IMG/VR virus record: IMGVR_UViG_3300032282_001003
Span: 1 to 55,241 of that record
DNA from: a virus
Length of the DNA stretch: 55,241 nt
Strand: one strand, 5' to 3'
Shown here in pieces: positions 1 to 55,241 of this stretch. Position numbers and translations under genes: made by a program. Every line of letters starts with the position of its first letter. Position 1 is the first letter of the stretch. Under the pieces are notes generated by a model, which ran no database searches, was not told the DNA's origin, and saw nothing but the letters and a program-made list of their open reading frames with translations.

Positions 1-137
1 AGCACTGCGTAATCTTTTGCACGTTCATACGCGTTGTCGCCAGCAAACAGATTTTCATACTGCCAATCAAACTCATACCAGCGTTTGGTCTCAACAACCC
101 AGTATTCTTTTGGGTGTAGTCGTCTTCGTACTCTCAT
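1..137 (-). CDS. small hypothetical phage protein, cut by window edge
   Basis: The first 45 residues of a basic, aromatic-rich protein are visible (MRVRRRLHPKEYWVVETK at the start). The ATG at 137 follows an AGGTG Shine-Dalgarno seven bases upstream and lies just after the stop of the preceding small gene, so it belongs to the same leftward unit. The frame is open to the window edge. I do not recognise a family. If the window were circular the protein would end two residues later (about 46 residues in total), but the contig is probably open here, so the true length is unknown. Confidence 0.6.
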   Translation of the reverse strand, partial: MRVRRRLHPKEYWVVETKRWYEFDWQYENLFAGDNAYERAKDYAV

Positions 138-142
138 TTGCG

Positions 143-286
143 TCACCTCACCCACGCAATGAATGCCGCGCCTGCGAATACGCAGATAACTAGAAAAGCA
201 ATCAGGCTTTTGACCGCGCCAAACGTCTCGGTGTATGGGTCTTGCTCTGTGCCGCGCTCGATGTAGATTTTGTCGATCTCTCTCAT
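143..286 (-). CDS. 47-residue single-pass membrane protein
   Basis: A 47-residue protein has a charged N-terminal half (MREIDKIYIERGTEQD) and one clear membrane segment at about residues 27-45, rich in Leu, Ile, Val, Ala and Phe and ending in WVR. The ATG overlaps the stop of the upstream 30-residue gene as ATGA, and a GAGG motif sits eight bases upstream. The function is unknown. Small membrane proteins of this kind in early phage operons can be superinfection or host-takeover factors, but nothing here proves it. Confidence 0.6.
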   Translation of the reverse strand: MREIDKIYIERGTEQDPYTETFGAVKSLIAFLVICVFAGAAFIAWVR

Positions 287-375
287 AACGGTGCATCCTC
301 GTAGTTGTCAGGGTTGATCGGTATACGCTTGTATGGTTTGTCAGGTAGTGGTGTTGTAGGGAAAGGCCATGTCAT
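283..375 (-). CDS. 30-residue proline-rich hypothetical protein
   Basis: This short ORF encodes a proline-rich peptide (MTWPFPTTPLPDKPYKRIPI at the start) with an acidic end. It is joined by ATGA overlaps at both ends, to the gene at 372-572 and to the membrane protein at 143-286, which strongly suggests translational coupling and a real gene despite its size. No family is recognised. Confidence 0.5.
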   Translation of the reverse strand: MTWPFPTTPLPDKPYKRIPINPDNYEDAPL

Positions 376-572
376 TTGTTGCGCTCCTTGAGCATTGCGT
401 CTGCGATTACGTAAGCCTGTGTTGGTATCTCTGAAAATAAACTATCGTTGTCAATCAACGCCTGCATAGCCAGCCCCGCAAAGTGGTCACGCATGGTCAT
501 GTCCTTGGCGTAGCCGCCTGTCTTCACCATCCAGTCGGTGTACTCTTTTGCTACTACTGCGTTGTCTTTCAT
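372..572 (-). CDS. hypothetical phage protein (MRDHFA...YVIADAML type)
   Basis: The 66-residue soluble protein has a central segment MRDHFAGLAMQALI followed by AYVIADAMLKER near the C-terminus. This pattern recurs in many short phage and prophage proteins of unknown function. The start overlaps the stop of the gene at 569-763 as ATGA, and the stop overlaps the next gene in the same way. The compact coupling places it inside a leftward cascade of small early genes. Confidence 0.75.
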   Translation of the reverse strand: MKDNAVVAKEYTDWMVKTGGYAKDMTMRDHFAGLAMQALIDNDSLFSEIPTQAYVIADAMLKERNK

Positions 573-763
573 TTGTACTCCTCCACGCGGGCATTGAGCC
601 GCGCAATGCGGTTGACGTTGTAGTCCACGATGGACTGGGCGTACTCGACTGCTGTCTCTGCTTCGAGTTTCTCAAGATGAGCCCGTGCTAACTCGGACGC
701 AATCACCTCCAGTGGGGTTGGCCTTTTGAATGGTTCTTTGAGTAGGTTAAATAGTTTGTTCAT
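569..763 (-). CDS. 64-residue coiled-coil-like hypothetical protein
   Basis: The mostly helical, charged protein starts MNKLFNLLKEPF and has heptad-like spacing through residues 20-62 (ASELARAHLEKLEAETAVEYAQ and onward), so a short coiled coil is likely. The ATG is preceded by AAGGAG with eight bases of spacing. It overlaps the downstream gene by ATGA. This is a common type of small phage protein with no assigned function. Confidence 0.7.
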   Translation of the reverse strand: MNKLFNLLKEPFKRPTPLEVIASELARAHLEKLEAETAVEYAQSIVDYNVNRIARLNARVEEYK

Positions 764-774
764 GCTGCGGCTCC

Positions 775-1344
775 TTATTTAAACAAGTTGTTGAGTGCAT
801 CGCGCAAGGCCTTGGCCTGCATGATGGTTAGGTTCTTGATGATACTGTCCACGTCAAAGTTGGTCGTGATGATGACCGAGCGTGGGGCTGGGGTAGCTTG
901 AGGTTGTAGCGCGGCAATGCCCGCATCTACCACAGGCGCGGCTTTGGGTTTAACCGCCTTGACTGCCTTGACCTTCGTTGGTTTCTTATCTGCCATTACT
1001 CTACGCAACGAGGACTTCAGCGGCGTGTACTCAGGGAAGTTGGCGTGTAGCCCGTCATCGGCCTCCTTGCGTATCAGTCGCTGGGCAAGCATCTGCGTAA
1101 TCAGGCTTGTGGTTGAGCCTTCCTTGTAGCCAAAAGTCTCCAGCTTGTCGATGACTCCCCTGCGTGTGTGGCCGGGATTGTCCCTGATGAAGTTGAACGT
1201 GGCGCGGGTCACGTTGTTGGTGGTTCGGAAAAAGGTTTTTCCTTCAGTTGGTGCTTGGGTTGTTTCCATTTGGTTCTCCTGATGTGCGTGGGACTCTTCC
1301 CACGCGTTGATTGCGGCTTGCAATTTTTCTTTCAAAGCAGACAT
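775..1344 (-). CDS. winged-helix-like protein with Ala/Lys/Pro-rich linker
   Basis: The protein has 189 residues. Residues 35-105 (TTNNVTRATFNFIRDNPGHTRRGVIDKL and onward, then TSLITQMLAQRLIRKEADDGLH) look like a winged-helix or MarR-like fold: helices followed by a wing ending in a short strand. A basic Ala/Pro linker at about residues 120-155 leads to a short helical C-terminus. Hence it is probably a nucleic-acid-binding protein, perhaps a regulator of phage or host transcription. This is inferred from sequence pattern alone. The ATG has AAAGGGA upstream. It lies just downstream of the DUF3150-like/AAA+/VWA gene set and may be co-transcribed with it. Confidence 0.7.
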   Translation of the reverse strand: MSALKEKLQAAINAWEESHAHQENQMETTQAPTEGKTFFRTTNNVTRATFNFIRDNPGHTRRGVIDKLETFGYKEGSTTSLITQMLAQRLIRKEADDGLHANFPEYTPLKSSLRRVMADKKPTKVKAVKAVKPKAAPVVDAGIAALQPQATPAPRSVIITTNFDVDSIIKNLTIMQAKALRDALNNLFK

Positions 1345-1358
1345 GACCGTTCCCTTTC

Positions 1359-2246
1359 TTAGAAGCTGAACTTGTCGAGGATGGCGTCCACACTCTTCTT
1401 AACGTCTTGACGCACAGCCTCATTCTTACGTAACTCGGTGGGAGTTACACCAACTAGCAGTTGCTCCAACTGCTTACGCGCATCCTCCAAAGACGTGTCG
1501 CCTGTCACGTTCAACGCCTTTGTCAGATCACATAACTCAAGGGCACCATCGACAAGCGTGTCGTGGAATCGCCGTGACTTAGCCTCACCATTGATGTAGT
1601 CAGTAGTGAGTCGGTCAGACATACGCTTGAGGTGTGCGCCTAGGCGCTCACGTACATCTGCCATCGCATAGTCAATGCGTTCTTGCGTCAGCTTCTCCAG
1701 ACGCTCCTTGAGTTCTTGTTGCGCTTGATTGCCAACGTCCACACGGAAGTCACCCGCCGTAGGCACAGGCATGTAGTTCACACGGAATGAGAACTTAGTC
1801 ACGATCTCGTTGGCAGTCGGGTAGTCGTCACGCTTGAACATGTCGCCAAGAGCAAGCGCCTGCGCGGTGATGAGCGTGGGGTAGATAGCCACAAAGGACT
1901 TAACCAATGCGGCGATCTCCTCGTCGAACTCATTCATGCGTGCGGCGAATGTCATGAACAACTTGTTGGGTAGCAGACGGATACCCGAGTCAGACCACGG
2001 CGATGTGTTGTCATACACATACTGACGCGCACGGCCAATGGCCTGTTGCACAACCTCCAACTCAGTACGTCCTGCAAGCAGATGCTTGTTGACGCGGGCG
2101 GCATCCTTAGCCGCCGCGTTCTTGTTGGCTACCACCTCGTCGGTGGTGGACTTGTCCAGCTTGCGTGCTGTCCATACGGATGCATTGAACTCGACGAGCA
2201 GGGCGCATGTGTCGATGTTGTAGCGGGGAGTGATAGAAGTGTTCAT
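1359..2246 (-). CDS. DUF3150-like protein of the MoxR/VWA module
   Basis: The 295-residue, mainly helical protein has no catalytic motif. Its size and charged helical C-terminal half, together with its position directly after a MoxR-like AAA+ ATPase and a VWA metallopeptidase-like gene, match DUF3150 proteins of phages, plasmids and integrative elements. Those occur beside CobS/CobT-like genes, and their function is unknown. The family assignment rests on context plus a general resemblance, not on a motif. The start has AAGGA ten bases upstream and follows the AAA+ gene by 25 bp, so the genes are one operon. It may be the adaptor that couples the ATPase to its target. Confidence 0.65.
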   Translation of the reverse strand: MNTSITPRYNIDTCALLVEFNASVWTARKLDKSTTDEVVANKNAAAKDAARVNKHLLAGRTELEVVQQAIGRARQYVYDNTSPWSDSGIRLLPNKLFMTFAARMNEFDEEIAALVKSFVAIYPTLITAQALALGDMFKRDDYPTANEIVTKFSFRVNYMPVPTAGDFRVDVGNQAQQELKERLEKLTQERIDYAMADVRERLGAHLKRMSDRLTTDYINGEAKSRRFHDTLVDGALELCDLTKALNVTGDTSLEDARKQLEQLLVGVTPTELRKNEAVRQDVKKSVDAILDKFSF

Positions 2247-2271
2247 AGTGTGTAGTCCTTAGGTTGGTTGA

Positions 2272-3396
2272 TTACTTGGTGGAGAAAAAGATTTTGTGCT
2301 CGGACAACATCTTGCCGAACGATGCGATGGTTGCAAACAAAGCAACGCGAGAAGATGTAGCAACTGTGTTGCAGAAGATGGACTGCATCTCTGCGCGCAT
2401 GCGCCACACATACTCAACGATTGCCTCGGCCTCTGTCCTGTCCGCTGCACGAGTGACGAACTGGAAGACTTGAATCAACTGCGCTGTGGGATTGTCAGAC
2501 AACGGCGCAGAGTCAGGGGACTTGATGACACGAGCATAGTCACAGATGTCACGGCCAAAGCGGATGAACGATGCCAATGCCTGTGCAGCAGGAGCGCCGA
2601 TAGTACCGACGAGCGCAGTCTCCAACGTCTCGTCGTCAACAACACCGAGGCACGCGTGCAAGATGTCACTGGCCGCAACCAAGGAGCGCGGCGTTGCATA
2701 CGCAAGCTGTAACGACTTGGGATTGAACACCATGCCATTGTCCTTGGACATGTCCTTGCCCTCGAACATGCCGCCCTTCTCGTAGTCGAGGAAGCTGTGC
2801 ATAACACGCGGCTCGTTGTTGACGAACGCAATGACCATCGGATGCACGCCGTTGTCGGTAGCCCACTTGACCCACTCGTCGGAGGCAGACTTACGCATCT
2901 TGACAAACACAAGACGATTACGCAAGTGCGCTTGGATGGAGTCGCCAAGACCCTCGACTGCTAGGTTGGTAGCACAGAACACAACGCTGCCCTCGGGCAT
3001 GCCTAAGTTACCGACACGGCGCTCGTAGATGATTGGAGCGAGTACGTTCTTGATGAACTGCGGAGCCTTGGCGATCTCGTCGAGCATGACCATGATTGGC
3101 TTGGAGTTGTTGACGCCGAACTGGTTGTGTGCGCTGACACCGAAGCGCTCGTTGGGCAACTCGCGGGAGACGCCGTTCTCGCGGTCGAGGTCAGGCATCC
3201 ACACAGAGCCATCGGACAACTGCGTGCAGTCGATGGGTTGCACAGCGATGTGATTGGCAAACTTGGGTAGCTTGCGTAGGCTGTGGAACAGCGCGGTCTT
3301 GCCGATGCCGTTCTCGCCCTCGACGATTACAGTACGCTTGTGGCCGATAGCGGCGATCAGGGAAACAACTTGAGAGTGTGTGAGATAGTGTTGCAT
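2272..3396 (-). CDS. MoxR/CobS-like AAA+ ATPase
   Basis: The protein is 374 residues long. The Walker A motif is GENGIGKT at residues 27-34, Walker B is IMVMLDE at 101-107, a sensor-1 Asn lies at 144 (VVFCATN), and candidate arginine fingers are R159 and R161 in HLRNR. The order and spacing fit the MoxR/CobS branch of AAA+ proteins, which remodel partner proteins together with VWA-domain subunits. It lies between the VWA gene upstream (24-bp gap) and the DUF3150-like gene downstream. The likely role is an ATP-driven chaperone or remodelling motor acting on a viral or host complex. The substrate cannot be told from the sequence. Confidence 0.9.
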   Translation of the reverse strand: MQHYLTHSQVVSLIAAIGHKRTVIVEGENGIGKTALFHSLRKLPKFANHIAVQPIDCTQLSDGSVWMPDLDRENGVSRELPNERFGVSAHNQFGVNNSKPIMVMLDEIAKAPQFIKNVLAPIIYERRVGNLGMPEGSVVFCATNLAVEGLGDSIQAHLRNRLVFVKMRKSASDEWVKWATDNGVHPMVIAFVNNEPRVMHSFLDYEKGGMFEGKDMSKDNGMVFNPKSLQLAYATPRSLVAASDILHACLGVVDDETLETALVGTIGAPAAQALASFIRFGRDICDYARVIKSPDSAPLSDNPTAQLIQVFQFVTRAADRTEAEAIVEYVWRMRAEMQSIFCNTVATSSRVALFATIASFGKMLSEHKIFFSTK

Positions 3397-3420
3397 GATT
3401 AAAGTTCCTTAGGTTAAAAA

Positions 3421-4617
3421 TTACAGAGAGATACGCAAGAGTTTGCCGTGAGTAGGTACGAACGAATCGTTATCTACTATGCCCCACAGAGACGGCATTG
3501 GGGTATCCGGTGTATCGCAACCGAGGTAGCCATCGGACAGCCACACGATTGCTTTAGCATTGATCTTGTTCTTGGTGAGATAGTTCACAACGACTTGCGG
3601 CACAGTACCGCCACCGCCCTTGGGTGCAAGCGATGTAGCGATCTGCTCATAGTCAGCAGGCTTGAACTCCTGCACCGCACACACCGCTGTGTCCCACCAG
3701 ATAACGCGCACAGCCTCAGGCTTGACTTGCTGACAGATGCGTGCGATCTCGCCGAACAACAGACGATAGTACGGATACATGGAGCCCGAAGTATCAGCGG
3801 CAATGACGATCTCACCGACTGACTCGGTGAAGTGCGAAGGCATGACAAAGCCCGATGCAAGCAGTCGCTTGTTGGGTGGACAGAAGCGCGAGTTCTCGTC
3901 ACCCGCAGAGATGGATGTAATCCAATCCTGCATGGCCTCAGTCCAGTTGGTCACACGTTCCTTGGCAGTACCAAAGATGTCACGACCACCGCCTTCCTTG
4001 CCCGCCATCTTGCGTGCGAGTATCTCGCCCTGACGATTGGCATCGTCGATCTGCTTCTCCAGTTTGTCACGCTCGGCTGGGTCATCGGCAAAGTCGCCAT
4101 CCTCGTGCGCGTCGATGGGCTCGTCGAATCCCTCGCCGCCATCGCCATCACCATCCTCGGGTTCCTTGCGGCCTTGCTTGATGAGATCGTTCATGACTTG
4201 AGGGAATGACCACCCGAAGTACTTGCGGTCAATGCACAGCGTTGGTGAGGGACGCTCGACGAAATCGAAGTTGGGGTCAAGCTCCTCGATAAGTGCGTTG
4301 ACCACGTAGTCATGCGCCACGTTGGTCAGCTTGGGATACTTCTTGCGTGCGTCTTTGAACAGGATGCAATGCTTGAGTGCAACGTGGAAGTTCTCATGCA
4401 GTACGAGGTAGCGCAGTTGCTTGCGGTTGAGTGGGGTAATGAATGCCGCGCCGTACTTCTTGTCACGGCCATTGGTTGCGGCGGTTGGCATCTTCTCCAC
4501 CACCTCCGACTTGCCCATGCAGATCACGCTACTGAGTAGCGCAAACTTGGGGTGTCGCATGCAGTCGATGTTGCACGCTTGTACCCTCTGTGTGAGGGTC
4601 ATCTTCTCAAAGGACAT
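3421..4617 (-). CDS. DUF2201-type metallopeptidase-like protein with VWA domain
   Basis: The protein has 398 residues. The N-terminal domain carries an HExxH motif (HENFH, residues 74-78) followed by NVAHDYVVN near 99-107, the arrangement seen in DUF2201_N putative metallopeptidases. An acidic linker (about 150-190, EDGDGDGGEG) leads to a C-terminal VWA-like domain with an intact MIDAS motif DTSGS at 275-279. Such proteins are the usual partner of MoxR-type ATPases. This is the first gene of the operon and has its own promoter at 4645-4676. The SD is GGAG six bases before the ATG. The domains are clear; the biological target is unknown. Confidence 0.88.
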   Translation of the reverse strand: MSFEKMTLTQRVQACNIDCMRHPKFALLSSVICMGKSEVVEKMPTAATNGRDKKYGAAFITPLNRKQLRYLVLHENFHVALKHCILFKDARKKYPKLTNVAHDYVVNALIEELDPNFDFVERPSPTLCIDRKYFGWSFPQVMNDLIKQGRKEPEDGDGDGGEGFDEPIDAHEDGDFADDPAERDKLEKQIDDANRQGEILARKMAGKEGGGRDIFGTAKERVTNWTEAMQDWITSISAGDENSRFCPPNKRLLASGFVMPSHFTESVGEIVIAADTSGSMYPYYRLLFGEIARICQQVKPEAVRVIWWDTAVCAVQEFKPADYEQIATSLAPKGGGGTVPQVVVNYLTKNKINAKAIVWLSDGYLGCDTPDTPMPSLWGIVDNDSFVPTHGKLLRISL

Positions 4618-4644
4618 TTGCTTCTCCGATAGTTATTGAAGGGA

Positions 4645-4676
4645 ATTATACCCCAAGTTGTCAATGCTTTGACAAC
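4645..4676 (-). promoter_or_regulatory. leftward promoter with operator-like inverted repeat
   Basis: Reading leftward, a perfect -10 hexamer TATAAT lies at 4650-4645. A -35-like TTGTCA lies 19 bp upstream (4675-4670). The -35 region is covered by an 8-bp inverted repeat GTTGTCAA-TGCT-TTGACAAC (4657-4676). The half-site GTTGTCAA is identical to one half of the palindrome at 7114, so the same regulator may bind both. This would drive the VWA, AAA+ and DUF3150-like genes. Confidence 0.65.
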
Positions 4677-4702
4677 CTAGGGTTTGTACTTAGGGATTGG
4701 GT

Positions 4703-5653
4703 TTACGTAGATATGTTGGTGCGAGGGTAGTCCTTTCTCTGTGGGAACTGGGGAATCTCTACACGCTTGGAGCCCTGCTTGACCCCTGCGTACTTGTAGA
4801 TGCGCTCGACGATGGCACGCCTGAACTCGTCGGTGGTGATGGGTTTGTTTAGCTTGCTGATGGGGTCTATGTTGGTGCCATGCCAGTTACCCATGTGAAA
4901 GTCCGACTGCTCCATACCACGCTTGGATGCGATGGTGTTGTATGCCATCTGACACATGTGGAAGAACGAATTAACATCGGCGGTTGTCGCATTAGGTTGG
5001 TCGTGCATCATTGGGCGCATCGCATGTGCGTACTCATGCACATACCCCTCACCACCGAACGCAGTACCAAGACGCCTGCTCAATGTCGCCTCCGACTCGA
5101 ACTCAGGCATACGCATAAGCGCAAGGTTGATGTAGGCGTCCATCTTATGCAGTATGTCAGCGCGTTGCTGCTTGTCCTCTTTGCTTGATATGGTGCGGTA
5201 GTGCGGCGTGTGCTTTGACCGACTCACGTCCAGCTTGCCATCGACAAACATCAAGTCAGCGCTGAAGCTTGCGTCACCATCACTCACGGAGTTCTTGTAG
5301 TAGATAGGCACAACCATGTCGTCGTCAAGGCGTGCGTAACGATTGTCCCAACTGGCGTGGAGTTGACCGCCATGCCCCAGTATCTCCCACATAAACTTGC
5401 GGCTAGTCAGGGATGGGTGACTGGTATACAGACGGCGCTCGTGTTGCACAGCCATGTCGTCCACTACCGGCTTGTAGAACCGCGCCATCACAGTCTTGTG
5501 GAACACAACGTCGAAGTACTCCTCGCGTTGAATAAGTTTCTTGTGCTTGTACAACCTATCGAGTGGGCGTTCGTTGTTGCCCCACGCTGAACTGCGGACA
5601 GGGCCGCGCACATTGAATGCTTTTACTGCATCTGCATAGTTACGTATCATCAT
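4703..5653 (-). CDS. hypothetical phage protein, 316 residues
   Basis: The soluble protein has mixed charge and many His and Met residues. It contains no motif I can assign: HEYAHAMRPMMHDQ near residue 203 superficially resembles a metal-binding helix (HExxH, HEYAH), and FHMCQ follows about 30 residues later. A zinc-metallopeptidase relationship is therefore possible but unproven. The start follows AAGGAG by seven bases, and one copy of the 16-bp palindrome lies 40 bp upstream. It is separated from the AAA+/VWA operon by that operon's own promoter. Confidence 0.75.
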   Translation of the reverse strand: MMIRNYADAVKAFNVRGPVRSSAWGNNERPLDRLYKHKKLIQREEYFDVVFHKTVMARFYKPVVDDMAVQHERRLYTSHPSLTSRKFMWEILGHGGQLHASWDNRYARLDDDMVVPIYYKNSVSDGDASFSADLMFVDGKLDVSRSKHTPHYRTISSKEDKQQRADILHKMDAYINLALMRMPEFESEATLSRRLGTAFGGEGYVHEYAHAMRPMMHDQPNATTADVNSFFHMCQMAYNTIASKRGMEQSDFHMGNWHGTNIDPISKLNKPITTDEFRRAIVERIYKYAGVKQGSKRVEIPQFPQRKDYPRTNIST

Positions 5654-5692
5654 GATTAAGCTCCTTGGTTAAATAAAACTGACTGAAAAATT

Positions 5693-5708
5693 GTGGTCAA
5701 TTGACCAC
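5693..5708. promoter_or_regulatory. 16-bp palindrome, copy 1 (exact)
   Basis: An exact GTGGTCAATTGACCAC lies 40 bp upstream of the gene starting at 5653. The right half reads TTGACC leftward and is followed after 17 bp by TTTATT, so here the palindrome could double as a -35 element or cover one. It also overlaps the last base of the stop codon of the upstream gene. Confidence 0.75.
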
Positions 5709-6079
5709 TAGTCAAAAGGGAAGTTCGTCTGTAGCCTGTGTACTGGGTGCACATACTCAAACAGGAAATCATCGCCTTCCTCTTCTACTTCTTCCGCACC
5801 ATCCTCCCCTACCGCATAGAACCGATAGCTTGCGTCAAACAGTTCCTTCGCATCCTTGTAGATGCTTGTGTGCGCTATGACATACGGAAACGACTCGTAC
5901 CACTTGATATCCTCGGTCTCGAATGTAATCATAGGCTCTGACTTGTACTCATACTCGCAATCAAACATTGCTTCTCTCATCGCCTCCTCGTTCTTTGCAA
6001 GTTGCAGGGACACGTATGCATCCCTGTCTTGGAACGATTTGAACTTGACCACGTAGGCCACATCACTTCTATACCCCAT
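5708..6079 (-). CDS. conserved phage protein starting MGYRSDV
   Basis: The 123-residue protein begins MGYRSDVAYVVKF, a hallmark of a widespread family of small phage proteins of unknown function with a mixed alpha/beta ferredoxin-like pattern. The middle is rich in aromatic and acidic residues, and an EEVEEEGDD stretch precedes the C-terminus. The ATG overlaps the end of the upstream gene by 11 bases and is preceded by AGGAG, so it is coupled to it. Confidence 0.8.
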   Translation of the reverse strand: MGYRSDVAYVVKFKSFQDRDAYVSLQLAKNEEAMREAMFDCEYEYKSEPMITFETEDIKWYESFPYVIAHTSIYKDAKELFDASYRFYAVGEDGAEEVEEEGDDFLFEYVHPVHRLQTNFPFD

Positions 6080-6755
6080 GTTGAATTACTCCTTTACTGT
6101 TGAACCGCCATCCGTTGATGTAGATAAGTTCTTTGAGGTACTCTTCTGTGTAGTACGCGTCATACTCCCTTTGCAATGCGTGGTACATATCGTCTGCATA
6201 CTCCCGCGCTTTGTCCTGTATCCAATCAAGAAACTCTGTATGCAAGTTGTCCGTATTGATGGCACGCATGAGTTCCTGTACTGATGCACCCGCAAGAATC
6301 CCGCCATGAAGTTGTAGATGGGCATTGACATCTTCCTCCTCCCAAAAGGACTCTGTGTAATCAGCGTTCATCGTACCGCTGTGGTTGTAGAAGAACGAGC
6401 GCCGAGTAATCTCCACTTTATGCGGTATCGTGTCGCGTGCGTTCTTAAGGATTTCTAACAGGATGGTGTAGCGCGAGTGTCTGTCTGCGTCCTTGACCTC
6501 GTTGATGTGCGCTTCAAGGAACTCGGCAGTTCGCACGATACCAAGCCATGATGCGCCATCGCCTTGGTTGTGCCCCACACTCCAGTTGGTTTCGTACAGG
6601 TGAAAACCTAGCGCATAGCCGTCCTCTTTGAACTGCTCTGTGATGCAGTCCGCCCAATCGTCAGGCGGTTCTGCATATTCCCTTGCCCTTGCTTGCGCTG
6701 TCGGGCTCAGGTCTTCGTACTCAAATACTTCTGTCGTTTCCATTAGTGTTTCCAT
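6069..6755 (-). CDS. hypothetical phage protein, 228 residues (LSPTAQARAREY type)
   Basis: The first 30 residues contain EYEDLSPTAQARAREYAE, a motif shared by many phage proteins in which a helix rich in Ala and Arg follows a short acidic lead. The rest is helical and acidic. I chose the ATG at 6755 because it overlaps the upstream stop as TAATG and has GAGGTG six bases before it. An upstream ATG at 6794 would add 13 residues inside the previous gene and is unlikely. The function is unknown. Confidence 0.78.
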   Translation of the reverse strand: METLMETTEVFEYEDLSPTAQARAREYAEPPDDWADCITEQFKEDGYALGFHLYETNWSVGHNQGDGASWLGIVRTAEFLEAHINEVKDADRHSRYTILLEILKNARDTIPHKVEITRRSFFYNHSGTMNADYTESFWEEEDVNAHLQLHGGILAGASVQELMRAINTDNLHTEFLDWIQDKAREYADDMYHALQREYDAYYTEEYLKELIYINGWRFNSKGVIQHGV

Positions 6756-7096
6756 TAGTCCACCTCTACGCTGAAAGTTAAGTTGCGTACGCACTCGCGT
6801 ACCTTGTCGTCAAAGTCGAAGTAGTTTATTGCGTTAGTAACACAGTCATCTATCTCCTGCGTGATTGAGTCTTGCGATGGGTGGTCTTCGCGGTCGTTGT
6901 GCTCGTCGATTGCAACTTCGATTGCGTCGTTGACAAGCGTCTCGATGCGCTTGATTGTTTCTTCATTGATTGCGTGTAACGCCGCCTGTGTCTGCATGAT
7001 TTCACTCACGCGTTTGTCCACGAGCGCCATGATGTACGCATCGAACGCAGAGACTACTGCGCTGACCAAGGGGTTGGTTTGGTTTGTCTGTTCCAT
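6755..7096 (-). CDS. acidic helical hypothetical protein, 113 residues
   Basis: The protein is predicted to be all-helical and acidic, with a long helix from about residue 12 to 75 (SAVVSAFDAYIMALVDKRVSEI and onward) and a second acidic segment. The start follows GGAG plus CTTAATC, the same ribosome-binding context as the gene at 5653. A near-exact palindrome lies 18 bp upstream. The stop overlaps the next start as TAATG. No family is recognised. Confidence 0.72.
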   Translation of the reverse strand: MEQTNQTNPLVSAVVSAFDAYIMALVDKRVSEIMQTQAALHAINEETIKRIETLVNDAIEVAIDEHNDREDHPSQDSITQEIDDCVTNAINYFDFDDKVRECVRNLTFSVEVD

Positions 7097-7113
7097 GATT
7101 AAGCTCCAAAAAA

Positions 7114-7129
7114 GTTGTCAATTGACCAC
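7114..7129. promoter_or_regulatory. 16-bp palindrome, copy 2 (one mismatch)
   Basis: GTTGTCAATTGACCAC, one base off the consensus, lies 18 bp upstream of the start at 7096 and just before its Shine-Dalgarno. The altered half GTTGTCAA is the same half-site used in the split repeat at 4657-4676. Confidence 0.7.
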
Positions 7130-7157
7130 AAAGAAGGCATGACCGTTCTCTATGTAA

Positions 7158-7277
7158 TTAGCCATGCCACCACCTACGAACAACGGCTCTTGCGTCTAGT
7201 CGCGTAGCAAACCACACGGCCAAGCCCCTGTCCATATCCTGCATCAAGTGGGCGCTGTCCCACACGTTATTACTCAT
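7158..7277 (-). CDS. 39-residue basic hypothetical protein
   Basis: A short ORF encodes MSNNVWDSAHLMQDMDRGL at the start and an Arg/Trp-rich end (VVRRWWHG). Its ATG overlaps the stop of the membrane protein at 7274-7444 as ATGA, which argues for a coupled gene. A further 15-codon frame overlaps its stop (ATG at 7165) and runs into the palindrome at 7114. I regard that one as unsupported. Confidence 0.5.
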   Translation of the reverse strand: MSNNVWDSAHLMQDMDRGLAVWFATRLDARAVVRRWWHG

Positions 7278-7444
7278 TCCTCATCTCCTTCGTTCAAATA
7301 AGTTGTCATGACGTACCCTATGAGCACACCGCCGAACCCAATGCCAGTTTGAAATAACCCGCTGGCCTCGTTGTCCCAAGACACAGCCACTAGCGCCATG
7401 CCTAGCATGGCTATTAATATGTCTGCTATCGTTTCTTGTTTCAT
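7274..7444 (-). CDS. 56-residue two-pass membrane protein
   Basis: Two membrane segments are visible: about residues 8-22 (DILIAMLGMALVAVSW) and 33-50 (GIGFGGVLIGYVMTTYL), with an acidic C-terminus NEGDEE. The start at 7444 is chosen because TAATG joins it to the upstream gene. Longer forms would begin inside that gene. It could be a holin-like or host-membrane factor, but it lies far from the lysis genes at 33.2-34.0 kb and is expected to be expressed early, so a lysis role is not supported. Confidence 0.65.
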   Translation of the reverse strand: MKQETIADILIAMLGMALVAVSWDNEASGLFQTGIGFGGVLIGYVMTTYLNEGDEE

Positions 7445-7647
7445 TACTGCACCTCCACATAATCCGGCGTGTCCTGCCGTTCCAATACGACTACCTCGCG
7501 TACCAACTTGCGGCACAGCTTGGACGCAACGACACCAACCAACTCCCCAAAGTCCTCGTCGGTCATGTGCCCGTCGTTGTTGTTCAGCGTAGCCAACACG
7601 GCAAAGTCGCCGTCCTCTCGGTGGTATCCGATTGATACTGTCTTCAT
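7444..7647 (-). CDS. 67-residue hypothetical protein (MKTVSIGYHREDGDFAVL)
   Basis: The small alpha/beta protein has an N-terminal strand (KTVSIGYHR) and a helical, acidic middle with a VASKLCRKLVREVVV helix. The ATG at 7647 is preceded by AGGAGAG. An exact palindrome lies 19 bp upstream. The alternative start at 7749 would read through the palindrome and overlap most of the preceding gene's end, so it is rejected. The family is not recognised. Confidence 0.7.
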   Translation of the reverse strand: MKTVSIGYHREDGDFAVLATLNNNDGHMTDEDFGELVGVVASKLCRKLVREVVVLERQDTPDYVEVQ

Positions 7648-8276
7648 GCTTGCTCTCCTGAATTTGTGGTCAATTGACCACTTACTTTCTCCGCTATGAA
7701 CAGCGGTATCCTCAGTTTCTCCCTTGTTGTCATCGGTATCTTGTCCCACTGGGTGCGTGTCAGCGCTATGGCCGTGGGGCTAAGCAAGTCTGGGTAGCGG
7801 TGGTGTCTGTGGGTCTCGGGCTTGAGTGTGTGCTTCATGTAGATGAGCGCCGTCTCGCGTACCAGCAGGGCAATGTAGCCCTCATAGAACGCCGCCACCG
7901 CTATCGCTCCCCGCCCGCCGTGATAACGCAGCGCGGCCTTGGCTCGCGGCAGTTCCTCTTTGATGGGACGCATCACGGCGTCCAGTTCAGCCAACCATGT
8001 GCGCTCCCATCGTTGGCGGGATGCGTGGCTTTCCTTGGCTTCCTTGCGGGCACGGCGTTGCTCGGTGATAAGGCGCAGTTCGAGGTCGCTCATTGCGCCG
8101 CGCTCGACACGTTTTGTAAGTTGTTTGTAAGTAAGTTTGCTCGGTGGTTTGTCACGTTGGCGACAGGCGCTACATTTGTGTGTCCATTCGATGCGGTTTT
8201 TTGCGCGTTTTCGGTACGCTTGCAGGGTTTTTTCTTGGCCGCAGGTAGGGCAAGCGCGGGTGGTTTTGCGGGGCAT
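7644..8276 (-). CDS. zinc-ribbon protein, 210 residues
   Basis: The N-terminus has two Cys pairs, CPTC (9-12) and CSAC (35-38), forming a four-Cys zinc ribbon. A long basic, helical region follows (residues 45-110, with ITEQRRARKEAKESHASRQR) and then a more globular C-terminus. This suggests nucleic-acid binding, possibly a transcription or recombination factor. The ATG at 8276 is chosen because GGAG lies seven bases upstream; the in-frame TTG at 8288 lies inside that region. The last codons run through palindrome copy 3, and the stop overlaps the next ATG. Confidence 0.75.
   Translation of the reverse strand: MPRKTTRACPTCGQEKTLQAYRKRAKNRIEWTHKCSACRQRDKPPSKLTYKQLTKRVERGAMSDLELRLITEQRRARKEAKESHASRQRWERTWLAELDAVMRPIKEELPRAKAALRYHGGRGAIAVAAFYEGYIALLVRETALIYMKHTLKPETHRHHRYPDLLSPTAIALTRTQWDKIPMTTREKLRIPLFIAEKVSGQLTTNSGEQA
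7666..7681. promoter_or_regulatory. 16-bp palindrome, copy 3 (exact)
   Basis: An exact GTGGTCAATTGACCAC lies 19 bp upstream of the start at 7647. It sits inside the last codons of the zinc-ribbon gene, where it encodes part of SGQLTT, so the element was kept even though it constrains a coding end. Confidence 0.75.
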
Positions 8277-8290
8277 GGCAGTCTCCAAAA

Positions 8291-8306
8291 GTGGTCATTT
8301 GACCAC
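8291..8306. promoter_or_regulatory. 16-bp palindrome, copy 4 (one mismatch in centre)
   Basis: GTGGTCATTTGACCAC lies 15 bp upstream of the zinc-ribbon gene's ATG at 8276. The single change falls in the central four bases, leaving both GTGGTC and GACCAC arms intact. That is what one would expect if the arms form an RNA stem or if the protein reads only the arms. Confidence 0.72.
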
Positions 8307-8647
8307 AAATCTGTCAAAGGGTTTACAAAAAGTGTCACGGGATACCCACTGTTTTTGTGTTTCTGGCCTCCAAGTGGACACACCTAAGTCGTTGCTGCGT
8401 ATAGGTTTTTCGGTGGGTCGTCCACAGACCAATGCTTTTTGGGAGAGCTATCAGCCGAGAGTAAAAACACACCCACCAAAACACGGATATATATATCTTA
8501 AGAGAAAAGAGTATTTATATATAGGTATGGTGGGTGTGGGTGGGGAAACGCCTTATAAATCAACGCCTTAGGTGTGTCCAGATGAACGCCAGAAATACGA
8601 AATTGCTGGACAGGCAAAAAAACAACACTTTTTGGCATGGTCTTTGC
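8307..8647. other. non-coding block, candidate replication origin
   Basis: This 341-bp stretch has no convincing gene on either strand. It contains a 14-bp perfect inverted repeat (TGGACACACCTAAG at 8375-8388, its complement at 8567-8580). Between those arms lies an 11-bp perfect inverted repeat (CACACCCACCA at 8468-8478, complement at 8528-8538) flanking a roughly 49-bp AT-rich core. The core holds the 12-bp palindrome GATATATATATC (8486-8497) and a TATTTATATATA run (8512-8523). Arms around an unwinding-prone core fit a replication origin or a site-specific protein-assembly site. This is inference only. Confidence 0.5.
8375..8580. repeat. nested inverted repeats around AT-rich core
   Basis: The outer arms are TGGACACACCTAAG (8375-8388) and CTTAGGTGTGTCCA (8567-8580), a perfect 14-bp match. 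The inner arms are CACACCCACCA (8468-8478) and TGGTGGGTGTG (8528-8538), a perfect 11-bp match. All four arms share a CACACC core. The two pairs are not concentric: their centres differ by about 25 bp. Confidence 0.8.
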
Positions 8648-8839
8648 TTACAGAAGGCGTAGTTGGGTGCAGCTATCTTGTACCTGTTTCCATGTTGGAT
8701 GTCGCTCCTGTTGCTTACGGGCTTGAGCCTTGGCGAGTTCGGCGGCGCGTGGGTCTTTGGCGTAGGCATCGGCCATTGCTTTGAACTCGGCGCGTAGGGC
8801 GCGTAGCTTGGCGAGTTGTTCGGTTTTGATTGATGTCAT
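8648..8839 (-). CDS. 63-residue basic helical protein
   Basis: The protein is a single long, Lys/Arg/Ala-rich helix (EQLAKLRALRAEFKAMADAY and onward), with a likely coiled coil at residues 5-50, and ends CTQLRLL. The ATG is preceded by GGAG at eight bases. It is the last gene before the non-coding block with nested repeats, so a DNA-binding or origin-linked role is possible but not shown. Confidence 0.65.
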   Translation of the reverse strand: MTSIKTEQLAKLRALRAEFKAMADAYAKDPRAAELAKAQARKQQERHPTWKQVQDSCTQLRLL

Positions 8840-8843
8840 GTTT

Positions 8844-8951
8844 TTAGCTCCGAGTCCAAGTGAGGATGGATAAAGCCCGGTTGTTGCGGCAGGCCTCGCG
8901 GTAGGCGTGGAACATGATGGTGCGAAGGAAAGATACGTAGCGTTTGGACAT
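8844..8951 (-). CDS. 35-residue basic hypothetical peptide
   Basis: The short ORF MSKRYVSFLRTIMFHAYREA and onward is strongly basic and probably amphipathic. It has a good SD (GGAG eight bases before the ATG) and ends four bases before the next start. The same ribosome-binding context (GGAG plus about seven bases plus ATCATG) precedes several neighbours. The family is unknown. It sits just after two terminator-like hairpins and so may depend on antitermination. Confidence 0.5.
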   Translation of the reverse strand: MSKRYVSFLRTIMFHAYREACRNNRALSILTWTRS

Positions 8952-8967
8952 GATGGAAGCTCCGGTT

Positions 8968-8988
8968 AAAAAGTGACTGCTTAGTCAC
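8968..8988 (-). terminator. small terminator-like hairpin, leftward
   Basis: Reading leftward: GTGACT, loop AAGC, AGTCAC, then TTTTT. The 6-bp stem (8973-8988) is short, so this is either a weak terminator or an attenuator just ahead of the SD of the 35-residue gene. Confidence 0.5.
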
Positions 8989-9031
8989 GAAATGCACGAT
9001 GTGTGCGAAAACTAACTTACTGGACACAAAC

Positions 9032-9064
9032 AAAAACAGCGGCGGGGCATCGCGCCCGCACCGC
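9032..9064 (-). terminator. GC-rich terminator, leftward
   Basis: Reading leftward, a GC-rich arm (GCGGTGCGGGC) folds back on GCCCCGCCGC, with a small internal bulge, around a short loop. TGTTTTTG follows. It lies downstream of the gene ending at 9098 and would end or attenuate leftward transcription. Confidence 0.6.
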
Positions 9065-9079
9065 CGGAGAAAAACACAA

Positions 9080-9095
9080 GTGGTCAATTGACCAC
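9080..9095. promoter_or_regulatory. 16-bp palindrome, copy 5 (exact)
   Basis: An exact GTGGTCAATTGACCAC lies three bases after the stop of the gene at 9098-9481 and ahead of two terminator-like hairpins (9064-9032 and 8988-8968). This copy is about 130 bp from the next start, unlike the copies that sit next to an SD. Confidence 0.75.
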
Positions 9096-9097
9096 AA

Positions 9098-9481
9098 TTA
9101 GATGGAAGCCAAGAAGCGACGCTTCTCAGCAGCAGTCAGCTTTGCGTAGCTTGACAGCAACTTGTTGACGGCATCGACTTTGTTGTTGCTACCACGCGAG
9201 TCAGACTTCGCAGGGAAGTAGTAGCGCATCGCATTGCGTGCATCGCCCTTGCGCTCGCCGTCGAAAGCAATTGTCGCCTCGCCGTTGTACGTTGAGCGCC
9301 GCGCCTCGCAGCCATAGCTTGCAGCAATGACTTGTGCAGTCTGCATCCGATACGCAAACTGCGCCTCTGCGCCTGACTTGTTGTAGACAGCCTTGAATGC
9401 AAGCAACGACTCGCCAACCCTGCGGTTGGCTGCGAGTGCAAGACGTAGGTCACGGATGAAGGTATTGAACTGAGTGTTCAT
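9098..9481 (-). CDS. first leftward gene, 127-residue hypothetical protein
   Basis: The basic alpha/beta protein starts MNTQFNTFIRDLRLALAANR and ends KLTAAEKRRFLASI. It has no recognised motif. The ATG at 9481 is chosen because GGAG lies nine bases upstream. Earlier in-frame starts would read through the palindrome at 9500 and the hairpin at 9526. As the first gene of the leftward unit, expressed behind an attenuator-like terminator, it is a candidate for an early regulator such as a repressor or antiterminator. That is inference from position only. Confidence 0.7.
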   Translation of the reverse strand: MNTQFNTFIRDLRLALAANRRVGESLLAFKAVYNKSGAEAQFAYRMQTAQVIAASYGCEARRSTYNGEATIAFDGERKGDARNAMRYYFPAKSDSRGSNNKVDAVNKLLSSYAKLTAAEKRRFLASI

Positions 9482-9499
9482 GATGAGTGCTCCAAGTAA

Positions 9500-9515
9500 G
9501 TGGTCAATTGACCAC
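9500..9515. promoter_or_regulatory. 16-bp palindrome, copy 6 (exact)
   Basis: An exact GTGGTCAATTGACCAC lies 19 bp upstream of the start at 9481, between the leader terminator (9541-9521) and the Shine-Dalgarno. No -10 element follows it, so here it cannot be part of the promoter itself. Confidence 0.78.
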
Positions 9516-9520
9516 AAAGT

Positions 9521-9541
9521 AAAAACCCCGCAACGGCGGGG
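9521..9541 (-). terminator. intrinsic terminator in the early leader (attenuator)
   Basis: Reading leftward: CCCCGC, loop CGTT, GCGGGG, then TTTTT. This textbook 6-bp GC stem plus U-run stands between the only good leftward promoter seen here (-10 at 9583-9578) and the first gene (9481). It would therefore stop most early transcripts unless bypassed. Confidence 0.75.
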
Positions 9542-9577
9542 CAACGAACGGCAGGGAATTCCCCAACCGATGCATCT

Positions 9578-9586
9578 AGTATACCA
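9578..9586 (-). promoter_or_regulatory. leftward extended -10 promoter
   Basis: Reading leftward, TGG followed directly by TATACT is an extended -10 element (TGn plus a 5/6 hexamer). No good -35 is found at 16-18 bp. Transcription would start near 9571, and only about 30 nt of leader would precede the terminator at 9541. Confidence 0.5.
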
Positions 9587-9775
9587 CAATGGGTTGCCAA
9601 ATCCCCTTGACAGGGCATATCCTGCCTAGCGTGACCCCACCATACCCCCACCCCCCTTTTCGGGCCGTCACCATGCCCACTCCGCATGAACACTGTTTTG
9701 CAGGCGCAAACCCAAATTCCAAAATCCCCGAAACACCCCCCATAGGTAAAAACCCTAATACCCCAAAAAAATTTT

Positions 9776-9808
9776 AAAAAAAACCCCCGGATATGAGGCC
9801 GAGGGTTT
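9776..9808 (-). terminator. leftward terminator in divergent region
   Basis: Reading leftward: AAACCCTCGG, an eight-base loop, CCGGGGGTTT, then five more T. The 10-bp stem has one T-G wobble. On the plus strand the wobble becomes a C-A mismatch and no long T run follows, so the leftward orientation is favoured. It would stop antisense transcripts from the virion genes entering the early unit. The rest of 9542-9911 contains only the promoters and the small ORF listed. Confidence 0.6.
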
Positions 9809-9841
9809 AAGGAGGGGGGTTACCCACTCAAGGAGAAGCAA

Positions 9842-9937
9842 ATGCGCACTAGTTGCACATCTACCGAAAACGAGTATATACTGCGCCCATCGAAGCTGCA
9901 AGGGCTTGCGCATGTTAGAACATTTGGTGCATTTTGA
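9842..9937 (+). CDS. 31-codon ORF with strong SD ahead of small terminase
   Basis: An ATG with AAGGAG and nine bases of spacing opens a 31-residue frame (MRTSCTSTENEYILRPSKLQ at the start) that overlaps the small terminase start. It may be a leader peptide or a small gene. Against it, a promoter-like -10 (9877-9882) lies inside it, so the main rightward transcript may begin within the frame. Confidence 0.35.
   Translation: MRTSCTSTENEYILRPSKLQGLAHVRTFGAF
9853..9882 (+). promoter_or_regulatory. rightward promoter for packaging/virion genes
   Basis: TTGCAC (9853-9858), an 18-bp spacer and TATACT (9877-9882) suggest a sigma-70-like promoter starting near 9889, just ahead of the small terminase ATG at 9912. 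The same -35 hexamer TTGCAC is found at 18226, so it may be a phage-preferred variant. Confidence 0.5.
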
Positions 9938-10514
9938 GCCTGAGGTCACCACTCGGGACGGGTTTGTTAAATTGGACGCAGCCGCGCCCGATGAAGTCCT
10001 GTCGGCTCAAGTTTCCACCGCGAACCTTTTGGCAGAGCTTGGCGTCGAGGACGATGACGAGCTAGTAAAGGAGCAGCAGACCGCTGCCGCACGCAAAGCT
10101 TTCGGTTTCCTTACAACCAACGCCGACACCACCGAGCAAAAGACTGCTCTGGCCCAACTAAAAACCCCAGCCGCCGTGCGGCACATAACCGGCATGCTTG
10201 CTGCTTATGACTGGGAGTTTATTCAGCAGGCGCAGGAGATCAGGGGCTACACAGTGGCCAAGCTAGTCGAGGAAACCCAGAACCCCAACGCCAGTATCCG
10301 GCTCAAAGCGCTCGTTGCGCTGGGCAAAGTCACTGAAATTGGGCTGTTCACTGAGAAAATTGAGGTCAAGAAGCCCGATATGACGGACGGAGAGCTTGAC
10401 CAGCGGATCAAAGACAAGTTGGCCAAGTTCATGGGGGTGGTTGACGCCCTTGAAGTGACAGACGTAGACCTGCCAGCCGAGAAACCCGCAGAAACTCCGC
10501 CCGATGCAGCTTGA
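9912..10514 (+). CDS. terminase small subunit-like protein
   Basis: The 200-residue helical protein lies directly upstream of terL and overlaps it by 11 bp, the usual place of the small packaging subunit. The C-terminal half (ETQNPNASIRLKALVALGKV, then TEIGLFTEKIEVKKPDMTD) resembles small terminases of podoviruses with HEAT-like helices, and the N-terminal half is acidic. It would recognise viral DNA and regulate the large subunit. The ATG at 9912 follows AAGGG by about six bases; the upstream in-frame TTG at 9906 is less likely. Confidence 0.7.
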   Translation: MLEHLVHFEPEVTTRDGFVKLDAAAPDEVLSAQVSTANLLAELGVEDDDELVKEQQTAAARKAFGFLTTNADTTEQKTALAQLKTPAAVRHITGMLAAYDWEFIQQAQEIRGYTVAKLVEETQNPNASIRLKALVALGKVTEIGLFTEKIEVKKPDMTDGELDQRIKDKLAKFMGVVDALEVTDVDLPAEKPAETPPDAA

Positions 10515-12045
10515 AAACATCACGACGCTGACAAAAGCCGAGATCGCTGCCCTCATGCGGGCGCTTCCGACCATGACGTTGGCCGAGAAGATGGAGTTGT
10601 TCGAGGATTTGGAGGTGCGCGAGCGTCGAGCCAGACTACTTGCAGCCCAGAACAACATGATTGGGTTCGCCACCTCGGTGTATCCGGGGTTCAAGATTGG
10701 GCCGCACCACAAAAAGCTGGCCAAGATATTCACCGACGTGATCGAGGGGCGCAAACTGCGCGTGATTATCAACATCGCGCCGCGTATGGGTAAGTCCGAG
10801 TTCTCGTCCTACCTGTTCCCCGCCTACTTCCTTGGTAAGTTCCCTGAGAAGAAGATCATCATGGGCACCCACACCGCTGGTCTGTCTGAGGACTTCGGTC
10901 GCCGGGTACGAAACTTGCTTGATAACGAGGACTATCGTGAGATTTTTCCAAAGACTTTGGTCGCAGACGATCAGAAAGCGGCAGGTAAATGGAGCACCTC
11001 CGTAGGAGGCCAGTACTACGCCGCAGGCGTAGGGGGTGCTCTTGCCGGTCGTGGCGCGGACTTGTTCGTAATCGACGACCCTCACTCTGAGCAAGACGTA
11101 AAGGCCAACAGCCGTCTGGCTTTTGACACTGCGTGGTCGTGGTTCCAGACAGGCCCGTTGCAGCGCTTGATGCCGGGCGGGGCGATCATTATTGTGATGA
11201 CGCGCTGGGGCAAGCTTGACCTGACCGGGCGGCTGATCGACTACCAAAGCCGCAACCCGGACTCCCTACCGTGGGAGATTGTGGAGCTACCGGCCATCCT
11301 CAACGAGGACACCGAGGACGAGAAATCCCTTTGGCCAGAGCAGTGGCCGCTGGCCACACTGAAGACAACCAAGGCCTCCATCGACCCCCAGTACTGGAAC
11401 GCCCAGTACATGCAGCAGCCCACATCCAACGCGGCGGCAATCATCAGCCGAAAGCTCTGGCGGATATGGGAGCCAGAGGAGCCGCCCAAGTGCGAGTACA
11501 TCATCCAGTCATGGGACACGGCGTTTGAAGCCAAGAGCAGGGCCGACTACTCGGCCTGCACCACATGGGGCGTGTTCTACAACGAGGAGGAGCGCGATCA
11601 GGCGCAGGTCATCCTGCTCGACGCGTTCAAAGACCGGATGGAGTTCCCAGAACTCAAGGCGATCGCCTTCAAACACTACAAGGAGTGGGAGCCCGACGCG
11701 TTCATTGTGGAGAAGAAAGCGGCAGGTGCGCCGTTGATCCAAGAACTGCGAAACATGGGTATCCCGGTGCAGGAGTTCAGCCCCAGCCGGGGCAACGACA
11801 AGATCGTGCGGGTCAACTCCATTGCCGATCTGTTCGCTTCGGGTAGAGTGTGGGCACCTGACACGCGCTGGGCGCGGGAAGTTATTGAGGAGGTTGCGGC
11901 CTTCCCCAACGGTGATAATGACGACTACGTGGACACGACGAGCCAAGCGCTGATGCGGTTTCGCCAAGGCGGGTTTATCACACTGGACACGGATGAGAAA
12001 GACGAACCCAAATTTTTCCGTCGCAGAGCGGCGGCATATTACTAA
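10504..12045 (+). CDS. terL: terminase large subunit
   Basis: This is the DNA-packaging motor, with an N-terminal ATPase and a C-terminal nuclease, in 513 residues. Visible motifs are Walker A APRMGKS at 92-98, Walker B LFVIDD at 187-192, coupling motif TRWG at 233-236, and RNase H-like nuclease acidic residues D338 (QSWDTAF), E403 (FIVEKK) and the DD at 473-474 (NDDYVD). All catalytic positions look intact. It acts at the portal to pump and cut concatemeric DNA. It is coupled to the small subunit upstream and followed by the portal gene after nine bases. Confidence 0.96.
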   Translation: MQLENITTLTKAEIAALMRALPTMTLAEKMELFEDLEVRERRARLLAAQNNMIGFATSVYPGFKIGPHHKKLAKIFTDVIEGRKLRVIINIAPRMGKSEFSSYLFPAYFLGKFPEKKIIMGTHTAGLSEDFGRRVRNLLDNEDYREIFPKTLVADDQKAAGKWSTSVGGQYYAAGVGGALAGRGADLFVIDDPHSEQDVKANSRLAFDTAWSWFQTGPLQRLMPGGAIIIVMTRWGKLDLTGRLIDYQSRNPDSLPWEIVELPAILNEDTEDEKSLWPEQWPLATLKTTKASIDPQYWNAQYMQQPTSNAAAIISRKLWRIWEPEEPPKCEYIIQSWDTAFEAKSRADYSACTTWGVFYNEEERDQAQVILLDAFKDRMEFPELKAIAFKHYKEWEPDAFIVEKKAAGAPLIQELRNMGIPVQEFSPSRGNDKIVRVNSIADLFASGRVWAPDTRWAREVIEEVAAFPNGDNDDYVDTTSQALMRFRQGGFITLDTDEKDEPKFFRRRAAAYY

Positions 12046-12054
12046 GGACAGATC

Positions 12055-14577
12055 ATGGCCACCAATGTAGACAAAGCCCTGTACCAGCAACCCGCTGGGA
12101 TTGATGCGCTTGCAGAAGACGAGTCACCGCTGGAGATCGAGATTGTTGACCCGGAAGAAGTCAACATCGGCATGGACGGCTTGGAGATCAGTCTGATCCC
12201 AAACAAGAAAGAGCCCTCCGGCGAGGACTTCGACGCCAACTTGGCCGAGTACATGGACGATGGCGACATACAGAGCATGGCCGGGGACTTGGACGCGGAC
12301 ATCGACAACGACAAGCAGTCCCGCAAGGAGTGGGAGAAAGCCTACGTTGACGGGCTCAAGTTGCTGGGCCTACAGATTGAGGAGCGCACGGAGCCGTGGC
12401 AAGGTGCCTGCGGTGTGTTCCACCCGATGATTACCGAGGCCGTGGTACGGTTCCAAAGTGAAACGATTACTGAAACGTTCCCAGCCGCCGGGCCGGTCAA
12501 GACCAAGATCATTGGGCTGGATACCCCAGAGGTGAAAGAAGCCGCTACGCGAGTTCAGGATGACATGAACTTCGAGTTGACCGAGCACATGGTGGAGTTC
12601 CGGCCTGAGCATGAGCGCATGCTGTGGAGCCTCCCGGCCACCGGTTCGGCGTTCAAAAAGGTGTACTACGACCCGAGCCTTGGCCGTCAGGTGTCCATGT
12701 TCATCCCGGCAGAAGACATCATCCTGCCCTACGGCACCACCGACTTGGACACTTGCCACCGCATCACGCACGTCATGCGCAAGACCAAGAACGAGATCAT
12801 CAAGCTCCAGCAAGCTGGGTTCTACCGCGACATCGAGTTGCCTGACGCGCCCAAGGATCGCACGGACATCCAGAAAGCCAAGGACAAAGAGACCGGGTTC
12901 AACGACCTGAACGACGATCGGTACACCCTGTACGAGTGCCATGTGGACTTGGACTTGGAGGGCTACGAGGACGAAGACGACGAGGGCGAGAAGACTGGGA
13001 TCATGCTGCCCTATGTGGTGACCCTGATAAAAGGTACCAACGACGTGCTGTCCATCCGCCGTAACTGGCTGGAGGACGACGACCTGCGTCTGAAGCGCCA
13101 GCACTTTGTGCACTACCAGTACATCCCCGGCTTCGGTGCGTATGGCTTTGGTCTGTTCCACCTGATTGGTGGGTATGCCAAGTCGGCCACCTCCCTGATG
13201 CGCCAGCTTGTTGACGCCGGTACGCTGTCTAACCTGCCCGGTGGTCTGAAGTCCCGTGGTCTGCGCATCAAGGGTGACGACACTCCGATCGCTCCGGGCG
13301 AGTGGCGCGATGCCGACGTGGCCAGCGGTAACATCCGCGACAGTATTCTGCCGCTGCCGTACAAGGAGCCAAGCCAAGTTCTGATGGGCTTGCTTGGCCA
13401 GATCGTTGAAGAGGGCCGCAGGTTTGCGTCCACGGCGGACATGCAGGTCTCGGACATGTCGGCCAACGCGCCGGTGGGTACCACCCTTGCGCTGCTGGAG
13501 CGCCAGCTAAAAGTGATGTCGGCTGTTCAGGCCCGCGTCCACTACGCGCTCAAGCAAGAGCTAAAGCTGCTCAAGAAAATCATCCGCGACTACACCGACC
13601 CGGACTACACCTACAACCCCGAGTACGGCAGCAAGAAAGCCAAGCGTGGCGACTACGACTTGGTGGACATCATCCCCGTCTCCGATCCCAACGCAGCGAC
13701 CCTGAGCCAGCGCGTGATCCAGTACCAAGCGGTCATTCAGATGGCCCAGATGGCACCGGACATTTACGATCTGCCGCAGTTGCACCGTGGGATGTTGGAC
13801 GTTCTGGGCATCAAGAATGCCGAGAAGCTGGTGCCGATCGAGGAGGACATGAAGCCGACCGACCCCGTGTCGGAGAACCAAGCAGCGCTCAACGGCAAGC
13901 CCATGAAAGCGTTCATGTACCAGAACCACGACGCGCACATCCAAGTCCACATGATGCTGCTGCAAGACCCGATGATGCAGCAGTTGATTGGCCAGAACCC
14001 GCAGGCTCCCAAGATCATGGGGGCTATCACGGCGCACATTGCCGAGCACGCCGGGTACAAAATGCGCCAGCAAATCGAGCAGCAGTTGGGTATGCCCATG
14101 CCTCCCGAAGACGAGAAGCTCCCGCCGCAGATCGAGGTGGCGCTCTCTGGCATGCTGGCCCAAGCGGCGCAGCAAGTCATGCAGCAGAACCAAGCTCAGG
14201 CCGCGCAGGCACAAGCCCAGCAGCAGGCACAAGACCCGGTGATCCAGATGCAGCAGCAAGAGTTGCAGATCAAGGCTGGCGCGAACCAGATCAAGCAGGA
14301 AGACCTCAAGCTCAAGGCTATGAAGATGTCCATTGATGCGGCCAATCAGGCAGACAAGCTTAAGTTGGAGGAGAAGAAAATCTCTGGCAACTTGCAGTTG
14401 GAAGCCATGAAGGTCGGAGCCCAGACCAAAAACAACGAGGCCCAGTTGGCCGCGCAGCAACAACGAGAAGGTGTTCGCATGGGCATCGACGTTGCAAAAA
14501 GCAGAGACCAGATCAACAACCAACGGCAGCAGTACATGGCACAGCTTGCCCAGCAAAAGGAGAAACCGACTAAATGA
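12055..14577 (+). CDS. portal protein, long form with Gln-rich tail
   Basis: The protein has 840 residues. The central body (about 90-560) contains the conserved features of P22/SU10-type portals, including WEKAYVDGLKLLGLQ, GTGSAFKKVYYDP-like segments (here ATGSAFKKVYYDP) and GLGLLIGEGA-type helices replaced by FGLFHLIGGYAKSAT. The C-terminal 170 residues are unusually Gln/Ala/Lys-rich and probably form the barrel helix projecting into the capsid. As the dodecameric head vertex it anchors the terminase and the neck adaptors. It overlaps the next gene as ATGA. Confidence 0.92.
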   Translation: MATNVDKALYQQPAGIDALAEDESPLEIEIVDPEEVNIGMDGLEISLIPNKKEPSGEDFDANLAEYMDDGDIQSMAGDLDADIDNDKQSRKEWEKAYVDGLKLLGLQIEERTEPWQGACGVFHPMITEAVVRFQSETITETFPAAGPVKTKIIGLDTPEVKEAATRVQDDMNFELTEHMVEFRPEHERMLWSLPATGSAFKKVYYDPSLGRQVSMFIPAEDIILPYGTTDLDTCHRITHVMRKTKNEIIKLQQAGFYRDIELPDAPKDRTDIQKAKDKETGFNDLNDDRYTLYECHVDLDLEGYEDEDDEGEKTGIMLPYVVTLIKGTNDVLSIRRNWLEDDDLRLKRQHFVHYQYIPGFGAYGFGLFHLIGGYAKSATSLMRQLVDAGTLSNLPGGLKSRGLRIKGDDTPIAPGEWRDADVASGNIRDSILPLPYKEPSQVLMGLLGQIVEEGRRFASTADMQVSDMSANAPVGTTLALLERQLKVMSAVQARVHYALKQELKLLKKIIRDYTDPDYTYNPEYGSKKAKRGDYDLVDIIPVSDPNAATLSQRVIQYQAVIQMAQMAPDIYDLPQLHRGMLDVLGIKNAEKLVPIEEDMKPTDPVSENQAALNGKPMKAFMYQNHDAHIQVHMMLLQDPMMQQLIGQNPQAPKIMGAITAHIAEHAGYKMRQQIEQQLGMPMPPEDEKLPPQIEVALSGMLAQAAQQVMQQNQAQAAQAQAQQQAQDPVIQMQQQELQIKAGANQIKQEDLKLKAMKMSIDAANQADKLKLEEKKISGNLQLEAMKVGAQTKNNEAQLAAQQQREGVRMGIDVAKSRDQINNQRQQYMAQLAQQKEKPTK

Positions 14578-14768
14578 TCCAAGACTTCGCACGCGTATTG
14601 CGCGAAAAAATACGCACCGACATGAACAACTACGCCGACGACTTGGCTGGTGGCATGTGTCGCAACTTTGAAGATTACCAAAAACTCTGCGGGACTATCT
14701 CAGGTCTAGCGCTTGCGGAGCGTCACCTACTTGACCTGCTTGAGAAAGTCGAAAAATCAGATGAGTGA
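14574..14768 (+). CDS. 64-residue helical protein between portal and co-chaperonin
   Basis: The small helical protein (MIQDFARVLREKIRTDMNNY and onward, ending LLEKVEKSDE) is coupled to the portal stop by an ATGA overlap and overlaps the next gene by eight bases. Similar small proteins are often found beside portal genes of podoviruses, without assigned function. Confidence 0.75.
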   Translation: MIQDFARVLREKIRTDMNNYADDLAGGMCRNFEDYQKLCGTISGLALAERHLLDLLEKVEKSDE

Positions 14769-15195
14769 AATCCTTCTGCCACCGGGCATTGTTTTGCCTC
14801 AGCACATCCAACCAGCGGAGACGCCGGACGAGGATGCCAGTGAAGAAACCAAAGCCGCCGCGCTACCTACCCCCACGGGCTGGAAGCTATTGTGCGTAGT
14901 ACCTGAAGTCGAGCAAAAGATTGCCGGTACGACCCTTGATCTCGTGAGAGATACAGCAAGTATGCGCCAAGAAGAACACGCCACCACGGTGTTGTTTGTA
15001 TTGCGTGTAGGCCCCGATGCGTACAAAGACACTGCCAAGTTCCCCACAGGAGCATGGTGCAAGGAAGGTGACTTTGTGCTGGTGCGTACGTACTCTGGTA
15101 CGCGCTTTAAGATTTTTGGGAAAGAGTTCCGTCTCATCAACGACGACCAAGTTGATGCTGTTGTGCAAGACCCTCGTGGGCTGACCCGCGTTTGA
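14761..15195 (+). CDS. GroES-like co-chaperonin
   Basis: The protein has 144 residues. From residue 40 it follows the GroES fold: GWKLLCVVPEVEQKIAG (first strand and start of the mobile loop), VLRVGPDAY, KFPTGAWCKEGDFVLV (the GD turn), GTRFKIFGKEFRLIND and a final DAVVQD helix/strand. It is therefore likely to cap host GroEL and help fold the capsid protein, as T4 gp31 does. Residues 1-38 are an extra acidic, proline-rich tail. The ATG at 14761 is chosen because it overlaps the preceding stop; the in-frame upstream start lies inside that gene. Confidence 0.82.
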   Translation: MSEILLPPGIVLPQHIQPAETPDEDASEETKAAALPTPTGWKLLCVVPEVEQKIAGTTLDLVRDTASMRQEEHATTVLFVLRVGPDAYKDTAKFPTGAWCKEGDFVLVRTYSGTRFKIFGKEFRLINDDQVDAVVQDPRGLTRV

Positions 15196-15205
15196 AGGAG
15201 TAAAT

Positions 15206-16159
15206 ATGGCTGACGAATTTAAGTTCCCAGACGAACTGGAAGACGAAAAGAAAATCGACATTGAAATTGAAGGCGAAGGCGATGTCGAAATTGAAATCGA
15301 AGACGACACACCTGAACGTGACCGGGGCCGCAAACCCTTGGATCGGGAAGTTGCTGATCCGACCGACGAAGAAATTGAGTCTTACTCCGACAAGGTAAAG
15401 AACCGCATCAAGGAGCTTACCCATGCGCGCCACGACGAGCGCCGCAACAAGGAAGCCGTCCTGCGTGAAAAGCAGGAACTTGAGCGTTTTGCACAGCAGT
15501 TGATCGCAGAGAACAAGAGTCTCAAGAGCAACGTACACAAGGGGCAGGAGGCTGTCATTGCCGGTGCGCAGCAACGCGCTGACACCGAGCTTGAAATAGC
15601 CCGCCGCGAACTCAAGGCAGCACAGGAAGCGTTCGACACGGACGCCATCCTCAAGGCCCAAGAAGCGGTAATGGACGCCAAAATCCGGGTGGAACAGATT
15701 AAAAATTTCCGCCCAGCCCCTTTACAACAGGAAGAATTTGAGGTACAAACGCCACAAATCCAATCAAAAGCGCCCCCACCGGACGAAAAATCCCTGCGCT
15801 GGCAGGCAAAAAACCAGTGGTTTGGGGTGGACGGTTTTGAGGAATACACCAGCTACGCACTAGGGCTGCACAAAAAGCTAGTTCAAAACGGGGTTGATCC
15901 CCGCACTGATGAGTACTACGAGAAATTAGATTCTCGCCTTAAGTCAACGTTCCCTGAATTGTTCGGTGGGACTAAAGACAAGCCTACGTCCGGTGAGGTT
16001 TCCAAACGACCTACTACCGTGGTTGCTTCTGCCGCTCGTTCAACGAGTGCAGGAAAGATCAAGCTAACGAACACGCAAGTGGCGTTGGCGAAGAAATTCG
16101 GTTTAACCCCACAGCAATATGCTGTTCAAGTAGCTCGATTGGAGAATCAAAATGGCTGA
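15206..16159 (+). CDS. capsid scaffolding protein
   Basis: The 317-residue, highly charged helical protein lies between portal and capsid genes. The acidic N-terminus (IDIEIEGEGDVEIEIEDD) is followed by a long coiled coil (about residues 60-170, SDKVKNRIKELTHARHDERR and onward), a proline/glutamine hinge and a basic C-terminus that would contact the capsid protein. This layout is typical of scaffolds that shape the procapsid and leave during maturation. It overlaps the next gene by eight bases. Confidence 0.85.
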   Translation: MADEFKFPDELEDEKKIDIEIEGEGDVEIEIEDDTPERDRGRKPLDREVADPTDEEIESYSDKVKNRIKELTHARHDERRNKEAVLREKQELERFAQQLIAENKSLKSNVHKGQEAVIAGAQQRADTELEIARRELKAAQEAFDTDAILKAQEAVMDAKIRVEQIKNFRPAPLQQEEFEVQTPQIQSKAPPPDEKSLRWQAKNQWFGVDGFEEYTSYALGLHKKLVQNGVDPRTDEYYEKLDSRLKSTFPELFGGTKDKPTSGEVSKRPTTVVASAARSTSAGKIKLTNTQVALAKKFGLTPQQYAVQVARLENQNG

Positions 16160-16616
16160 AGTGCAAACCCGTACAAATCGTGACCTAGCGACACGCGAAA
16201 AAACTGCTCGATATGTTTACACGCCCTCAAGCGCCCTGCCTGACCCGACACCTGAACCCGGATACACGTATCGCTGGGTAGCGTCCGCCCTACTGGGTGA
16301 CGAAAAGGTGATGATGACCAACGTGTCGCGGAAGTTCCGTGACGGCTGGACTCCGGTTAAAGCAGAGGATCATCCTGAGTTGATGCTGGCTGGAAATGCT
16401 AAGACCGGTAACGTGGAAATTGGTGGACTCATGCTCTGCAAGATGCCAACCGAAAAAGCCCGTGCCCGTGACGAGTACTTTGAAGACCAAGCACGCAACC
16501 AGATGGAGTCGGTGGATAACCATTTCATGCGAAATAATGACCCGAGAATGCCGTTGTTTGCAGACCGCAAGTCTTCTTCAACACGCGGATCGGGATTCGG
16601 TTCTGGTTCAAAGTAA
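16152..16616 (+). CDS. conserved head-region protein
   Basis: The 154-residue protein sits between scaffold and capsid genes, a conserved position in related podoviruses. The body contains YRWVASALLGDEK and NVSRKFRDGWTPVKAEDHPE, patterns seen in phage proteins of this position, and it ends in a Ser/Gly-rich tail (SSSTRGSGFGSGSK). A role in head assembly is likely, but the mechanism is unknown. Confidence 0.75.
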   Translation: MAEVQTRTNRDLATREKTARYVYTPSSALPDPTPEPGYTYRWVASALLGDEKVMMTNVSRKFRDGWTPVKAEDHPELMLAGNAKTGNVEIGGLMLCKMPTEKARARDEYFEDQARNQMESVDNHFMRNNDPRMPLFADRKSSSTRGSGFGSGSK

Positions 16617-16628
16617 TTAGGAGTTTTT

Positions 16629-17213
16629 ATGTCAACTGTGCAAGCCCCTTACGGCCTACGTGCCGTAAATGAGTTGGGTGGTCTGCCGTACGCCGGTAGC
16701 ACCCGTACTTTTCTAATCAACCCCGCTGGTTCAGCGGCCAACATGTACAACGGTACTGTGGTGGCTGTCGATACCTCGGGCTATCTGGTTCCCGTAACCA
16801 ACGTCGGCAGTAACGCTGACCCCTTCCCCGCTGGCGTTGTCGGCGTGTTTGTGGGTTGCTCGTACGTCAACGCTCAAGGCCAACAAATCTACGCTCAGTA
16901 CTACCCCACCGGTACCACTGGCGTTGTGACGGCTTATGTTGTGGATGACGACCGCGCCGTGTTCCAAGTGCAGGCCAACGGCTCTCTGGGCCAGACCGCT
17001 CTGGGCGCGAACGTGGTGTTTGCTGCTGCGCAAACCGGCTCGACCTCGACTGGCAATTCGACCACTGCTGTGAGCACCACGCTTGCTGCAACGGCCACGA
17101 TCGCCTTCAAGGTTGTTGGTTTTGCTTCTGGCCCCGGCGACGCGTATACCGATCTGCTGGTTAAGTTCAACGTGGGTTCACATGCCTACAATACCGGCCT
17201 TGGCGTCGCGTAA
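16629..17213 (+). CDS. capsid decoration-like protein
   Basis: The 194-residue beta-rich protein is Gly/Ala/Thr/Val-rich, with few charges. It starts MSTVQAPYGLRAVNELGGLP and lies directly before the major capsid gene. Small beta-sandwich proteins beside the capsid gene commonly decorate or stabilise the head, which is the most likely role. A good SD (AGGAG) precedes the ATG. Confidence 0.65.
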   Translation: MSTVQAPYGLRAVNELGGLPYAGSTRTFLINPAGSAANMYNGTVVAVDTSGYLVPVTNVGSNADPFPAGVVGVFVGCSYVNAQGQQIYAQYYPTGTTGVVTAYVVDDDRAVFQVQANGSLGQTALGANVVFAAAQTGSTSTGNSTTAVSTTLAATATIAFKVVGFASGPGDAYTDLLVKFNVGSHAYNTGLGVA

Positions 17214-17229
17214 TAAGGAGTAATTCAAA

Positions 17230-18159
17230 ATGGCTATTTCACGCGCACAACTACTTAAAGAACTGCTCCCCGGTCTGAACGCTTTGTTCGGTATGGAGTA
17301 TGCTCGTTACGGCGAAGAGCACAAGGAAATCTATGAGACCGAGAAATCGGAGCGTAGCTTTGAAGAAGAAACCAAGCTTGCTGGTTTCGGTGCTGCTCCC
17401 GTTAAAAACGAGGGTCAAGCAATTGCGTATGACAATGCGCAAGAAGCTTTCACCGCACGCTACAACCACGAAACCATCGCCTTGGGCTTCTCGATCACCG
17501 AAGAAGCTGTGGAAGACAACCTGTATGACAGTCTGTCTGCTCGCTACACCAAGTCGCTGGCCCGTGCTATGGCGTACACCAAACAAGTTAAAGCCGCCTC
17601 CGTTATCAACAACGGTTTCAGCGGTTCGTACTTGGGCGGTGACGGTGTGTCCCTGTTCGGTGTGAACTCTTCCAGCAGCCAAGTGGGCCACCCACTGGTT
17701 GGCGGCGGTGTTAACCAGAACGCTCCTGCCACCGCTGTGGACTTGAACGAAACCTCGTTGGAAAATGCTGTGATCCAGATCGCTGCATGGACTGATGAGC
17801 GCGGTCTGTTGATCGCCGCCAAGCCCCGCAAGATGTTGGTTCCTCCGTCGCTGATGTTCGTTGCCAAGCGTTTGCTGGACACCGAACTGCGCGTTGGTAC
17901 GAACGACAACGACATCAACGCACTGAAGCAGATGGGCGCAATCCCTGAAGGCTACACCGTTAACCACTTCTTGACCGACACCAACGGCTGGTACCTGATT
18001 ACCGACGTTCCCAACGGCATGAAGCACTTCGAGCGTATCGCCCTGCAAAACAGCATGGACGGCGACTTCGATACCGGTAACGTGCGTTACAAGGCTCGTG
18101 AGCGTTACAGCTTCGGCTGGTCTGACCCTCTGGGCATGTGGGGTTCCGCTGGAGCCTAA
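17230..18159 (+). CDS. major capsid protein
   Basis: The protein has 309 residues. An N-terminal helical arm, an EEETKLAGFGAAPVKNEGQA loop, a segment rich in Asn/Gly (SGSYLGGDGVSLFG), a conserved KPRKMLVPPSLMFVAKRLL spine-helix region and a closing RYKARERYSFGWSDP strand match HK97-fold capsid proteins of podoviruses. It follows scaffold and decoration genes and is followed by a strong terminator at 18198, as expected for a highly expressed gene. The SD is TAAGGAG. Confidence 0.92.
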   Translation: MAISRAQLLKELLPGLNALFGMEYARYGEEHKEIYETEKSERSFEEETKLAGFGAAPVKNEGQAIAYDNAQEAFTARYNHETIALGFSITEEAVEDNLYDSLSARYTKSLARAMAYTKQVKAASVINNGFSGSYLGGDGVSLFGVNSSSSQVGHPLVGGGVNQNAPATAVDLNETSLENAVIQIAAWTDERGLLIAAKPRKMLVPPSLMFVAKRLLDTELRVGTNDNDINALKQMGAIPEGYTVNHFLTDTNGWYLITDVPNGMKHFERIALQNSMDGDFDTGNVRYKARERYSFGWSDPLGMWGSAGA

Positions 18160-18197
18160 TCGGACTCAGTAAGGTAGAGGTGACTGGCCTGCCACTA

Positions 18198-18220
18198 GGG
18201 CCCCTTCGGGGGCCCTTTTT
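18198..18220 (+). terminator. strong terminator after the capsid gene
   Basis: GGGCCCC, loop TTCG, GGGGCCC, then TTTTT. A 7-bp all-GC stem with a stable UUCG loop and a U-run follows the capsid gene stop by 38 bases. Confidence 0.88.
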
Positions 18221-18225
18221 ATTTA

Positions 18226-18254
18226 TTGCACAACCCGCAAAACCGTGATATATT
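18226..18254 (+). promoter_or_regulatory. internal rightward promoter
   Basis: TTGCAC (18226-18231), a 17-bp spacer and TATATT (18249-18254) lie right after the capsid terminator. They would restart transcription for the downstream neck and tail genes. The -35 hexamer is identical to that of the candidate promoter at 9853. The remaining leader to 18345 holds only the SD AAGGA. Confidence 0.5.
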
Positions 18255-18345
18255 GCAACCACTCCGGGGTTCCCGGTGCATCAAACTGACCCGGCAGACG
18301 ACATACCGATTGATGCACTGATCTTGTATGTAAGGATAATTTATC

Positions 18346-18813
18346 ATGGCAGTTTCTACCACCCAGAGTATTTGGCGTTCTGGCGGCGGCGATCAAACTC
18401 GCGCTGCGTACTGCGGTTCCGGCGTCATGGCCGCGACTTTCTACATCCCCGCTGCTGGCACCGCTGGCAACGTGCAGGCTTCTGCAACCAACACCGCCCG
18501 TGTTGTTTTGCCTGCTGGCGCAGTTCCCCTGAACATCATCATCAACGACACCGGCACCGGTCAAATTGATCTGGGCTTCACAGACGGAACCACCCCCTCG
18601 GCAAACGGCCTGCTCAACGACGCTGCCGTGACTGCCATTGCTTCGATTGCTGCTGGAGCCACTGGCTCGGGCGCATCGCTGGGCACCGTGCTGAGCGCAA
18701 CCAAGAACGTGACAATCACCAACGCTGTTGGCGGAACACCGGGCACCGGTACCGTTGGCGGTGTGATCGTGTACTACGTCACCGACCCCTACGCTGGCCA
18801 GCAAAACGTCTAA
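18346..18813 (+). CDS. beta-rich virion protein, 155 residues
   Basis: The neutral, Ala/Gly/Thr-rich protein starts MAVSTTQSIWRSGGGDQTRA and has the low-complexity composition of phage structural proteins. It is separately transcribed from a promoter at 18226 and followed by a terminator-like hairpin. It could be a second decoration or fibre protein. The family is not identified with certainty. Confidence 0.65.
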   Translation: MAVSTTQSIWRSGGGDQTRAAYCGSGVMAATFYIPAAGTAGNVQASATNTARVVLPAGAVPLNIIINDTGTGQIDLGFTDGTTPSANGLLNDAAVTAIASIAAGATGSGASLGTVLSATKNVTITNAVGGTPGTGTVGGVIVYYVTDPYAGQQNV

Positions 18814-18823
18814 TTAATCTTGA

Positions 18824-18843
18824 GGGGGCCTTGAGCCCCCTTT
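18824..18843 (+). terminator. terminator-like hairpin
   Basis: GGGGGC, loop CTTGA, GCCCCC, then TTT. The stem is strong but the U-run is only three bases, so termination may be partial, letting the tail genes be read at a lower level. Confidence 0.6.
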
Positions 18844-18859
18844 GTCAAAGGAGATTGAT

Positions 18860-19351
18860 ATGACGATGCAATATGATGTCAAGTCGTTCCACGTAATGAC
18901 GGGGACGCCTTCGGGTACTACCCAGCGCACGCGCTTAAAAGGTGCTGTTGTTTCCAATAGCGTTTCGGGTACTTCGGCAAACGTGTTTTTTGCAAATAAC
19001 ACATACATCAGTGGGACGTACAACGTTCCCGGCACAACGGTGTGTACAGTCACAACGGCCACGGCACACGGTTTAACCACCGGTGATCGTGTTTGGCTGG
19101 ACTTTACTTCTGGTACATCGACGGACAACGTTTACACTGTCACAGTAACCTCCACGGTGGCATTTACGGTGGCGGTAGCTTCTGCAACAACTAGCGGCAA
19201 TGTGAAAGTCTACACACAAGGTTTGATGGAAGTGGACATTACAAACAGCGTGCCTGTTGCAGTGACTATTCCGGGCGAAGGTATTTTGGCGGCAAACGGT
19301 ATTTTTGTTGGAACGCCAGCAAATATTGCAGCTACGGTGTTCTATGGCTAA
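18860..19351 (+). CDS. beta-rich structural protein, 163 residues
   Basis: The protein is Thr/Val/Ser-rich (TTVCTVTTATAHGLTTGDRV), with the pattern of repetitive beta-structure common in tail-associated proteins. The ATG at 18860 is chosen because AAAGGAG lies nine bases upstream; an in-frame TTG at 18842 is upstream of that SD. It overlaps the next gene by eight bases. The function is unknown. Confidence 0.65.
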   Translation: MTMQYDVKSFHVMTGTPSGTTQRTRLKGAVVSNSVSGTSANVFFANNTYISGTYNVPGTTVCTVTTATAHGLTTGDRVWLDFTSGTSTDNVYTVTVTSTVAFTVAVASATTSGNVKVYTQGLMEVDITNSVPVAVTIPGEGILAANGIFVGTPANIAATVFYG

Positions 19352-19589
19352 GTCGCCCGCATGGACACGCAAAGAAGGCAAGAACCCCAATGGTGGCTTG
19401 AACGCCAAGGGGCGCGCCTCGGCCAAAAAGCAAGGGATGAATTTAAAACCTCCCCAGCCGGAAGGCGGCAGCAGGCGCGACTCCTTTTGCGCAAGGATGT
19501 CTGGGATGAAGAAAAAACTCACCAGCGAGAAGACGGCCAAAGACCCGAATTCCCGTATCAATAAGAGCCTGCGGGCTTGGAACTGCTGA
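19344..19589 (+). CDS. DUF6321-like basic protein
   Basis: The protein has 81 residues, with SPAWTRKEGKNPNGGLNAKG, then KKQGMNLKPPQPEGG, then RRDSFCARMSGMKK, an order matching DUF6321 proteins found in many marine and freshwater phages. It is strongly basic and perhaps nucleic-acid-binding or virion-packaged. It is joined to the upstream gene by an overlap. The start at 19344 begins the conserved part. Confidence 0.75.
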   Translation: MAKSPAWTRKEGKNPNGGLNAKGRASAKKQGMNLKPPQPEGGSRRDSFCARMSGMKKKLTSEKTAKDPNSRINKSLRAWNC

Positions 19590-19596
19590 GGGTAGT

Positions 19597-19785
19597 ATGT
19601 CTGATATTGAGTTGACAGACCGCGAACGCCTGATTGCCAAGGAAGCTGCAAAGCTTGCCCTTGAAGAGTTGTCTTCTGAGTTTTACAAAAAAGTTGGTAA
19701 GACTGTGGTGGACAAAGTTTTGATTGGTCTTGGTGTGCTTGTAGTCGGTTTTGTCCTAGGCAAAGGCTGGATCATCAAGGTCTAA
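19597..19785 (+). CDS. 62-residue single-pass membrane protein
   Basis: An acidic helical N-terminus (MSDIELTDRERLIAKEAAKL) leads to one membrane segment at about residues 39-60 (DKVLIGLGVLVVGFVLGKGW). It lies among small basic virion-region proteins. The function is unknown; it is far from the lysis genes, so a holin role is not favoured. Confidence 0.7.
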   Translation: MSDIELTDRERLIAKEAAKLALEELSSEFYKKVGKTVVDKVLIGLGVLVVGFVLGKGWIIKV

Positions 19786-19786
19786 C

Positions 19787-20320
19787 ATGCCAAGCACCAG
19801 TAAAAAACAACACAACTTCATGGCAGCAGTGGCCAAGAATCCTGCTTTTGCCAAGAAGGTTGGTATCAAACCAAGCGTTGGCGAGGACTTCCTCCAAGCT
19901 GACAAAGGTAGGAAGTTTGGCTCAGGCGGGTATACCCGCCCGGACAGGCAGAAAATCAACAAGCCAAAGACCGCGCACGGGGCTATGGCACTTTTTTCAA
20001 AAGGTGGCGATATGGCTACAAAGAAACTGTTCGGCGGCAAGGAATCCGTGAAGGAAGAACTTGCAGAAGCCAAAGCAATCAAATCTGGGAAGATCACCCC
20101 CATGCAGTACGCTAAAGGTGAAAAATCTGAAGGAGTACACGAGATGAAAAGCATGAAGAAAATGGCTTCCGGTGGCATCACCAACGCCAAAATGTCCCCT
20201 GTCCGCACTGCTGCCCCCAGCCGTGATGGCATCGCATCCAAAGGTAAAACCAAGGGCACGATGGTGACCATGAAGGGTAGCGCTCCTCTGGGTATGAAGC
20301 GCGGCGGCAAAGCCTGCTAA
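19787..20320 (+). CDS. Lys/Gly-rich phage protein with MASGGI motif
   Basis: The protein has 177 residues. The N-terminal part (MPSTSKKQHNFMAAVAKNPA, then KKVGIKPSVGEDF) and a middle part (ATKKLFGGKESVKEELAEAK, then AIKSGKITPMQYAKGE) each look like separate small phage proteins, so this may be a natural fusion of two. The C-terminal third is Lys/Gly/Met-rich with MASGGITNAKMSP and ends KRGGKAC. It is very basic. A role in virion DNA binding or assembly is possible, with no direct evidence. Confidence 0.75.
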   Translation: MPSTSKKQHNFMAAVAKNPAFAKKVGIKPSVGEDFLQADKGRKFGSGGYTRPDRQKINKPKTAHGAMALFSKGGDMATKKLFGGKESVKEELAEAKAIKSGKITPMQYAKGEKSEGVHEMKSMKKMASGGITNAKMSPVRTAAPSRDGIASKGKTKGTMVTMKGSAPLGMKRGGKAC

Positions 20321-20323
20321 ACC

Positions 20324-20485
20324 ATGATGGCCAGCCGAGGGATGGGGGACATCAACCCATCCAAAATGCCCAAAGCCAAGACGATCACCCGCAAGGATGA
20401 TCCGAACAAAGTCACCATGTACAAGCGTGGTGGCGTTGCAACTAAGCGTGCCTGCTACGGCGGCATGATGAAAAGCAAAAAGTAA
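20324..20485 (+). CDS. 53-residue basic protein with KRGG motif
   Basis: The small ORF reads MMASRGMGDINPSKMPKAKT, then a Lys-rich tail containing MYKRGGVATKRACYGG. It follows the previous stop by three bases, and the next gene starts as TAATG. The KRGG and GGM elements repeat those in the neighbouring protein, which supports a real, related gene. Confidence 0.65.
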   Translation: MMASRGMGDINPSKMPKAKTITRKDDPNKVTMYKRGGVATKRACYGGMMKSKK

Positions 20486-20637
20486 TGGCCACCAAACCCG
20501 GCTTGTACGCAAACATTCACGCCAAACAAAAGCGAATAGCTGAAGGTTCGGGCGAGAAGATGCGCAAGGTCGGCAGCAAAGGTGCCCCTATTAAGGCAGA
20601 CTTCGTAAAGTCGGCAAAAACCGCAAGGAAGAAGTGA
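20485..20637 (+). CDS. 50-residue basic phage protein (MATKPGLYANIHAK)
   Basis: The start MATKPGLYANIHAKQKRIAE and the segment GEKMRKVGSKGAP are typical of a small family in environmental phages, usually just upstream of the neck genes. It is joined to both neighbours by TAATG and TGATG overlaps. The function is unknown. Confidence 0.72.
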   Translation: MATKPGLYANIHAKQKRIAEGSGEKMRKVGSKGAPIKADFVKSAKTARKK

Positions 20638-20810
20638 TGGCTGAAAAATGGATTCAGAGCGCGATCAAGAAGCCCGGTGCCCTGCGCTCAGCGCTTGGTG
20701 CCAAAAAAGGCGAGCCGATTCCTGCCAAGAAGTTGGCAGCGGCAGCTAAAAAGCCGGGCAAGATGGGCCAACGTGCACGACTGGCACAAACGCTTAAAGG
20801 TATGAAATGA
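20637..20810 (+). CDS. 57-residue basic phage protein (MAEKWIQSAIKKPGALR)
   Basis: The family pattern MAEKWIQSAIKKPGALRSAL, then KKGEPIPAKKL, then GQRARLAQTLKGMK recurs in environmental podoviruses next to the previous family. It is strongly basic and helical. The stop overlaps the start of the neck adaptor gene as ATGA. Confidence 0.75.
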   Translation: MAEKWIQSAIKKPGALRSALGAKKGEPIPAKKLAAAAKKPGKMGQRARLAQTLKGMK

Positions 20811-21754
20811 CCACATCGGGGCTTACCACTTTTAACCTTGACCTCAACGAAGTAGTTGAGGAAGCGTTTGAGCGGGCGGGCTCCGAACTTCGCACGGGCT
20901 ATGACTTGCGCACGGCCCGTCGGTCGCTTAACTTGTTGTTTGCTGACTGGGCCAACCGTGGCATCAATATGTGGACGTTTGAGCAGCAGACGATCACCCT
21001 TGTAGCAGGACAGCCGACCTATGCGCTACCTGACGACACGGTGGATTTGTTGGAGCATGTCATCCGCACCAACGCCAATGTGACCAACAATCAGGCCGAC
21101 CTGACCATTACGCGTATCAGTGTTTCTACCTACGCCACCATCCCCAACAAGCTGATTCAGGGCCGTCCCATCCAAGTCTGGGTGCAGCGGCTGACTGGAA
21201 GTAGCTCCGTGTTGCCGGGAACCGTGCAGGCAACCATTGGCGCGACGGATACCACGATACCTATCACATCGCTGTCTGGGGTGCCGACAGCCGGATTCAT
21301 CACGATCGGCTCCGAACTGATTGCCTACAACGAGACGACCCCAGCAAGCGGCTCAACGCCCGCATACTTGCTCAACTGCTGCCGTGGGCAGGACGGGACG
21401 ACTGCGGCCAGCCATAGCACTGGGGCGGCAATCTCGCTGAACCAGAAGAACAGCATCACCGTCTGGCCAACACCAGACCCCGGCACGACCTATCAGTTTG
21501 TGTACTGGCGCATGCGCCGCATGTATGACGCTGGCAGTGGCTCCAAGACAATGGACGTGCCGTTTCGCTTCCTGCCCTGCCTTGTTGCAGGACTGGCGTA
21601 TTACGTGGCGCTGAAGGTGCCCGATGGGTTGAATCGCCTTGACGTGCTCAAGTCGCAGTATGACGAGGCATGGCAACTGGCTGCTGGAGAGGATCAAGAG
21701 AAGGCTTCTGTGCGCTTTGTGCCACGGCAGCAGTTCATTGGAAGCGGTACTTAA
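20807..21754 (+). CDS. neck/tail adaptor protein (P22 gp4 or tail-tube-A like)
   Basis: The protein has 315 residues. The N-terminal helices (EVVEEAFERAGSELRTGYDL, ARRSLNLLFADWANRGINMW) are typical of podovirus connector proteins that dock under the portal. A beta domain (about 110-215) is inserted, and the C-terminus has DVPFRFLPCLVAGLAYYVAL, then LKSQYDEAWQLAAGED. It probably forms the ring joining portal and tail. Confidence 0.78.
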   Translation: MTTSGLTTFNLDLNEVVEEAFERAGSELRTGYDLRTARRSLNLLFADWANRGINMWTFEQQTITLVAGQPTYALPDDTVDLLEHVIRTNANVTNNQADLTITRISVSTYATIPNKLIQGRPIQVWVQRLTGSSSVLPGTVQATIGATDTTIPITSLSGVPTAGFITIGSELIAYNETTPASGSTPAYLLNCCRGQDGTTAASHSTGAAISLNQKNSITVWPTPDPGTTYQFVYWRMRRMYDAGSGSKTMDVPFRFLPCLVAGLAYYVALKVPDGLNRLDVLKSQYDEAWQLAAGEDQEKASVRFVPRQQFIGSGT

Positions 21755-22183
21755 ATGGGAAACCGGTTTTCGTCCGGCAAGAACGCCATTGCGGAATGCG
21801 ACCGCTGTGGGTTTCGGTTCAAGCTGCACGAATTACGCAAGGAAATCATCAAGACCAAGAACTACAATCTCTTGGTCTGCCGGATATGCTGGGACCCAGA
21901 CCAGCCCCAGTTGCAACTGGGCATGTACCCGGTGGATGACCCACAAGGGGTGCGCGATCCGCGCCCCGATTTGAGCTACTATCAATCTGGCAACACAGGG
22001 TTGCAGATTGTTTTGACAAACGGCTCCGGCAAAGATGCTGCGGGCTTACCGTCAGAGGGTAGCAGGGTATTCCAGTGGGGCTGGAACCCGGTTGGTGGGT
22101 CGAGAAGTTTTGATGACCCGTTGACGCCAAACTACTTGGTGTTGAACGTGGAAATTGGTACAGTAACGGTGGCAACGACATAA
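21755..22183 (+). CDS. zinc-ribbon protein of the neck cluster
   Basis: The protein has 142 residues with Cys pairs at 15/18 (CDRC) and 42/45 (CRIC), a four-Cys zinc ribbon, followed by a beta-rich part (NYLVLNVEIGTVTV). The combination is common between connector genes of environmental podoviruses, so it is probably structural or an assembly factor. It abuts the previous stop. Confidence 0.75.
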   Translation: MGNRFSSGKNAIAECDRCGFRFKLHELRKEIIKTKNYNLLVCRICWDPDQPQLQLGMYPVDDPQGVRDPRPDLSYYQSGNTGLQIVLTNGSGKDAAGLPSEGSRVFQWGWNPVGGSRSFDDPLTPNYLVLNVEIGTVTVATT

Positions 22184-22193
22184 GGAGTCGATC

Positions 22194-22370
22194 ATGGACA
22201 CGAAGACAGTAAAGAAAATCGCCGACACGGAAGTGAAGGCTCACGAGCGCCGTATGCACCCCGGTGCCAAGAAGATGGCTGCTGGCGGCGTAACTAGCAA
22301 GGCAATGATGCAAATGGGCCGCAATATGGCTCGTGTTGCCAACCAACGCTCTACCGGTCGCGGAGGCTAA
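22194..22370 (+). CDS. 58-residue basic protein with MAAGGV motif
   Basis: MDTKTVKKIADTEVKAHERR at the start is followed by KKMAAGGVTSKAMMQMGRNM. The SD is TAAGGAG. It has the same MA-x-GG-(I/V) element as several other virion-region proteins in this window. The function is unknown. Confidence 0.7.
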   Translation: MDTKTVKKIADTEVKAHERRMHPGAKKMAAGGVTSKAMMQMGRNMARVANQRSTGRGG

Positions 22371-22372
22371 TC

Positions 22373-22615
22373 ATGGCAAAAATCAACAACCTGCCCGCTT
22401 CGGCGTATGCCAAGCCGCACACAATGAGCGGCAAAGCGGTCAAGATTTCCGACAACCCCGGTGGCGTGCCCAACAAAGAGTACCTGCGTAATGCGAACGT
22501 CTCTGTGGCCAACTCGCGCAGCAATGACTACCCCGGCACCAAAACTAGCGGTATCAAGATTCGCGGCACTGGTGCAGCTACCAAAGGTGTGATGGCACGA
22601 GGCCCGATGGCATGA
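22373..22615 (+). CDS. 80-residue small conserved phage protein
   Basis: The basic, Gly/Asn-rich protein (MAKINNLPASAYAKPHTMSG, ending VMARGPMA) lies between the small MAAGGV protein and the second adaptor gene, a conserved order in environmental phages. Its stop overlaps the next start as ATGA. Confidence 0.7.
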   Translation: MAKINNLPASAYAKPHTMSGKAVKISDNPGGVPNKEYLRNANVSVANSRSNDYPGTKTSGIKIRGTGAATKGVMARGPMA

Positions 22616-23310
22616 ACTACTCTGAGCTTTCGTCGGCGATACAGACATACACGGAAAACAATTTTCCGACGATTACCCTTGCGGACTCGTCTACTGTATC
22701 TTCGACGGCTCAGATTAACCGGTTCATTGAGCAGGCCGAGCAACGCATCTACAACTCGGTGCAGTTTCCCTCGTTGCGCAAAAACGTGACGGGGACGATT
22801 ACGGCCAACAACAAGTACCTGTCTTGCCCGGATGATTTCTTGGCACCGTACTCCTTGGCCGTGTACCCATACGGTGGTGGGGATTACAGCTACCTGCTCA
22901 ACAAGGATGTCAACTTCGTGCGCGAGGCATACCCCAGCCCCACCGATACTGGCACACCCAAGTACTACGCGCTGTTTGGCCCCACAGTTAGCGGCTCCAC
23001 AATTTCCAACGAACTGAGCTTTATCCTTGGCCCAACGCCGGATGCCGCCTACTCCGCAGAGCTTCACTATTACTACTATCCCGAGTCGATCACTACGGCC
23101 ACGACAACTTGGCTGGGCGACAACTTCGACACCGTGCTGCTGTACGGTGCGCTGGTGGAGGCGTACACCTTCATGAAAGGTGAGCAGGACTTGATCTCGC
23201 TGTATGACGGCAAGTACAAGGAAGCCCTTGGACTGGCCAAACGTCTGGGCGATGGTATGGAGCGTCAAGACGCCTACCGCTCTGGGCAGTACCGACAAAG
23301 GGTGACCTAA
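22612..23310 (+). CDS. phage adaptor protein (SU10-adaptor like)
   Basis: The protein has 232 residues. NYSELSSAIQTYTENNFPT, then INRFIEQAEQRIYNSVQFPSL, a beta region (YLSCPDDFLAPYSLAVYP) and a closing helical part with LLYGALVEAYTFMKGEQDLI follow the pattern of head-tail adaptors in SU10-like phages. It probably forms a second ring in the neck below the portal. The N-terminus lies four bases inside the previous gene. Confidence 0.75.
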   Translation: MNYSELSSAIQTYTENNFPTITLADSSTVSSTAQINRFIEQAEQRIYNSVQFPSLRKNVTGTITANNKYLSCPDDFLAPYSLAVYPYGGGDYSYLLNKDVNFVREAYPSPTDTGTPKYYALFGPTVSGSTISNELSFILGPTPDAAYSAELHYYYYPESITTATTTWLGDNFDTVLLYGALVEAYTFMKGEQDLISLYDGKYKEALGLAKRLGDGMERQDAYRSGQYRQRVT

Positions 23311-23311
23311 C

Positions 23312-23734
23312 ATGGCACTTACCCAAGGCGCTACCAACACGTTCAAGACTGGCTTGGCGTCGGGCACGTTCAACTTCAACACGGACACATTCAAGATTGC
23401 CCTGTACACCGGGGCGGCTAGTTTGGATGCGACGACGGGCTCGTACACCAGCAGCGGGGAAGTCTCTGCTTCAGGCTACACCGCAGGCGGCGAGGTACTG
23501 ACTGTCACCACAACGCCGACCACCGGGAACACGGGGACAGTCGCCTACGTGTCCTTTGCCAACGTGAGTTGGACTTCCACGCTTACGGCGCGGGGAGCTT
23601 TGATCTATAAAGACGGCGGCAGCAATCCGACCGTTTGTGTCTTGGACTTTGGTTCGGACAAGACATCGACCGCAACTTTTACTGTTCAGTTCCCCACCGC
23701 AAACAACACGGATGCGATAATCCGCATAGCATAG
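23312..23734 (+). CDS. beta-rich tail protein, paralogue A
   Basis: The 140-residue protein starts MALTQGATNTFKTGLASGTF and continues TFKIALYTGAASLDATTGSY, then GEVSASGYTAGGEVL. This pattern is widely seen in phage tail-associated proteins. It shares its layout with the protein at 23947 (DTVKAALYLASATLNASTTAY, then GEVTGTGYTAGG), so the two are probably duplicated genes. Confidence 0.72.
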   Translation: MALTQGATNTFKTGLASGTFNFNTDTFKIALYTGAASLDATTGSYTSSGEVSASGYTAGGEVLTVTTTPTTGNTGTVAYVSFANVSWTSTLTARGALIYKDGGSNPTVCVLDFGSDKTSTATFTVQFPTANNTDAIIRIA

Positions 23735-23742
23735 GATTTAAT

Positions 23743-23937
23743 ATGGCACTTGTCACTACCACCAAAGGCGATATGGACGATTCCCAGCTTGAAAAGCGGG
23801 AAGGTACAGTCGATAATGACAACGAGTTAACAACATGGGTTGAGTACTGGTTGGATGGGGAGCTTGTTCACAGGTCTGCCCATGTTATTTTGAAAAAAAT
23901 GCCGACCTTTGCGGGTGGCGAAGCTGCTTCTTTTTAA
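23743..23937 (+). CDS. 64-residue acidic protein between tail paralogues
   Basis: MALVTTTKGDMDDSQLEKRE is followed by WVEYWLDGELVHRSAHVILK. The start at 23743 is chosen because AGGA precedes it and because the upstream extension would be the previous gene read in another frame. It may be a small tail assembly chaperone or accessory. The family is not recognised. Confidence 0.68.
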   Translation: MALVTTTKGDMDDSQLEKREGTVDNDNELTTWVEYWLDGELVHRSAHVILKKMPTFAGGEAASF

Positions 23938-23946
23938 GGAAATATC

Positions 23947-24438
23947 ATGGCAAATACTCAATCAATGTGCACATCGTTCCTTGGTGAACTGATGTTGGGT
24001 CAGCACCAACTGGGCGCTTCTACCATTACTTCGCGTGGCAGCTTGACTTCGCCTACTACTGACACCGTGAAAGCGGCGCTGTACTTGGCTTCGGCTACCC
24101 TGAACGCCAGCACCACAGCATATTCTGCTACCGGCGAAGTTACCGGTACTGGTTATACGGCTGGCGGTGTTACGGTAACCAACGCTACGGCACCCACATC
24201 TACCAACTCGTCTACCACGGCTGGTGTAGGTTACTGGACTCCTTCTGCATCAATCAGCTACACGACCGTTACGCTGACCACTGCATTTGACACGGTTCTG
24301 ATCTACAACTCTACCCAGAGCAACAAGGCTATCAGCGTTCACACGTTTGGTTCGCAGACTATTACGTCTGGAACTTTTACGCTGACAATGCCTTCTAACA
24401 CCACGACTACTGCGCTGATTCGTCTAGCGACAACCTAA
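23947..24438 (+). CDS. beta-rich tail protein, paralogue B
   Basis: The 163-residue protein resembles the one at 23312 in the order of its segments (KAALYLASATLNA, GEVTGTGYTAGGVT, TFTLTMPSNTTTTALIRLA), with a different N-terminus (MANTQSMCTSFLGELMLGQH). It is probably a virion surface or tail component. The two copies flank a small acidic gene. Confidence 0.72.
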   Translation: MANTQSMCTSFLGELMLGQHQLGASTITSRGSLTSPTTDTVKAALYLASATLNASTTAYSATGEVTGTGYTAGGVTVTNATAPTSTNSSTTAGVGYWTPSASISYTTVTLTTAFDTVLIYNSTQSNKAISVHTFGSQTITSGTFTLTMPSNTTTTALIRLATT

Positions 24439-24463
24439 GCGGAGGCGGCGTATGCCGTAAACC
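24439..24463 (+). promoter_or_regulatory. SD with start-stop minigene ahead of the repeat protein
   Basis: GGAGG (24441-24445) is followed after six bases by ATG CCG TAA (24452-24460), then ACC and the real ATG at 24464 in the same frame. A CGGC-GTAT-GCCG hairpin (24446-24457) would hide the first ATG and bring the SD to within six bases of the second. The ancestral start may have been 24452, with a stop codon arising at codon 3. Confidence 0.5.
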
Positions 24464-25993
24464 ATGTTTGGTATATCCGCGTTTTCAGCCGCCCCCTTTT
24501 CTAGTCTTAGCGAGGGGGCATCGGTAACTGTTGCCCTTACGGGCGTATCAGCTACAGGCTCTGTTGGAAATGTTACCGATAGCAGAACTATTGCTCTGGT
24601 AGGCGTAGTTGCGGCTGGAGCAGTTGGCACTACTACTGCCAACAACACAACCTCCCTATCTGGAGTCACAGCTTCAGGCGCAGTAGGCACAGTCTCTGTA
24701 GCCGGAAGAAGCTTTGCGCTTACTGGCGTTTCCGCAGCGGGAAATGTTGGCACTGTTTCAGATGCAACCACTATCTCTATATCTGGAGTAGTTGCGTCCG
24801 GCTTGGTGGGCACAGTAGCCCCGAGCATATCTACTGCGATCACAGGCGTTTCTGCATCAGGGCTTGTAGGAAATGTAACGCCAAGCAAATCTGTTTCTAT
24901 AACGGGCGTTGCAGCTTCTGGCTTGGTTGGGTCAGTAACTAAATCAACAAATATTGCGCTAACAGGAACTGAGGCGCAAGCTACCGTTGGTGGTGTTTCT
25001 GAAGAAAACACGCCTGAAATACAAGAAGTCCACGCTGACTGCTATGTTGGCACAGTCGACGCCGGGTTAGTTATTGCCCTTAGCGGCGTAACGGCAAGCG
25101 GGACTGTTGGGGATATTGTATTTGGCAATCCAATCTATCTTACCAGCGTAACCGCAAATGGGGATGTTGGCACAGTCTCTGTAGATGAGCGGTTTATTGC
25201 AATAACTGGTGTGTCCGCTAGTGGTGGTGTTGGGACAATTACTTCCAATATTACAACTAATATATCTGGGGTTCAGGCTTCTGGTAATACTGGGTTTGTA
25301 TCTGTTGCAGCGCGTTCTTTAGTTTTAACCGGCAATAGCGCAACTGGTGGCGTTGGAACCATAATTCCTACAGAGCGCATTTTTACTCTGTCTGGCGTTT
25401 CTGCTTCTGGTAGTGTTGGCACAGTCAGTTCAAACATAACCGTTGCCATCACCGGGGTTTCTGCTCAAGGCAGTGTTGGCAATGTTGTGCAAGGGAAGGC
25501 GTATAGCATTACAGGTGTTACTGCATCCGGTAACGTAGGCACGGTTTCTGCCAGTGAATCTGAATCAAGTATAGGTGTTGCTGCGCAAGGAGCCGTGGGG
25601 ACTGCTGCGCCTAGTTTGAATATTGCCTTGACCGGCGTTTCCGCGTCTGGCGCTGTTGGAAATGTTGGGCAGGGACAGGCATATGGAATTACAGGCGTTT
25701 CTGCTGCTGGAAACCTTGGCAGTGTTAGTGTTGGGGCTAGGACATTTGCGCTTACTGGTGTGCAGGCAAACGGGTTTGTTGGCACAATTATTCCGGTCAA
25801 CTGGCTAATAATAGATGACAGCCAGACCGCAAACTGGCAAAATATATCTGACGCGCAGACGGCAGCATGGACTGCTATTTCAAATGCTCAATCCTCAAGC
25901 TGGTCAGAAATCAGCAACGCGCAGACACCTAGCTGGTCTACAATCCAAGACGATCAGGCCCCAAACTGGGTGTTGATTGACAATTCACCGTAG
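24464..25993 (+). CDS. tandem-repeat virion protein (21 x ~20 aa, then 6 x 11 aa)
   Basis: The protein has 509 residues. Residues ~20-445 are about 21 imperfect repeats of ~20 residues with core TGVSASGxVGTV, predicted to stack as a beta-solenoid or extended fibre. Residues ~446-509 are six 11-residue repeats with pattern NWxxIxDxQTx. Repeats 8-9 have drifted most (TGTEAQATVGG, EVHADCYVGT). It is likely a long fibre or surface protein. Repeat number may change by recombination. For the start, see the SD/minigene at 24439-24463. Confidence 0.82.
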   Translation: MFGISAFSAAPFSSLSEGASVTVALTGVSATGSVGNVTDSRTIALVGVVAAGAVGTTTANNTTSLSGVTASGAVGTVSVAGRSFALTGVSAAGNVGTVSDATTISISGVVASGLVGTVAPSISTAITGVSASGLVGNVTPSKSVSITGVAASGLVGSVTKSTNIALTGTEAQATVGGVSEENTPEIQEVHADCYVGTVDAGLVIALSGVTASGTVGDIVFGNPIYLTSVTANGDVGTVSVDERFIAITGVSASGGVGTITSNITTNISGVQASGNTGFVSVAARSLVLTGNSATGGVGTIIPTERIFTLSGVSASGSVGTVSSNITVAITGVSAQGSVGNVVQGKAYSITGVTASGNVGTVSASESESSIGVAAQGAVGTAAPSLNIALTGVSASGAVGNVGQGQAYGITGVSAAGNLGSVSVGARTFALTGVQANGFVGTIIPVNWLIIDDSQTANWQNISDAQTAAWTAISNAQSSSWSEISNAQTPSWSTIQDDQAPNWVLIDNSP

Positions 25994-26001
25994 AGGCATA
26001 A

Positions 26002-26712
26002 ATGGCTCTTGTACTAGCAGATCGGGTTAAAGAAACTACCACTACGACTGGTACGGGTACTGTTACGCTCCTTGGAGCTTCCACAGGCTATCAGTCTTTT
26101 GCGGCGATAGGCAACGCCAATACAACGTACTACACAATTGCAGGACAAACTACCTCTGAGTGGGAAGTTGGCATTGGTACATATACATCTTCGGGGACAA
26201 CCCTATCCCGTGATACTGTGCTGGCTTCCAGCAACAGCGGCTCGCTTGTTACATTTTCAGCCGGAACCAAGGATGTATTTGTCACCTACCCGGCAGGGCG
26301 CTCAGTCTATGCCAATGGCACGGTACTTACAGCATCCAATAGCTCCATCTTACCTGCCACCAGTGGCGGTACAGGGCTTAGTTCCCCCGGTACAGCCGGT
26401 AATGTTTTAACGTCCAACGGATCAGCTTGGACTTCTTCTGCTCCAAGTGGCAGCGCATATACCCGGACATCATTTACAGCTACGGCGGGACAGACAGCAT
26501 TTACGGTAACCTATGCGGTGGGCTATCTCCAAGTCTATGTAAACGGTGTTTTGCTGGCTACTTCGGATTACACTGCTACCAGCGGCACGGGTTTTACCCT
26601 TGGAGTTGCCTGTTCGGTAGGCGACATCGTAGAGGCATTGGTCATCACAACCTCGGTAGTTGGCGTAACCACTGGCAAAAGCATCGCAATGGCACTTATT
26701 TTCGGGTATTGA
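26002..26712 (+). CDS. tail fibre-like protein, 236 residues
   Basis: The N-terminus MALVLADRVKETTTTTGTGT, then GYQSFAAIGNANTTYYTIAG is common to many environmental phage fibre-associated proteins. It is followed by ATSGGTGLSSPGTAGNVLTS, a collar typical of fibre proteins, and a beta-rich C-terminus (AVGYLQVYVNGVLLATSDY). It is probably part of the tail fibre assembly. Confidence 0.75.
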   Translation: MALVLADRVKETTTTTGTGTVTLLGASTGYQSFAAIGNANTTYYTIAGQTTSEWEVGIGTYTSSGTTLSRDTVLASSNSGSLVTFSAGTKDVFVTYPAGRSVYANGTVLTASNSSILPATSGGTGLSSPGTAGNVLTSNGSAWTSSAPSGSAYTRTSFTATAGQTAFTVTYAVGYLQVYVNGVLLATSDYTATSGTGFTLGVACSVGDIVEALVITTSVVGVTTGKSIAMALIFGY

Positions 26713-26721
26713 GGAACAAGC

Positions 26722-27114
26722 ATGGCAAATCCAAATATAGTCAACGTAAGCGCGATTTACGGCACCACAACCTACTACACGCCGACCGGAACGACTGCGG
26801 TGGTCTTGGTAGCCAATGCTGCCGCTTCAAATACTGTCTACAAAATTGACAATGTGGTTGCTGCAAACGTAACCGGCACCACTGCTAACGCCACGGTATC
26901 CATCTATACCAATGGTGCTGTTGCACAGGGTTCTGCGCCATCCGGCGGTACGGCATACCCAATCATCTACCAAGTCCCTGTTCCAGCCAACGCGGCTGTT
27001 GTGGTGGTGGATAAAAGCACGGCGTTTTACTTGCAAGAAGGTACGTCTATTTCCATTACATCTGGTACTGCCAACGCTATTACCTTTACAACGTCTTACG
27101 AGGCGATCAGCTAA
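26722..27114 (+). CDS. beta-rich virion protein, 130 residues
   Basis: A beta-sandwich-like pattern (NIVNVSAIYGTTTYYTPTGT, then VLVANAAASNTVYKIDNVV) lies in the fibre cluster. It overlaps the next gene by one base (TAATG). Proteins of this type are probable fibre accessory or tip proteins; no direct evidence is seen. Confidence 0.68.
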   Translation: MANPNIVNVSAIYGTTTYYTPTGTTAVVLVANAAASNTVYKIDNVVAANVTGTTANATVSIYTNGAVAQGSAPSGGTAYPIIYQVPVPANAAVVVVDKSTAFYLQEGTSISITSGTANAITFTTSYEAIS

Positions 27115-28628
27115 TGTCTACTCGCTACAAGGGTTCGCTCCTATCCTCCACTGCTGCTACATCGTCTAGCACGGCAGCGGTTGGGCTTTGGAAACAAACC
27201 GAAGTAGCGCAGCTTATTGGCTCTGCTTGGTATGTCAATGATCCTAGCTGGTCTAGCGTTGCTATGCTGCTTCATGGTGATGGTACGGGCGGCACACAAA
27301 ACAACACTGTTGTTGATAGCAGCGCCAATGCAATTGCAATAACCAGAAACAGTACCGCTACTCAAGGCACAGTAAGCCCCTTTGGCTCGACGGCTCCTTA
27401 CACAACTACTAATGGCGCTAGCGGCTTCTTTAACGGCACTTCAGACTATCTTACCGTCACAGCCAACACGGTATTTAGCTTTACCACTGGTGACTTCACA
27501 TGGGAGTGCTGGCTTTACCCCACCGCTTTTGGTGCGGCTGCTGGGTCAACGATTGACTTTTGGAGCAATGCCAGCGGCTCTTATATTGTTGGTCAATGTC
27601 AACTGCAAGTAAACACGACTGGTACGGTTCAGTTTTATTACGCTACTACTACCTCTGCTTTTACAAGCATAGTAACAACGACAACCCTGTCTTTGAACAC
27701 TTGGGCTCACATAGCTGTTGTTCGTTCAGGCTCTGGTACTGGCAACCTTAAGATTTACATCAACGGAGTTTCCAGCGCAACAAGCGCGGGTGCGGTAACG
27801 CAAAACATGGGCAGCACCGGAACGGGGTCAATTGGTAGGCAAACCAATATCACTGCTACGTCTTATTTCTTCACGGGCTATATTTCAAACGTTCGGGTTG
27901 TCAAAGGTGTAGCTGTCTATACCGGAGCTTTCACTGTACCAACATCACCCCTTGCGTCAACCCAAAGCGCAGGGACAAATATTTCTGCCATCACCGGAAC
28001 CCAAACATCATTATTGCTTAGCTTTACCAATGCCAACGTAATTGATAACGCAATGCAAAGCGACTTGGTTACCGCCGGTAGCGCACAGATTTCTGGTGCG
28101 TATAAGTATGGCACTGGCTCGGTGTACTTTAACGGAACAAATAGTTATTTGCTTAACAGCAATACTGCAACCGGCGCTTTTGGTTCTAGCGATTTTACGG
28201 TTGAGTTTTGGTTGCTTGCAAATGCATTGCCTTCAGTATCAGCGCAACTATATGACACGCGACCAGCCTCAACAAATGGCTTGTATACGTTAATTTATTT
28301 AAGCAGCGACGGCACTATTCGTTTGTATGTTAGCTCTGCCGATAGGATAACAAGCACTGCTATATCTGTTGGCACTTGGTACCATGTTGCAGTTTGCAAA
28401 AGTAGTGGCTCAACCCGCATGTTTATTAACGGCGTACAAGCAGGCTCTACCTATACAGACGCTAACACATATATTTCTTCGTATAGTTTTATTGGGGCGT
28501 CTTATTCTGGTGCGGCGTCAGTATCAAACTTCTTCAATGGCTTTATTGATGATTTCCGCATTACCAAAGGTGTTGCTAGGTACACAGCAACCTTTACGCC
28601 GCCCCAGCAAGCGTTCCCTAACCAGTAA
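27114..28628 (+). CDS. double LamG/concanavalin A-like domain protein
   Basis: The protein has 504 residues with two laminin-G-3-type jelly rolls. The first (about 50-285) has LTVTANTVFSFTTGDFTWEC, WLYPT, LSLNTWAHIAVVRSGSGTGN, LKIYINGV and FTGYISNVRVVKGVAVYTG. The second (about 310-500) has FNGTNSYLLNS, FTVEFWLLA, GTWYHVAVCKSSGSTRMFIN and FNGFIDDFRITKGVARYT. Such domains bind carbohydrate or protein, so this is a likely receptor-binding or surface-attachment protein. Confidence 0.86.
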   Translation: MSTRYKGSLLSSTAATSSSTAAVGLWKQTEVAQLIGSAWYVNDPSWSSVAMLLHGDGTGGTQNNTVVDSSANAIAITRNSTATQGTVSPFGSTAPYTTTNGASGFFNGTSDYLTVTANTVFSFTTGDFTWECWLYPTAFGAAAGSTIDFWSNASGSYIVGQCQLQVNTTGTVQFYYATTTSAFTSIVTTTTLSLNTWAHIAVVRSGSGTGNLKIYINGVSSATSAGAVTQNMGSTGTGSIGRQTNITATSYFFTGYISNVRVVKGVAVYTGAFTVPTSPLASTQSAGTNISAITGTQTSLLLSFTNANVIDNAMQSDLVTAGSAQISGAYKYGTGSVYFNGTNSYLLNSNTATGAFGSSDFTVEFWLLANALPSVSAQLYDTRPASTNGLYTLIYLSSDGTIRLYVSSADRITSTAISVGTWYHVAVCKSSGSTRMFINGVQAGSTYTDANTYISSYSFIGASYSGAASVSNFFNGFIDDFRITKGVARYTATFTPPQQAFPNQ

Positions 28629-28636
28629 AAACTGCC

Positions 28637-29011
28637 ATGAGCATCCCACGCAACCTATCATTTTTTGCTCAAGATACCAGCACCACTGGTGCCGTTATCC
28701 CACGGGTATTGGCAAGCACTGCAAATAGTGCAACACCTACGCTGAACACCGATAACTACGACATGATGGTAATCACGGGCCAAACCGTAGCCATTACATC
28801 GTTCACCACCAACCTTACCGGCACACCCACAAACGGGCAGAAGCTGTGGATTTCGATCACGGGTACCGGCGCCATCGCCATCACTTGGGGCGCGTCGTTT
28901 GAATCATCCACAGTAACTTTGCCAACAACAACGGTCACCACGGCGCGCTTGGACGTGGGTTTTGTTTGGAACGTGGCGACCAGCAAATGGCGTTGCGTAG
29001 CATCTGCGTAA
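28637..29011 (+). CDS. beta-rich virion protein, 124 residues
   Basis: MSIPRNLSFFAQDTSTTGAV is followed by a threonine-rich beta pattern ending VGFVWNVATSKWRCVASA. It lies in the fibre cluster between the LamG protein and the small VSIEFEFET protein. It is a probable structural component without an assigned family. Confidence 0.66.
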   Translation: MSIPRNLSFFAQDTSTTGAVIPRVLASTANSATPTLNTDNYDMMVITGQTVAITSFTTNLTGTPTNGQKLWISITGTGAIAITWGASFESSTVTLPTTTVTTARLDVGFVWNVATSKWRCVASA

Positions 29012-29021
29012 GGGGCGTAGC

Positions 29022-29183
29022 ATGGTAAGCATTGAGTTTGAATTTGAAACCCAATACGGCACGTTTCGTGATGCCTTAGTACTGCCTGATGACCACGGCT
29101 TTAGTGACGCCGAGCTTGATGCTATGAAACAGCAGCGTCTGGATAACTGGATTGCTCGTGTTACACCCCCCGCCGAGGAATAA
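29022..29183 (+). CDS. 53-residue small conserved phage protein
   Basis: MVSIEFEFETQYGTFRDALV, then LPDDHGFSDAELDAMKQQRL is a compact family seen beside fibre genes in environmental phages. The ATG is 10 bases after the previous stop with GGGGCG as a weak SD. It is likely an accessory or assembly factor. Confidence 0.68.
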   Translation: MVSIEFEFETQYGTFRDALVLPDDHGFSDAELDAMKQQRLDNWIARVTPPAEE

Positions 29184-29186
29184 AGC

Positions 29187-30902
29187 ATGGCAAATCGTTA
29201 TTGGGTCGGCGGGGCTGGTATATGGAACACTACTGCTACAACTCATTGGAGCGCTACTTCAGGTGGTGCTAGTGGCGCATCTGTCCCTACCGCAGCAGAT
29301 TCCGTTTTCTTCGATCAAGCAGCAACCTATACAGTAACTTGTACTGGGGCGTTGACTTGCCTCGATTTCACAGTATCCGCAGGAACAGTTACTTTTACGG
29401 ATGGTACAACACCTACTTTCGCCATAAGCGGAAGCATGAGTTTAGTCGCTGCAACTGTTTGGAACAGCGTAGTGGTAGTTACATTTAATGCCACATCTAC
29501 AGGAAAAACTATTACAACCAACGGTGTTGTTTTTAATGGAACTGTTATTTTTAATGGGGTCGGAGGGGGGTGGACGCTCGGTAGTGCATTCAACCCTGCA
29601 TCCGTTACGTTTACCAATGGTACTTTTAGCACTGGTAACTTTGCTTTAAGCTCACAACTTCATATTACAAATTCGGGCACTGGAACAAACTCGGTTTCTT
29701 TGGGTAGCTCGGCAGTAACCGTTGTTACTAATTGGGAATTTTCAAATACAACTGGGCTAACTTTTAACGCTGGAACGTCAACAATATCTTTAGCAGTAAA
29801 TAGAACTTTTAATGGTGGTGGGTTAACTTACAGTACGTTGAGTGCCCCGTCTTTAGGTAGTGGGTCGCTTACGATTAACGGCGCCAATACTTTCACTAAC
29901 TTTTCTGCTTCTGGAGCTACTGGTGGAACTTTATTAAACATTTCGTTTAGCGCAGACCAAACTGTTACGGGAACTCTTACTGCAACTGGCACATCCACTA
30001 ATAACAGATTGTTTTTGCGATCTAGCGCTATTGGTACTCCAAGAACATTTACTGTTGCCGCAATATCTTTATCCAATGTGGATTTCCGTGATATTACCGC
30101 AGCAGGTGCAGCGGGAACTTGGTCTGGCACTTCATTTGGTGACTGTGGGGGTAATACAAATATCACTTTCCCAGCCGCAAAAACAGTTTATTGGAATCTT
30201 GCTGGCGCACAAAACTGGTCGGCAACTGGCTGGGCTACATCATCGGGTGGTGCACCCGCCGCTGCTAACTTTCCATTGCCGCAAGATACTGCTGTTTTTG
30301 ACAATACAGGCAGCGTAACTGGAACCATAACAATTAATAGGGCGTGGAACTTAGGAACAGTTAATATGTCTGCGAGAACGACCGCAATGACATTTTCAAC
30401 TGGTTCGGTGCCAATTGTTTATGGATCATGGTTTAACGGCAGTGGTGTTACTCCTAGTGGAACTGGTGATATTACTTTCTCTGGCAGAACTACGCAGCAA
30501 TTAACAAGTGCGGGTAAAACATTTACGCAGTCAATTGCAGTTGATAACTTATCTGGAATAGTCCAATGCAATGATGCTTTAACGCTAGATGTAACTAGGT
30601 CGTTAACGATCTACTCCGGTACATTAAAACTGTTTGCAGGGGTTACAAGTACGGTAGGTTCTTTTGCCACATCAGGCACAACCCTAAAGTATTTACAAAG
30701 TACCACTGCGGGAACACAAGCGACCATATCTGATGCAAGCGGCACTAATTCTGTAACCTATCTTTATATCAAAGACTCCAATGCAACTGGTGGGGCAACT
30801 TGGAGTGCTTCTGGTACAGGTAACGTAAATGCTGGTAATAATACTGGGTGGACTGGGCTACCTGCTTCAACTACCGGCAATTTCTTTTTTATGTTCAACT
30901 AG
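29187..30902 (+). CDS. beta-helix tail protein (MANRYWVGG type)
   Basis: The protein has 571 residues. The start MANRYWVGGAGIWNTTATTH and a second, related segment near residue 333 (VYWNLAGAQNWSATGWATSS, then GGAPAAANFPLPQDTAVFDN) mark two similar halves, each followed by short parallel strands. This is a common environmental phage tail protein, probably a beta-helical fibre or surface protein. The gene is clearly more AT-rich than terL or the portal gene. Confidence 0.75.
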   Translation: MANRYWVGGAGIWNTTATTHWSATSGGASGASVPTAADSVFFDQAATYTVTCTGALTCLDFTVSAGTVTFTDGTTPTFAISGSMSLVAATVWNSVVVVTFNATSTGKTITTNGVVFNGTVIFNGVGGGWTLGSAFNPASVTFTNGTFSTGNFALSSQLHITNSGTGTNSVSLGSSAVTVVTNWEFSNTTGLTFNAGTSTISLAVNRTFNGGGLTYSTLSAPSLGSGSLTINGANTFTNFSASGATGGTLLNISFSADQTVTGTLTATGTSTNNRLFLRSSAIGTPRTFTVAAISLSNVDFRDITAAGAAGTWSGTSFGDCGGNTNITFPAAKTVYWNLAGAQNWSATGWATSSGGAPAAANFPLPQDTAVFDNTGSVTGTITINRAWNLGTVNMSARTTAMTFSTGSVPIVYGSWFNGSGVTPSGTGDITFSGRTTQQLTSAGKTFTQSIAVDNLSGIVQCNDALTLDVTRSLTIYSGTLKLFAGVTSTVGSFATSGTTLKYLQSTTAGTQATISDASGTNSVTYLYIKDSNATGGATWSASGTGNVNAGNNTGWTGLPASTTGNFFFMFN

Positions 30903-30939
30903 CTAAAATCGTGGAACAACCCCACAGTAAGGAAACCTT

Positions 30940-32676
30940 ATGGCAGTCAACTACACAACCAACCTGTCCCTCGGTCAGCCGGTAACCGGCACGGAGTCCG
31001 GCACTTGGGGCGATGACGTGAACAACGCTGTCACGTCCTACTTGGACATCGCCATCTCGGGCTCACTAGCGCTCACCTCGGCGTCTTTCACGGCCAACGC
31101 ACTGACACTTACCAATACGCAGGGCACAAGTTCGGCTACCAACATTGGTGCTACCACGGCGCAGTACTACGCGCTCAGGGTAAGTTCTTTGGCTGCAAAC
31201 GTGACCATCACAGCGCCCAGCGTGAGCAAAGTCTATTTGGTAGTCAACTCGGACTCGACCTACTCGGCCACCGTTAAGGCGTCTGGGCAGTCTGGGGTTG
31301 CTGTTGCTGCTGGCGAAAAAGCTCTTGTGTATTTCAACGGCACGGACTACATCAAAGTCGCGTCTACTGTAATCACAAACCTGACAGGCACACTTGCGGC
31401 CACCAACGGCGGAACAGGACAGTCCAGCTATGCAGTTGGTGATCTAGTGTACGCCTCCACTACTACGGCTCTGTCCAAGCTGGCTGATGTAGCCACGGGT
31501 AACGCCCTCATTTCTGGTGGAGTGGGCGTTGCGCCCAGCTACGGCAAAATCGGCTTAACCACCCATGTTTCAGGCACATTGCCTATCGCCAACGGCGGAA
31601 CCAACTCCACTGCAACGCCAACCAACGGTGGTATCACCTACGGAACGGGAACAGCCCAAGCATATTCCGCCGCCGGTACTTCAGGTCAAATCCTAACCAG
31701 CGCTGGCGCAGCAGCACCTACATGGAGCGCCGTCACTGGCACTGGCTCGGTGGTTAAGGCTACAAGCCCAACGATTGCTACGGCAACGCTGACTGGCGCT
31801 AGCACTATTCAAGGGTTGACCGTTGGTCTTGGCGCAGGCGCAGTGTCCACCAACACCGCGTTTGGTACATCTGCATTAGCAGCAAACTCCAGCGGAGATT
31901 TGAATGTTGCTGTTGGATACGAAGCGCTGCTTTCTAATGGCACTGGGCAAAACCAAGTTGCTGTAGGGTATGGCGCGTTAAGGCTCGCCACCTCTGGTAG
32001 ATATAGTGTTGCCGTTGGATTTGCCACGCTTGTAACTGCCACAACTGCTGAAAACAATGTTGCTGTTGGGGCTTTTGCGTTAAATAATGCTACGGGCGGT
32101 ACTAACACCGCTATTGGGGATACGGCACTTTCTGGCGTCACCTCTGGACAGGGGAATACGGCCCTTGGGTATATTTCGGGCAGTCAAATTACCACCGGCT
32201 CTTATAACGTAGTGCTTGGTGGCTACAACGGCGCTACCGCCCCTATTTCTGGAACAGGTAGCAACTGGATTGTTCTTAGTGATGGCGCGGGTAATGTCCG
32301 GCAAGCTATTGATTCCGCAGGTAACGCTACGTTTGGCACAGGTGCTGTGGTGGTCTACGCTCCAGCCCCTGCGTCAATTAGCACCACTGCTACCCTGACC
32401 AACGCCAACCTGCAAGCGCAGCTTATCAATACAACCGGTACTTCCTACACGGTGACCATGCCTACGGGCAGCACACTGGACACCTTGGTTACTTGGTACA
32501 AAGTTGATACTGGTTTTGACTTCTCAATCATTAACACGGCTTCCGGCACGGTTACGTTGGCTGTAAATACAGGCGTGACAAATTTGGGTGCGCTAGGAGT
32601 TGGCTCTGGTAATTCGGCTAGGTTCCGTATTCGCCGTACCGCTGCCAGCACCTACGTGATCTACCGTATTACTTAA
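30940..32676 (+). CDS. trimeric fibre with YadA-head-like repeats
   Basis: The protein has 578 residues. The N-terminus (MAVNYTTNLSLGQPVTGTES, GTWGDDVNNAVT) is a phage fibre attachment type. GGTGQSSYAVGDLVYAS and similar collar repeats follow. Residues ~305-430 are head-type repeats (NVAVGYEALLSN, QVAVGYGALRLATSG, YSVAVGFATLV, NVAVGAFALNNATGGTN) as in YadA-type trimeric adhesins. It likely binds the host surface. A good SD (AAGGA) precedes the ATG. Confidence 0.84.
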   Translation: MAVNYTTNLSLGQPVTGTESGTWGDDVNNAVTSYLDIAISGSLALTSASFTANALTLTNTQGTSSATNIGATTAQYYALRVSSLAANVTITAPSVSKVYLVVNSDSTYSATVKASGQSGVAVAAGEKALVYFNGTDYIKVASTVITNLTGTLAATNGGTGQSSYAVGDLVYASTTTALSKLADVATGNALISGGVGVAPSYGKIGLTTHVSGTLPIANGGTNSTATPTNGGITYGTGTAQAYSAAGTSGQILTSAGAAAPTWSAVTGTGSVVKATSPTIATATLTGASTIQGLTVGLGAGAVSTNTAFGTSALAANSSGDLNVAVGYEALLSNGTGQNQVAVGYGALRLATSGRYSVAVGFATLVTATTAENNVAVGAFALNNATGGTNTAIGDTALSGVTSGQGNTALGYISGSQITTGSYNVVLGGYNGATAPISGTGSNWIVLSDGAGNVRQAIDSAGNATFGTGAVVVYAPAPASISTTATLTNANLQAQLINTTGTSYTVTMPTGSTLDTLVTWYKVDTGFDFSIINTASGTVTLAVNTGVTNLGALGVGSGNSARFRIRRTAASTYVIYRIT

Positions 32677-32689
32677 TGGGCAAGTAGTC

Positions 32690-33160
32690 ATGATCGACCC
32701 GATCACCGCTTTCGCTACGGCCCAAGCGGCGGTCAAGGGGGTAAAAGCCGCCATTGCACTGGGCAAAGACATACAGGCAGTCTCTGGCGACTTGATGAAG
32801 TTTTTCGAGGCCAAGGACGTAGTACAGAAAGCTGCGTCCAAGCCAAAGAGCAGTTTTGCCAAGTCGGACACGGCGCAGGCGTTTGAGATTGTGATGCAGG
32901 CCAAGCATCTTGCAGATGCAGAGCGGGAGTTGAACAACTACTTTGTTATGTCGGGTAACGCCGACCTCTGGCAGCAGTTGCTGATTGAGCGCAACAGGAT
33001 CATCCAAGACCGCAAGGCGCAGGAGATACTGGACGAGAAGAACGCCAAAAAGAAAAAGGAAGAGATGGAAGACTTCCTGACTTGGTTGATAGCCGGGGCG
33101 TTGGTGATTTTGCTGTTGAGTATGTGTTACTGGTGGCTGACACTTTTGATGGAGAAATAG
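32690..33160 (+). CDS. C-terminal-anchored membrane protein before the holin
   Basis: The 156-residue protein is helical and basic, with a charged KNAKKKKEEME stretch and one C-terminal membrane anchor at about 128-152 (FLTWLIAGALVILLLSMCYWW). It abuts the holin gene by one base, so it is placed in the lysis cassette. It could be a spanin-like or holin-accessory protein, although the anchor is C-terminal, unlike classical Rz. Confidence 0.7.
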   Translation: MIDPITAFATAQAAVKGVKAAIALGKDIQAVSGDLMKFFEAKDVVQKAASKPKSSFAKSDTAQAFEIVMQAKHLADAERELNNYFVMSGNADLWQQLLIERNRIIQDRKAQEILDEKNAKKKKEEMEDFLTWLIAGALVILLLSMCYWWLTLLMEK

Positions 33161-33673
33161 ATGATTCCTTTAGTTGCATCCCTGCTGGGTACGCTGGCCG
33201 AAAACGGCCTTGGGCTGCTGTCTTCCGCCATCCAAGCCAAGGGCAAGGAAGTAGTCGAAAGCACCTTTGGCGTAAAAATCCCTGACGCTCCCACCCCTGA
33301 AGACGTGGCCAAGCTGCGCCAACTTCAGTACGACCACGAAGAGCGCTTGATCGAACTGGGCATCCAGAAAGCCAAGCAGGACTTGGAAACCCTAAAGGTT
33401 TTTGCCCAAGCCGCCCAGAACGAGGACAACAACGTCTCTGACCGTTGGAAAGCAGACATGTCGTCCGACTCTTGGCTGTCCAAAAACATCCGCCCCTTGA
33501 GCCTTGTGGCCATTTTTGTGGGCTACTTTCTGTTCGCCATGATGTCGGCCTTTGGTCTAAACGCCAACCAGTCTTACGTCACCCTGCTTGGAAACTGGGG
33601 TATGCTGATAATGAGTGCGTACTTTGGCGGCAGGACGATTGAGAAACTGGCCGAAATGAGGAGCCCAAAATGA
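33161..33673 (+). CDS. holin, GTA 3TM-like
   Basis: The protein has 170 residues. The C-terminal segment has two clear membrane spans (about 109-131, LSLVAIFVGYFLFAMMSAFG, and 139-158, LLGNWGMLIMSAYFGGRTIE) after a DSWLSKNIRPLS lead, the signature of the GTA_holin_3TM family. A further N-terminal hydrophobic segment (LVASLLGTLAENGLGLLS) could be the third. It would open the inner membrane so that the endolysin at 33670 can reach the cell wall. Confidence 0.82.
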   Translation: MIPLVASLLGTLAENGLGLLSSAIQAKGKEVVESTFGVKIPDAPTPEDVAKLRQLQYDHEERLIELGIQKAKQDLETLKVFAQAAQNEDNNVSDRWKADMSSDSWLSKNIRPLSLVAIFVGYFLFAMMSAFGLNANQSYVTLLGNWGMLIMSAYFGGRTIEKLAEMRSPK

Positions 33674-34008
33674 GCCTTAGCCAAGAGCAAGCAGCGTTCC
33701 TGCTGGATATGTGCAAGCTGATTCAGCACGCCACCGAGCAAGGTTTTGTGGTCACTGGCGGGGAGTTGGCCCGTACCCCGGAGCAGCAGGCTATATACTT
33801 CAAAACAGGGCGCTCCAAGACGATGGACTCCATCCACCTGAAAAGGTGCGCCATTGACTTGAACTTCTTCAAGGACGGGAAGATAATCTGGGACAAGGCC
33901 GTCCTTGCTCCGTTGGGGGCATACTGGGAGTCGCTGAACCCCAAAAACCGTTGGGGCGGCAATTTCAAGTCCTTGGTGGATTGCCCGCATTTTGAGAGAA
34001 ATGTCTAA
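33670..34008 (+). CDS. M15-family endolysin
   Basis: The protein has 112 residues, compact for a VanY-like peptidase. The metal and catalytic residues are present: H56 and D63 in SIHLKRCAIDLNFF and H107 in DCPHFE. The family motif SxHxxGxAxD has Cys60 in place of Gly, a change also seen in other phage members with Leu. It would cut peptidoglycan stem peptides at lysis. The start overlaps the holin stop by four bases. Confidence 0.86.
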   Translation: MSLSQEQAAFLLDMCKLIQHATEQGFVVTGGELARTPEQQAIYFKTGRSKTMDSIHLKRCAIDLNFFKDGKIIWDKAVLAPLGAYWESLNPKNRWGGNFKSLVDCPHFERNV

Positions 34009-34017
34009 GGACAAACG

Positions 34018-36117
34018 ATGCCGCTACAGAAACTGACGCTCAAGCCGGGGGTTAACCGGGAAAACACTCGGTACACCAACGAAGGCGGTTGGTACGAGTC
34101 CGACAAGGTGCGGTTTCGCCAAGGCACGCCCGAGAAAATCGGCGGCTGGTTGCGTATTTCTGCAAACACATTTGCAGGCTATTGCCGCTCTTTGTGGAAC
34201 TGGGTGACTTTGGCAGGGCAGAATCTGCTTGGTGTCGGCACTTCAGTTAAGTTCTATATTGAAAACGGCGGCGCATACTACGACATTACCCCCATCCGCG
34301 CAGAAAACACACTGACCAATCCGTTTACCACTGACACAGCTACTAACGCTGGCGGTTATACAACGGTAACGGTAACAGCAACTGCGGGCTTTGCCAATGG
34401 CGATTACGTCACTTTTTACGGCGGCTCGGCGGTTGGTGGTGTTACGGTATCCGGTGAGTACCAGCTTACCTATTTAACTGCGGTTACATACACAATCCAA
34501 GTTTCCGGTACTGCGTCCTCAAACGCGACTGGCGGCGGCACTGTTTACGCTGTCTACCAAGTCACCACAGGTTCTGCTACGTATGTTCCCGTAGTTGGGT
34601 GGGGCGCAAGCACTTGGGGTAATGGTGTTTGGGGTGTTGGCGGGACTGTTACACCTTCTAATGCGGGTATCCGTATTTGGAACCAAACTAACTGGGGCCA
34701 AAACCTTATATATGGCCCGCGTGGATTTCCTTTGTACTACTGGGATGCAGCCATAGGGTACCAAAACACAACGGTAACGATGACAATCGCATCTCCATGC
34801 GTTGTCACATGCAGCCTTGGCTTGCTTGACGGGACTCCAATTACGCTTTCTACAACCGGCGCACTACCAACGGGGTTGTTGCCGGGGACTACGTACTACG
34901 TCAAGTATTTAACTGCCAGCACGTTCAACCTTGCAGCGACTTCTGGCGGAGCAGCGATTAACACATCGGGTACGCAGTCAGGCACGCAGTCTGTTTCTCC
35001 GCGTGGCGTATTGCTGTCCAGCCTTGCTGGGTCTGATGGTTATTGCCCGCTGTACCAAAATACCTTTACCGTATCTGATGCCAGCCGGTTCTTGATCGTG
35101 TTTGGCACGAATGACTACGGTAGCACTACGTTAGACCCCATGCTGATTCGCTGGTCGGATCAGGAGTCTTTGACCACATGGTACCCAGCAATTACCAATC
35201 AGGCGGGTAGTGTTCGCCTGTCGCATGGTTCCGAAATCGTTACCACTTTACAAAGCCGCCAAGAAATCGTGGTGTGGACGGATTCATCCCTGTATTCCCT
35301 GCAATACCTCGGCCCGCCCTACGTGTGGGGTACACAGCTTCTTGCAGACAATGTATCCATCATTGGCCCCAATGCCGCTGTCATGGCTTCTGGCGTCAGC
35401 TACTGGATGGGTGTGGACAAGTTCTACAAATACGACGGACGGGTTCAAACCCTGCGCTGTGACCTGCGCCAGTACATCTACAGCGACATAAATTTAGCGC
35501 AGGCGGAGCAGGTATTTGGCAGCACCAACGAAGGCTTCAACGAGGTTTGGTGGTTCTACTGCTCATCAACCAGTAGTACGATAGATAAGTACGTTATCTA
35601 CAACTATGTCGAAGATATTTGGCAGTATGGTTCGATGGCACGCACAGCTTGGTTGGACTCCGGCCTGCGCGATTACCCGCTTGCCGCCACTTACAGCAAC
35701 AATATCGTTGAGCACGAAAACGGCGTGGACGACGGAACGCTGTCTCCAGCGACGGCCATTGAGGCATCCATCACATCTTCCCAATACGACATTGGGGACG
35801 GGCACAACTTTGCGTTTGTGTACCGCATGCTGCCTGACCTGACTTTCCGTGGATCGACTGGCGGCACAACGCCCGCTGTCACCATGTACCTGCAAGGGCT
35901 GAATAACTCCGGCTCGGGCATCACTCAGTCTGGCAATGCTGGTGTTACATACAACGGCCCGGCCCCCTCGGTCATCAACGTCGATGAGTTCACGGGGCAG
36001 GTGTACATCCGTATCCGTGGTCGCCAAATGCAAATGAAAATTACCTCCAACACACTCGGCACGCAGTGGCAGCTTGGCGCTCCCCGTATCGACATCAGGC
36101 CGGACGGCAGACGCTAA
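34018..36117 (+). CDS. tail needle/stabilisation protein (P22 gp10-like)
   Basis: The protein has 699 residues. It starts MPLQKLTLKPGVNRENTRYT, then NEGGWYESDKVRFRQGTPEK, a pattern of podovirus tail tube or DNA-stabilisation proteins that plug the portal channel. A long beta-rich middle (about 95-340) contains Gly/Thr/Val repeats. The C-terminal part has YIYSDINLAQAEQVFGSTNE and LTFRGSTGGTTPAVTMYLQG. It follows lysis genes and precedes internal virion genes. Confidence 0.78.
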   Translation: MPLQKLTLKPGVNRENTRYTNEGGWYESDKVRFRQGTPEKIGGWLRISANTFAGYCRSLWNWVTLAGQNLLGVGTSVKFYIENGGAYYDITPIRAENTLTNPFTTDTATNAGGYTTVTVTATAGFANGDYVTFYGGSAVGGVTVSGEYQLTYLTAVTYTIQVSGTASSNATGGGTVYAVYQVTTGSATYVPVVGWGASTWGNGVWGVGGTVTPSNAGIRIWNQTNWGQNLIYGPRGFPLYYWDAAIGYQNTTVTMTIASPCVVTCSLGLLDGTPITLSTTGALPTGLLPGTTYYVKYLTASTFNLAATSGGAAINTSGTQSGTQSVSPRGVLLSSLAGSDGYCPLYQNTFTVSDASRFLIVFGTNDYGSTTLDPMLIRWSDQESLTTWYPAITNQAGSVRLSHGSEIVTTLQSRQEIVVWTDSSLYSLQYLGPPYVWGTQLLADNVSIIGPNAAVMASGVSYWMGVDKFYKYDGRVQTLRCDLRQYIYSDINLAQAEQVFGSTNEGFNEVWWFYCSSTSSTIDKYVIYNYVEDIWQYGSMARTAWLDSGLRDYPLAATYSNNIVEHENGVDDGTLSPATAIEASITSSQYDIGDGHNFAFVYRMLPDLTFRGSTGGTTPAVTMYLQGLNNSGSGITQSGNAGVTYNGPAPSVINVDEFTGQVYIRIRGRQMQMKITSNTLGTQWQLGAPRIDIRPDGRR

Positions 36118-36118
36118 C

Positions 36119-36421
36119 ATGGCACAGAAGAACGTAGTAGCCCCCAAATTTCCTGCGGCGATAGGGGATAAGTATGACCCCGCTCTTATAAATCAGATAA
36201 CAAACATATTGCGGCTGTACTTTAACCAGCTAGACAATCCGGGGCCAATGGTAGGAAGCACCCAAGTAAACGGCACAGATATTGTTTCCGGACTTAGTTT
36301 TTTCCCCACGGGGAACTCAACAACCCCCAGCCTGCCAACGGAAGCAAATTTAGCCAATTTGCGGGTGGGGGATATATACTATGACACATCGGCTAACAAC
36401 GTTTTGAAAGTAAAAACATGA
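36119..36421 (+). CDS. 100-residue tail-associated protein
   Basis: MAQKNVVAPKFPAAIGDKYD, then ALINQITNILRLYFNQLDNP, ending VGDIYYDTSANNVLKVKT. The ATG at 36119 directly follows the previous stop, and the stop overlaps the next start as ATGA. The C-terminus resembles segments of fibre proteins that carry a baseplate-binding strand. The function is unknown. Confidence 0.7.
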   Translation: MAQKNVVAPKFPAAIGDKYDPALINQITNILRLYFNQLDNPGPMVGSTQVNGTDIVSGLSFFPTGNSTTPSLPTEANLANLRVGDIYYDTSANNVLKVKT

Positions 36422-38751
36422 GCCTTCACGCACTTGCACACAACATGGCAGCGCAAGGTCGCGGCCCGGACTCTACCCTCGTCCATATGTCGCCTCGTGA
36501 AGTTCACGGGCTGCAAGCTTTGGCGATGGCCAACGGCGGAACGCTGACAATCAACCCCCAGACTGGCCTGCCCGAAGCAGGCTTCTTGGACAGCATCCTA
36601 CCGGCAATTGCCGGTTTTGCGCTTAATACTTTTGCGCCGGGGTTGGGCGAGACAGTGGGTGGCATCTTTGGTCTGGGCGGTGCAGCAGGCACGGGTATTG
36701 CAATTGGCGGAGCCACCGCGCTGGCTTCTGGCGATTTGAGCAAAGGCCTCATGGCCGGGCTGGGTGCGTATGGTGGGGCGGGGTTGGGTAGCTCTTTGTT
36801 GGGTGCAGGCGACAACGCACTGCAAGCAGCGGCATCGCCGGGTGCCGGGCACGGCGCGTATTTGCCCGCAGCAGAAGCTGCGCCCGCTTCGACGCTTGAG
36901 CGTGTAAAGGCTGGCATGAGCGCTGTCGGTGACGCTCCCAAAGATTTCATGAAGAGCAATCTGATGAACCTTGGCTTTGCCGCAGCCCCGGCAATCTCCG
37001 GTGCGCTTGAGGAAGACTCCCCCAACTATCCAAAACCCCATCCGGGCTACATTCGGGTGTTTAAGACTGACCCAGTGACAGGCCGTTCGTATCAGACCGA
37101 GGCGGTCAAAGCCGACGAGTGGGGCGGCAGACCCGCAATTGAATGGGGCGGCGTTCCTCCGACTGCCTACGGCGCTGCTGGCGGTTTGATGCAGCACTAC
37201 GATACTGGCGGCACAACTTCGGTAGGCGTACCTGTCTGGGGTGGCGTAGGCGAGGCGGAACTTCCAGAAACAACACCGGAATACCGGGCGCTATCGGACT
37301 CTGAAAAAGTGCAGCGCTACTTGATGGGCGAGGGGCCAAACCCATTCCTGTTCTACCACAAAGCACCTGACCCAATTAAAAAAGCCGAAGAAGCCACCAA
37401 AGATATTGCCAAGGTGGTGGAAGAGCAAAAGCGCGGCGGCAGCGGCATGAGCCTAGAAGAGCGGGAAGCCAAAAACGACCCCAAGGCTTGGGCAAACTTG
37501 TCGGATTCGGAGAAGGCAGATTATTTTGCCAACCCAAACTCCACCATTTTTGGCATCCCTGCGCTAGACATTCAAGAGAAATTCCAGAACTATTGGGCCT
37601 CATCGCCTTTTGGAATGGCTCAAAACTACTTTGCCCCCGGAGAACAAGCCAGAGCCGCAAACATTACCAACGCGGCCCGGATGCAGATGGCTTTGCAAAA
37701 CTCAGCCAACACGGGTGCAAACTTAGACAACGGACTTGCCACAGTTCGTCAGAATCCTTTTGACACACAAAAAGCTTTTATTCCCGCAGACTCCAGTGCC
37801 GATGCGTTGGACGCAGGAATGCGGGCGGAACAACAAAATGCCACTAGGTATGGCGAAGGTCGTGAAGGAACAGTGTCAAGCGGCACCTTGTCTGAGCATG
37901 TAAATCAGCAAGATAGAGCAAACGAGCGAGACAGTGGTGGCGAAGCCCGTGGCGGTTTGCTTGATTCTCGTTACGCGGGCGGCGGAACTACCGGTGGTGG
38001 AAGCCTTGACCTGCATGTCCCAATCAACATTGGTGGGGGTGGCGGTGGCGGTGGCGGTGGTGGTGGTGGCTTTGGCGGTGGGCAGTATCAGCCTTTTGGC
38101 CAAGGTGGTGACGACTTTGGTGGCGGCTTTGGCGGTAATTTTGCGGCTTTGGCTTCTCCGTTGGCTTCTCCGCAACAAGGTGGAATGCAGCCACCAGAAC
38201 CCGACTTCTTGGGCCAACAACTGAACAGCCTGCCTAGCTACCAAGCTTTTCAAAAAGCCCAGAAAGACTTTGAAGGTAGTGACGAGTTCAAGAACTTCCA
38301 AAAGTACGCGCAGGAGTACCAACAGCAGCAAATGCAGCAGCAACAGCAGCAGGGACTTGACTACCGGTCGAATGCTTTTGGTGGCCCTAGGGGTGGTGTA
38401 CGTCGTGGGTACGGGGCTAACATGGCAGCGGGCGGCATCACCGCGCTGGCTGACGGCGGCATGTACAACCTCGGCTCCTACTCTGATGGCGGTAGGCTGC
38501 TGCGCGGCCCCGGCGATGGTGTGTCCGACGACATTCCTGCAACTATAGGAGATAAACAGCCAGCACGTCTAGCTGATGGTGAGTTTGTGGTTCCGGCCCG
38601 CATTGTCTCCGAGTTGGGCAACGGCTCCACGGAAGCTGGCGCACGCAAGCTATACCAAATGATGGACAGGGTTCAGAAAGCCCGCCACAAGACCGTAGGC
38701 AAAGACAAAGTTGCGGCCAATACCCGCGCTGAAAAATACCTTCCCGCATAA
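36418..38751 (+). CDS. internal virion protein, Gly-rich, 777 residues
   Basis: The N-terminus (VHMSPREVHGLQALAMANGG) and the conserved C-terminus (GPGDGVSDDIPATIGDKQPA, then LADGEFVVPARIVSELGNGS) match a widespread environmental phage protein. A Gly/Ala-rich segment near 55-150 is membrane-active-like (GLGETVGGIFGLGGAAGTGI), which may help DNA cross membranes. A pure glycine run lies near residue 545, and MAAGGI and ADGGM motifs sit near 675. It is probably an ejected internal protein. Confidence 0.78.
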   Translation: MSLHALAHNMAAQGRGPDSTLVHMSPREVHGLQALAMANGGTLTINPQTGLPEAGFLDSILPAIAGFALNTFAPGLGETVGGIFGLGGAAGTGIAIGGATALASGDLSKGLMAGLGAYGGAGLGSSLLGAGDNALQAAASPGAGHGAYLPAAEAAPASTLERVKAGMSAVGDAPKDFMKSNLMNLGFAAAPAISGALEEDSPNYPKPHPGYIRVFKTDPVTGRSYQTEAVKADEWGGRPAIEWGGVPPTAYGAAGGLMQHYDTGGTTSVGVPVWGGVGEAELPETTPEYRALSDSEKVQRYLMGEGPNPFLFYHKAPDPIKKAEEATKDIAKVVEEQKRGGSGMSLEEREAKNDPKAWANLSDSEKADYFANPNSTIFGIPALDIQEKFQNYWASSPFGMAQNYFAPGEQARAANITNAARMQMALQNSANTGANLDNGLATVRQNPFDTQKAFIPADSSADALDAGMRAEQQNATRYGEGREGTVSSGTLSEHVNQQDRANERDSGGEARGGLLDSRYAGGGTTGGGSLDLHVPINIGGGGGGGGGGGGGFGGGQYQPFGQGGDDFGGGFGGNFAALASPLASPQQGGMQPPEPDFLGQQLNSLPSYQAFQKAQKDFEGSDEFKNFQKYAQEYQQQQMQQQQQQGLDYRSNAFGGPRGGVRRGYGANMAAGGITALADGGMYNLGSYSDGGRLLRGPGDGVSDDIPATIGDKQPARLADGEFVVPARIVSELGNGSTEAGARKLYQMMDRVQKARHKTVGKDKVAANTRAEKYLPA
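38034..38081 (+). repeat. GGT/GGC triplet run (polyglycine)
   Basis: About 14 consecutive glycine codons (GGT, GGG, GGC) lie in the internal virion gene. Triplet slippage would change linker length without a frameshift. Confidence 0.8.
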
Positions 38752-38761
38752 GGAATAGATC

Positions 38762-40138
38762 ATGGCTGACCAAACCGTAACAAACATACAAGGCTTTGCC
38801 CCGGTAATCGAACCTTACGCATCCAGCGTACTGGGCCAAGCCGCCAATCTTGCTGGCAAAAACTACCAAAGCTATGCTGACTGGGCTAAAGCAAAAGGGT
38901 TGTCTGGCGATCAAGTAGCTGCGTTCACCGATCTTCAAAAGCAGGCTTTTACTGGAGCCAAAAACCTCGACCAAAACCAATACTCTCAAGCTTCCGCCGC
39001 AGGTCTTCAAGGGCTGGCCCAAAAAGCTGGAGACCTGAACTACGCCCCGACGCAGTTTGCAAACCAATATCAAGCCCCCGCCGGATACCAAACAGGTCAG
39101 TTCAGCTACCAGCAAGCCCAAGCGCCGTCGTTGCAAAATTACCAGATGGGGCCAGCAGAGCGTGTAAAAACACAAAGCTTTACCCAGCCCGGTTCTGCCG
39201 ATGCCTACATGTCCCCCTACATGCAGAATGTGGTGGACGTTCAAAAGCGCGAAGCACAACGCCAGTCCGGTATTCAAGGCGCTCAACAGCAAGCTCAAGC
39301 TGCGCAGGCTGGGGCTTTTGGCGGTGGTCGTGACGCCATCATGCGTGCTGAACGTGAGCGCAATCTTGGCCAGCAGATGAACGACATCCAAGCCACTGGC
39401 TCCCAAGCGGCATACCAGCAGGCCCAGCAGCAGTTCAACGCCGAACAAAACGCACGTCTGGCAGCGCAGCAAGCCAATCAACAGGCCGGTCTCACTGTGG
39501 GTGGTCAGAACTTGGCTGCAAACCTTGGCGTTCAACAGCTTGGCGCGGGACAAAACATGCAGGCACAGTTGGCCAACCAGCAAGCCGGGCTCACTACTCA
39601 GCAGCAACAAGAGCAGTCTCGTCAGTACGGCTACGGGCAGGGTATGAACTCCGCCGCGCTAAACGCCCAGTATGGGCTGGCTGCGCAGCAAGAAGCCGAA
39701 CGTTCTCGTCAGTTTGGTGCTAACTACGGACTACAAGGTTTGCAAGCAGGCATGCAGGGCTACGGTGCTTTGGGCTCCCAAGGTCAGAACTTGTATGGCC
39801 AGACTACGGGTAACTTGCAACTGCAAAATGCGTTTGGTACGCAGCAACAGCAGCAAGGCCAGAACATGATTGACGTAAACCAGCAGAACTACGCCAACGA
39901 AATGAACTACCAGCCCCGGATGGTTAGCTGGATGTCGGACATTGTTAACCGCGCCCCGGTATCGAACCTAGGCTCGTACGGTTACACGTCGCCCCCGTCG
40001 CTTGTTAGTCAGGCAGCGGGGCTAGGCACGGCAGCAATTGGCGCTTCCAAGCTTTTTGGCAAAGCCAAGGGCGGTCAGATTAAACAGCGCGGTGCAGGTT
40101 TGGCCGACTTGGCCATGTACAAAATGAGCCGGGGGTAA
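38762..40138 (+). CDS. internal virion protein, Gln/Ala-rich, 458 residues
   Basis: The helical protein has about a fifth Gln residues. ANLAGKNYQSYADWAKAKGL near residue 29 is followed by long Ala/Gln-rich helices with repeats of AQLANQQAGLTTQQQQEQSR type. The C-terminus GKAKGGQIKQRGAGLADLAM shares the GG-(I/Q) element of its neighbours. It lies between two internal virion genes and is probably ejected with the DNA. Confidence 0.74.
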   Translation: MADQTVTNIQGFAPVIEPYASSVLGQAANLAGKNYQSYADWAKAKGLSGDQVAAFTDLQKQAFTGAKNLDQNQYSQASAAGLQGLAQKAGDLNYAPTQFANQYQAPAGYQTGQFSYQQAQAPSLQNYQMGPAERVKTQSFTQPGSADAYMSPYMQNVVDVQKREAQRQSGIQGAQQQAQAAQAGAFGGGRDAIMRAERERNLGQQMNDIQATGSQAAYQQAQQQFNAEQNARLAAQQANQQAGLTVGGQNLAANLGVQQLGAGQNMQAQLANQQAGLTTQQQQEQSRQYGYGQGMNSAALNAQYGLAAQQEAERSRQFGANYGLQGLQAGMQGYGALGSQGQNLYGQTTGNLQLQNAFGTQQQQQGQNMIDVNQQNYANEMNYQPRMVSWMSDIVNRAPVSNLGSYGYTSPPSLVSQAAGLGTAAIGASKLFGKAKGGQIKQRGAGLADLAMYKMSRG

Positions 40139-40141
40139 GAA

Positions 40142-41833
40142 ATGGACATCGGACAAGCCAATGATGTGATGGACAGCCTTGCGCTGATGCCTGATGCTTC
40201 GCTGCAACAATATGCGCAGATGCACAAAGACGACCCGTATGTGATGTCGCTGGCATTGAGCGAGAGCAACCGCCGCAAGAAAATCCGTGCCGCGCAGCAG
40301 GCGCAGGGTGGGCAGATGCCCCAGCCCAAGGTAGTCGATCAGGCAATCCAAGGCATCAACCCACCTCCGCCGCAACCGCAGCCCCCACAGGGCATGCCCC
40401 AAGGCGCACCGCAGCAACCCCCTCCTCAGCAACAATTGCCGGAGCAACAAGGCGTTGCGCAGTTGCCTGCGCCCAATATGCAGCAAATGGCTGACGGCGG
40501 TATTGTTGGGTACGCAGACGGCGGTGACGTTGAGTACAAGTATGTGCGCGATCCTTCCGGGCGCGTGGTGCGCGTTCCTGTTGATAAGTCCGAGAAGAAA
40601 GCTGGCCTTTTAGACTCGTTGAAAAGTTTGTGGGAATACTCAAATCGCAACGCAGCCAGTCCTGCGGTTGCGGCTCCTCCCCCGCCGCCTTCTGCACCCC
40701 CACCGCCTCCGGCAGCACCTTCGCCACAAGCAGCTAGTGCACCTCCGCCCCCACCACCGGCGGCACTAAATCGTCCGGGCCAAATGACTACGGCTAATGA
40801 TCCGCGTGTAGCTGCGCTTAAAGCTCCCCCAACGGGCCCTGCGGCTGGCCCTGCTTCTACGGGCGGCGCAGGTATTGCTTCGTTGGTCACTGACCCGGCA
40901 CAAGCGGCCAAACAACTGGCTGACATCCAAGCTGCGCAGAAAGTCGAAGTGCCGCCAGAGCTTCAAAGTAGGATTGATTCCTTTGGCGAAAAACGACGTA
41001 GCGCACTTGATGCAGAAGAAGCACAACGCCTGAAAGACATCGAGGCTGCTGGCACCGCTTTCTCCGATCGTGAAGCGCGTCTCAAAGAAAAGCAAGGCCG
41101 TATCGACGCGCAGGAAAAAGACCTTGGCGCAATGGCTTTGATGCAGGCTGGTTTTGCCATGATGAGCGGGACTTCCCCACACGCACTGGCCAACATTGGC
41201 GCTGGCGCTACTATCGGTATGAAGGCTTACCAAGAAGGTCTGGACAAGATCGAGAACGCCAAGGACAAACTGGACGATGCGTTTGGTCGTATCGAGGAGT
41301 TCCGTCGCAACGAGCAGATGATGAACGCCAAGGAAAAACGGAAGTACCTGCGTGATGTTGGCGACACTTTTGCCGAAGCCGAGAAAATGAGCGTCAGCGC
41401 AATCGAGAAAAGCTGGGGAGCCAGCCGGGATGATGCGCGTACTATTTACAGCGGCGTGTTGGCAAACAGTCGTGAGCTTGCAACACAGAAATTCCAAGCG
41501 GGCGAAAACGCAGCTAACCGGGCAAATACACTGGCTCAGACACGCCTTGCTGCGGAGCTACGTCCCAGCCCAACGGCTATGTACGAGTCGTTTGCTGATC
41601 CAAACAGTAAAGCCGCAAAAGGACTGGCCACTTACGCAGGAATAATGGGGCCAGAAGCCAAAGGGGAGCAGTCAATGATTAAGTACTGGAACTCTATGGA
41701 GGGCGGCTTAAAGCTCAACATGATGGCAAACTCCAAAGACCCAGACGAACGTGCCCGTGCTCAGGCTATTAAAGCCCAGCTTAAAGCCGCCAACCTACCC
41801 GGAGCAGTCCGCGTTCCAGACGCATTGCCTTAA
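40142..41833 (+). CDS. internal virion protein, proline-rich with coiled coils
   Basis: The protein has 563 residues. The N-terminal helices start MDIGQANDVMDSLALMPDAS. Two proline-rich linkers follow (near 80-105 and 178-215), and MADGGIVGYADGGD lies between them. A long coiled coil follows at about 265-440 (SFGEKRRSALDAEEAQRLKD and onward), with a membrane-like stretch AMALMQAGFAMMSGT near 330. This layout fits a core protein that forms part of the ejection channel. Confidence 0.76.
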   Translation: MDIGQANDVMDSLALMPDASLQQYAQMHKDDPYVMSLALSESNRRKKIRAAQQAQGGQMPQPKVVDQAIQGINPPPPQPQPPQGMPQGAPQQPPPQQQLPEQQGVAQLPAPNMQQMADGGIVGYADGGDVEYKYVRDPSGRVVRVPVDKSEKKAGLLDSLKSLWEYSNRNAASPAVAAPPPPPSAPPPPPAAPSPQAASAPPPPPPAALNRPGQMTTANDPRVAALKAPPTGPAAGPASTGGAGIASLVTDPAQAAKQLADIQAAQKVEVPPELQSRIDSFGEKRRSALDAEEAQRLKDIEAAGTAFSDREARLKEKQGRIDAQEKDLGAMALMQAGFAMMSGTSPHALANIGAGATIGMKAYQEGLDKIENAKDKLDDAFGRIEEFRRNEQMMNAKEKRKYLRDVGDTFAEAEKMSVSAIEKSWGASRDDARTIYSGVLANSRELATQKFQAGENAANRANTLAQTRLAAELRPSPTAMYESFADPNSKAAKGLATYAGIMGPEAKGEQSMIKYWNSMEGGLKLNMMANSKDPDERARAQAIKAQLKAANLPGAVRVPDALP

Positions 41834-41849
41834 TGGCATAATTAAAGTA

Positions 41850-41877
41850 CCCCCAGCAAGTTCGGCCTTGTTGGGGG
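41850..41877 (+). promoter_or_regulatory. strong hairpin ahead of the giant gene
   Basis: CCCCCAGCAAG, loop TTCGGC, CTTGTTGGGGG: an 11-bp stem with one wobble. No U-run follows, so it is not a normal terminator. It may stabilise or process the mRNA of the 9.8-kb gene whose start (41912) has only a weak SD. Confidence 0.6.
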
Positions 41878-41911
41878 GACGTGATTTCTAGCCGCACAAT
41901 TTGGATGCATC

Positions 41912-44900
41912 ATGCCTTTAGCGCTACCTTTACCAGACGGTCGTTTTGTGACTATTCGGGAGGGCGAAACGCCCGAACAAACATGGGCGCGAGCGCAAAA
42001 GATGTATCCAGATGCGTTTGCTGCAAAGCAGGCACCAGCAGCACCGTCCGGTTCGGGAAGCTGGCTTGGCGATGTCGCCACAGCATTCAAACAAGGCGCG
42101 GTAGGGTCAACAAAAGCGTTGACTGATGTCCTTGGCGCACAGAATGCGGCGTCTGCTTCGTTGGGCGCAACGTCCGAAGCGTTGCAAAAAGACTACTCCG
42201 CAGCACGGCAGGCCGAACTACAGGCCCAAGCCGATCGCATGAAACAGGCCGAAGCCTCTGGTAGTACGTGGGAAGAAATCAAAGCTGGCTTGAAAAATGT
42301 GGCCGAAGCGCCCGCACAAGCTGCTGCGCAAGGACTTGGCTCCCTTGTGCCCTACGTCCCCACAATGTTCCTTGGCCCCCTAGCGGGAGCGTTGCGGCTT
42401 GCTAGGCCCACGGTGGCTGCGCTGGAGTCAATCAGCAGCGCCGCGCCTAAAGTTCTTGGCACCGCGCAGGGCATGGGCACGGTTAAAGGTGCGGTGTACG
42501 ACGCCGTTTTGCAGAAAGAAACCGAAGCTGGCGTGTCGCCCGAGGTGGCCAAACAAAAGGCAGAAGCCGCACAAGACTACTTTGGAAAGAACGCAGACCA
42601 GATATTGCTTGGCGGCGGGCTGGGGTATTTGGCCGGTAGCAGCGGCGTTGAGCGTCTACTGACTAAGCCGGGTGTTGCAGCCGCGCCACAGGGGCTTGCC
42701 CGTCGTATCGGTACGGCTGCTGGTGAGGAGTTTATTACTGAGGGCCCGCAAGGCGGGCAAGAGCGGCTTGCCGCAAACTTGGCACAACAGCGTGCCGGGT
42801 ACGATGTCCCAACAATGCAGGGCGTCATTGGCGCAGGACTGCAAGAAGGACTGACAGGTGCGCTCACGGCAGGGCCGGTGGCAGCTTTGCGTGGGCCGCA
42901 GGCCGCAACTACCAAGACCCCCCAGCAGACAGAAGTCGAGCAAGCCCGTGCTGAGGAAGAGGCGCGGCTCCAGAAAGACCGGGAGTACAAGGCAAGCCCT
43001 GCCTACTTGCAAGACGTTGTTGCGCAGTACGAAGATTTGGCCCAGCAAAAGAAAGACTTGGTTGGCCAGAAGAAAAAAATTGAGAAGGGCTCCCTCACCG
43101 AGGACGCTGACAAGGCGTTCAACAAAGACATCGAGACCCAACTCAGTGCGCTGCAAAAGAAGATTAACCCGTTGGCCAAGGACTACTACCAAGCCAAGTC
43201 CTATGTCACCCAGCAGGCAAAGCAAGCTGAACTTGCTGGCATGACTCCGCAGGAGTACATGCTGCAACAGATGGGCGTAAAGCCCTCAGCCGCCAAAGTA
43301 GAACCTGAGAACGAGTGGGTTACGCTGGCTACTCAAAACAAACCTGCCAAGGTTGAGCCTTCGGACGTAGAAAAATACATGCAGGGGCAGTTCCAAGCGG
43401 CCCAAGGACTGGTCAACGATCCGGGCGGCTACGCAGACTACATGATGCAAGACCCCCAGATGGCTGCACAAATTGTGCAGAACCGTTTGAAAGTTCCGGG
43501 GCTATCCGCTTCAGAAAACAACCTGCTCCTGTCGGGCATTTCTTTGCGTCTCAAGGAACAAGAGAAGGTTGCGCAACGTGCAGCCAAACAGGAACTTGGC
43601 CAGCGTCAAGCAGACCTGCAATCACAAAAGCTGACCACGCCGGAAGACCAGATGGCGTTGTTTGCCCAGTCCACAGAGGATGTGGAGAAGCTGCGTGCCG
43701 AGGGCGAGACAAACTTTGACTACCTTGACCCAATGTTTGAGAAGGCGTTGTCGGGCAAGCAGCCGGTAGTCCAAGTAAGCGAGGCAGTTAAGCCCACGGA
43801 CAAGGCCCCCCTGATCCGTCAGCAAGTAGAAAGCCTGATGGAGACGGCTGACCAAGCCGACAAAGATTACCAGACAGCACGAAGCGCCAACCAGCCCGAC
43901 GCTGCCCGCAAAGCATACGAGCGCGGCAACCAAGCCATTGCGCAGATCAACACGCTAAGCAAAGAAGGCGGCGACTACGCCCGTGAGTTCTTGTCCGCAC
44001 GCCGAGCACAGAACAACGCAATGGCGCAGCTTGGTGATATTACCGAGCAGCTACGTACTGGCCAGACGCTGGGCGGTACCAACAAAGAGATGGCCGCTTC
44101 TACCGAGCAGTCACTGACAAACAAAGCCAACCAAGTCCGCGCACAACTTGTTGCTGCCACGCTACAAGAAGCAGCTATCCACCGCCGTGCCGCAGGTAAC
44201 CCTGCGCTCACCTATGACGAAGCCATCAAGGCCGCGTCTGTAGTTCATGATGCCGTCAACGACTGGGTGGAGCGCTCGAAAGTAAAGAATACGCAGCCCA
44301 CGTATGAAGACGTTGTTGTGCAGCCTGCGCAGATGCGCGCAGACAAGATTGTCCGCCCTGCCGTAACAGAGCGTCGTCAGGTGTCTCCGGGCACACAGGC
44401 AATCAGCCCAGCAGAAGCCAAGCACTTCCAAGCCCGCGTGCTTGCAGCACGTAACCAACTGATTGCGCCCCCGCAAGGATTAGGCCGTCGCATTGAGACT
44501 GGCATACTGAAACGCCAGTTTGCTGCACAAGAAGCAGCCAAGACAGCCGAGGCCCGTGGAGAAACTGCCACCACGCTGGCAGGTGAGTTACGCCGTCTTC
44601 GTGAGTATGTTCTGAATAAAGTAGACAAGGTTTTGCAGACGGTTGACTTACCAGAAGGCGGTGCCCGTGTTGTTGGTGGCCCCGATAAATACGGACGTGA
44701 TGAGCGCGGCGTTCTTAGGGAAGAAGGTTTGCGGGAGTTGATGGAACGAGCGCGGGATGTTTTGGATACCGGTACTCCGTCCCGTATGTTGATTGACGCT
44801 ATTGAAGCGCAAGCGGACAGGTTGTTGCGTGGCGAAGATTTAGGAACCACGACTGTTACCCGCACGGTTGTAACAGACCAAGGCCGTAAGGTTGCAAGAA

Positions 44901-47900
44901 CACGGGAAGGCGAGGAAGCATCACCCGTAATGGTTATCCGTGGGCGTAAGTTTGGGCAGGTTGCAGAGGAAGAGGCGCGTGCCCCAGAAAGCCGTTACAC
45001 GGAAGAACTACGTGCAGGTTTGCGTGCATACCAACAAGGGCAAGGACTTGATTTTGAGGCTGGCAGAACACAAGGTTCTGCGCGTTTAACAGAAGAACAA
45101 CGAGCGGCATTGGCACAACAGGGTTTTGATTTTGTTGCGCCCAGCAAAGGTGTAGCCGCAAAACAGATGTCTGCGGAAGAACAGCAGCAACTTGAAGCAA
45201 GTAAACAGCGGCAAGCTGTAAAACAAGCGCAAGCACAGCAATCTTTATTCCCAGAAACCAACGAAGAGTTCGGTTACATCCGTGCCACTGCGGCCAACTT
45301 CGCCAAGTCGCCGCGCATGAAACCTGTGTGGGAAGCGCTGGACAAAGCCCGCGCCCTGTTCAAGAAGACCGAAGCCGCTCGTGCGCAGCGTAGTGCCACG
45401 GTAAAAGCACGCACGCGTGAGTTGGAGAACTTGCAGTCGCGCATTGAGAACATTACCAAGAGCGCTGAGTTCATTGCTGCCCGTCAAGAAAAGTGGACTG
45501 CTGAGCAGTTGGCAAATACTTTTGCGGCTGAAAAAGGCAAGGGCTTGAGCCCGACAGAACGTACCGAGCTTATTAAAGACGCTTTGAGGACAGTGAGCGA
45601 AGGTCGCCGCCTTGATGATTTGGACAATCGCTTGCTTGGTTTCATGCAGGACACCAACAAAGAAATCAGCGATGCTGCCAAAGAAATGCATGAGAAGACC
45701 GCGCCGCTACGTGACGCGGTAGCGGCTATTAAGAAAGCGATGAAGACATCGCCCGTGGTGACGGCTGAAGAAAAAGCAATGCTTGCCCATGAGGATGAGA
45801 TTAAAAAGCAACGCGGCGAATACCAGCGTGCTACAGAGCAGGCGATTGCAACAGCACGCAAGGACATGGAAACCGCACGCGCTGAGTTGCTTGACCCCTT
45901 GATTAAACAAACGTCCGATGCACTGGCCAAAGCTGAGTCCACGCTGACCAAAGAAAAGAAAGCGTTGGAAAAGTTCAAGGCAGATTTTGAGGGCCCGGTT
46001 GAAGGTAGCCCGCAAGTCAAAAACGAAATCAGAACCTACTTCCTGTTTAAGATCGAAGAAAAGCAAGACGTTATTGCGGACTTGACCGGGCAGATTGAAA
46101 AGCAGAAAGACGATCTGGAAGCTTTGGTTGCGCAACGTTACGAGGAGATGGATGGGGCCGCTGCCGTAGCGCAGGCCATGCTGGACAAAAACGTCAAGAC
46201 CGAGCGCACATGGTTGGAGATGTTGGAAGCCCAGTTGGCGTTTGTCCGTGGCGATGACGTGCTCAAGAAAGCAAGCTCGTATCCGTTTGCTGCGGAGCGT
46301 GCCCGCATAAACGCCAAGAATCAAACGCAGGTGGTTAAGGCCGCAGAGAAGCGTGCTGAGGAGTTCAAGGCAGCAGCCAAGACCCAGCAGCAGGAGATGG
46401 AAGCGTTTTGGCAAGACAATCTTGGCGGCGAAGGTATCAAGGTTGCCCGCAAGAAAATTGGCGGCGAACAACGCAAAGCGTACGAAAAAATTGAAACCGA
46501 TATTGCCAAGCAAAAAGAAAAAATTGCAGATATTGAAGCGGCGCTTGAAGGAACTTTGACAAAGCGCGATCGCAACGCCAAAGAAACCGCGCTCAACAAA
46601 GCAAACGAAGCTCTGACAGCTTTGCAAAAAGAAGAGCGCGAGTTCTCCACACGTTTCTACGAAGTATCCAAAACACTGACCAAGGAAGAAAAAGAAGCCA
46701 AGCGTTTGCAGGAAGCAGGCATCCAGTCCGCAATGCGTCTGGATAAGATTGAGCGTAGCGACTTGGTTAAAAACGCCCAGACAAAACTGCTGGCTGACCA
46801 GATTGCAGATCGCCTTGTGCAGTTGGAAGAAGTTCCCGGCTCCAACGACATTGATGAACTTAGAAAAGTACTTGATAGCGACAAGGCCACTGAAAAAGAA
46901 ATTATCAACGCCCAAGTACGTATTGGGTTGTTGCAAGAAATAAAAGCGTTGGAAGCACAGGAAGAAGTACTGAGCGAAGGTAAGCCACGCAGGAAACAAG
47001 GCCCCGCTACCACGCTTAGCAGCAGTGCTTTGGCCAAAGGCAAACCGTTGCGTACTGGGTTTGTTAAGGTTTTGGAAAAAACATCCGAAGCCATGCGTGC
47101 TGAAAAAGAAAGCGGTACGTACGGCGAAGAGCGCTTTACTGGTAGTGATCTTGAGGGTGCCAACTTATTCTTTGGTGGCGAAGATCGTTTCTTCTCACGC
47201 GGCAAACCTGCTGAAGGCCAGACAGTTGCGTCGCTCAAAGAAGAACTGCGTCAAGTCATGGGTGAAAGTGTTACAAGCCGTGGCAACGTAAAAATCTACC
47301 AAAACGTAGAGGACTACATACAACAGCAAAAACCCGAACTGCAAGCCGCGCTTCGTCAACAAATTCCATCAGATGCTAAAGGTTTTGCAAAAGGGAATAA
47401 AGCTGTTTTGTTTGCTGAGAATATTGGTAAGGGGCATGGGCTGGGCGTGCTGCTCCACGAAATCGGCGTACACGTAGGTTTTCGCAGCTTCTTTAACGAA
47501 GGCCAATACAAGGCGCTGGTCAACCAAGTCAAACAATGGGCAAAGCGTACTGACGGCTCCATCGAAGAAAAAGTTGGTAAAGCCGCGCAACGTCGCGTTG
47601 AAATGGCAAACACAGAAGCGTCGCAAGTTGATGATGAGTTGCTGGCCTACGCCGTAGAAGAAGCCGTACAAATGGGTGTTAACCCACAAGGTGTTAAAGG
47701 CGGTTCAGCGTTGCGCAACTGGTTGAACATGGTTGTTGCGGCGTTCAAGAAAGCGCTAAACGCTTTTGGTATCAATCCAACAAACTTACAAGCAGGCGAC
47801 TTGGTTAACTTTGCCTATGGCTGCGCCCAGTTGGAACTCAAAGGAACATGGCACGGCACAGGCGCTAAATTCGATCAGTTTGATTTTGCGTACATGGGCT

Positions 47901-50900
47901 CCGGCGAAGGTGCGCAGGCGTATAGCTGGGGCACGTATCGTGCTCAACGCAAAGGTATAGCAGAAAATTATCGAGATACAGAAGCAAGAAAACAAAAAAG
48001 GGTGTGGGGACAACTTCCAGAAATAGTTGCGTGGAAAAAAACCCAAGAGCCAACTTTTGATGGGCACACCGCAGAAGAATTTTTAAATTTTGCACGAGAC
48101 AAAACAAACAAAAATAAAAAACTTGGTGAAATACCGCACAAATATGCACACACAGTTGCAGAAATATTGGAAACTATTGATCGTGTTCGTGATGGAGATT
48201 TTACTTTTTATAGTACTGTGTCTCCCGCAGCACAATGGGGGGACGTGCTAGAAATGTATGAAAACGGGCTTGATGAGGGCTACCACCCACTTGACCCTGA
48301 TGAAAAAGTTTTTCTTAGTAGCTTGAATTTGGCAAAACTGGGAATACCAAGCAATGAAATTTTGTACCGAGGGCGTCAGTGGGTGGACGCGTGGTTGGAA
48401 AGAGACGACCCCACAAAATATGCCGCAGCAGATGTTTTACATTGGCTACGACACAAAAACCAAGACGCCGTAACTCCAAAAACAATAGCCAAAGCTATCG
48501 AAGAAACTACTAAAAATGCAGAAGAAATTGTTCAACTTTTTGCTGACGAGCCTAACGGCGGTATGTACAAAGACGCACAACAGTTTTTAAAAGGCGTTGA
48601 ACAATTAAGCGCAGAAGACTTTACTTTTAATCCACCCACTGCGCCGCCAATACCAGAACCTACTGGGTATATGGTGCGCACGTTGCACACACGCCCAGAA
48701 AACACATACTTATTGTGGGATGAAAAAGTTGAAAAACAACCTGCGCATGTTTATGACGCGTTGAAAAAACTTTATGAAGATATGCCGCTTACTTTACGGC
48801 AAAAGTTTTTGATGTTGCTTCAGTTAAAAGGTGCTACTGGCGCAGAGTTTTATGAAACGCTTGCGGCTACTGTTGAAAGCAAACAACTAGCATCGCGGGT
48901 AATGGCGGAGTACGGCATATCGGGTAATAAGTATTTTGATTACAGCCGCACCAATAAAGATTTGAGTAAACGCCGTTATAACTACGTTGACTTTTTCGAC
49001 AAAGACGAAGGTGCTCAGATTATTGCGCACAACATTGAACCTGTTGGAACAGACAAGGATGTGATATTCCTGTCCCGCAAAGCCAAGTACAACAACCCTG
49101 AGTTTGAGGACGCCAGCAAGGTCACCAGCCGCATCGTTGCGCAGAACCGTTCGTGGTACGACAACATAAAAGCTAATGCTACCGGGCTGGCTTTTGAGAC
49201 ACAGCTTGTTGATCGCTTCGCTGGCTTTGAGCGCTTGGCCAAGTACATGGAGCCGCTCAAGGGCACCCAGATGATGTTCTATCTGCGCCAGTATGACCAG
49301 CGCATGAACCTTGTGTCCCAGTCCGTAGGCAACGGTGCGCCAGCTCTTGTGGAGAAACAGCGCAAGGACGGCCAGATTGAGCGCATTGTTGAGAGCAAGG
49401 AGGGCGCAAGCCTTTCGGGCGTGGTCAACACGTTGAAAGACGCCAAGCAGTACATTGGTAATGGGGAGGCTGTGAACCAGATGTTCACCACATATCTGGC
49501 TGCGCTTCGTGCCGACAACAAAGGCATTGACTCGTTGAACTTTGGCAAAGACAAGAACGGCAACCCGATTGTTACGCAGGCTGATCTGGACAAAGTTAAA
49601 AAGCTGGTCGATGGCAACAAAGACTTGAAAGCCGTCTTCAACAAAGCCCGCAGCGAGTACAACGAGTACAACCGCAACCTGATTAAGTTCCTTGTGGATA
49701 CCGGGGCGCTTGACCAAGACACCGCAAACAGGCTTGTCCGCGAAGACGATTACATCCCGTTCTATCGTGAGCGCAATGGTGTTGCCCAGTTGCTCATTGG
49801 TAGCGAGTCGCCCATCTACATTGGCAGCATCAAGGAGCAGCCGTACTTGCAAGAGTTGGTTGGCGGTGAGCAGCCTATCCTTGACTTCATGACTAGCTCG
49901 GTGCAGAACACCAACCTGTTGGTGGACATGGGTATGCGCAACCTTGCTACCAAGAACGCCGTCATGGAGTTGGTTGACTTGAAAGCTGCAACGCTGGTCA
50001 AGAAAGCTTCCGGCCCCGATGTGGTCAAGTTCAAGATCGACGGCGGTGAGCGCTACGCAATCATGCACACCGAGAAGGTAAAGATCGGCAACAAGGAGTT
50101 TGAGACAGGTGTGCCCGCCGACATTCTGGTCAAAGGCATGGAAGGTATCCCCACCCAGATGCCGTTCCTGCTCCGCGCTATGGCTGTCCCGTCGCAACTT
50201 TTGCGCAAAGGTATTGTGCTTAGCCCGCTGTACCAAGGCAAGCAGTTGTTCCGTGACTCGTTGGCCGCTCCCATCATCTCGGGCGCTGACTTTTTGCCTG
50301 TCATAGGCGCACTGAAGGAGCTACGCGGCCCAGCCAAACGTGATTTGGAGAAGCGCGGCATTGTGGGCGGGCAGCAGTTCAAGGGCACCAGCGAGGACTT
50401 GAGCAAAATCCTGCGCGACATTGCTGATGACAAGCCGGGCTGGATGCAGGCTTTGGGCAAGCTGGAGTCTGCTGGTATGGAGGCCGATGCGCTTACCCGC
50501 CGTGCCCAGTACAACAGCTACATTGAGCAGGGGCTGTCCGAGATGGAAGCTACGCTGATGGCGCTGGAGTCCATGAACTTCAACAAACGCGGCGCTTCCC
50601 CCAGCATCCACGTAGCCAACGCCTTGATTCCGTTCTTCAATGCGCAGATTCAAGGTCTGAACGTGATGTACAAGGCCATGACTGGCAAGATGCCGTTCAA
50701 TGACAAACTACGCATTCGGGAGAAGATGTTGCAGCGTGCCGCCCTCATGGCGGGTATTACTCTGGCCTACGCCGTACACATGGAGGACGACGAAGCCTAC
50801 AAGAACGCCACGCCTGACCAGAAGTATGGCAACTGGTTTGTGCGAGTGCCGGGTGTGGACGAGCCTGTGCGCTTGCCTGTGCCGTTTGAGGTTGGCTATC

Positions 50901-51682
50901 TGTTCAAGGCGCTGCCCGAGGCTCTGTACAACTCCATGACCACGGAGCATGGCGGCGAGGAAGCAGTCAAGGCGTTCAAGCAAATCCTGCTCCAGACTGT
51001 GCCGGGCGGTTCGTCGTACGGCATCCCGCAGTTCTTCAAGCCTGCCATTGAGGTCGGTCTTGGCAAGTCGTTCTACACAGGCCGCGACATACTGTCAGCG
51101 CAGGAGCAGCGCAAGCTGCCCGAGGAGCAGTACCGCAACAACACCACCGAGGCCGCGAAGTATGTCGGTAGCACCTTGGGCATTTCCCCGATCAAGATCG
51201 AGGCGCTCATCAATGGCTACACAGGCACCTTGGGTCTGGCGTTCATGCAGGCGATCAGCCTTGGCGTACCCGTGGGCGAGTCCCCTGAGAAAGCCGTCAA
51301 GCGTCTGTCTGAGTACCCCGTTGTTGGCGGCGTGTTCCAGCCCAACGATGCAGGCGGCATCATCAACTCGGTCTACGAGCGCATGAACGAGGCCGAGCAA
51401 GTCCGCACCTCTGTGCGCAGCTTGATGCAGGAGGGCAAAATCTCCGAGGCCAACGCCTTGCTGGAGCGGCGCGGCAATGAGTACATGCAGGCTGAAATAT
51501 CGGATGTGTTCAAGTCAAACATGAACAAGCTGACCCAAGCCGAGCGTGCAATCAATGCGTCCGACATGTCCCCGCAAGAAAAGCGTGAGCAATTGGACGA
51601 GATCAGGAAGATGAAGATCGGCTTGGCAAACGCGGTACGTGAAATTTCCGATAAAACCATACACCTATCTGGTTTTGTTTGA
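41912..51682 (+). CDS. giant polyvalent internal protein: zincin motif, ADP-ribosyltransferase, LPD38-like
   Basis: The protein has 3256 residues. The N-terminus (LPDGRFVTIREGETPEQTWA) is shared by many phage polyvalent proteins. A Gly/Ala-rich, membrane-active-like region spans about 135-330. Long coiled coils fill much of 330-1760. An HEIGVH zincin-like motif lies at 1849-1854. An ART-PolyVal-like domain spans about 1975-2365, with WHGTG at 1980-1984, GSGEGAQAYSWGTYRAQ and a closing GISGNKYFDYSRTNK. A large conserved C-terminus includes LPD38-like segments (SPLYQGKQLFRDSLAAP, SMNFNKRG, PFFNAQIQGLN). Such proteins are packaged, ejected and act early in the host. The ART part is much more AT-rich than its flanks. 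Confidence 0.85.
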   Translation: MPLALPLPDGRFVTIREGETPEQTWARAQKMYPDAFAAKQAPAAPSGSGSWLGDVATAFKQGAVGSTKALTDVLGAQNAASASLGATSEALQKDYSAARQAELQAQADRMKQAEASGSTWEEIKAGLKNVAEAPAQAAAQGLGSLVPYVPTMFLGPLAGALRLARPTVAALESISSAAPKVLGTAQGMGTVKGAVYDAVLQKETEAGVSPEVAKQKAEAAQDYFGKNADQILLGGGLGYLAGSSGVERLLTKPGVAAAPQGLARRIGTAAGEEFITEGPQGGQERLAANLAQQRAGYDVPTMQGVIGAGLQEGLTGALTAGPVAALRGPQAATTKTPQQTEVEQARAEEEARLQKDREYKASPAYLQDVVAQYEDLAQQKKDLVGQKKKIEKGSLTEDADKAFNKDIETQLSALQKKINPLAKDYYQAKSYVTQQAKQAELAGMTPQEYMLQQMGVKPSAAKVEPENEWVTLATQNKPAKVEPSDVEKYMQGQFQAAQGLVNDPGGYADYMMQDPQMAAQIVQNRLKVPGLSASENNLLLSGISLRLKEQEKVAQRAAKQELGQRQADLQSQKLTTPEDQMALFAQSTEDVEKLRAEGETNFDYLDPMFEKALSGKQPVVQVSEAVKPTDKAPLIRQQVESLMETADQADKDYQTARSANQPDAARKAYERGNQAIAQINTLSKEGGDYAREFLSARRAQNNAMAQLGDITEQLRTGQTLGGTNKEMAASTEQSLTNKANQVRAQLVAATLQEAAIHRRAAGNPALTYDEAIKAASVVHDAVNDWVERSKVKNTQPTYEDVVVQPAQMRADKIVRPAVTERRQVSPGTQAISPAEAKHFQARVLAARNQLIAPPQGLGRRIETGILKRQFAAQEAAKTAEARGETATTLAGELRRLREYVLNKVDKVLQTVDLPEGGARVVGGPDKYGRDERGVLREEGLRELMERARDVLDTGTPSRMLIDAIEAQADRLLRGEDLGTTTVTRTVVTDQGRKVARTREGEEASPVMVIRGRKFGQVAEEEARAPESRYTEELRAGLRAYQQGQGLDFEAGRTQGSARLTEEQRAALAQQGFDFVAPSKGVAAKQMSAEEQQQLEASKQRQAVKQAQAQQSLFPETNEEFGYIRATAANFAKSPRMKPVWEALDKARALFKKTEAARAQRSATVKARTRELENLQSRIENITKSAEFIAARQEKWTAEQLANTFAAEKGKGLSPTERTELIKDALRTVSEGRRLDDLDNRLLGFMQDTNKEISDAAKEMHEKTAPLRDAVAAIKKAMKTSPVVTAEEKAMLAHEDEIKKQRGEYQRATEQAIATARKDMETARAELLDPLIKQTSDALAKAESTLTKEKKALEKFKADFEGPVEGSPQVKNEIRTYFLFKIEEKQDVIADLTGQIEKQKDDLEALVAQRYEEMDGAAAVAQAMLDKNVKTERTWLEMLEAQLAFVRGDDVLKKASSYPFAAERARINAKNQTQVVKAAEKRAEEFKAAAKTQQQEMEAFWQDNLGGEGIKVARKKIGGEQRKAYEKIETDIAKQKEKIADIEAALEGTLTKRDRNAKETALNKANEALTALQKEEREFSTRFYEVSKTLTKEEKEAKRLQEAGIQSAMRLDKIERSDLVKNAQTKLLADQIADRLVQLEEVPGSNDIDELRKVLDSDKATEKEIINAQVRIGLLQEIKALEAQEEVLSEGKPRRKQGPATTLSSSALAKGKPLRTGFVKVLEKTSEAMRAEKESGTYGEERFTGSDLEGANLFFGGEDRFFSRGKPAEGQTVASLKEELRQVMGESVTSRGNVKIYQNVEDYIQQQKPELQAALRQQIPSDAKGFAKGNKAVLFAENIGKGHGLGVLLHEIGVHVGFRSFFNEGQYKALVNQVKQWAKRTDGSIEEKVGKAAQRRVEMANTEASQVDDELLAYAVEEAVQMGVNPQGVKGGSALRNWLNMVVAAFKKALNAFGINPTNLQAGDLVNFAYGCAQLELKGTWHGTGAKFDQFDFAYMGSGEGAQAYSWGTYRAQRKGIAENYRDTEARKQKRVWGQLPEIVAWKKTQEPTFDGHTAEEFLNFARDKTNKNKKLGEIPHKYAHTVAEILETIDRVRDGDFTFYSTVSPAAQWGDVLEMYENGLDEGYHPLDPDEKVFLSSLNLAKLGIPSNEILYRGRQWVDAWLERDDPTKYAAADVLHWLRHKNQDAVTPKTIAKAIEETTKNAEEIVQLFADEPNGGMYKDAQQFLKGVEQLSAEDFTFNPPTAPPIPEPTGYMVRTLHTRPENTYLLWDEKVEKQPAHVYDALKKLYEDMPLTLRQKFLMLLQLKGATGAEFYETLAATVESKQLASRVMAEYGISGNKYFDYSRTNKDLSKRRYNYVDFFDKDEGAQIIAHNIEPVGTDKDVIFLSRKAKYNNPEFEDASKVTSRIVAQNRSWYDNIKANATGLAFETQLVDRFAGFERLAKYMEPLKGTQMMFYLRQYDQRMNLVSQSVGNGAPALVEKQRKDGQIERIVESKEGASLSGVVNTLKDAKQYIGNGEAVNQMFTTYLAALRADNKGIDSLNFGKDKNGNPIVTQADLDKVKKLVDGNKDLKAVFNKARSEYNEYNRNLIKFLVDTGALDQDTANRLVREDDYIPFYRERNGVAQLLIGSESPIYIGSIKEQPYLQELVGGEQPILDFMTSSVQNTNLLVDMGMRNLATKNAVMELVDLKAATLVKKASGPDVVKFKIDGGERYAIMHTEKVKIGNKEFETGVPADILVKGMEGIPTQMPFLLRAMAVPSQLLRKGIVLSPLYQGKQLFRDSLAAPIISGADFLPVIGALKELRGPAKRDLEKRGIVGGQQFKGTSEDLSKILRDIADDKPGWMQALGKLESAGMEADALTRRAQYNSYIEQGLSEMEATLMALESMNFNKRGASPSIHVANALIPFFNAQIQGLNVMYKAMTGKMPFNDKLRIREKMLQRAALMAGITLAYAVHMEDDEAYKNATPDQKYGNWFVRVPGVDEPVRLPVPFEVGYLFKALPEALYNSMTTEHGGEEAVKAFKQILLQTVPGGSSYGIPQFFKPAIEVGLGKSFYTGRDILSAQEQRKLPEEQYRNNTTEAAKYVGSTLGISPIKIEALINGYTGTLGLAFMQAISLGVPVGESPEKAVKRLSEYPVVGGVFQPNDAGGIINSVYERMNEAEQVRTSVRSLMQEGKISEANALLERRGNEYMQAEISDVFKSNMNKLTQAERAINASDMSPQEKREQLDEIRKMKIGLANAVREISDKTIHLSGFV

Positions 51683-51821
51683 TACCGACAATTGCCTGTG
51701 CATTGATTCGGTGAGGGAGCGCGGCTCTGAGACCTAGCTCCCTCACCTTTTCAACGTCCAGCCCCGGTACAAAGAAGCCTTCACCCGGCCTTAGCTTCGC
51801 CCACGGATAGATTATTTCCAT
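51603..51821 (-). CDS. 72-residue conserved phage protein (GFFVP type)
   Basis: MEIIYPWAKLRPGEGFFVPG, then LDVEKVRELGLRAALPHRIN, then VGIKQNQIGVWFYRK is the pattern of a small phage family with W-KL-PG-GFFVP, a helix and a V-FYR end. The gene overlaps the end of the primase-helicase gene (41 bp) and the end of the giant gene on the other strand (80 bp). The last 13 residues are Ser/Arg-rich read-through of antisense sequence. The ATG at 51821 has GAAGTG upstream; an in-frame TTG before it is rejected. Confidence 0.72.
   Translation of the reverse strand: MEIIYPWAKLRPGEGFFVPGLDVEKVRELGLRAALPHRINAQAIVGIKQNQIGVWFYRKFHVPRLPSRSSSS
51710..51751 (+). terminator. rightward terminator at the end of the virion unit
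   Basis: GGTGAGGGAGC, a 16-base loop, GCTCCCTCACC, then TTTT. The perfect 11-bp stem lies 28 bp after the giant gene. The same bases encode VRELGLRAALPHR of the gene at 51603-51821 on the other strand, so the terminator is embedded in an antisense gene. Confidence 0.82.
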
Positions 51822-54714
51822 CAAACACTTCTTCCATAAAGGTTATATGCATCACGTTGACCCGCATCAGCGGGCCGTTGGTACCGCCCAGCATATTTTT
51901 CTTGATGTAAGACACCTTGAACGAACCTTCCATTTGCGTCTTGAACTCGTCGTACCCGAAGCTCATGCTGACGCAGTGCTTCTTCAGTAGCTGCTCCTCA
52001 AGGTAGAACTCGCGGTAGCCGGGGGTCAGCATGCCGTGTTCCACACGGCCAAGCACTTTGGCGCGGGTGATTGACCTGTCCACAATGTCGCCGTTGTCGC
52101 CCCACGAGGCCAGTATCTTGCCCTCCAGCCGCTTGATGACGATGAAGCTGCCGTAGTTGTCGCCGATGTACGCGTTGAGCACATCCTCTGCCGTGCGTAC
52201 GCTGCTCTTGACCACGCTGCGGGCTTTGTCCACAAGCAGTTTGAGCGCCGCTATGACCTTGTTGATCTCCACGTCCAGTATGCCAGCGAACTCCTTGCGC
52301 AACAATATTGCCGAAGCCACCGTGGTTGTGCAGCCTGCGTGCCAGTACCGCTCGTCGTCTGTGAACCGCATGACTTTCTTCAAGTGGGCATGCACCTTGG
52401 CCACCACCTCTGCCGCTGTCTTTTGGTTGACCACCAGCCAGCGTATCCACGCTTCTCCAGCCACGCCGTAGCTGCGTTTCATGTTGAGTAGGGCGGTGCG
52501 CTCCTCGCTTGTCCACACCAGCTTGACGTGGGGGTTCCACTCCAGCATGCGCAGCAGTTCGCCGTTGGAGCTAAATTTGCGTGCCCCAGCCATGTAGTCA
52601 GTCAGCTTTTCGTTCGACGTAGTTGTGCAGGTTGTTTTCCATGATGTGTTGTTCAGACGTTCCTTGTTGGCTCCAGACTCCATGCGCTCCTTGCCCTGCG
52701 CTTCAGCAAAGTCAAAGACAAACGTTGGCATCCACTCCAAGTCCGTGCGCTGCGTGGCGGTAATCTCGTCGATCAGGAGCGGCATGCTGTTGAGCAGGCC
52801 AGCCCTTTGCTGCATTGCAACAGGGGATGTTCCCTTGCCTGTGCGGTAGCGTAGTGGGTGACCCCACACGCCAGCCTTGGCGCTCAGTACCAGCGACTTG
52901 CCTGTACCAGACCACTGCGAAGCGATGTGCCAGACAAAGCCTTCGTACTCCGTGAACCGCATGAGCGGCGCACCAAAGGAGTCCAGCGCGATTGCCAAGT
53001 GTGTGTCCATCCCCGCTTTCTGCACGAAGACTTTGTTCCACATGTCCTGCCAGTCAGCCAGTGAGCCGCTGCCAGTGGTGTTGCGGTTGATGTTTTCGAG
53101 GCCGGGCATGGGCACCCTAGTCTCTTTGCCGTCCGCTGTGAACACGCGGTTGTTGTACACAAACGAGTTGTTGGCTTGCCAGCCGCACTGGTACGGCACT
53201 TCGATAGGTCTGCGGTTCTGTGACGCATCGCCCACACAGGCGCGGACGTACTCGTACAGGGTCTTGTCGTGCCCCGCAAAGGTAGACACCACGTTCTGGC
53301 TTGCCAGCGCCTTGAGCGTCTCGTCCTTGCTGACCACGGACTTCTGCGGGATGTTGAACGTCTGCACGCCTTCGGGGCGCACAGCGGCCATGTGGACAAG
53401 GTGGTCGTTCTCCATCTTGAGCAGGTCAACCACAAACAAGTCGTACGGAACCAACTGAATATTCTTCTTGGTCTTCTTGCCTTCCTCGTCCTCCTCCAGC
53501 TTCGTGCAGTACACGCCGCCTTTCTCGCCGTAGCTGTAGCCCCTTGGGGGCAGCGGGCGCATGACGCTTGGGGCTAAGGGTAAACCCGAATCCTCTGGCT
53601 CGTACGAATCCTCTGAATCAAGCTCCGTCTCGTCAAACTCCTCTGACGGCGGCGCGTCCAGCATGATCTCCTTGACGGTGTTGTCCGTCTTGATCTCCCG
53701 CCCCAGTATCAGGGGGTTGGTGATCTTGCCCCAGTGCGGGCACTTGGTACAGATGCCGGGGTTCTCGCTGTCCATCTTGACGCAGGGGTAGGGCCCCTTG
53801 ATCTCGAACATCTTCTGGTGCATGCGCTCATGGGAGTACGGGTGCATGTCGGACAACCAGATCGCTTTGTCCTGCCCGTCCTCGCACACCTTTGCCCATG
53901 ACAACAACCCCCGCCAGACAGGTTCTTTGCCGTCATCCTGCGCCGTGGCGATGTAGTCCGCTATCTGCCCGCAGTGCGGCTCAAACCCACTGAACAACGT
54001 GTAGCTGTCCTGAATCAGTTTGACCTGCCCTGTGGTGGTCGCGGTCTTGGGGCGCTCGCCCTCCAGCGTAGTCTTTGCCGCCCTGCTAGGCGTGGGCGGC
54101 ACGGAGTCGATCAGCTTCTCATAGACCAGCGGGGAGAACTCCGAGAAGTCGAACAGGTCGCCTTTCTGCACTATGCGCACAGGACGCGGCGAAGCGTACT
54201 TCTTCTTGTTGTTTGTCGTGCCGGGGACACGCAGAATCCGCGCAGCATCTGCCGACACCGCCATGTCGATGACAAAGCCTTCCTGCTTGCACAGCCGCTT
54301 CAAGTTCTCGGCAACGGGTTGCCAAATGGCAACAGGCAGTTCGTCTTTGAGCGGCCAGTAGCAATGCAGCCCGCCACCGGAGTCCACAATCCACGGCGTA
54401 CCAAGCTCGTCCAGCCCTGTGCTTTGCAGGAATTTAATCAGCGCATCAGCCGCCGACTTCTTGGTCGTGTACCCGTCCAAGTCAACAAAGAACGCCTTGA
54501 CGTACTTGGCTGTGTCGGAGCCGCGCTTGTTGTCGAAGGTGGATACGGCAAAGAAAATGTCGCAGTTGTCAGCCTTCCACGCGTCTATCTTCGGTATGAG
54601 TTCATCAATTGTCTCCGCATAAAAATGTTCTTTCTTCTTTGTGAGTTCTACCGCGCAATAAAGTCCAAGACCTTCAGACGGCAAAACCACCGCTAAAAAC
54701 TCAGCGGGTGTCAT
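51781..54714 (-). CDS. primase-helicase: PrimPol-like domain plus DUF927 helicase
   Basis: The protein has 977 residues. The N-terminal archaeo-eukaryotic primase domain has FFVDLD (D78, D80), SGGGLH (112-117) and DMAVSADAARILRVPGT (D150, R159, R162). A Cys/His cluster (C311, C322, C325, H327) suggests a zinc-binding linker. The C-terminal DUF927-type helicase domain has Walker A SGTGKS at 602-607 and Walker B LLIDE at 646-650. All key residues are intact. It would prime and unwind the viral DNA; it is the only replication enzyme in the window. The SD is AAGGA six bases before the ATG. Confidence 0.88.
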   Translation of the reverse strand: MTPAEFLAVVLPSEGLGLYCAVELTKKKEHFYAETIDELIPKIDAWKADNCDIFFAVSTFDNKRGSDTAKYVKAFFVDLDGYTTKKSAADALIKFLQSTGLDELGTPWIVDSGGGLHCYWPLKDELPVAIWQPVAENLKRLCKQEGFVIDMAVSADAARILRVPGTTNNKKKYASPRPVRIVQKGDLFDFSEFSPLVYEKLIDSVPPTPSRAAKTTLEGERPKTATTTGQVKLIQDSYTLFSGFEPHCGQIADYIATAQDDGKEPVWRGLLSWAKVCEDGQDKAIWLSDMHPYSHERMHQKMFEIKGPYPCVKMDSENPGICTKCPHWGKITNPLILGREIKTDNTVKEIMLDAPPSEEFDETELDSEDSYEPEDSGLPLAPSVMRPLPPRGYSYGEKGGVYCTKLEEDEEGKKTKKNIQLVPYDLFVVDLLKMENDHLVHMAAVRPEGVQTFNIPQKSVVSKDETLKALASQNVVSTFAGHDKTLYEYVRACVGDASQNRRPIEVPYQCGWQANNSFVYNNRVFTADGKETRVPMPGLENINRNTTGSGSLADWQDMWNKVFVQKAGMDTHLAIALDSFGAPLMRFTEYEGFVWHIASQWSGTGKSLVLSAKAGVWGHPLRYRTGKGTSPVAMQQRAGLLNSMPLLIDEITATQRTDLEWMPTFVFDFAEAQGKERMESGANKERLNNTSWKTTCTTTSNEKLTDYMAGARKFSSNGELLRMLEWNPHVKLVWTSEERTALLNMKRSYGVAGEAWIRWLVVNQKTAAEVVAKVHAHLKKVMRFTDDERYWHAGCTTTVASAILLRKEFAGILDVEINKVIAALKLLVDKARSVVKSSVRTAEDVLNAYIGDNYGSFIVIKRLEGKILASWGDNGDIVDRSITRAKVLGRVEHGMLTPGYREFYLEEQLLKKHCVSMSFGYDEFKTQMEGSFKVSYIKKNMLGGTNGPLMRVNVMHITFMEEVFDGNNLSVGEAKAG

Positions 54715-54728
54715 AACTGTCCTTTGGA

Positions 54729-54938
54729 TTATTTGAAGTCGTCTGTCGCGTGTTCTACGCCCTGCTCAAAGCCTTCTTCAAAGCCTTCGTGGAATATGTT
54801 CGTGCGGTTGTCTATTTCCTGCGCAAGACGTTCAGCCAAAGTTTTAACCCAAGCTCCGTCCAACTTGTCATACCCAACTGTGTGCGCGTACCGAAGCAGT
54901 TCCTCATTACTCAAGTTGTCAGGTTGAATGCCTTGCAT
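54729..54938 (-). CDS. 69-residue acidic hypothetical protein
   Basis: MQGIQPDNLSNEELLRYAHT is followed by an acidic amphipathic C-terminal helix (FHEGFEEGFEQGVEHATDDF). It starts inside the end of the HTH gene (28-bp overlap) and precedes the primase-helicase by 14 bp, so the three genes form one unit. No known family; it may be a small binding partner of a replication protein. Confidence 0.72.
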   Translation of the reverse strand: MQGIQPDNLSNEELLRYAHTVGYDKLDGAWVKTLAERLAQEIDNRTNIFHEGFEEGFEQGVEHATDDFK

Positions 54939-55189
54939 GTTTTACTCCAAGCCTCGTCGCCAGATTTTGACGACTGCAAAATTTTGAGAAGCGCCTGTAC
55001 CGCCGGGCGGTAGGCAACGAAGACTTCCCCGCCGTGGAACCAGTTGTAGACAGACTGACGCGACGCGCCAGTTGCCTTGGCTACCTTGATGGCCGAGAAG
55101 TTGTGGTGTGTAGCCCAACGCCCGAGTTGGTTGCCCAACGTCTTTGGCGCTTGACCAATCCGTTTAATGGTTTGTACTGAGTAGGCCAT
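54911..55189 (-). CDS. HTH DNA-binding protein, 92 residues
   Basis: Residues ~20-70 form a Cro/C1-type helix-turn-helix: LGRWATHHNFSAIKVAKATG as the first helices and ASRQSVYNWFHGGEVFVAYR as the turn and recognition helix. It is a likely regulator of the early genes. A candidate target is the palindrome repeated at 4.7-9.5 kb, which is unproven. Its translation start has an unusual SD-hairpin-ATG arrangement (55187-55217). Confidence 0.8.
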   Translation of the reverse strand: MAYSVQTIKRIGQAPKTLGNQLGRWATHHNFSAIKVAKATGASRQSVYNWFHGGEVFVAYRPAVQALLKILQSSKSGDEAWSKTCKAFNLTT

Positions 55190-55217
55190 GATTGAGGGGC
55201 CGAAGCCCCACCTCCTT
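55187..55217 (-). promoter_or_regulatory. SD separated from ATG by a UUCG hairpin
   Basis: Reading leftward: perfect SD AAGGAGGT (55217-55210), hairpin GGGGC-TTCG-GCCCC (55209-55196), TCAATC, ATG (55189-55187). Unfolded, the SD to ATG gap is 20 bases, too long. With the very stable UUCG hairpin folded, it is six to seven bases, optimal. Confidence 0.7.
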
Positions 55218-55241
55218 ATTCCTCGTCCCAGTCATCAACCA
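55216..55241 (-). CDS. end of a gene cut by the window edge
   Basis: The last residues of a leftward gene read VDDWDEE and stop. The acidic, Trp-containing end is typical of a real protein terminus, and its stop lies inside the SD of the HTH gene. In a circular window it would not be in frame with the partial gene at 1-137. Confidence 0.45.

Follow-up and report, generated by a model that had tools for sequence, protein, structure and literature searches.

A multi-copy palindrome and one small adjacent gene probably form a swappable pair of DNA switch and binder that differs between related phages

The window analysed here, a 55,241-nt stretch of viral DNA (IMG/VR record IMGVR_UViG_3300032282_001003), contains a leftward gene unit that begins with gene 1 and carries six copies of a 16-bp palindrome (Table 1). 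The coordinates of these copies, and their division into four exact matches and two with one mismatch, agree with the first-pass annotation, as does their restriction to the leftward region: no palindromes occur beyond 5.6–9.6 kb of the window. The array is real and not a product of chance. With up to three mismatches allowed, six palindromes are found where 0.25 are expected (sd 0.54), and none of 100 shuffles gave six, which disposes of the concern that a shuffled background might yield palindromes at this frequency. The change in copy 4 is confined to the center, as originally described, and the mismatch in copy 2 lies instead in an arm. Copy 3 does fall inside a coding end, and copy 1 overlaps the final base of ORF 5708–6079. 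The distance to the start codon had been given as 15–19 nt, but the gaps to the ATG are actually 17, 18, 14 and 18 nt for the four start-proximal copies.

Table 1. Positions of the palindromes, genes and candidate signals in the window
Feature	Position	Strand	Description
Palindrome copy 1	5693..5708	.	Exact; ATG of ORF 4703-5653 39 nt on
Palindrome copy 2	7114..7129	.	GTTGTCAATTGACCAC, one arm mismatch; ATG of ORF 6755-7096 17 nt on
Palindrome copy 3	7666..7681	.	Exact; within 3' end of ORF 7644-8276; next ATG 18 nt on
Palindrome copy 4	8291..8306	.	GTGGTCATTTGACCAC; arms intact, spacer ATTT; ATG of 210-aa gene 14 nt on
Palindrome copy 5	9080..9095	.	Exact; directly past gene 1 stop codon, ahead of terminator-like hairpin
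Palindrome copy 6	9500..9515	.	Exact GTGGTCAATTGACCAC; gene 1 leader, ATG 18 nt away
Gene 1	9098..9481	-	127 aa; first of leftward unit; candidate palindrome-binding protein, tracking palindrome class best of the genes compared
Gene 3	7644..8276	-	210 aa; weak endonuclease-like PHROG matches; comparison gene among the palindromes
HTH-like protein	54911..55189	-	92 aa; considered as binder, disfavoured
Terminator-like hairpin	9042..9059	-	After gene 1; hairpin at same place in >40 related loci
Terminator-like hairpin	9525..9542	-	Between putative promoter and copy 6
Extended -10-like TGGTATACT	9578..9586	-	Possible leftward promoter, pattern only; same 9-mer in L043, L089, L095, L113 and L115

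Gene 1 lies between copies 5 and 6 and is therefore bracketed by palindromes. The layout beyond its stop codon, a palindrome followed by a terminator-like hairpin, recurs in more than 40 related loci. Relative to promoter-like motifs, the sites are variously upstream, downstream or inside genes. Coupling of the sites to sigma-70 promoters was rejected because −10 and −35 elements are not enriched at any fixed distance from them. An N4-like virion RNA polymerase using hairpin promoters, suggested by a 3256-aa protein, was also rejected, as that protein gave just LPD38 and a weak ART match.

Relatives of the window phage were collected via the terminase, and 46 loci (counting the window) contain 3–8 copies of their own palindrome to the left of this gene. 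As a control, no repeated palindrome exceeded two copies either on the virion side or in shuffled sequence. The palindromes of relatives sit at corresponding gene junctions between flanks that are conserved, with arms that include GTGGTC, GTGGAC, GCGGAC, GGGGAG, GGGTCA and others, and the start-codon distance of many sites is tightly kept. Comparison thus bears out the expected conservation of the array in a particular form, in which positions are retained while the palindrome sequence changes in concert. Arms have been replaced in place between flanks that are kept, as in the pairs L077/L106, L058/G001 and L043/window; at the position of copy 1, for example, L043 has GTGGACAACTGTCCAC. Both the GGGGAG and GGGGAAC classes have one copy inside a coding region, and the encoded protein is altered accordingly (GGEKSPQ versus GGELVPQ). 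A scan for the exact 16-mer found a single copy in most of the contigs matched. The cultivated Planktothrix phage Pag-Yong1 contains 21 exact copies of a different palindrome, many of them located 21–22 nt from start codons, and its virion genes also contain sites. Neither an array nor a gene 1 match was found in HTVC027P or DSL-LC04, and our literature search found no paper describing the palindrome or Pag-Yong1.

Each copy could act as DNA or, when transcribed, as an RNA hairpin with a 6–7 bp stem. Within one genome the arms are constant and the spacer sequence is free, while spacer length is rigid: 206 copies have the length characteristic of their genome and 4 have any other (0 to 15). Symmetric half-sites, rigid spacing and free spacer sequence are the hallmark of a dimeric operator. 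Changes in the arms do not preserve pairing as expected for RNA, with 183 perfect, 15 one-sided and no compensatory cases, and the sense-strand mismatches (2 G-U versus 8 A-C) reveal no G-U preference. In L112 the half-sites GTGGCAC and GTGGAAC are combined in one site, breaking a stem pair. These properties point to recognition by a symmetric DNA-binding dimer and not to an RNA hairpin, and they favour the operator array over the roles in translation, processing or antitermination that the first-pass annotation had also entertained. Hairpins ahead of the ribosome-binding site, bound by protein or serving as processing, protection or attenuation signals, would account for the many copies that directly precede the SD at a near-fixed distance. 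They could also account for the mild excess of C over G in sense-strand spacers (153 versus 100) and the somewhat T-richer tails after the sites, neither of which is predicted by pure DNA symmetry. A fixed stem sequence with a free loop is, however, the reverse of usual hairpin recognition, copies also lie within coding sequence, and the region matches none of the known RNA families in Rfam. We therefore regard an RNA function as very unlikely.

The HTH-like protein had been suggested as the regulator acting on the array, but the comparisons speak against it. GTGGTC and GCGGAC phages share one and the same recognition helix (SRQSVYNWF) in this protein, making it an unlikely binder, and its sequence similarity among phages does not parallel the palindrome. 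No counterpart of this protein was found in bacterial genomes. The product of gene 1 is most likely the better candidate. Gene-by-gene comparison covered four near-complete genomes, most loci being fragments, and here gene 1 identity is 57% (window–G001) and 58% (G006–G012) within a palindrome class, versus 20–22% between classes. The window and G001 share GTGGTC arms, and the other leftward genes of G001 are mostly nearer to those of the GCGGAC phages (G006/G012). Across loci, the AUC for palindrome class is 0.974 for gene 1, compared with 0.918 for gene 3, 0.87 for TerS and 0.716 for TerL, and the nearest neighbour gives the right class for 34 of 39 gene 1 sequences versus 24 of 39 for TerS and 21 of 39 for TerL. 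Four of the five gene 1 errors fall in a sister class one or two arm bases apart; the GGGACA class includes divergent gene 1 sequences. Loci L074 and L093, whose spacers differ by one base pair, are 98% identical in TerS and 88% in gene 3 but only 43% in gene 1. A locus missed at first (L041), with a TerL 96% identical to that of the window, contains both a type-E gene 1 and a type-E palindrome, GGGTCACTGTGACCC.

Because gene 1 and the array are linked, some of this correlation may reflect shared inheritance. Gene 1 could be a mere hitchhiker, with the real binder encoded by a different phage gene outside the gene-by-gene comparison of four near-complete genomes. Gene 3, which is also located among the sites, is a poorer guide to palindrome class than gene 1, and in the four-genome test only the 72-aa ORF at 51603–51821 leans weakly the same way; we consider a hitchhiking gene 1 quite unlikely. 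Still less probable, in our judgement, is that the palindromes are sites for a host transcription factor and vary as hosts vary. Such host-regulator sites are described in phages, with CtrA controlling some alphaproteobacterial phages (PMC9437464), but the palindrome follows a phage gene, and arms and spacing differ between phages whose terminases are 95–98% identical. The same DNA-binding dimer might instead have a non-repressive role, activating leftward transcription, aiding RNA polymerase past the terminator-like hairpins near gene 1, or organising or marking phage DNA. This is unlikely. The recurrent hairpin after the downstream palindrome of gene 1, the activator-like position of the site directly upstream of the putative −10 in L089, L113 and L115, and the sites in Pag-Yong1 virion genes are in keeping with it; the variable placement relative to promoter-like motifs and the lack of promoter hexamers at a fixed distance from the sites are not.

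We favour the reading, with a probability of about 0.62, that the palindromes are double-stranded DNA sites of a phage-encoded dimer, most likely the gene 1 product, which most likely represses leftward transcription by an operator- or stoperator-like roadblock. The gene 1 protein would bind as a dimer at gene starts across the leftward unit, its own leader included, and would block initiation or elongation, most likely holding down leftward transcription. The outcome could be autoregulation of gene 1 and a timed shut-down. In each lineage, specificity for half-site sequence and spacing would shift together with all of the sites, and the versions of related phages would then not recognise each other. 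Comparison establishes that the array exists, that its positions are conserved while arms are replaced in place, that spacing is rigid and that the palindromes covary with gene 1; we infer that the protein physically binds, that it does so as a dimer and which way it regulates, with repression by roadblock the least certain step.

The predicted structure of gene 1 (α-α-β-β-α-α-α, pLDDT 83) has no significant match to any solved fold, and Foldseek searches with both gene 1 models returned none that was significant. Family searches identified no known DNA-binding family and no HTH family match passing the cut-off. A BEN domain was considered and rejected: its E value of 0.0025 falls short of Pfam's cut-off and the β-hairpin of the model is unsuited to it. 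Foldseek rows for type D include scattered MarR-family entries, a lead only. A tblastn search with types A, C and E against cultured phages gave no matches, and the link between gene 1 and Pag-Yong1 is a short C-terminal tail only. The chance appears about even that gene 1 represents a new family of small DNA-binding proteins from phages, lacking any recognisable known fold, in which half-site sequence and spacing evolve fast, the multi-copy array changes in place to match, and one lineage harbours many mutually exclusive specificity groups. If the favoured reading is right, dozens of natural protein–site pairs, some differing by one base or one spacer base pair, would be available as a ready-made set for reading the joint change of a binding protein and its scattered sites, a long-standing puzzle of multi-site regulators. 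An unannotated gene family present across environmental phages would then have a candidate function, and the exclusion of related phages by one another might have an explanation.

The array resembles the stoperators and ESAS elements of mycobacteriophages but fails defining features of each. As with L5-type operators and stoperators, many copies of a genome-specific site lie mostly in short intergenic gaps, and the site consensus and phage protein diverge jointly between relatives (PMC9283540, PMC6550527); the multiple copies typical of that system are present in the window, its relatives and Pag-Yong1 alike. The L5 sites are 13 bp, asymmetric and oriented with transcription, whereas the palindromes here are 15–19 bp, symmetric and rigidly spaced. 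The L5 immunity repressor binds as a monomer and has an N-terminal HTH and a stoperator domain (PMC9283540, PMC6550527); the gene 1 candidate matches no known family. L5-type phages are temperate, their repressor keeps lysogeny, and the protein bound at the sites brings elongating transcription to an end; no tyrosine integrase was found in the 10 records searched here, so an immunity-repressor role would be putative. The ESAS of cluster K mycobacteriophages are likewise inverted repeats right before gene starts, mostly outside structural genes, with a subcluster-specific consensus (PMC3203893, PMC12699233). They are, however, 17 bp long and imperfect, with spacers of varying length (mostly 4–13 bp), in contrast to the near-perfect arms and genome-specific spacing described here. 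ESAS are tied to an SAS/SD element (SAS GGGATAGGAGCCC); the present sites are followed by an ordinary GGAG-type SD, as judged by eye. No binder is named for ESAS, and gene 1 is a candidate binder here. Lambda-type nut/boxB elements, whose recognition rests on loop and structure, are also short repeats that are specific to their phage and form hairpins in early transcripts, but in the palindromes described here the loop is free and the arms and spacing are fixed, as in DNA operators.

The window (G000, a 55,241-base virus record) carries six copies of the palindrome GTGGTCAATTGACCAC, two of which deviate at a single base and four of which are exact, all within 5.6–9.6 kb as described in the first-pass annotation. 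With up to three mismatches, 0.25 matches are expected by chance, and six were attained in no shuffle. Gene 1, the first leftward gene, has a palindrome on each side. In more than 40 loci the stop codon of gene 1 is followed by a palindrome and then by a hairpin; an equivalent of the terminator-like hairpin is present in nearly every locus examined (>40 related loci), its stem varying in sequence while pairing is kept. Ahead of the start of the VWA-like gene lies an inverted repeat, GTTGTCAATGCTTTGACAAC, that is similar to the palindrome; its spacer is longer and an arm base differs.

Palindrome copies and other features discussed (window coordinates unless stated)
Feature	Position	Strand	Remark
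Palindrome copy	5693		ATG 39 nt away
Palindrome copy	7114		17 nt to ATG
Palindrome copy	7666		18 nt to ATG
Palindrome copy	8291		14 nt to ATG
Palindrome copy	9080		after gene 1 stop, before hairpin
Palindrome copy	9500		18 nt to ATG
Terminator-like hairpin, strong	9042–9059	-	after palindrome following gene 1
Gene 1	9098–9481	-	127 aa
Gene 3	7644–8276	-	210 aa
Inverted repeat GTTGTCAATGCTTTGACAAC	4659–4678
ATPase (phrog_1297) and VWA/metallopeptidase-like protein	2272–4617	-	adjoining
Polyvalent protein	41912–51682	+	3256 aa
HTH protein	54911		92 aa
Second Pag-Yong1 protein	12307–12828 of L161	-	39% identity to first leftward protein

Relatives were retrieved by terminase (80 loci, identity 81–96%), and the region left of the terminase was scanned mechanically for repeated palindromes. 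A locus-specific palindrome is present in 3–8 copies in 46 loci, the window included; the maximum was two both in ten shuffles per locus and in the virion regions of these loci. The arms vary by genome (GTGGTC, GTGGAC, GTGGAG, GCGGAC, GGGGAC, GGGGAA and GGGGAG; also GGGTCA, GTGGGA, GGGAAC, GATTCA, TGTGAG and GGGGTG). The cultivated Planktothrix phage Pag-Yong1 (terminase 45%) contains 21 exact copies of GGTTCANNNTGAACC, against none in 20 shuffles; many precede an annotated leftward start by 21–22 nt, and others are within virion genes. At up to one mismatch there are 37 sites (L161/L162), which likewise reach into the virion genes. The array is absent from the first 50 kb of HTVC027P and of DSL-LC04.

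Between relatives, junction position and flanks remain nearly constant while the palindrome differs, as in the almost identically flanked pairs GGGGAGATTTCTCCCC (L077) and GGGGAACTTGTTCCCC (L106), GCGGACAAACTGTCCGC (L058) and GTGGTCAAATGACCAC (G001), and GTGGACAACTGTCCAC (L043) and GTGGTCAATTGACCAC (window). The GGGGAG and GGGGAAC classes each have one intragenic copy, and the encoded residues shift along with it (GGEKSPQ versus GGELVPQ). In L058, G001 and L089 a conserved CTCTCCACAACGTATTGTGGAGAAG directly follows a palindrome; it could pair with itself, which would mask an SD-like GGAG ahead of a GTG start.

The HTH protein, earlier proposed as a possible binder, has an identical recognition helix in phages with differing palindromes and is an unlikely candidate. 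Gene 1 types, by comparison, track palindrome class. Among four long records, the window and G001 share GTGGTC, and G006 and G012 share GCGGAC; gene 1 identity is 57% and 58% within these pairs and 20–22% between them. Most other leftward genes of G001 are closer to G006/G012 than to the window (gene 3, 64% to G006 and 30% to the window). When every pair is used to separate same from different palindromes, gene 1 reaches an AUC of 0.974, gene 3 0.918, TerS 0.87 and TerL 0.716, and nearest-neighbour prediction of class is correct for 34/39 with gene 1, 24 with TerS, 21 with TerL and 20/29 with gene 3. L074 and L093, whose spacers differ in length by one base pair, are 98% identical in TerS, 88% in gene 3 and 43% in gene 1; L041 has a terminase 96% like that of the window, a type-E gene 1 and the type-E palindrome.

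Profile comparison links gene 1 types A–D, A–E, A–F and D–E (hhalign probabilities 88–97), and type B can be aligned with type A, the window type. Profile searches across 43 sequences matched gene 1 only, with no match in HTVC027P or DSL-LC04; the first leftward protein of Pag-Yong1 matched weakly, via its C-terminal tail. A second Pag-Yong1 protein resembles the first, so this phage may encode two members of the tail-bearing family. Family searches with gene 1 gave nothing above cut-off, structure comparison no significant match, and tblastn against cultured phages zero matches for types A, C and E. Models of types A and D (pLDDT 83 and 80) predict a β-hairpin amid helices and C-terminal helices.

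The palindromes could act as DNA sites or, as also proposed earlier, as RNA hairpins. Among intact-arm copies, 206 have the spacer length typical of their genome, against 4 with another length between 0 and 15; spacer sequence, unlike length, is unconstrained. Of the copies, 183 are perfect, 15 are changed on one side and none carries a paired change on both; sense-strand mismatches comprise eight A–C and two G–U. L112 has copies that combine a GTGGCAC with a GTGGAAC half-site; such mixing disrupts a pair of the stem yet is compatible with two half-sites read independently. The rigid spacing, free spacer, absence of a G–U preference, lack of paired changes and L112 mixing fit sites of a symmetric DNA-binding dimer, and Rfam returned no family match. 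Two features count against a purely symmetric reading: an excess of C over G in sense-strand spacers (153 versus 100) and more T than background in the 8 nt following sites. The spacer centre of exact leftward-unit copies in Pag-Yong1 is C in 8/16 and G in 4/16, possibly an orientation signal.

Comparison between genomes shows a locus-specific array with in-place replacement, rigid spacing and covariation with gene 1. We suggest that the gene 1 protein would bind the palindromes as a dimer and control both gene 1 and the leftward unit, with a transcription block as the likeliest mode. Relative to promoter-like motifs, sites are found upstream of genes, downstream of them or within them, varied positions that are expected of roadblock sites; no promoter hexamers were found at a fixed distance from them. 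Less probably, the bound protein may activate or antiterminate instead of blocking. None of ten records yielded a tyrosine integrase. In its working, the system resembles two known ones by analogy and misses a defining feature of each. L5 stoperators are likewise numerous and genome-specific in design but asymmetric and monomer-bound (PMC9283540, PMC6550527); ESAS are alike in where they lie and in having a subcluster-specific consensus, but their spacers vary and they come with an SAS (PMC3203893, PMC12699233).

Elsewhere in the window, the polyvalent protein carries an LPD38 domain at its C terminus and weakly matches ADP-ribosyltransferase. For the VWA/metallopeptidase-like protein two libraries conflict, its PHROGs label being HNH endonuclease.
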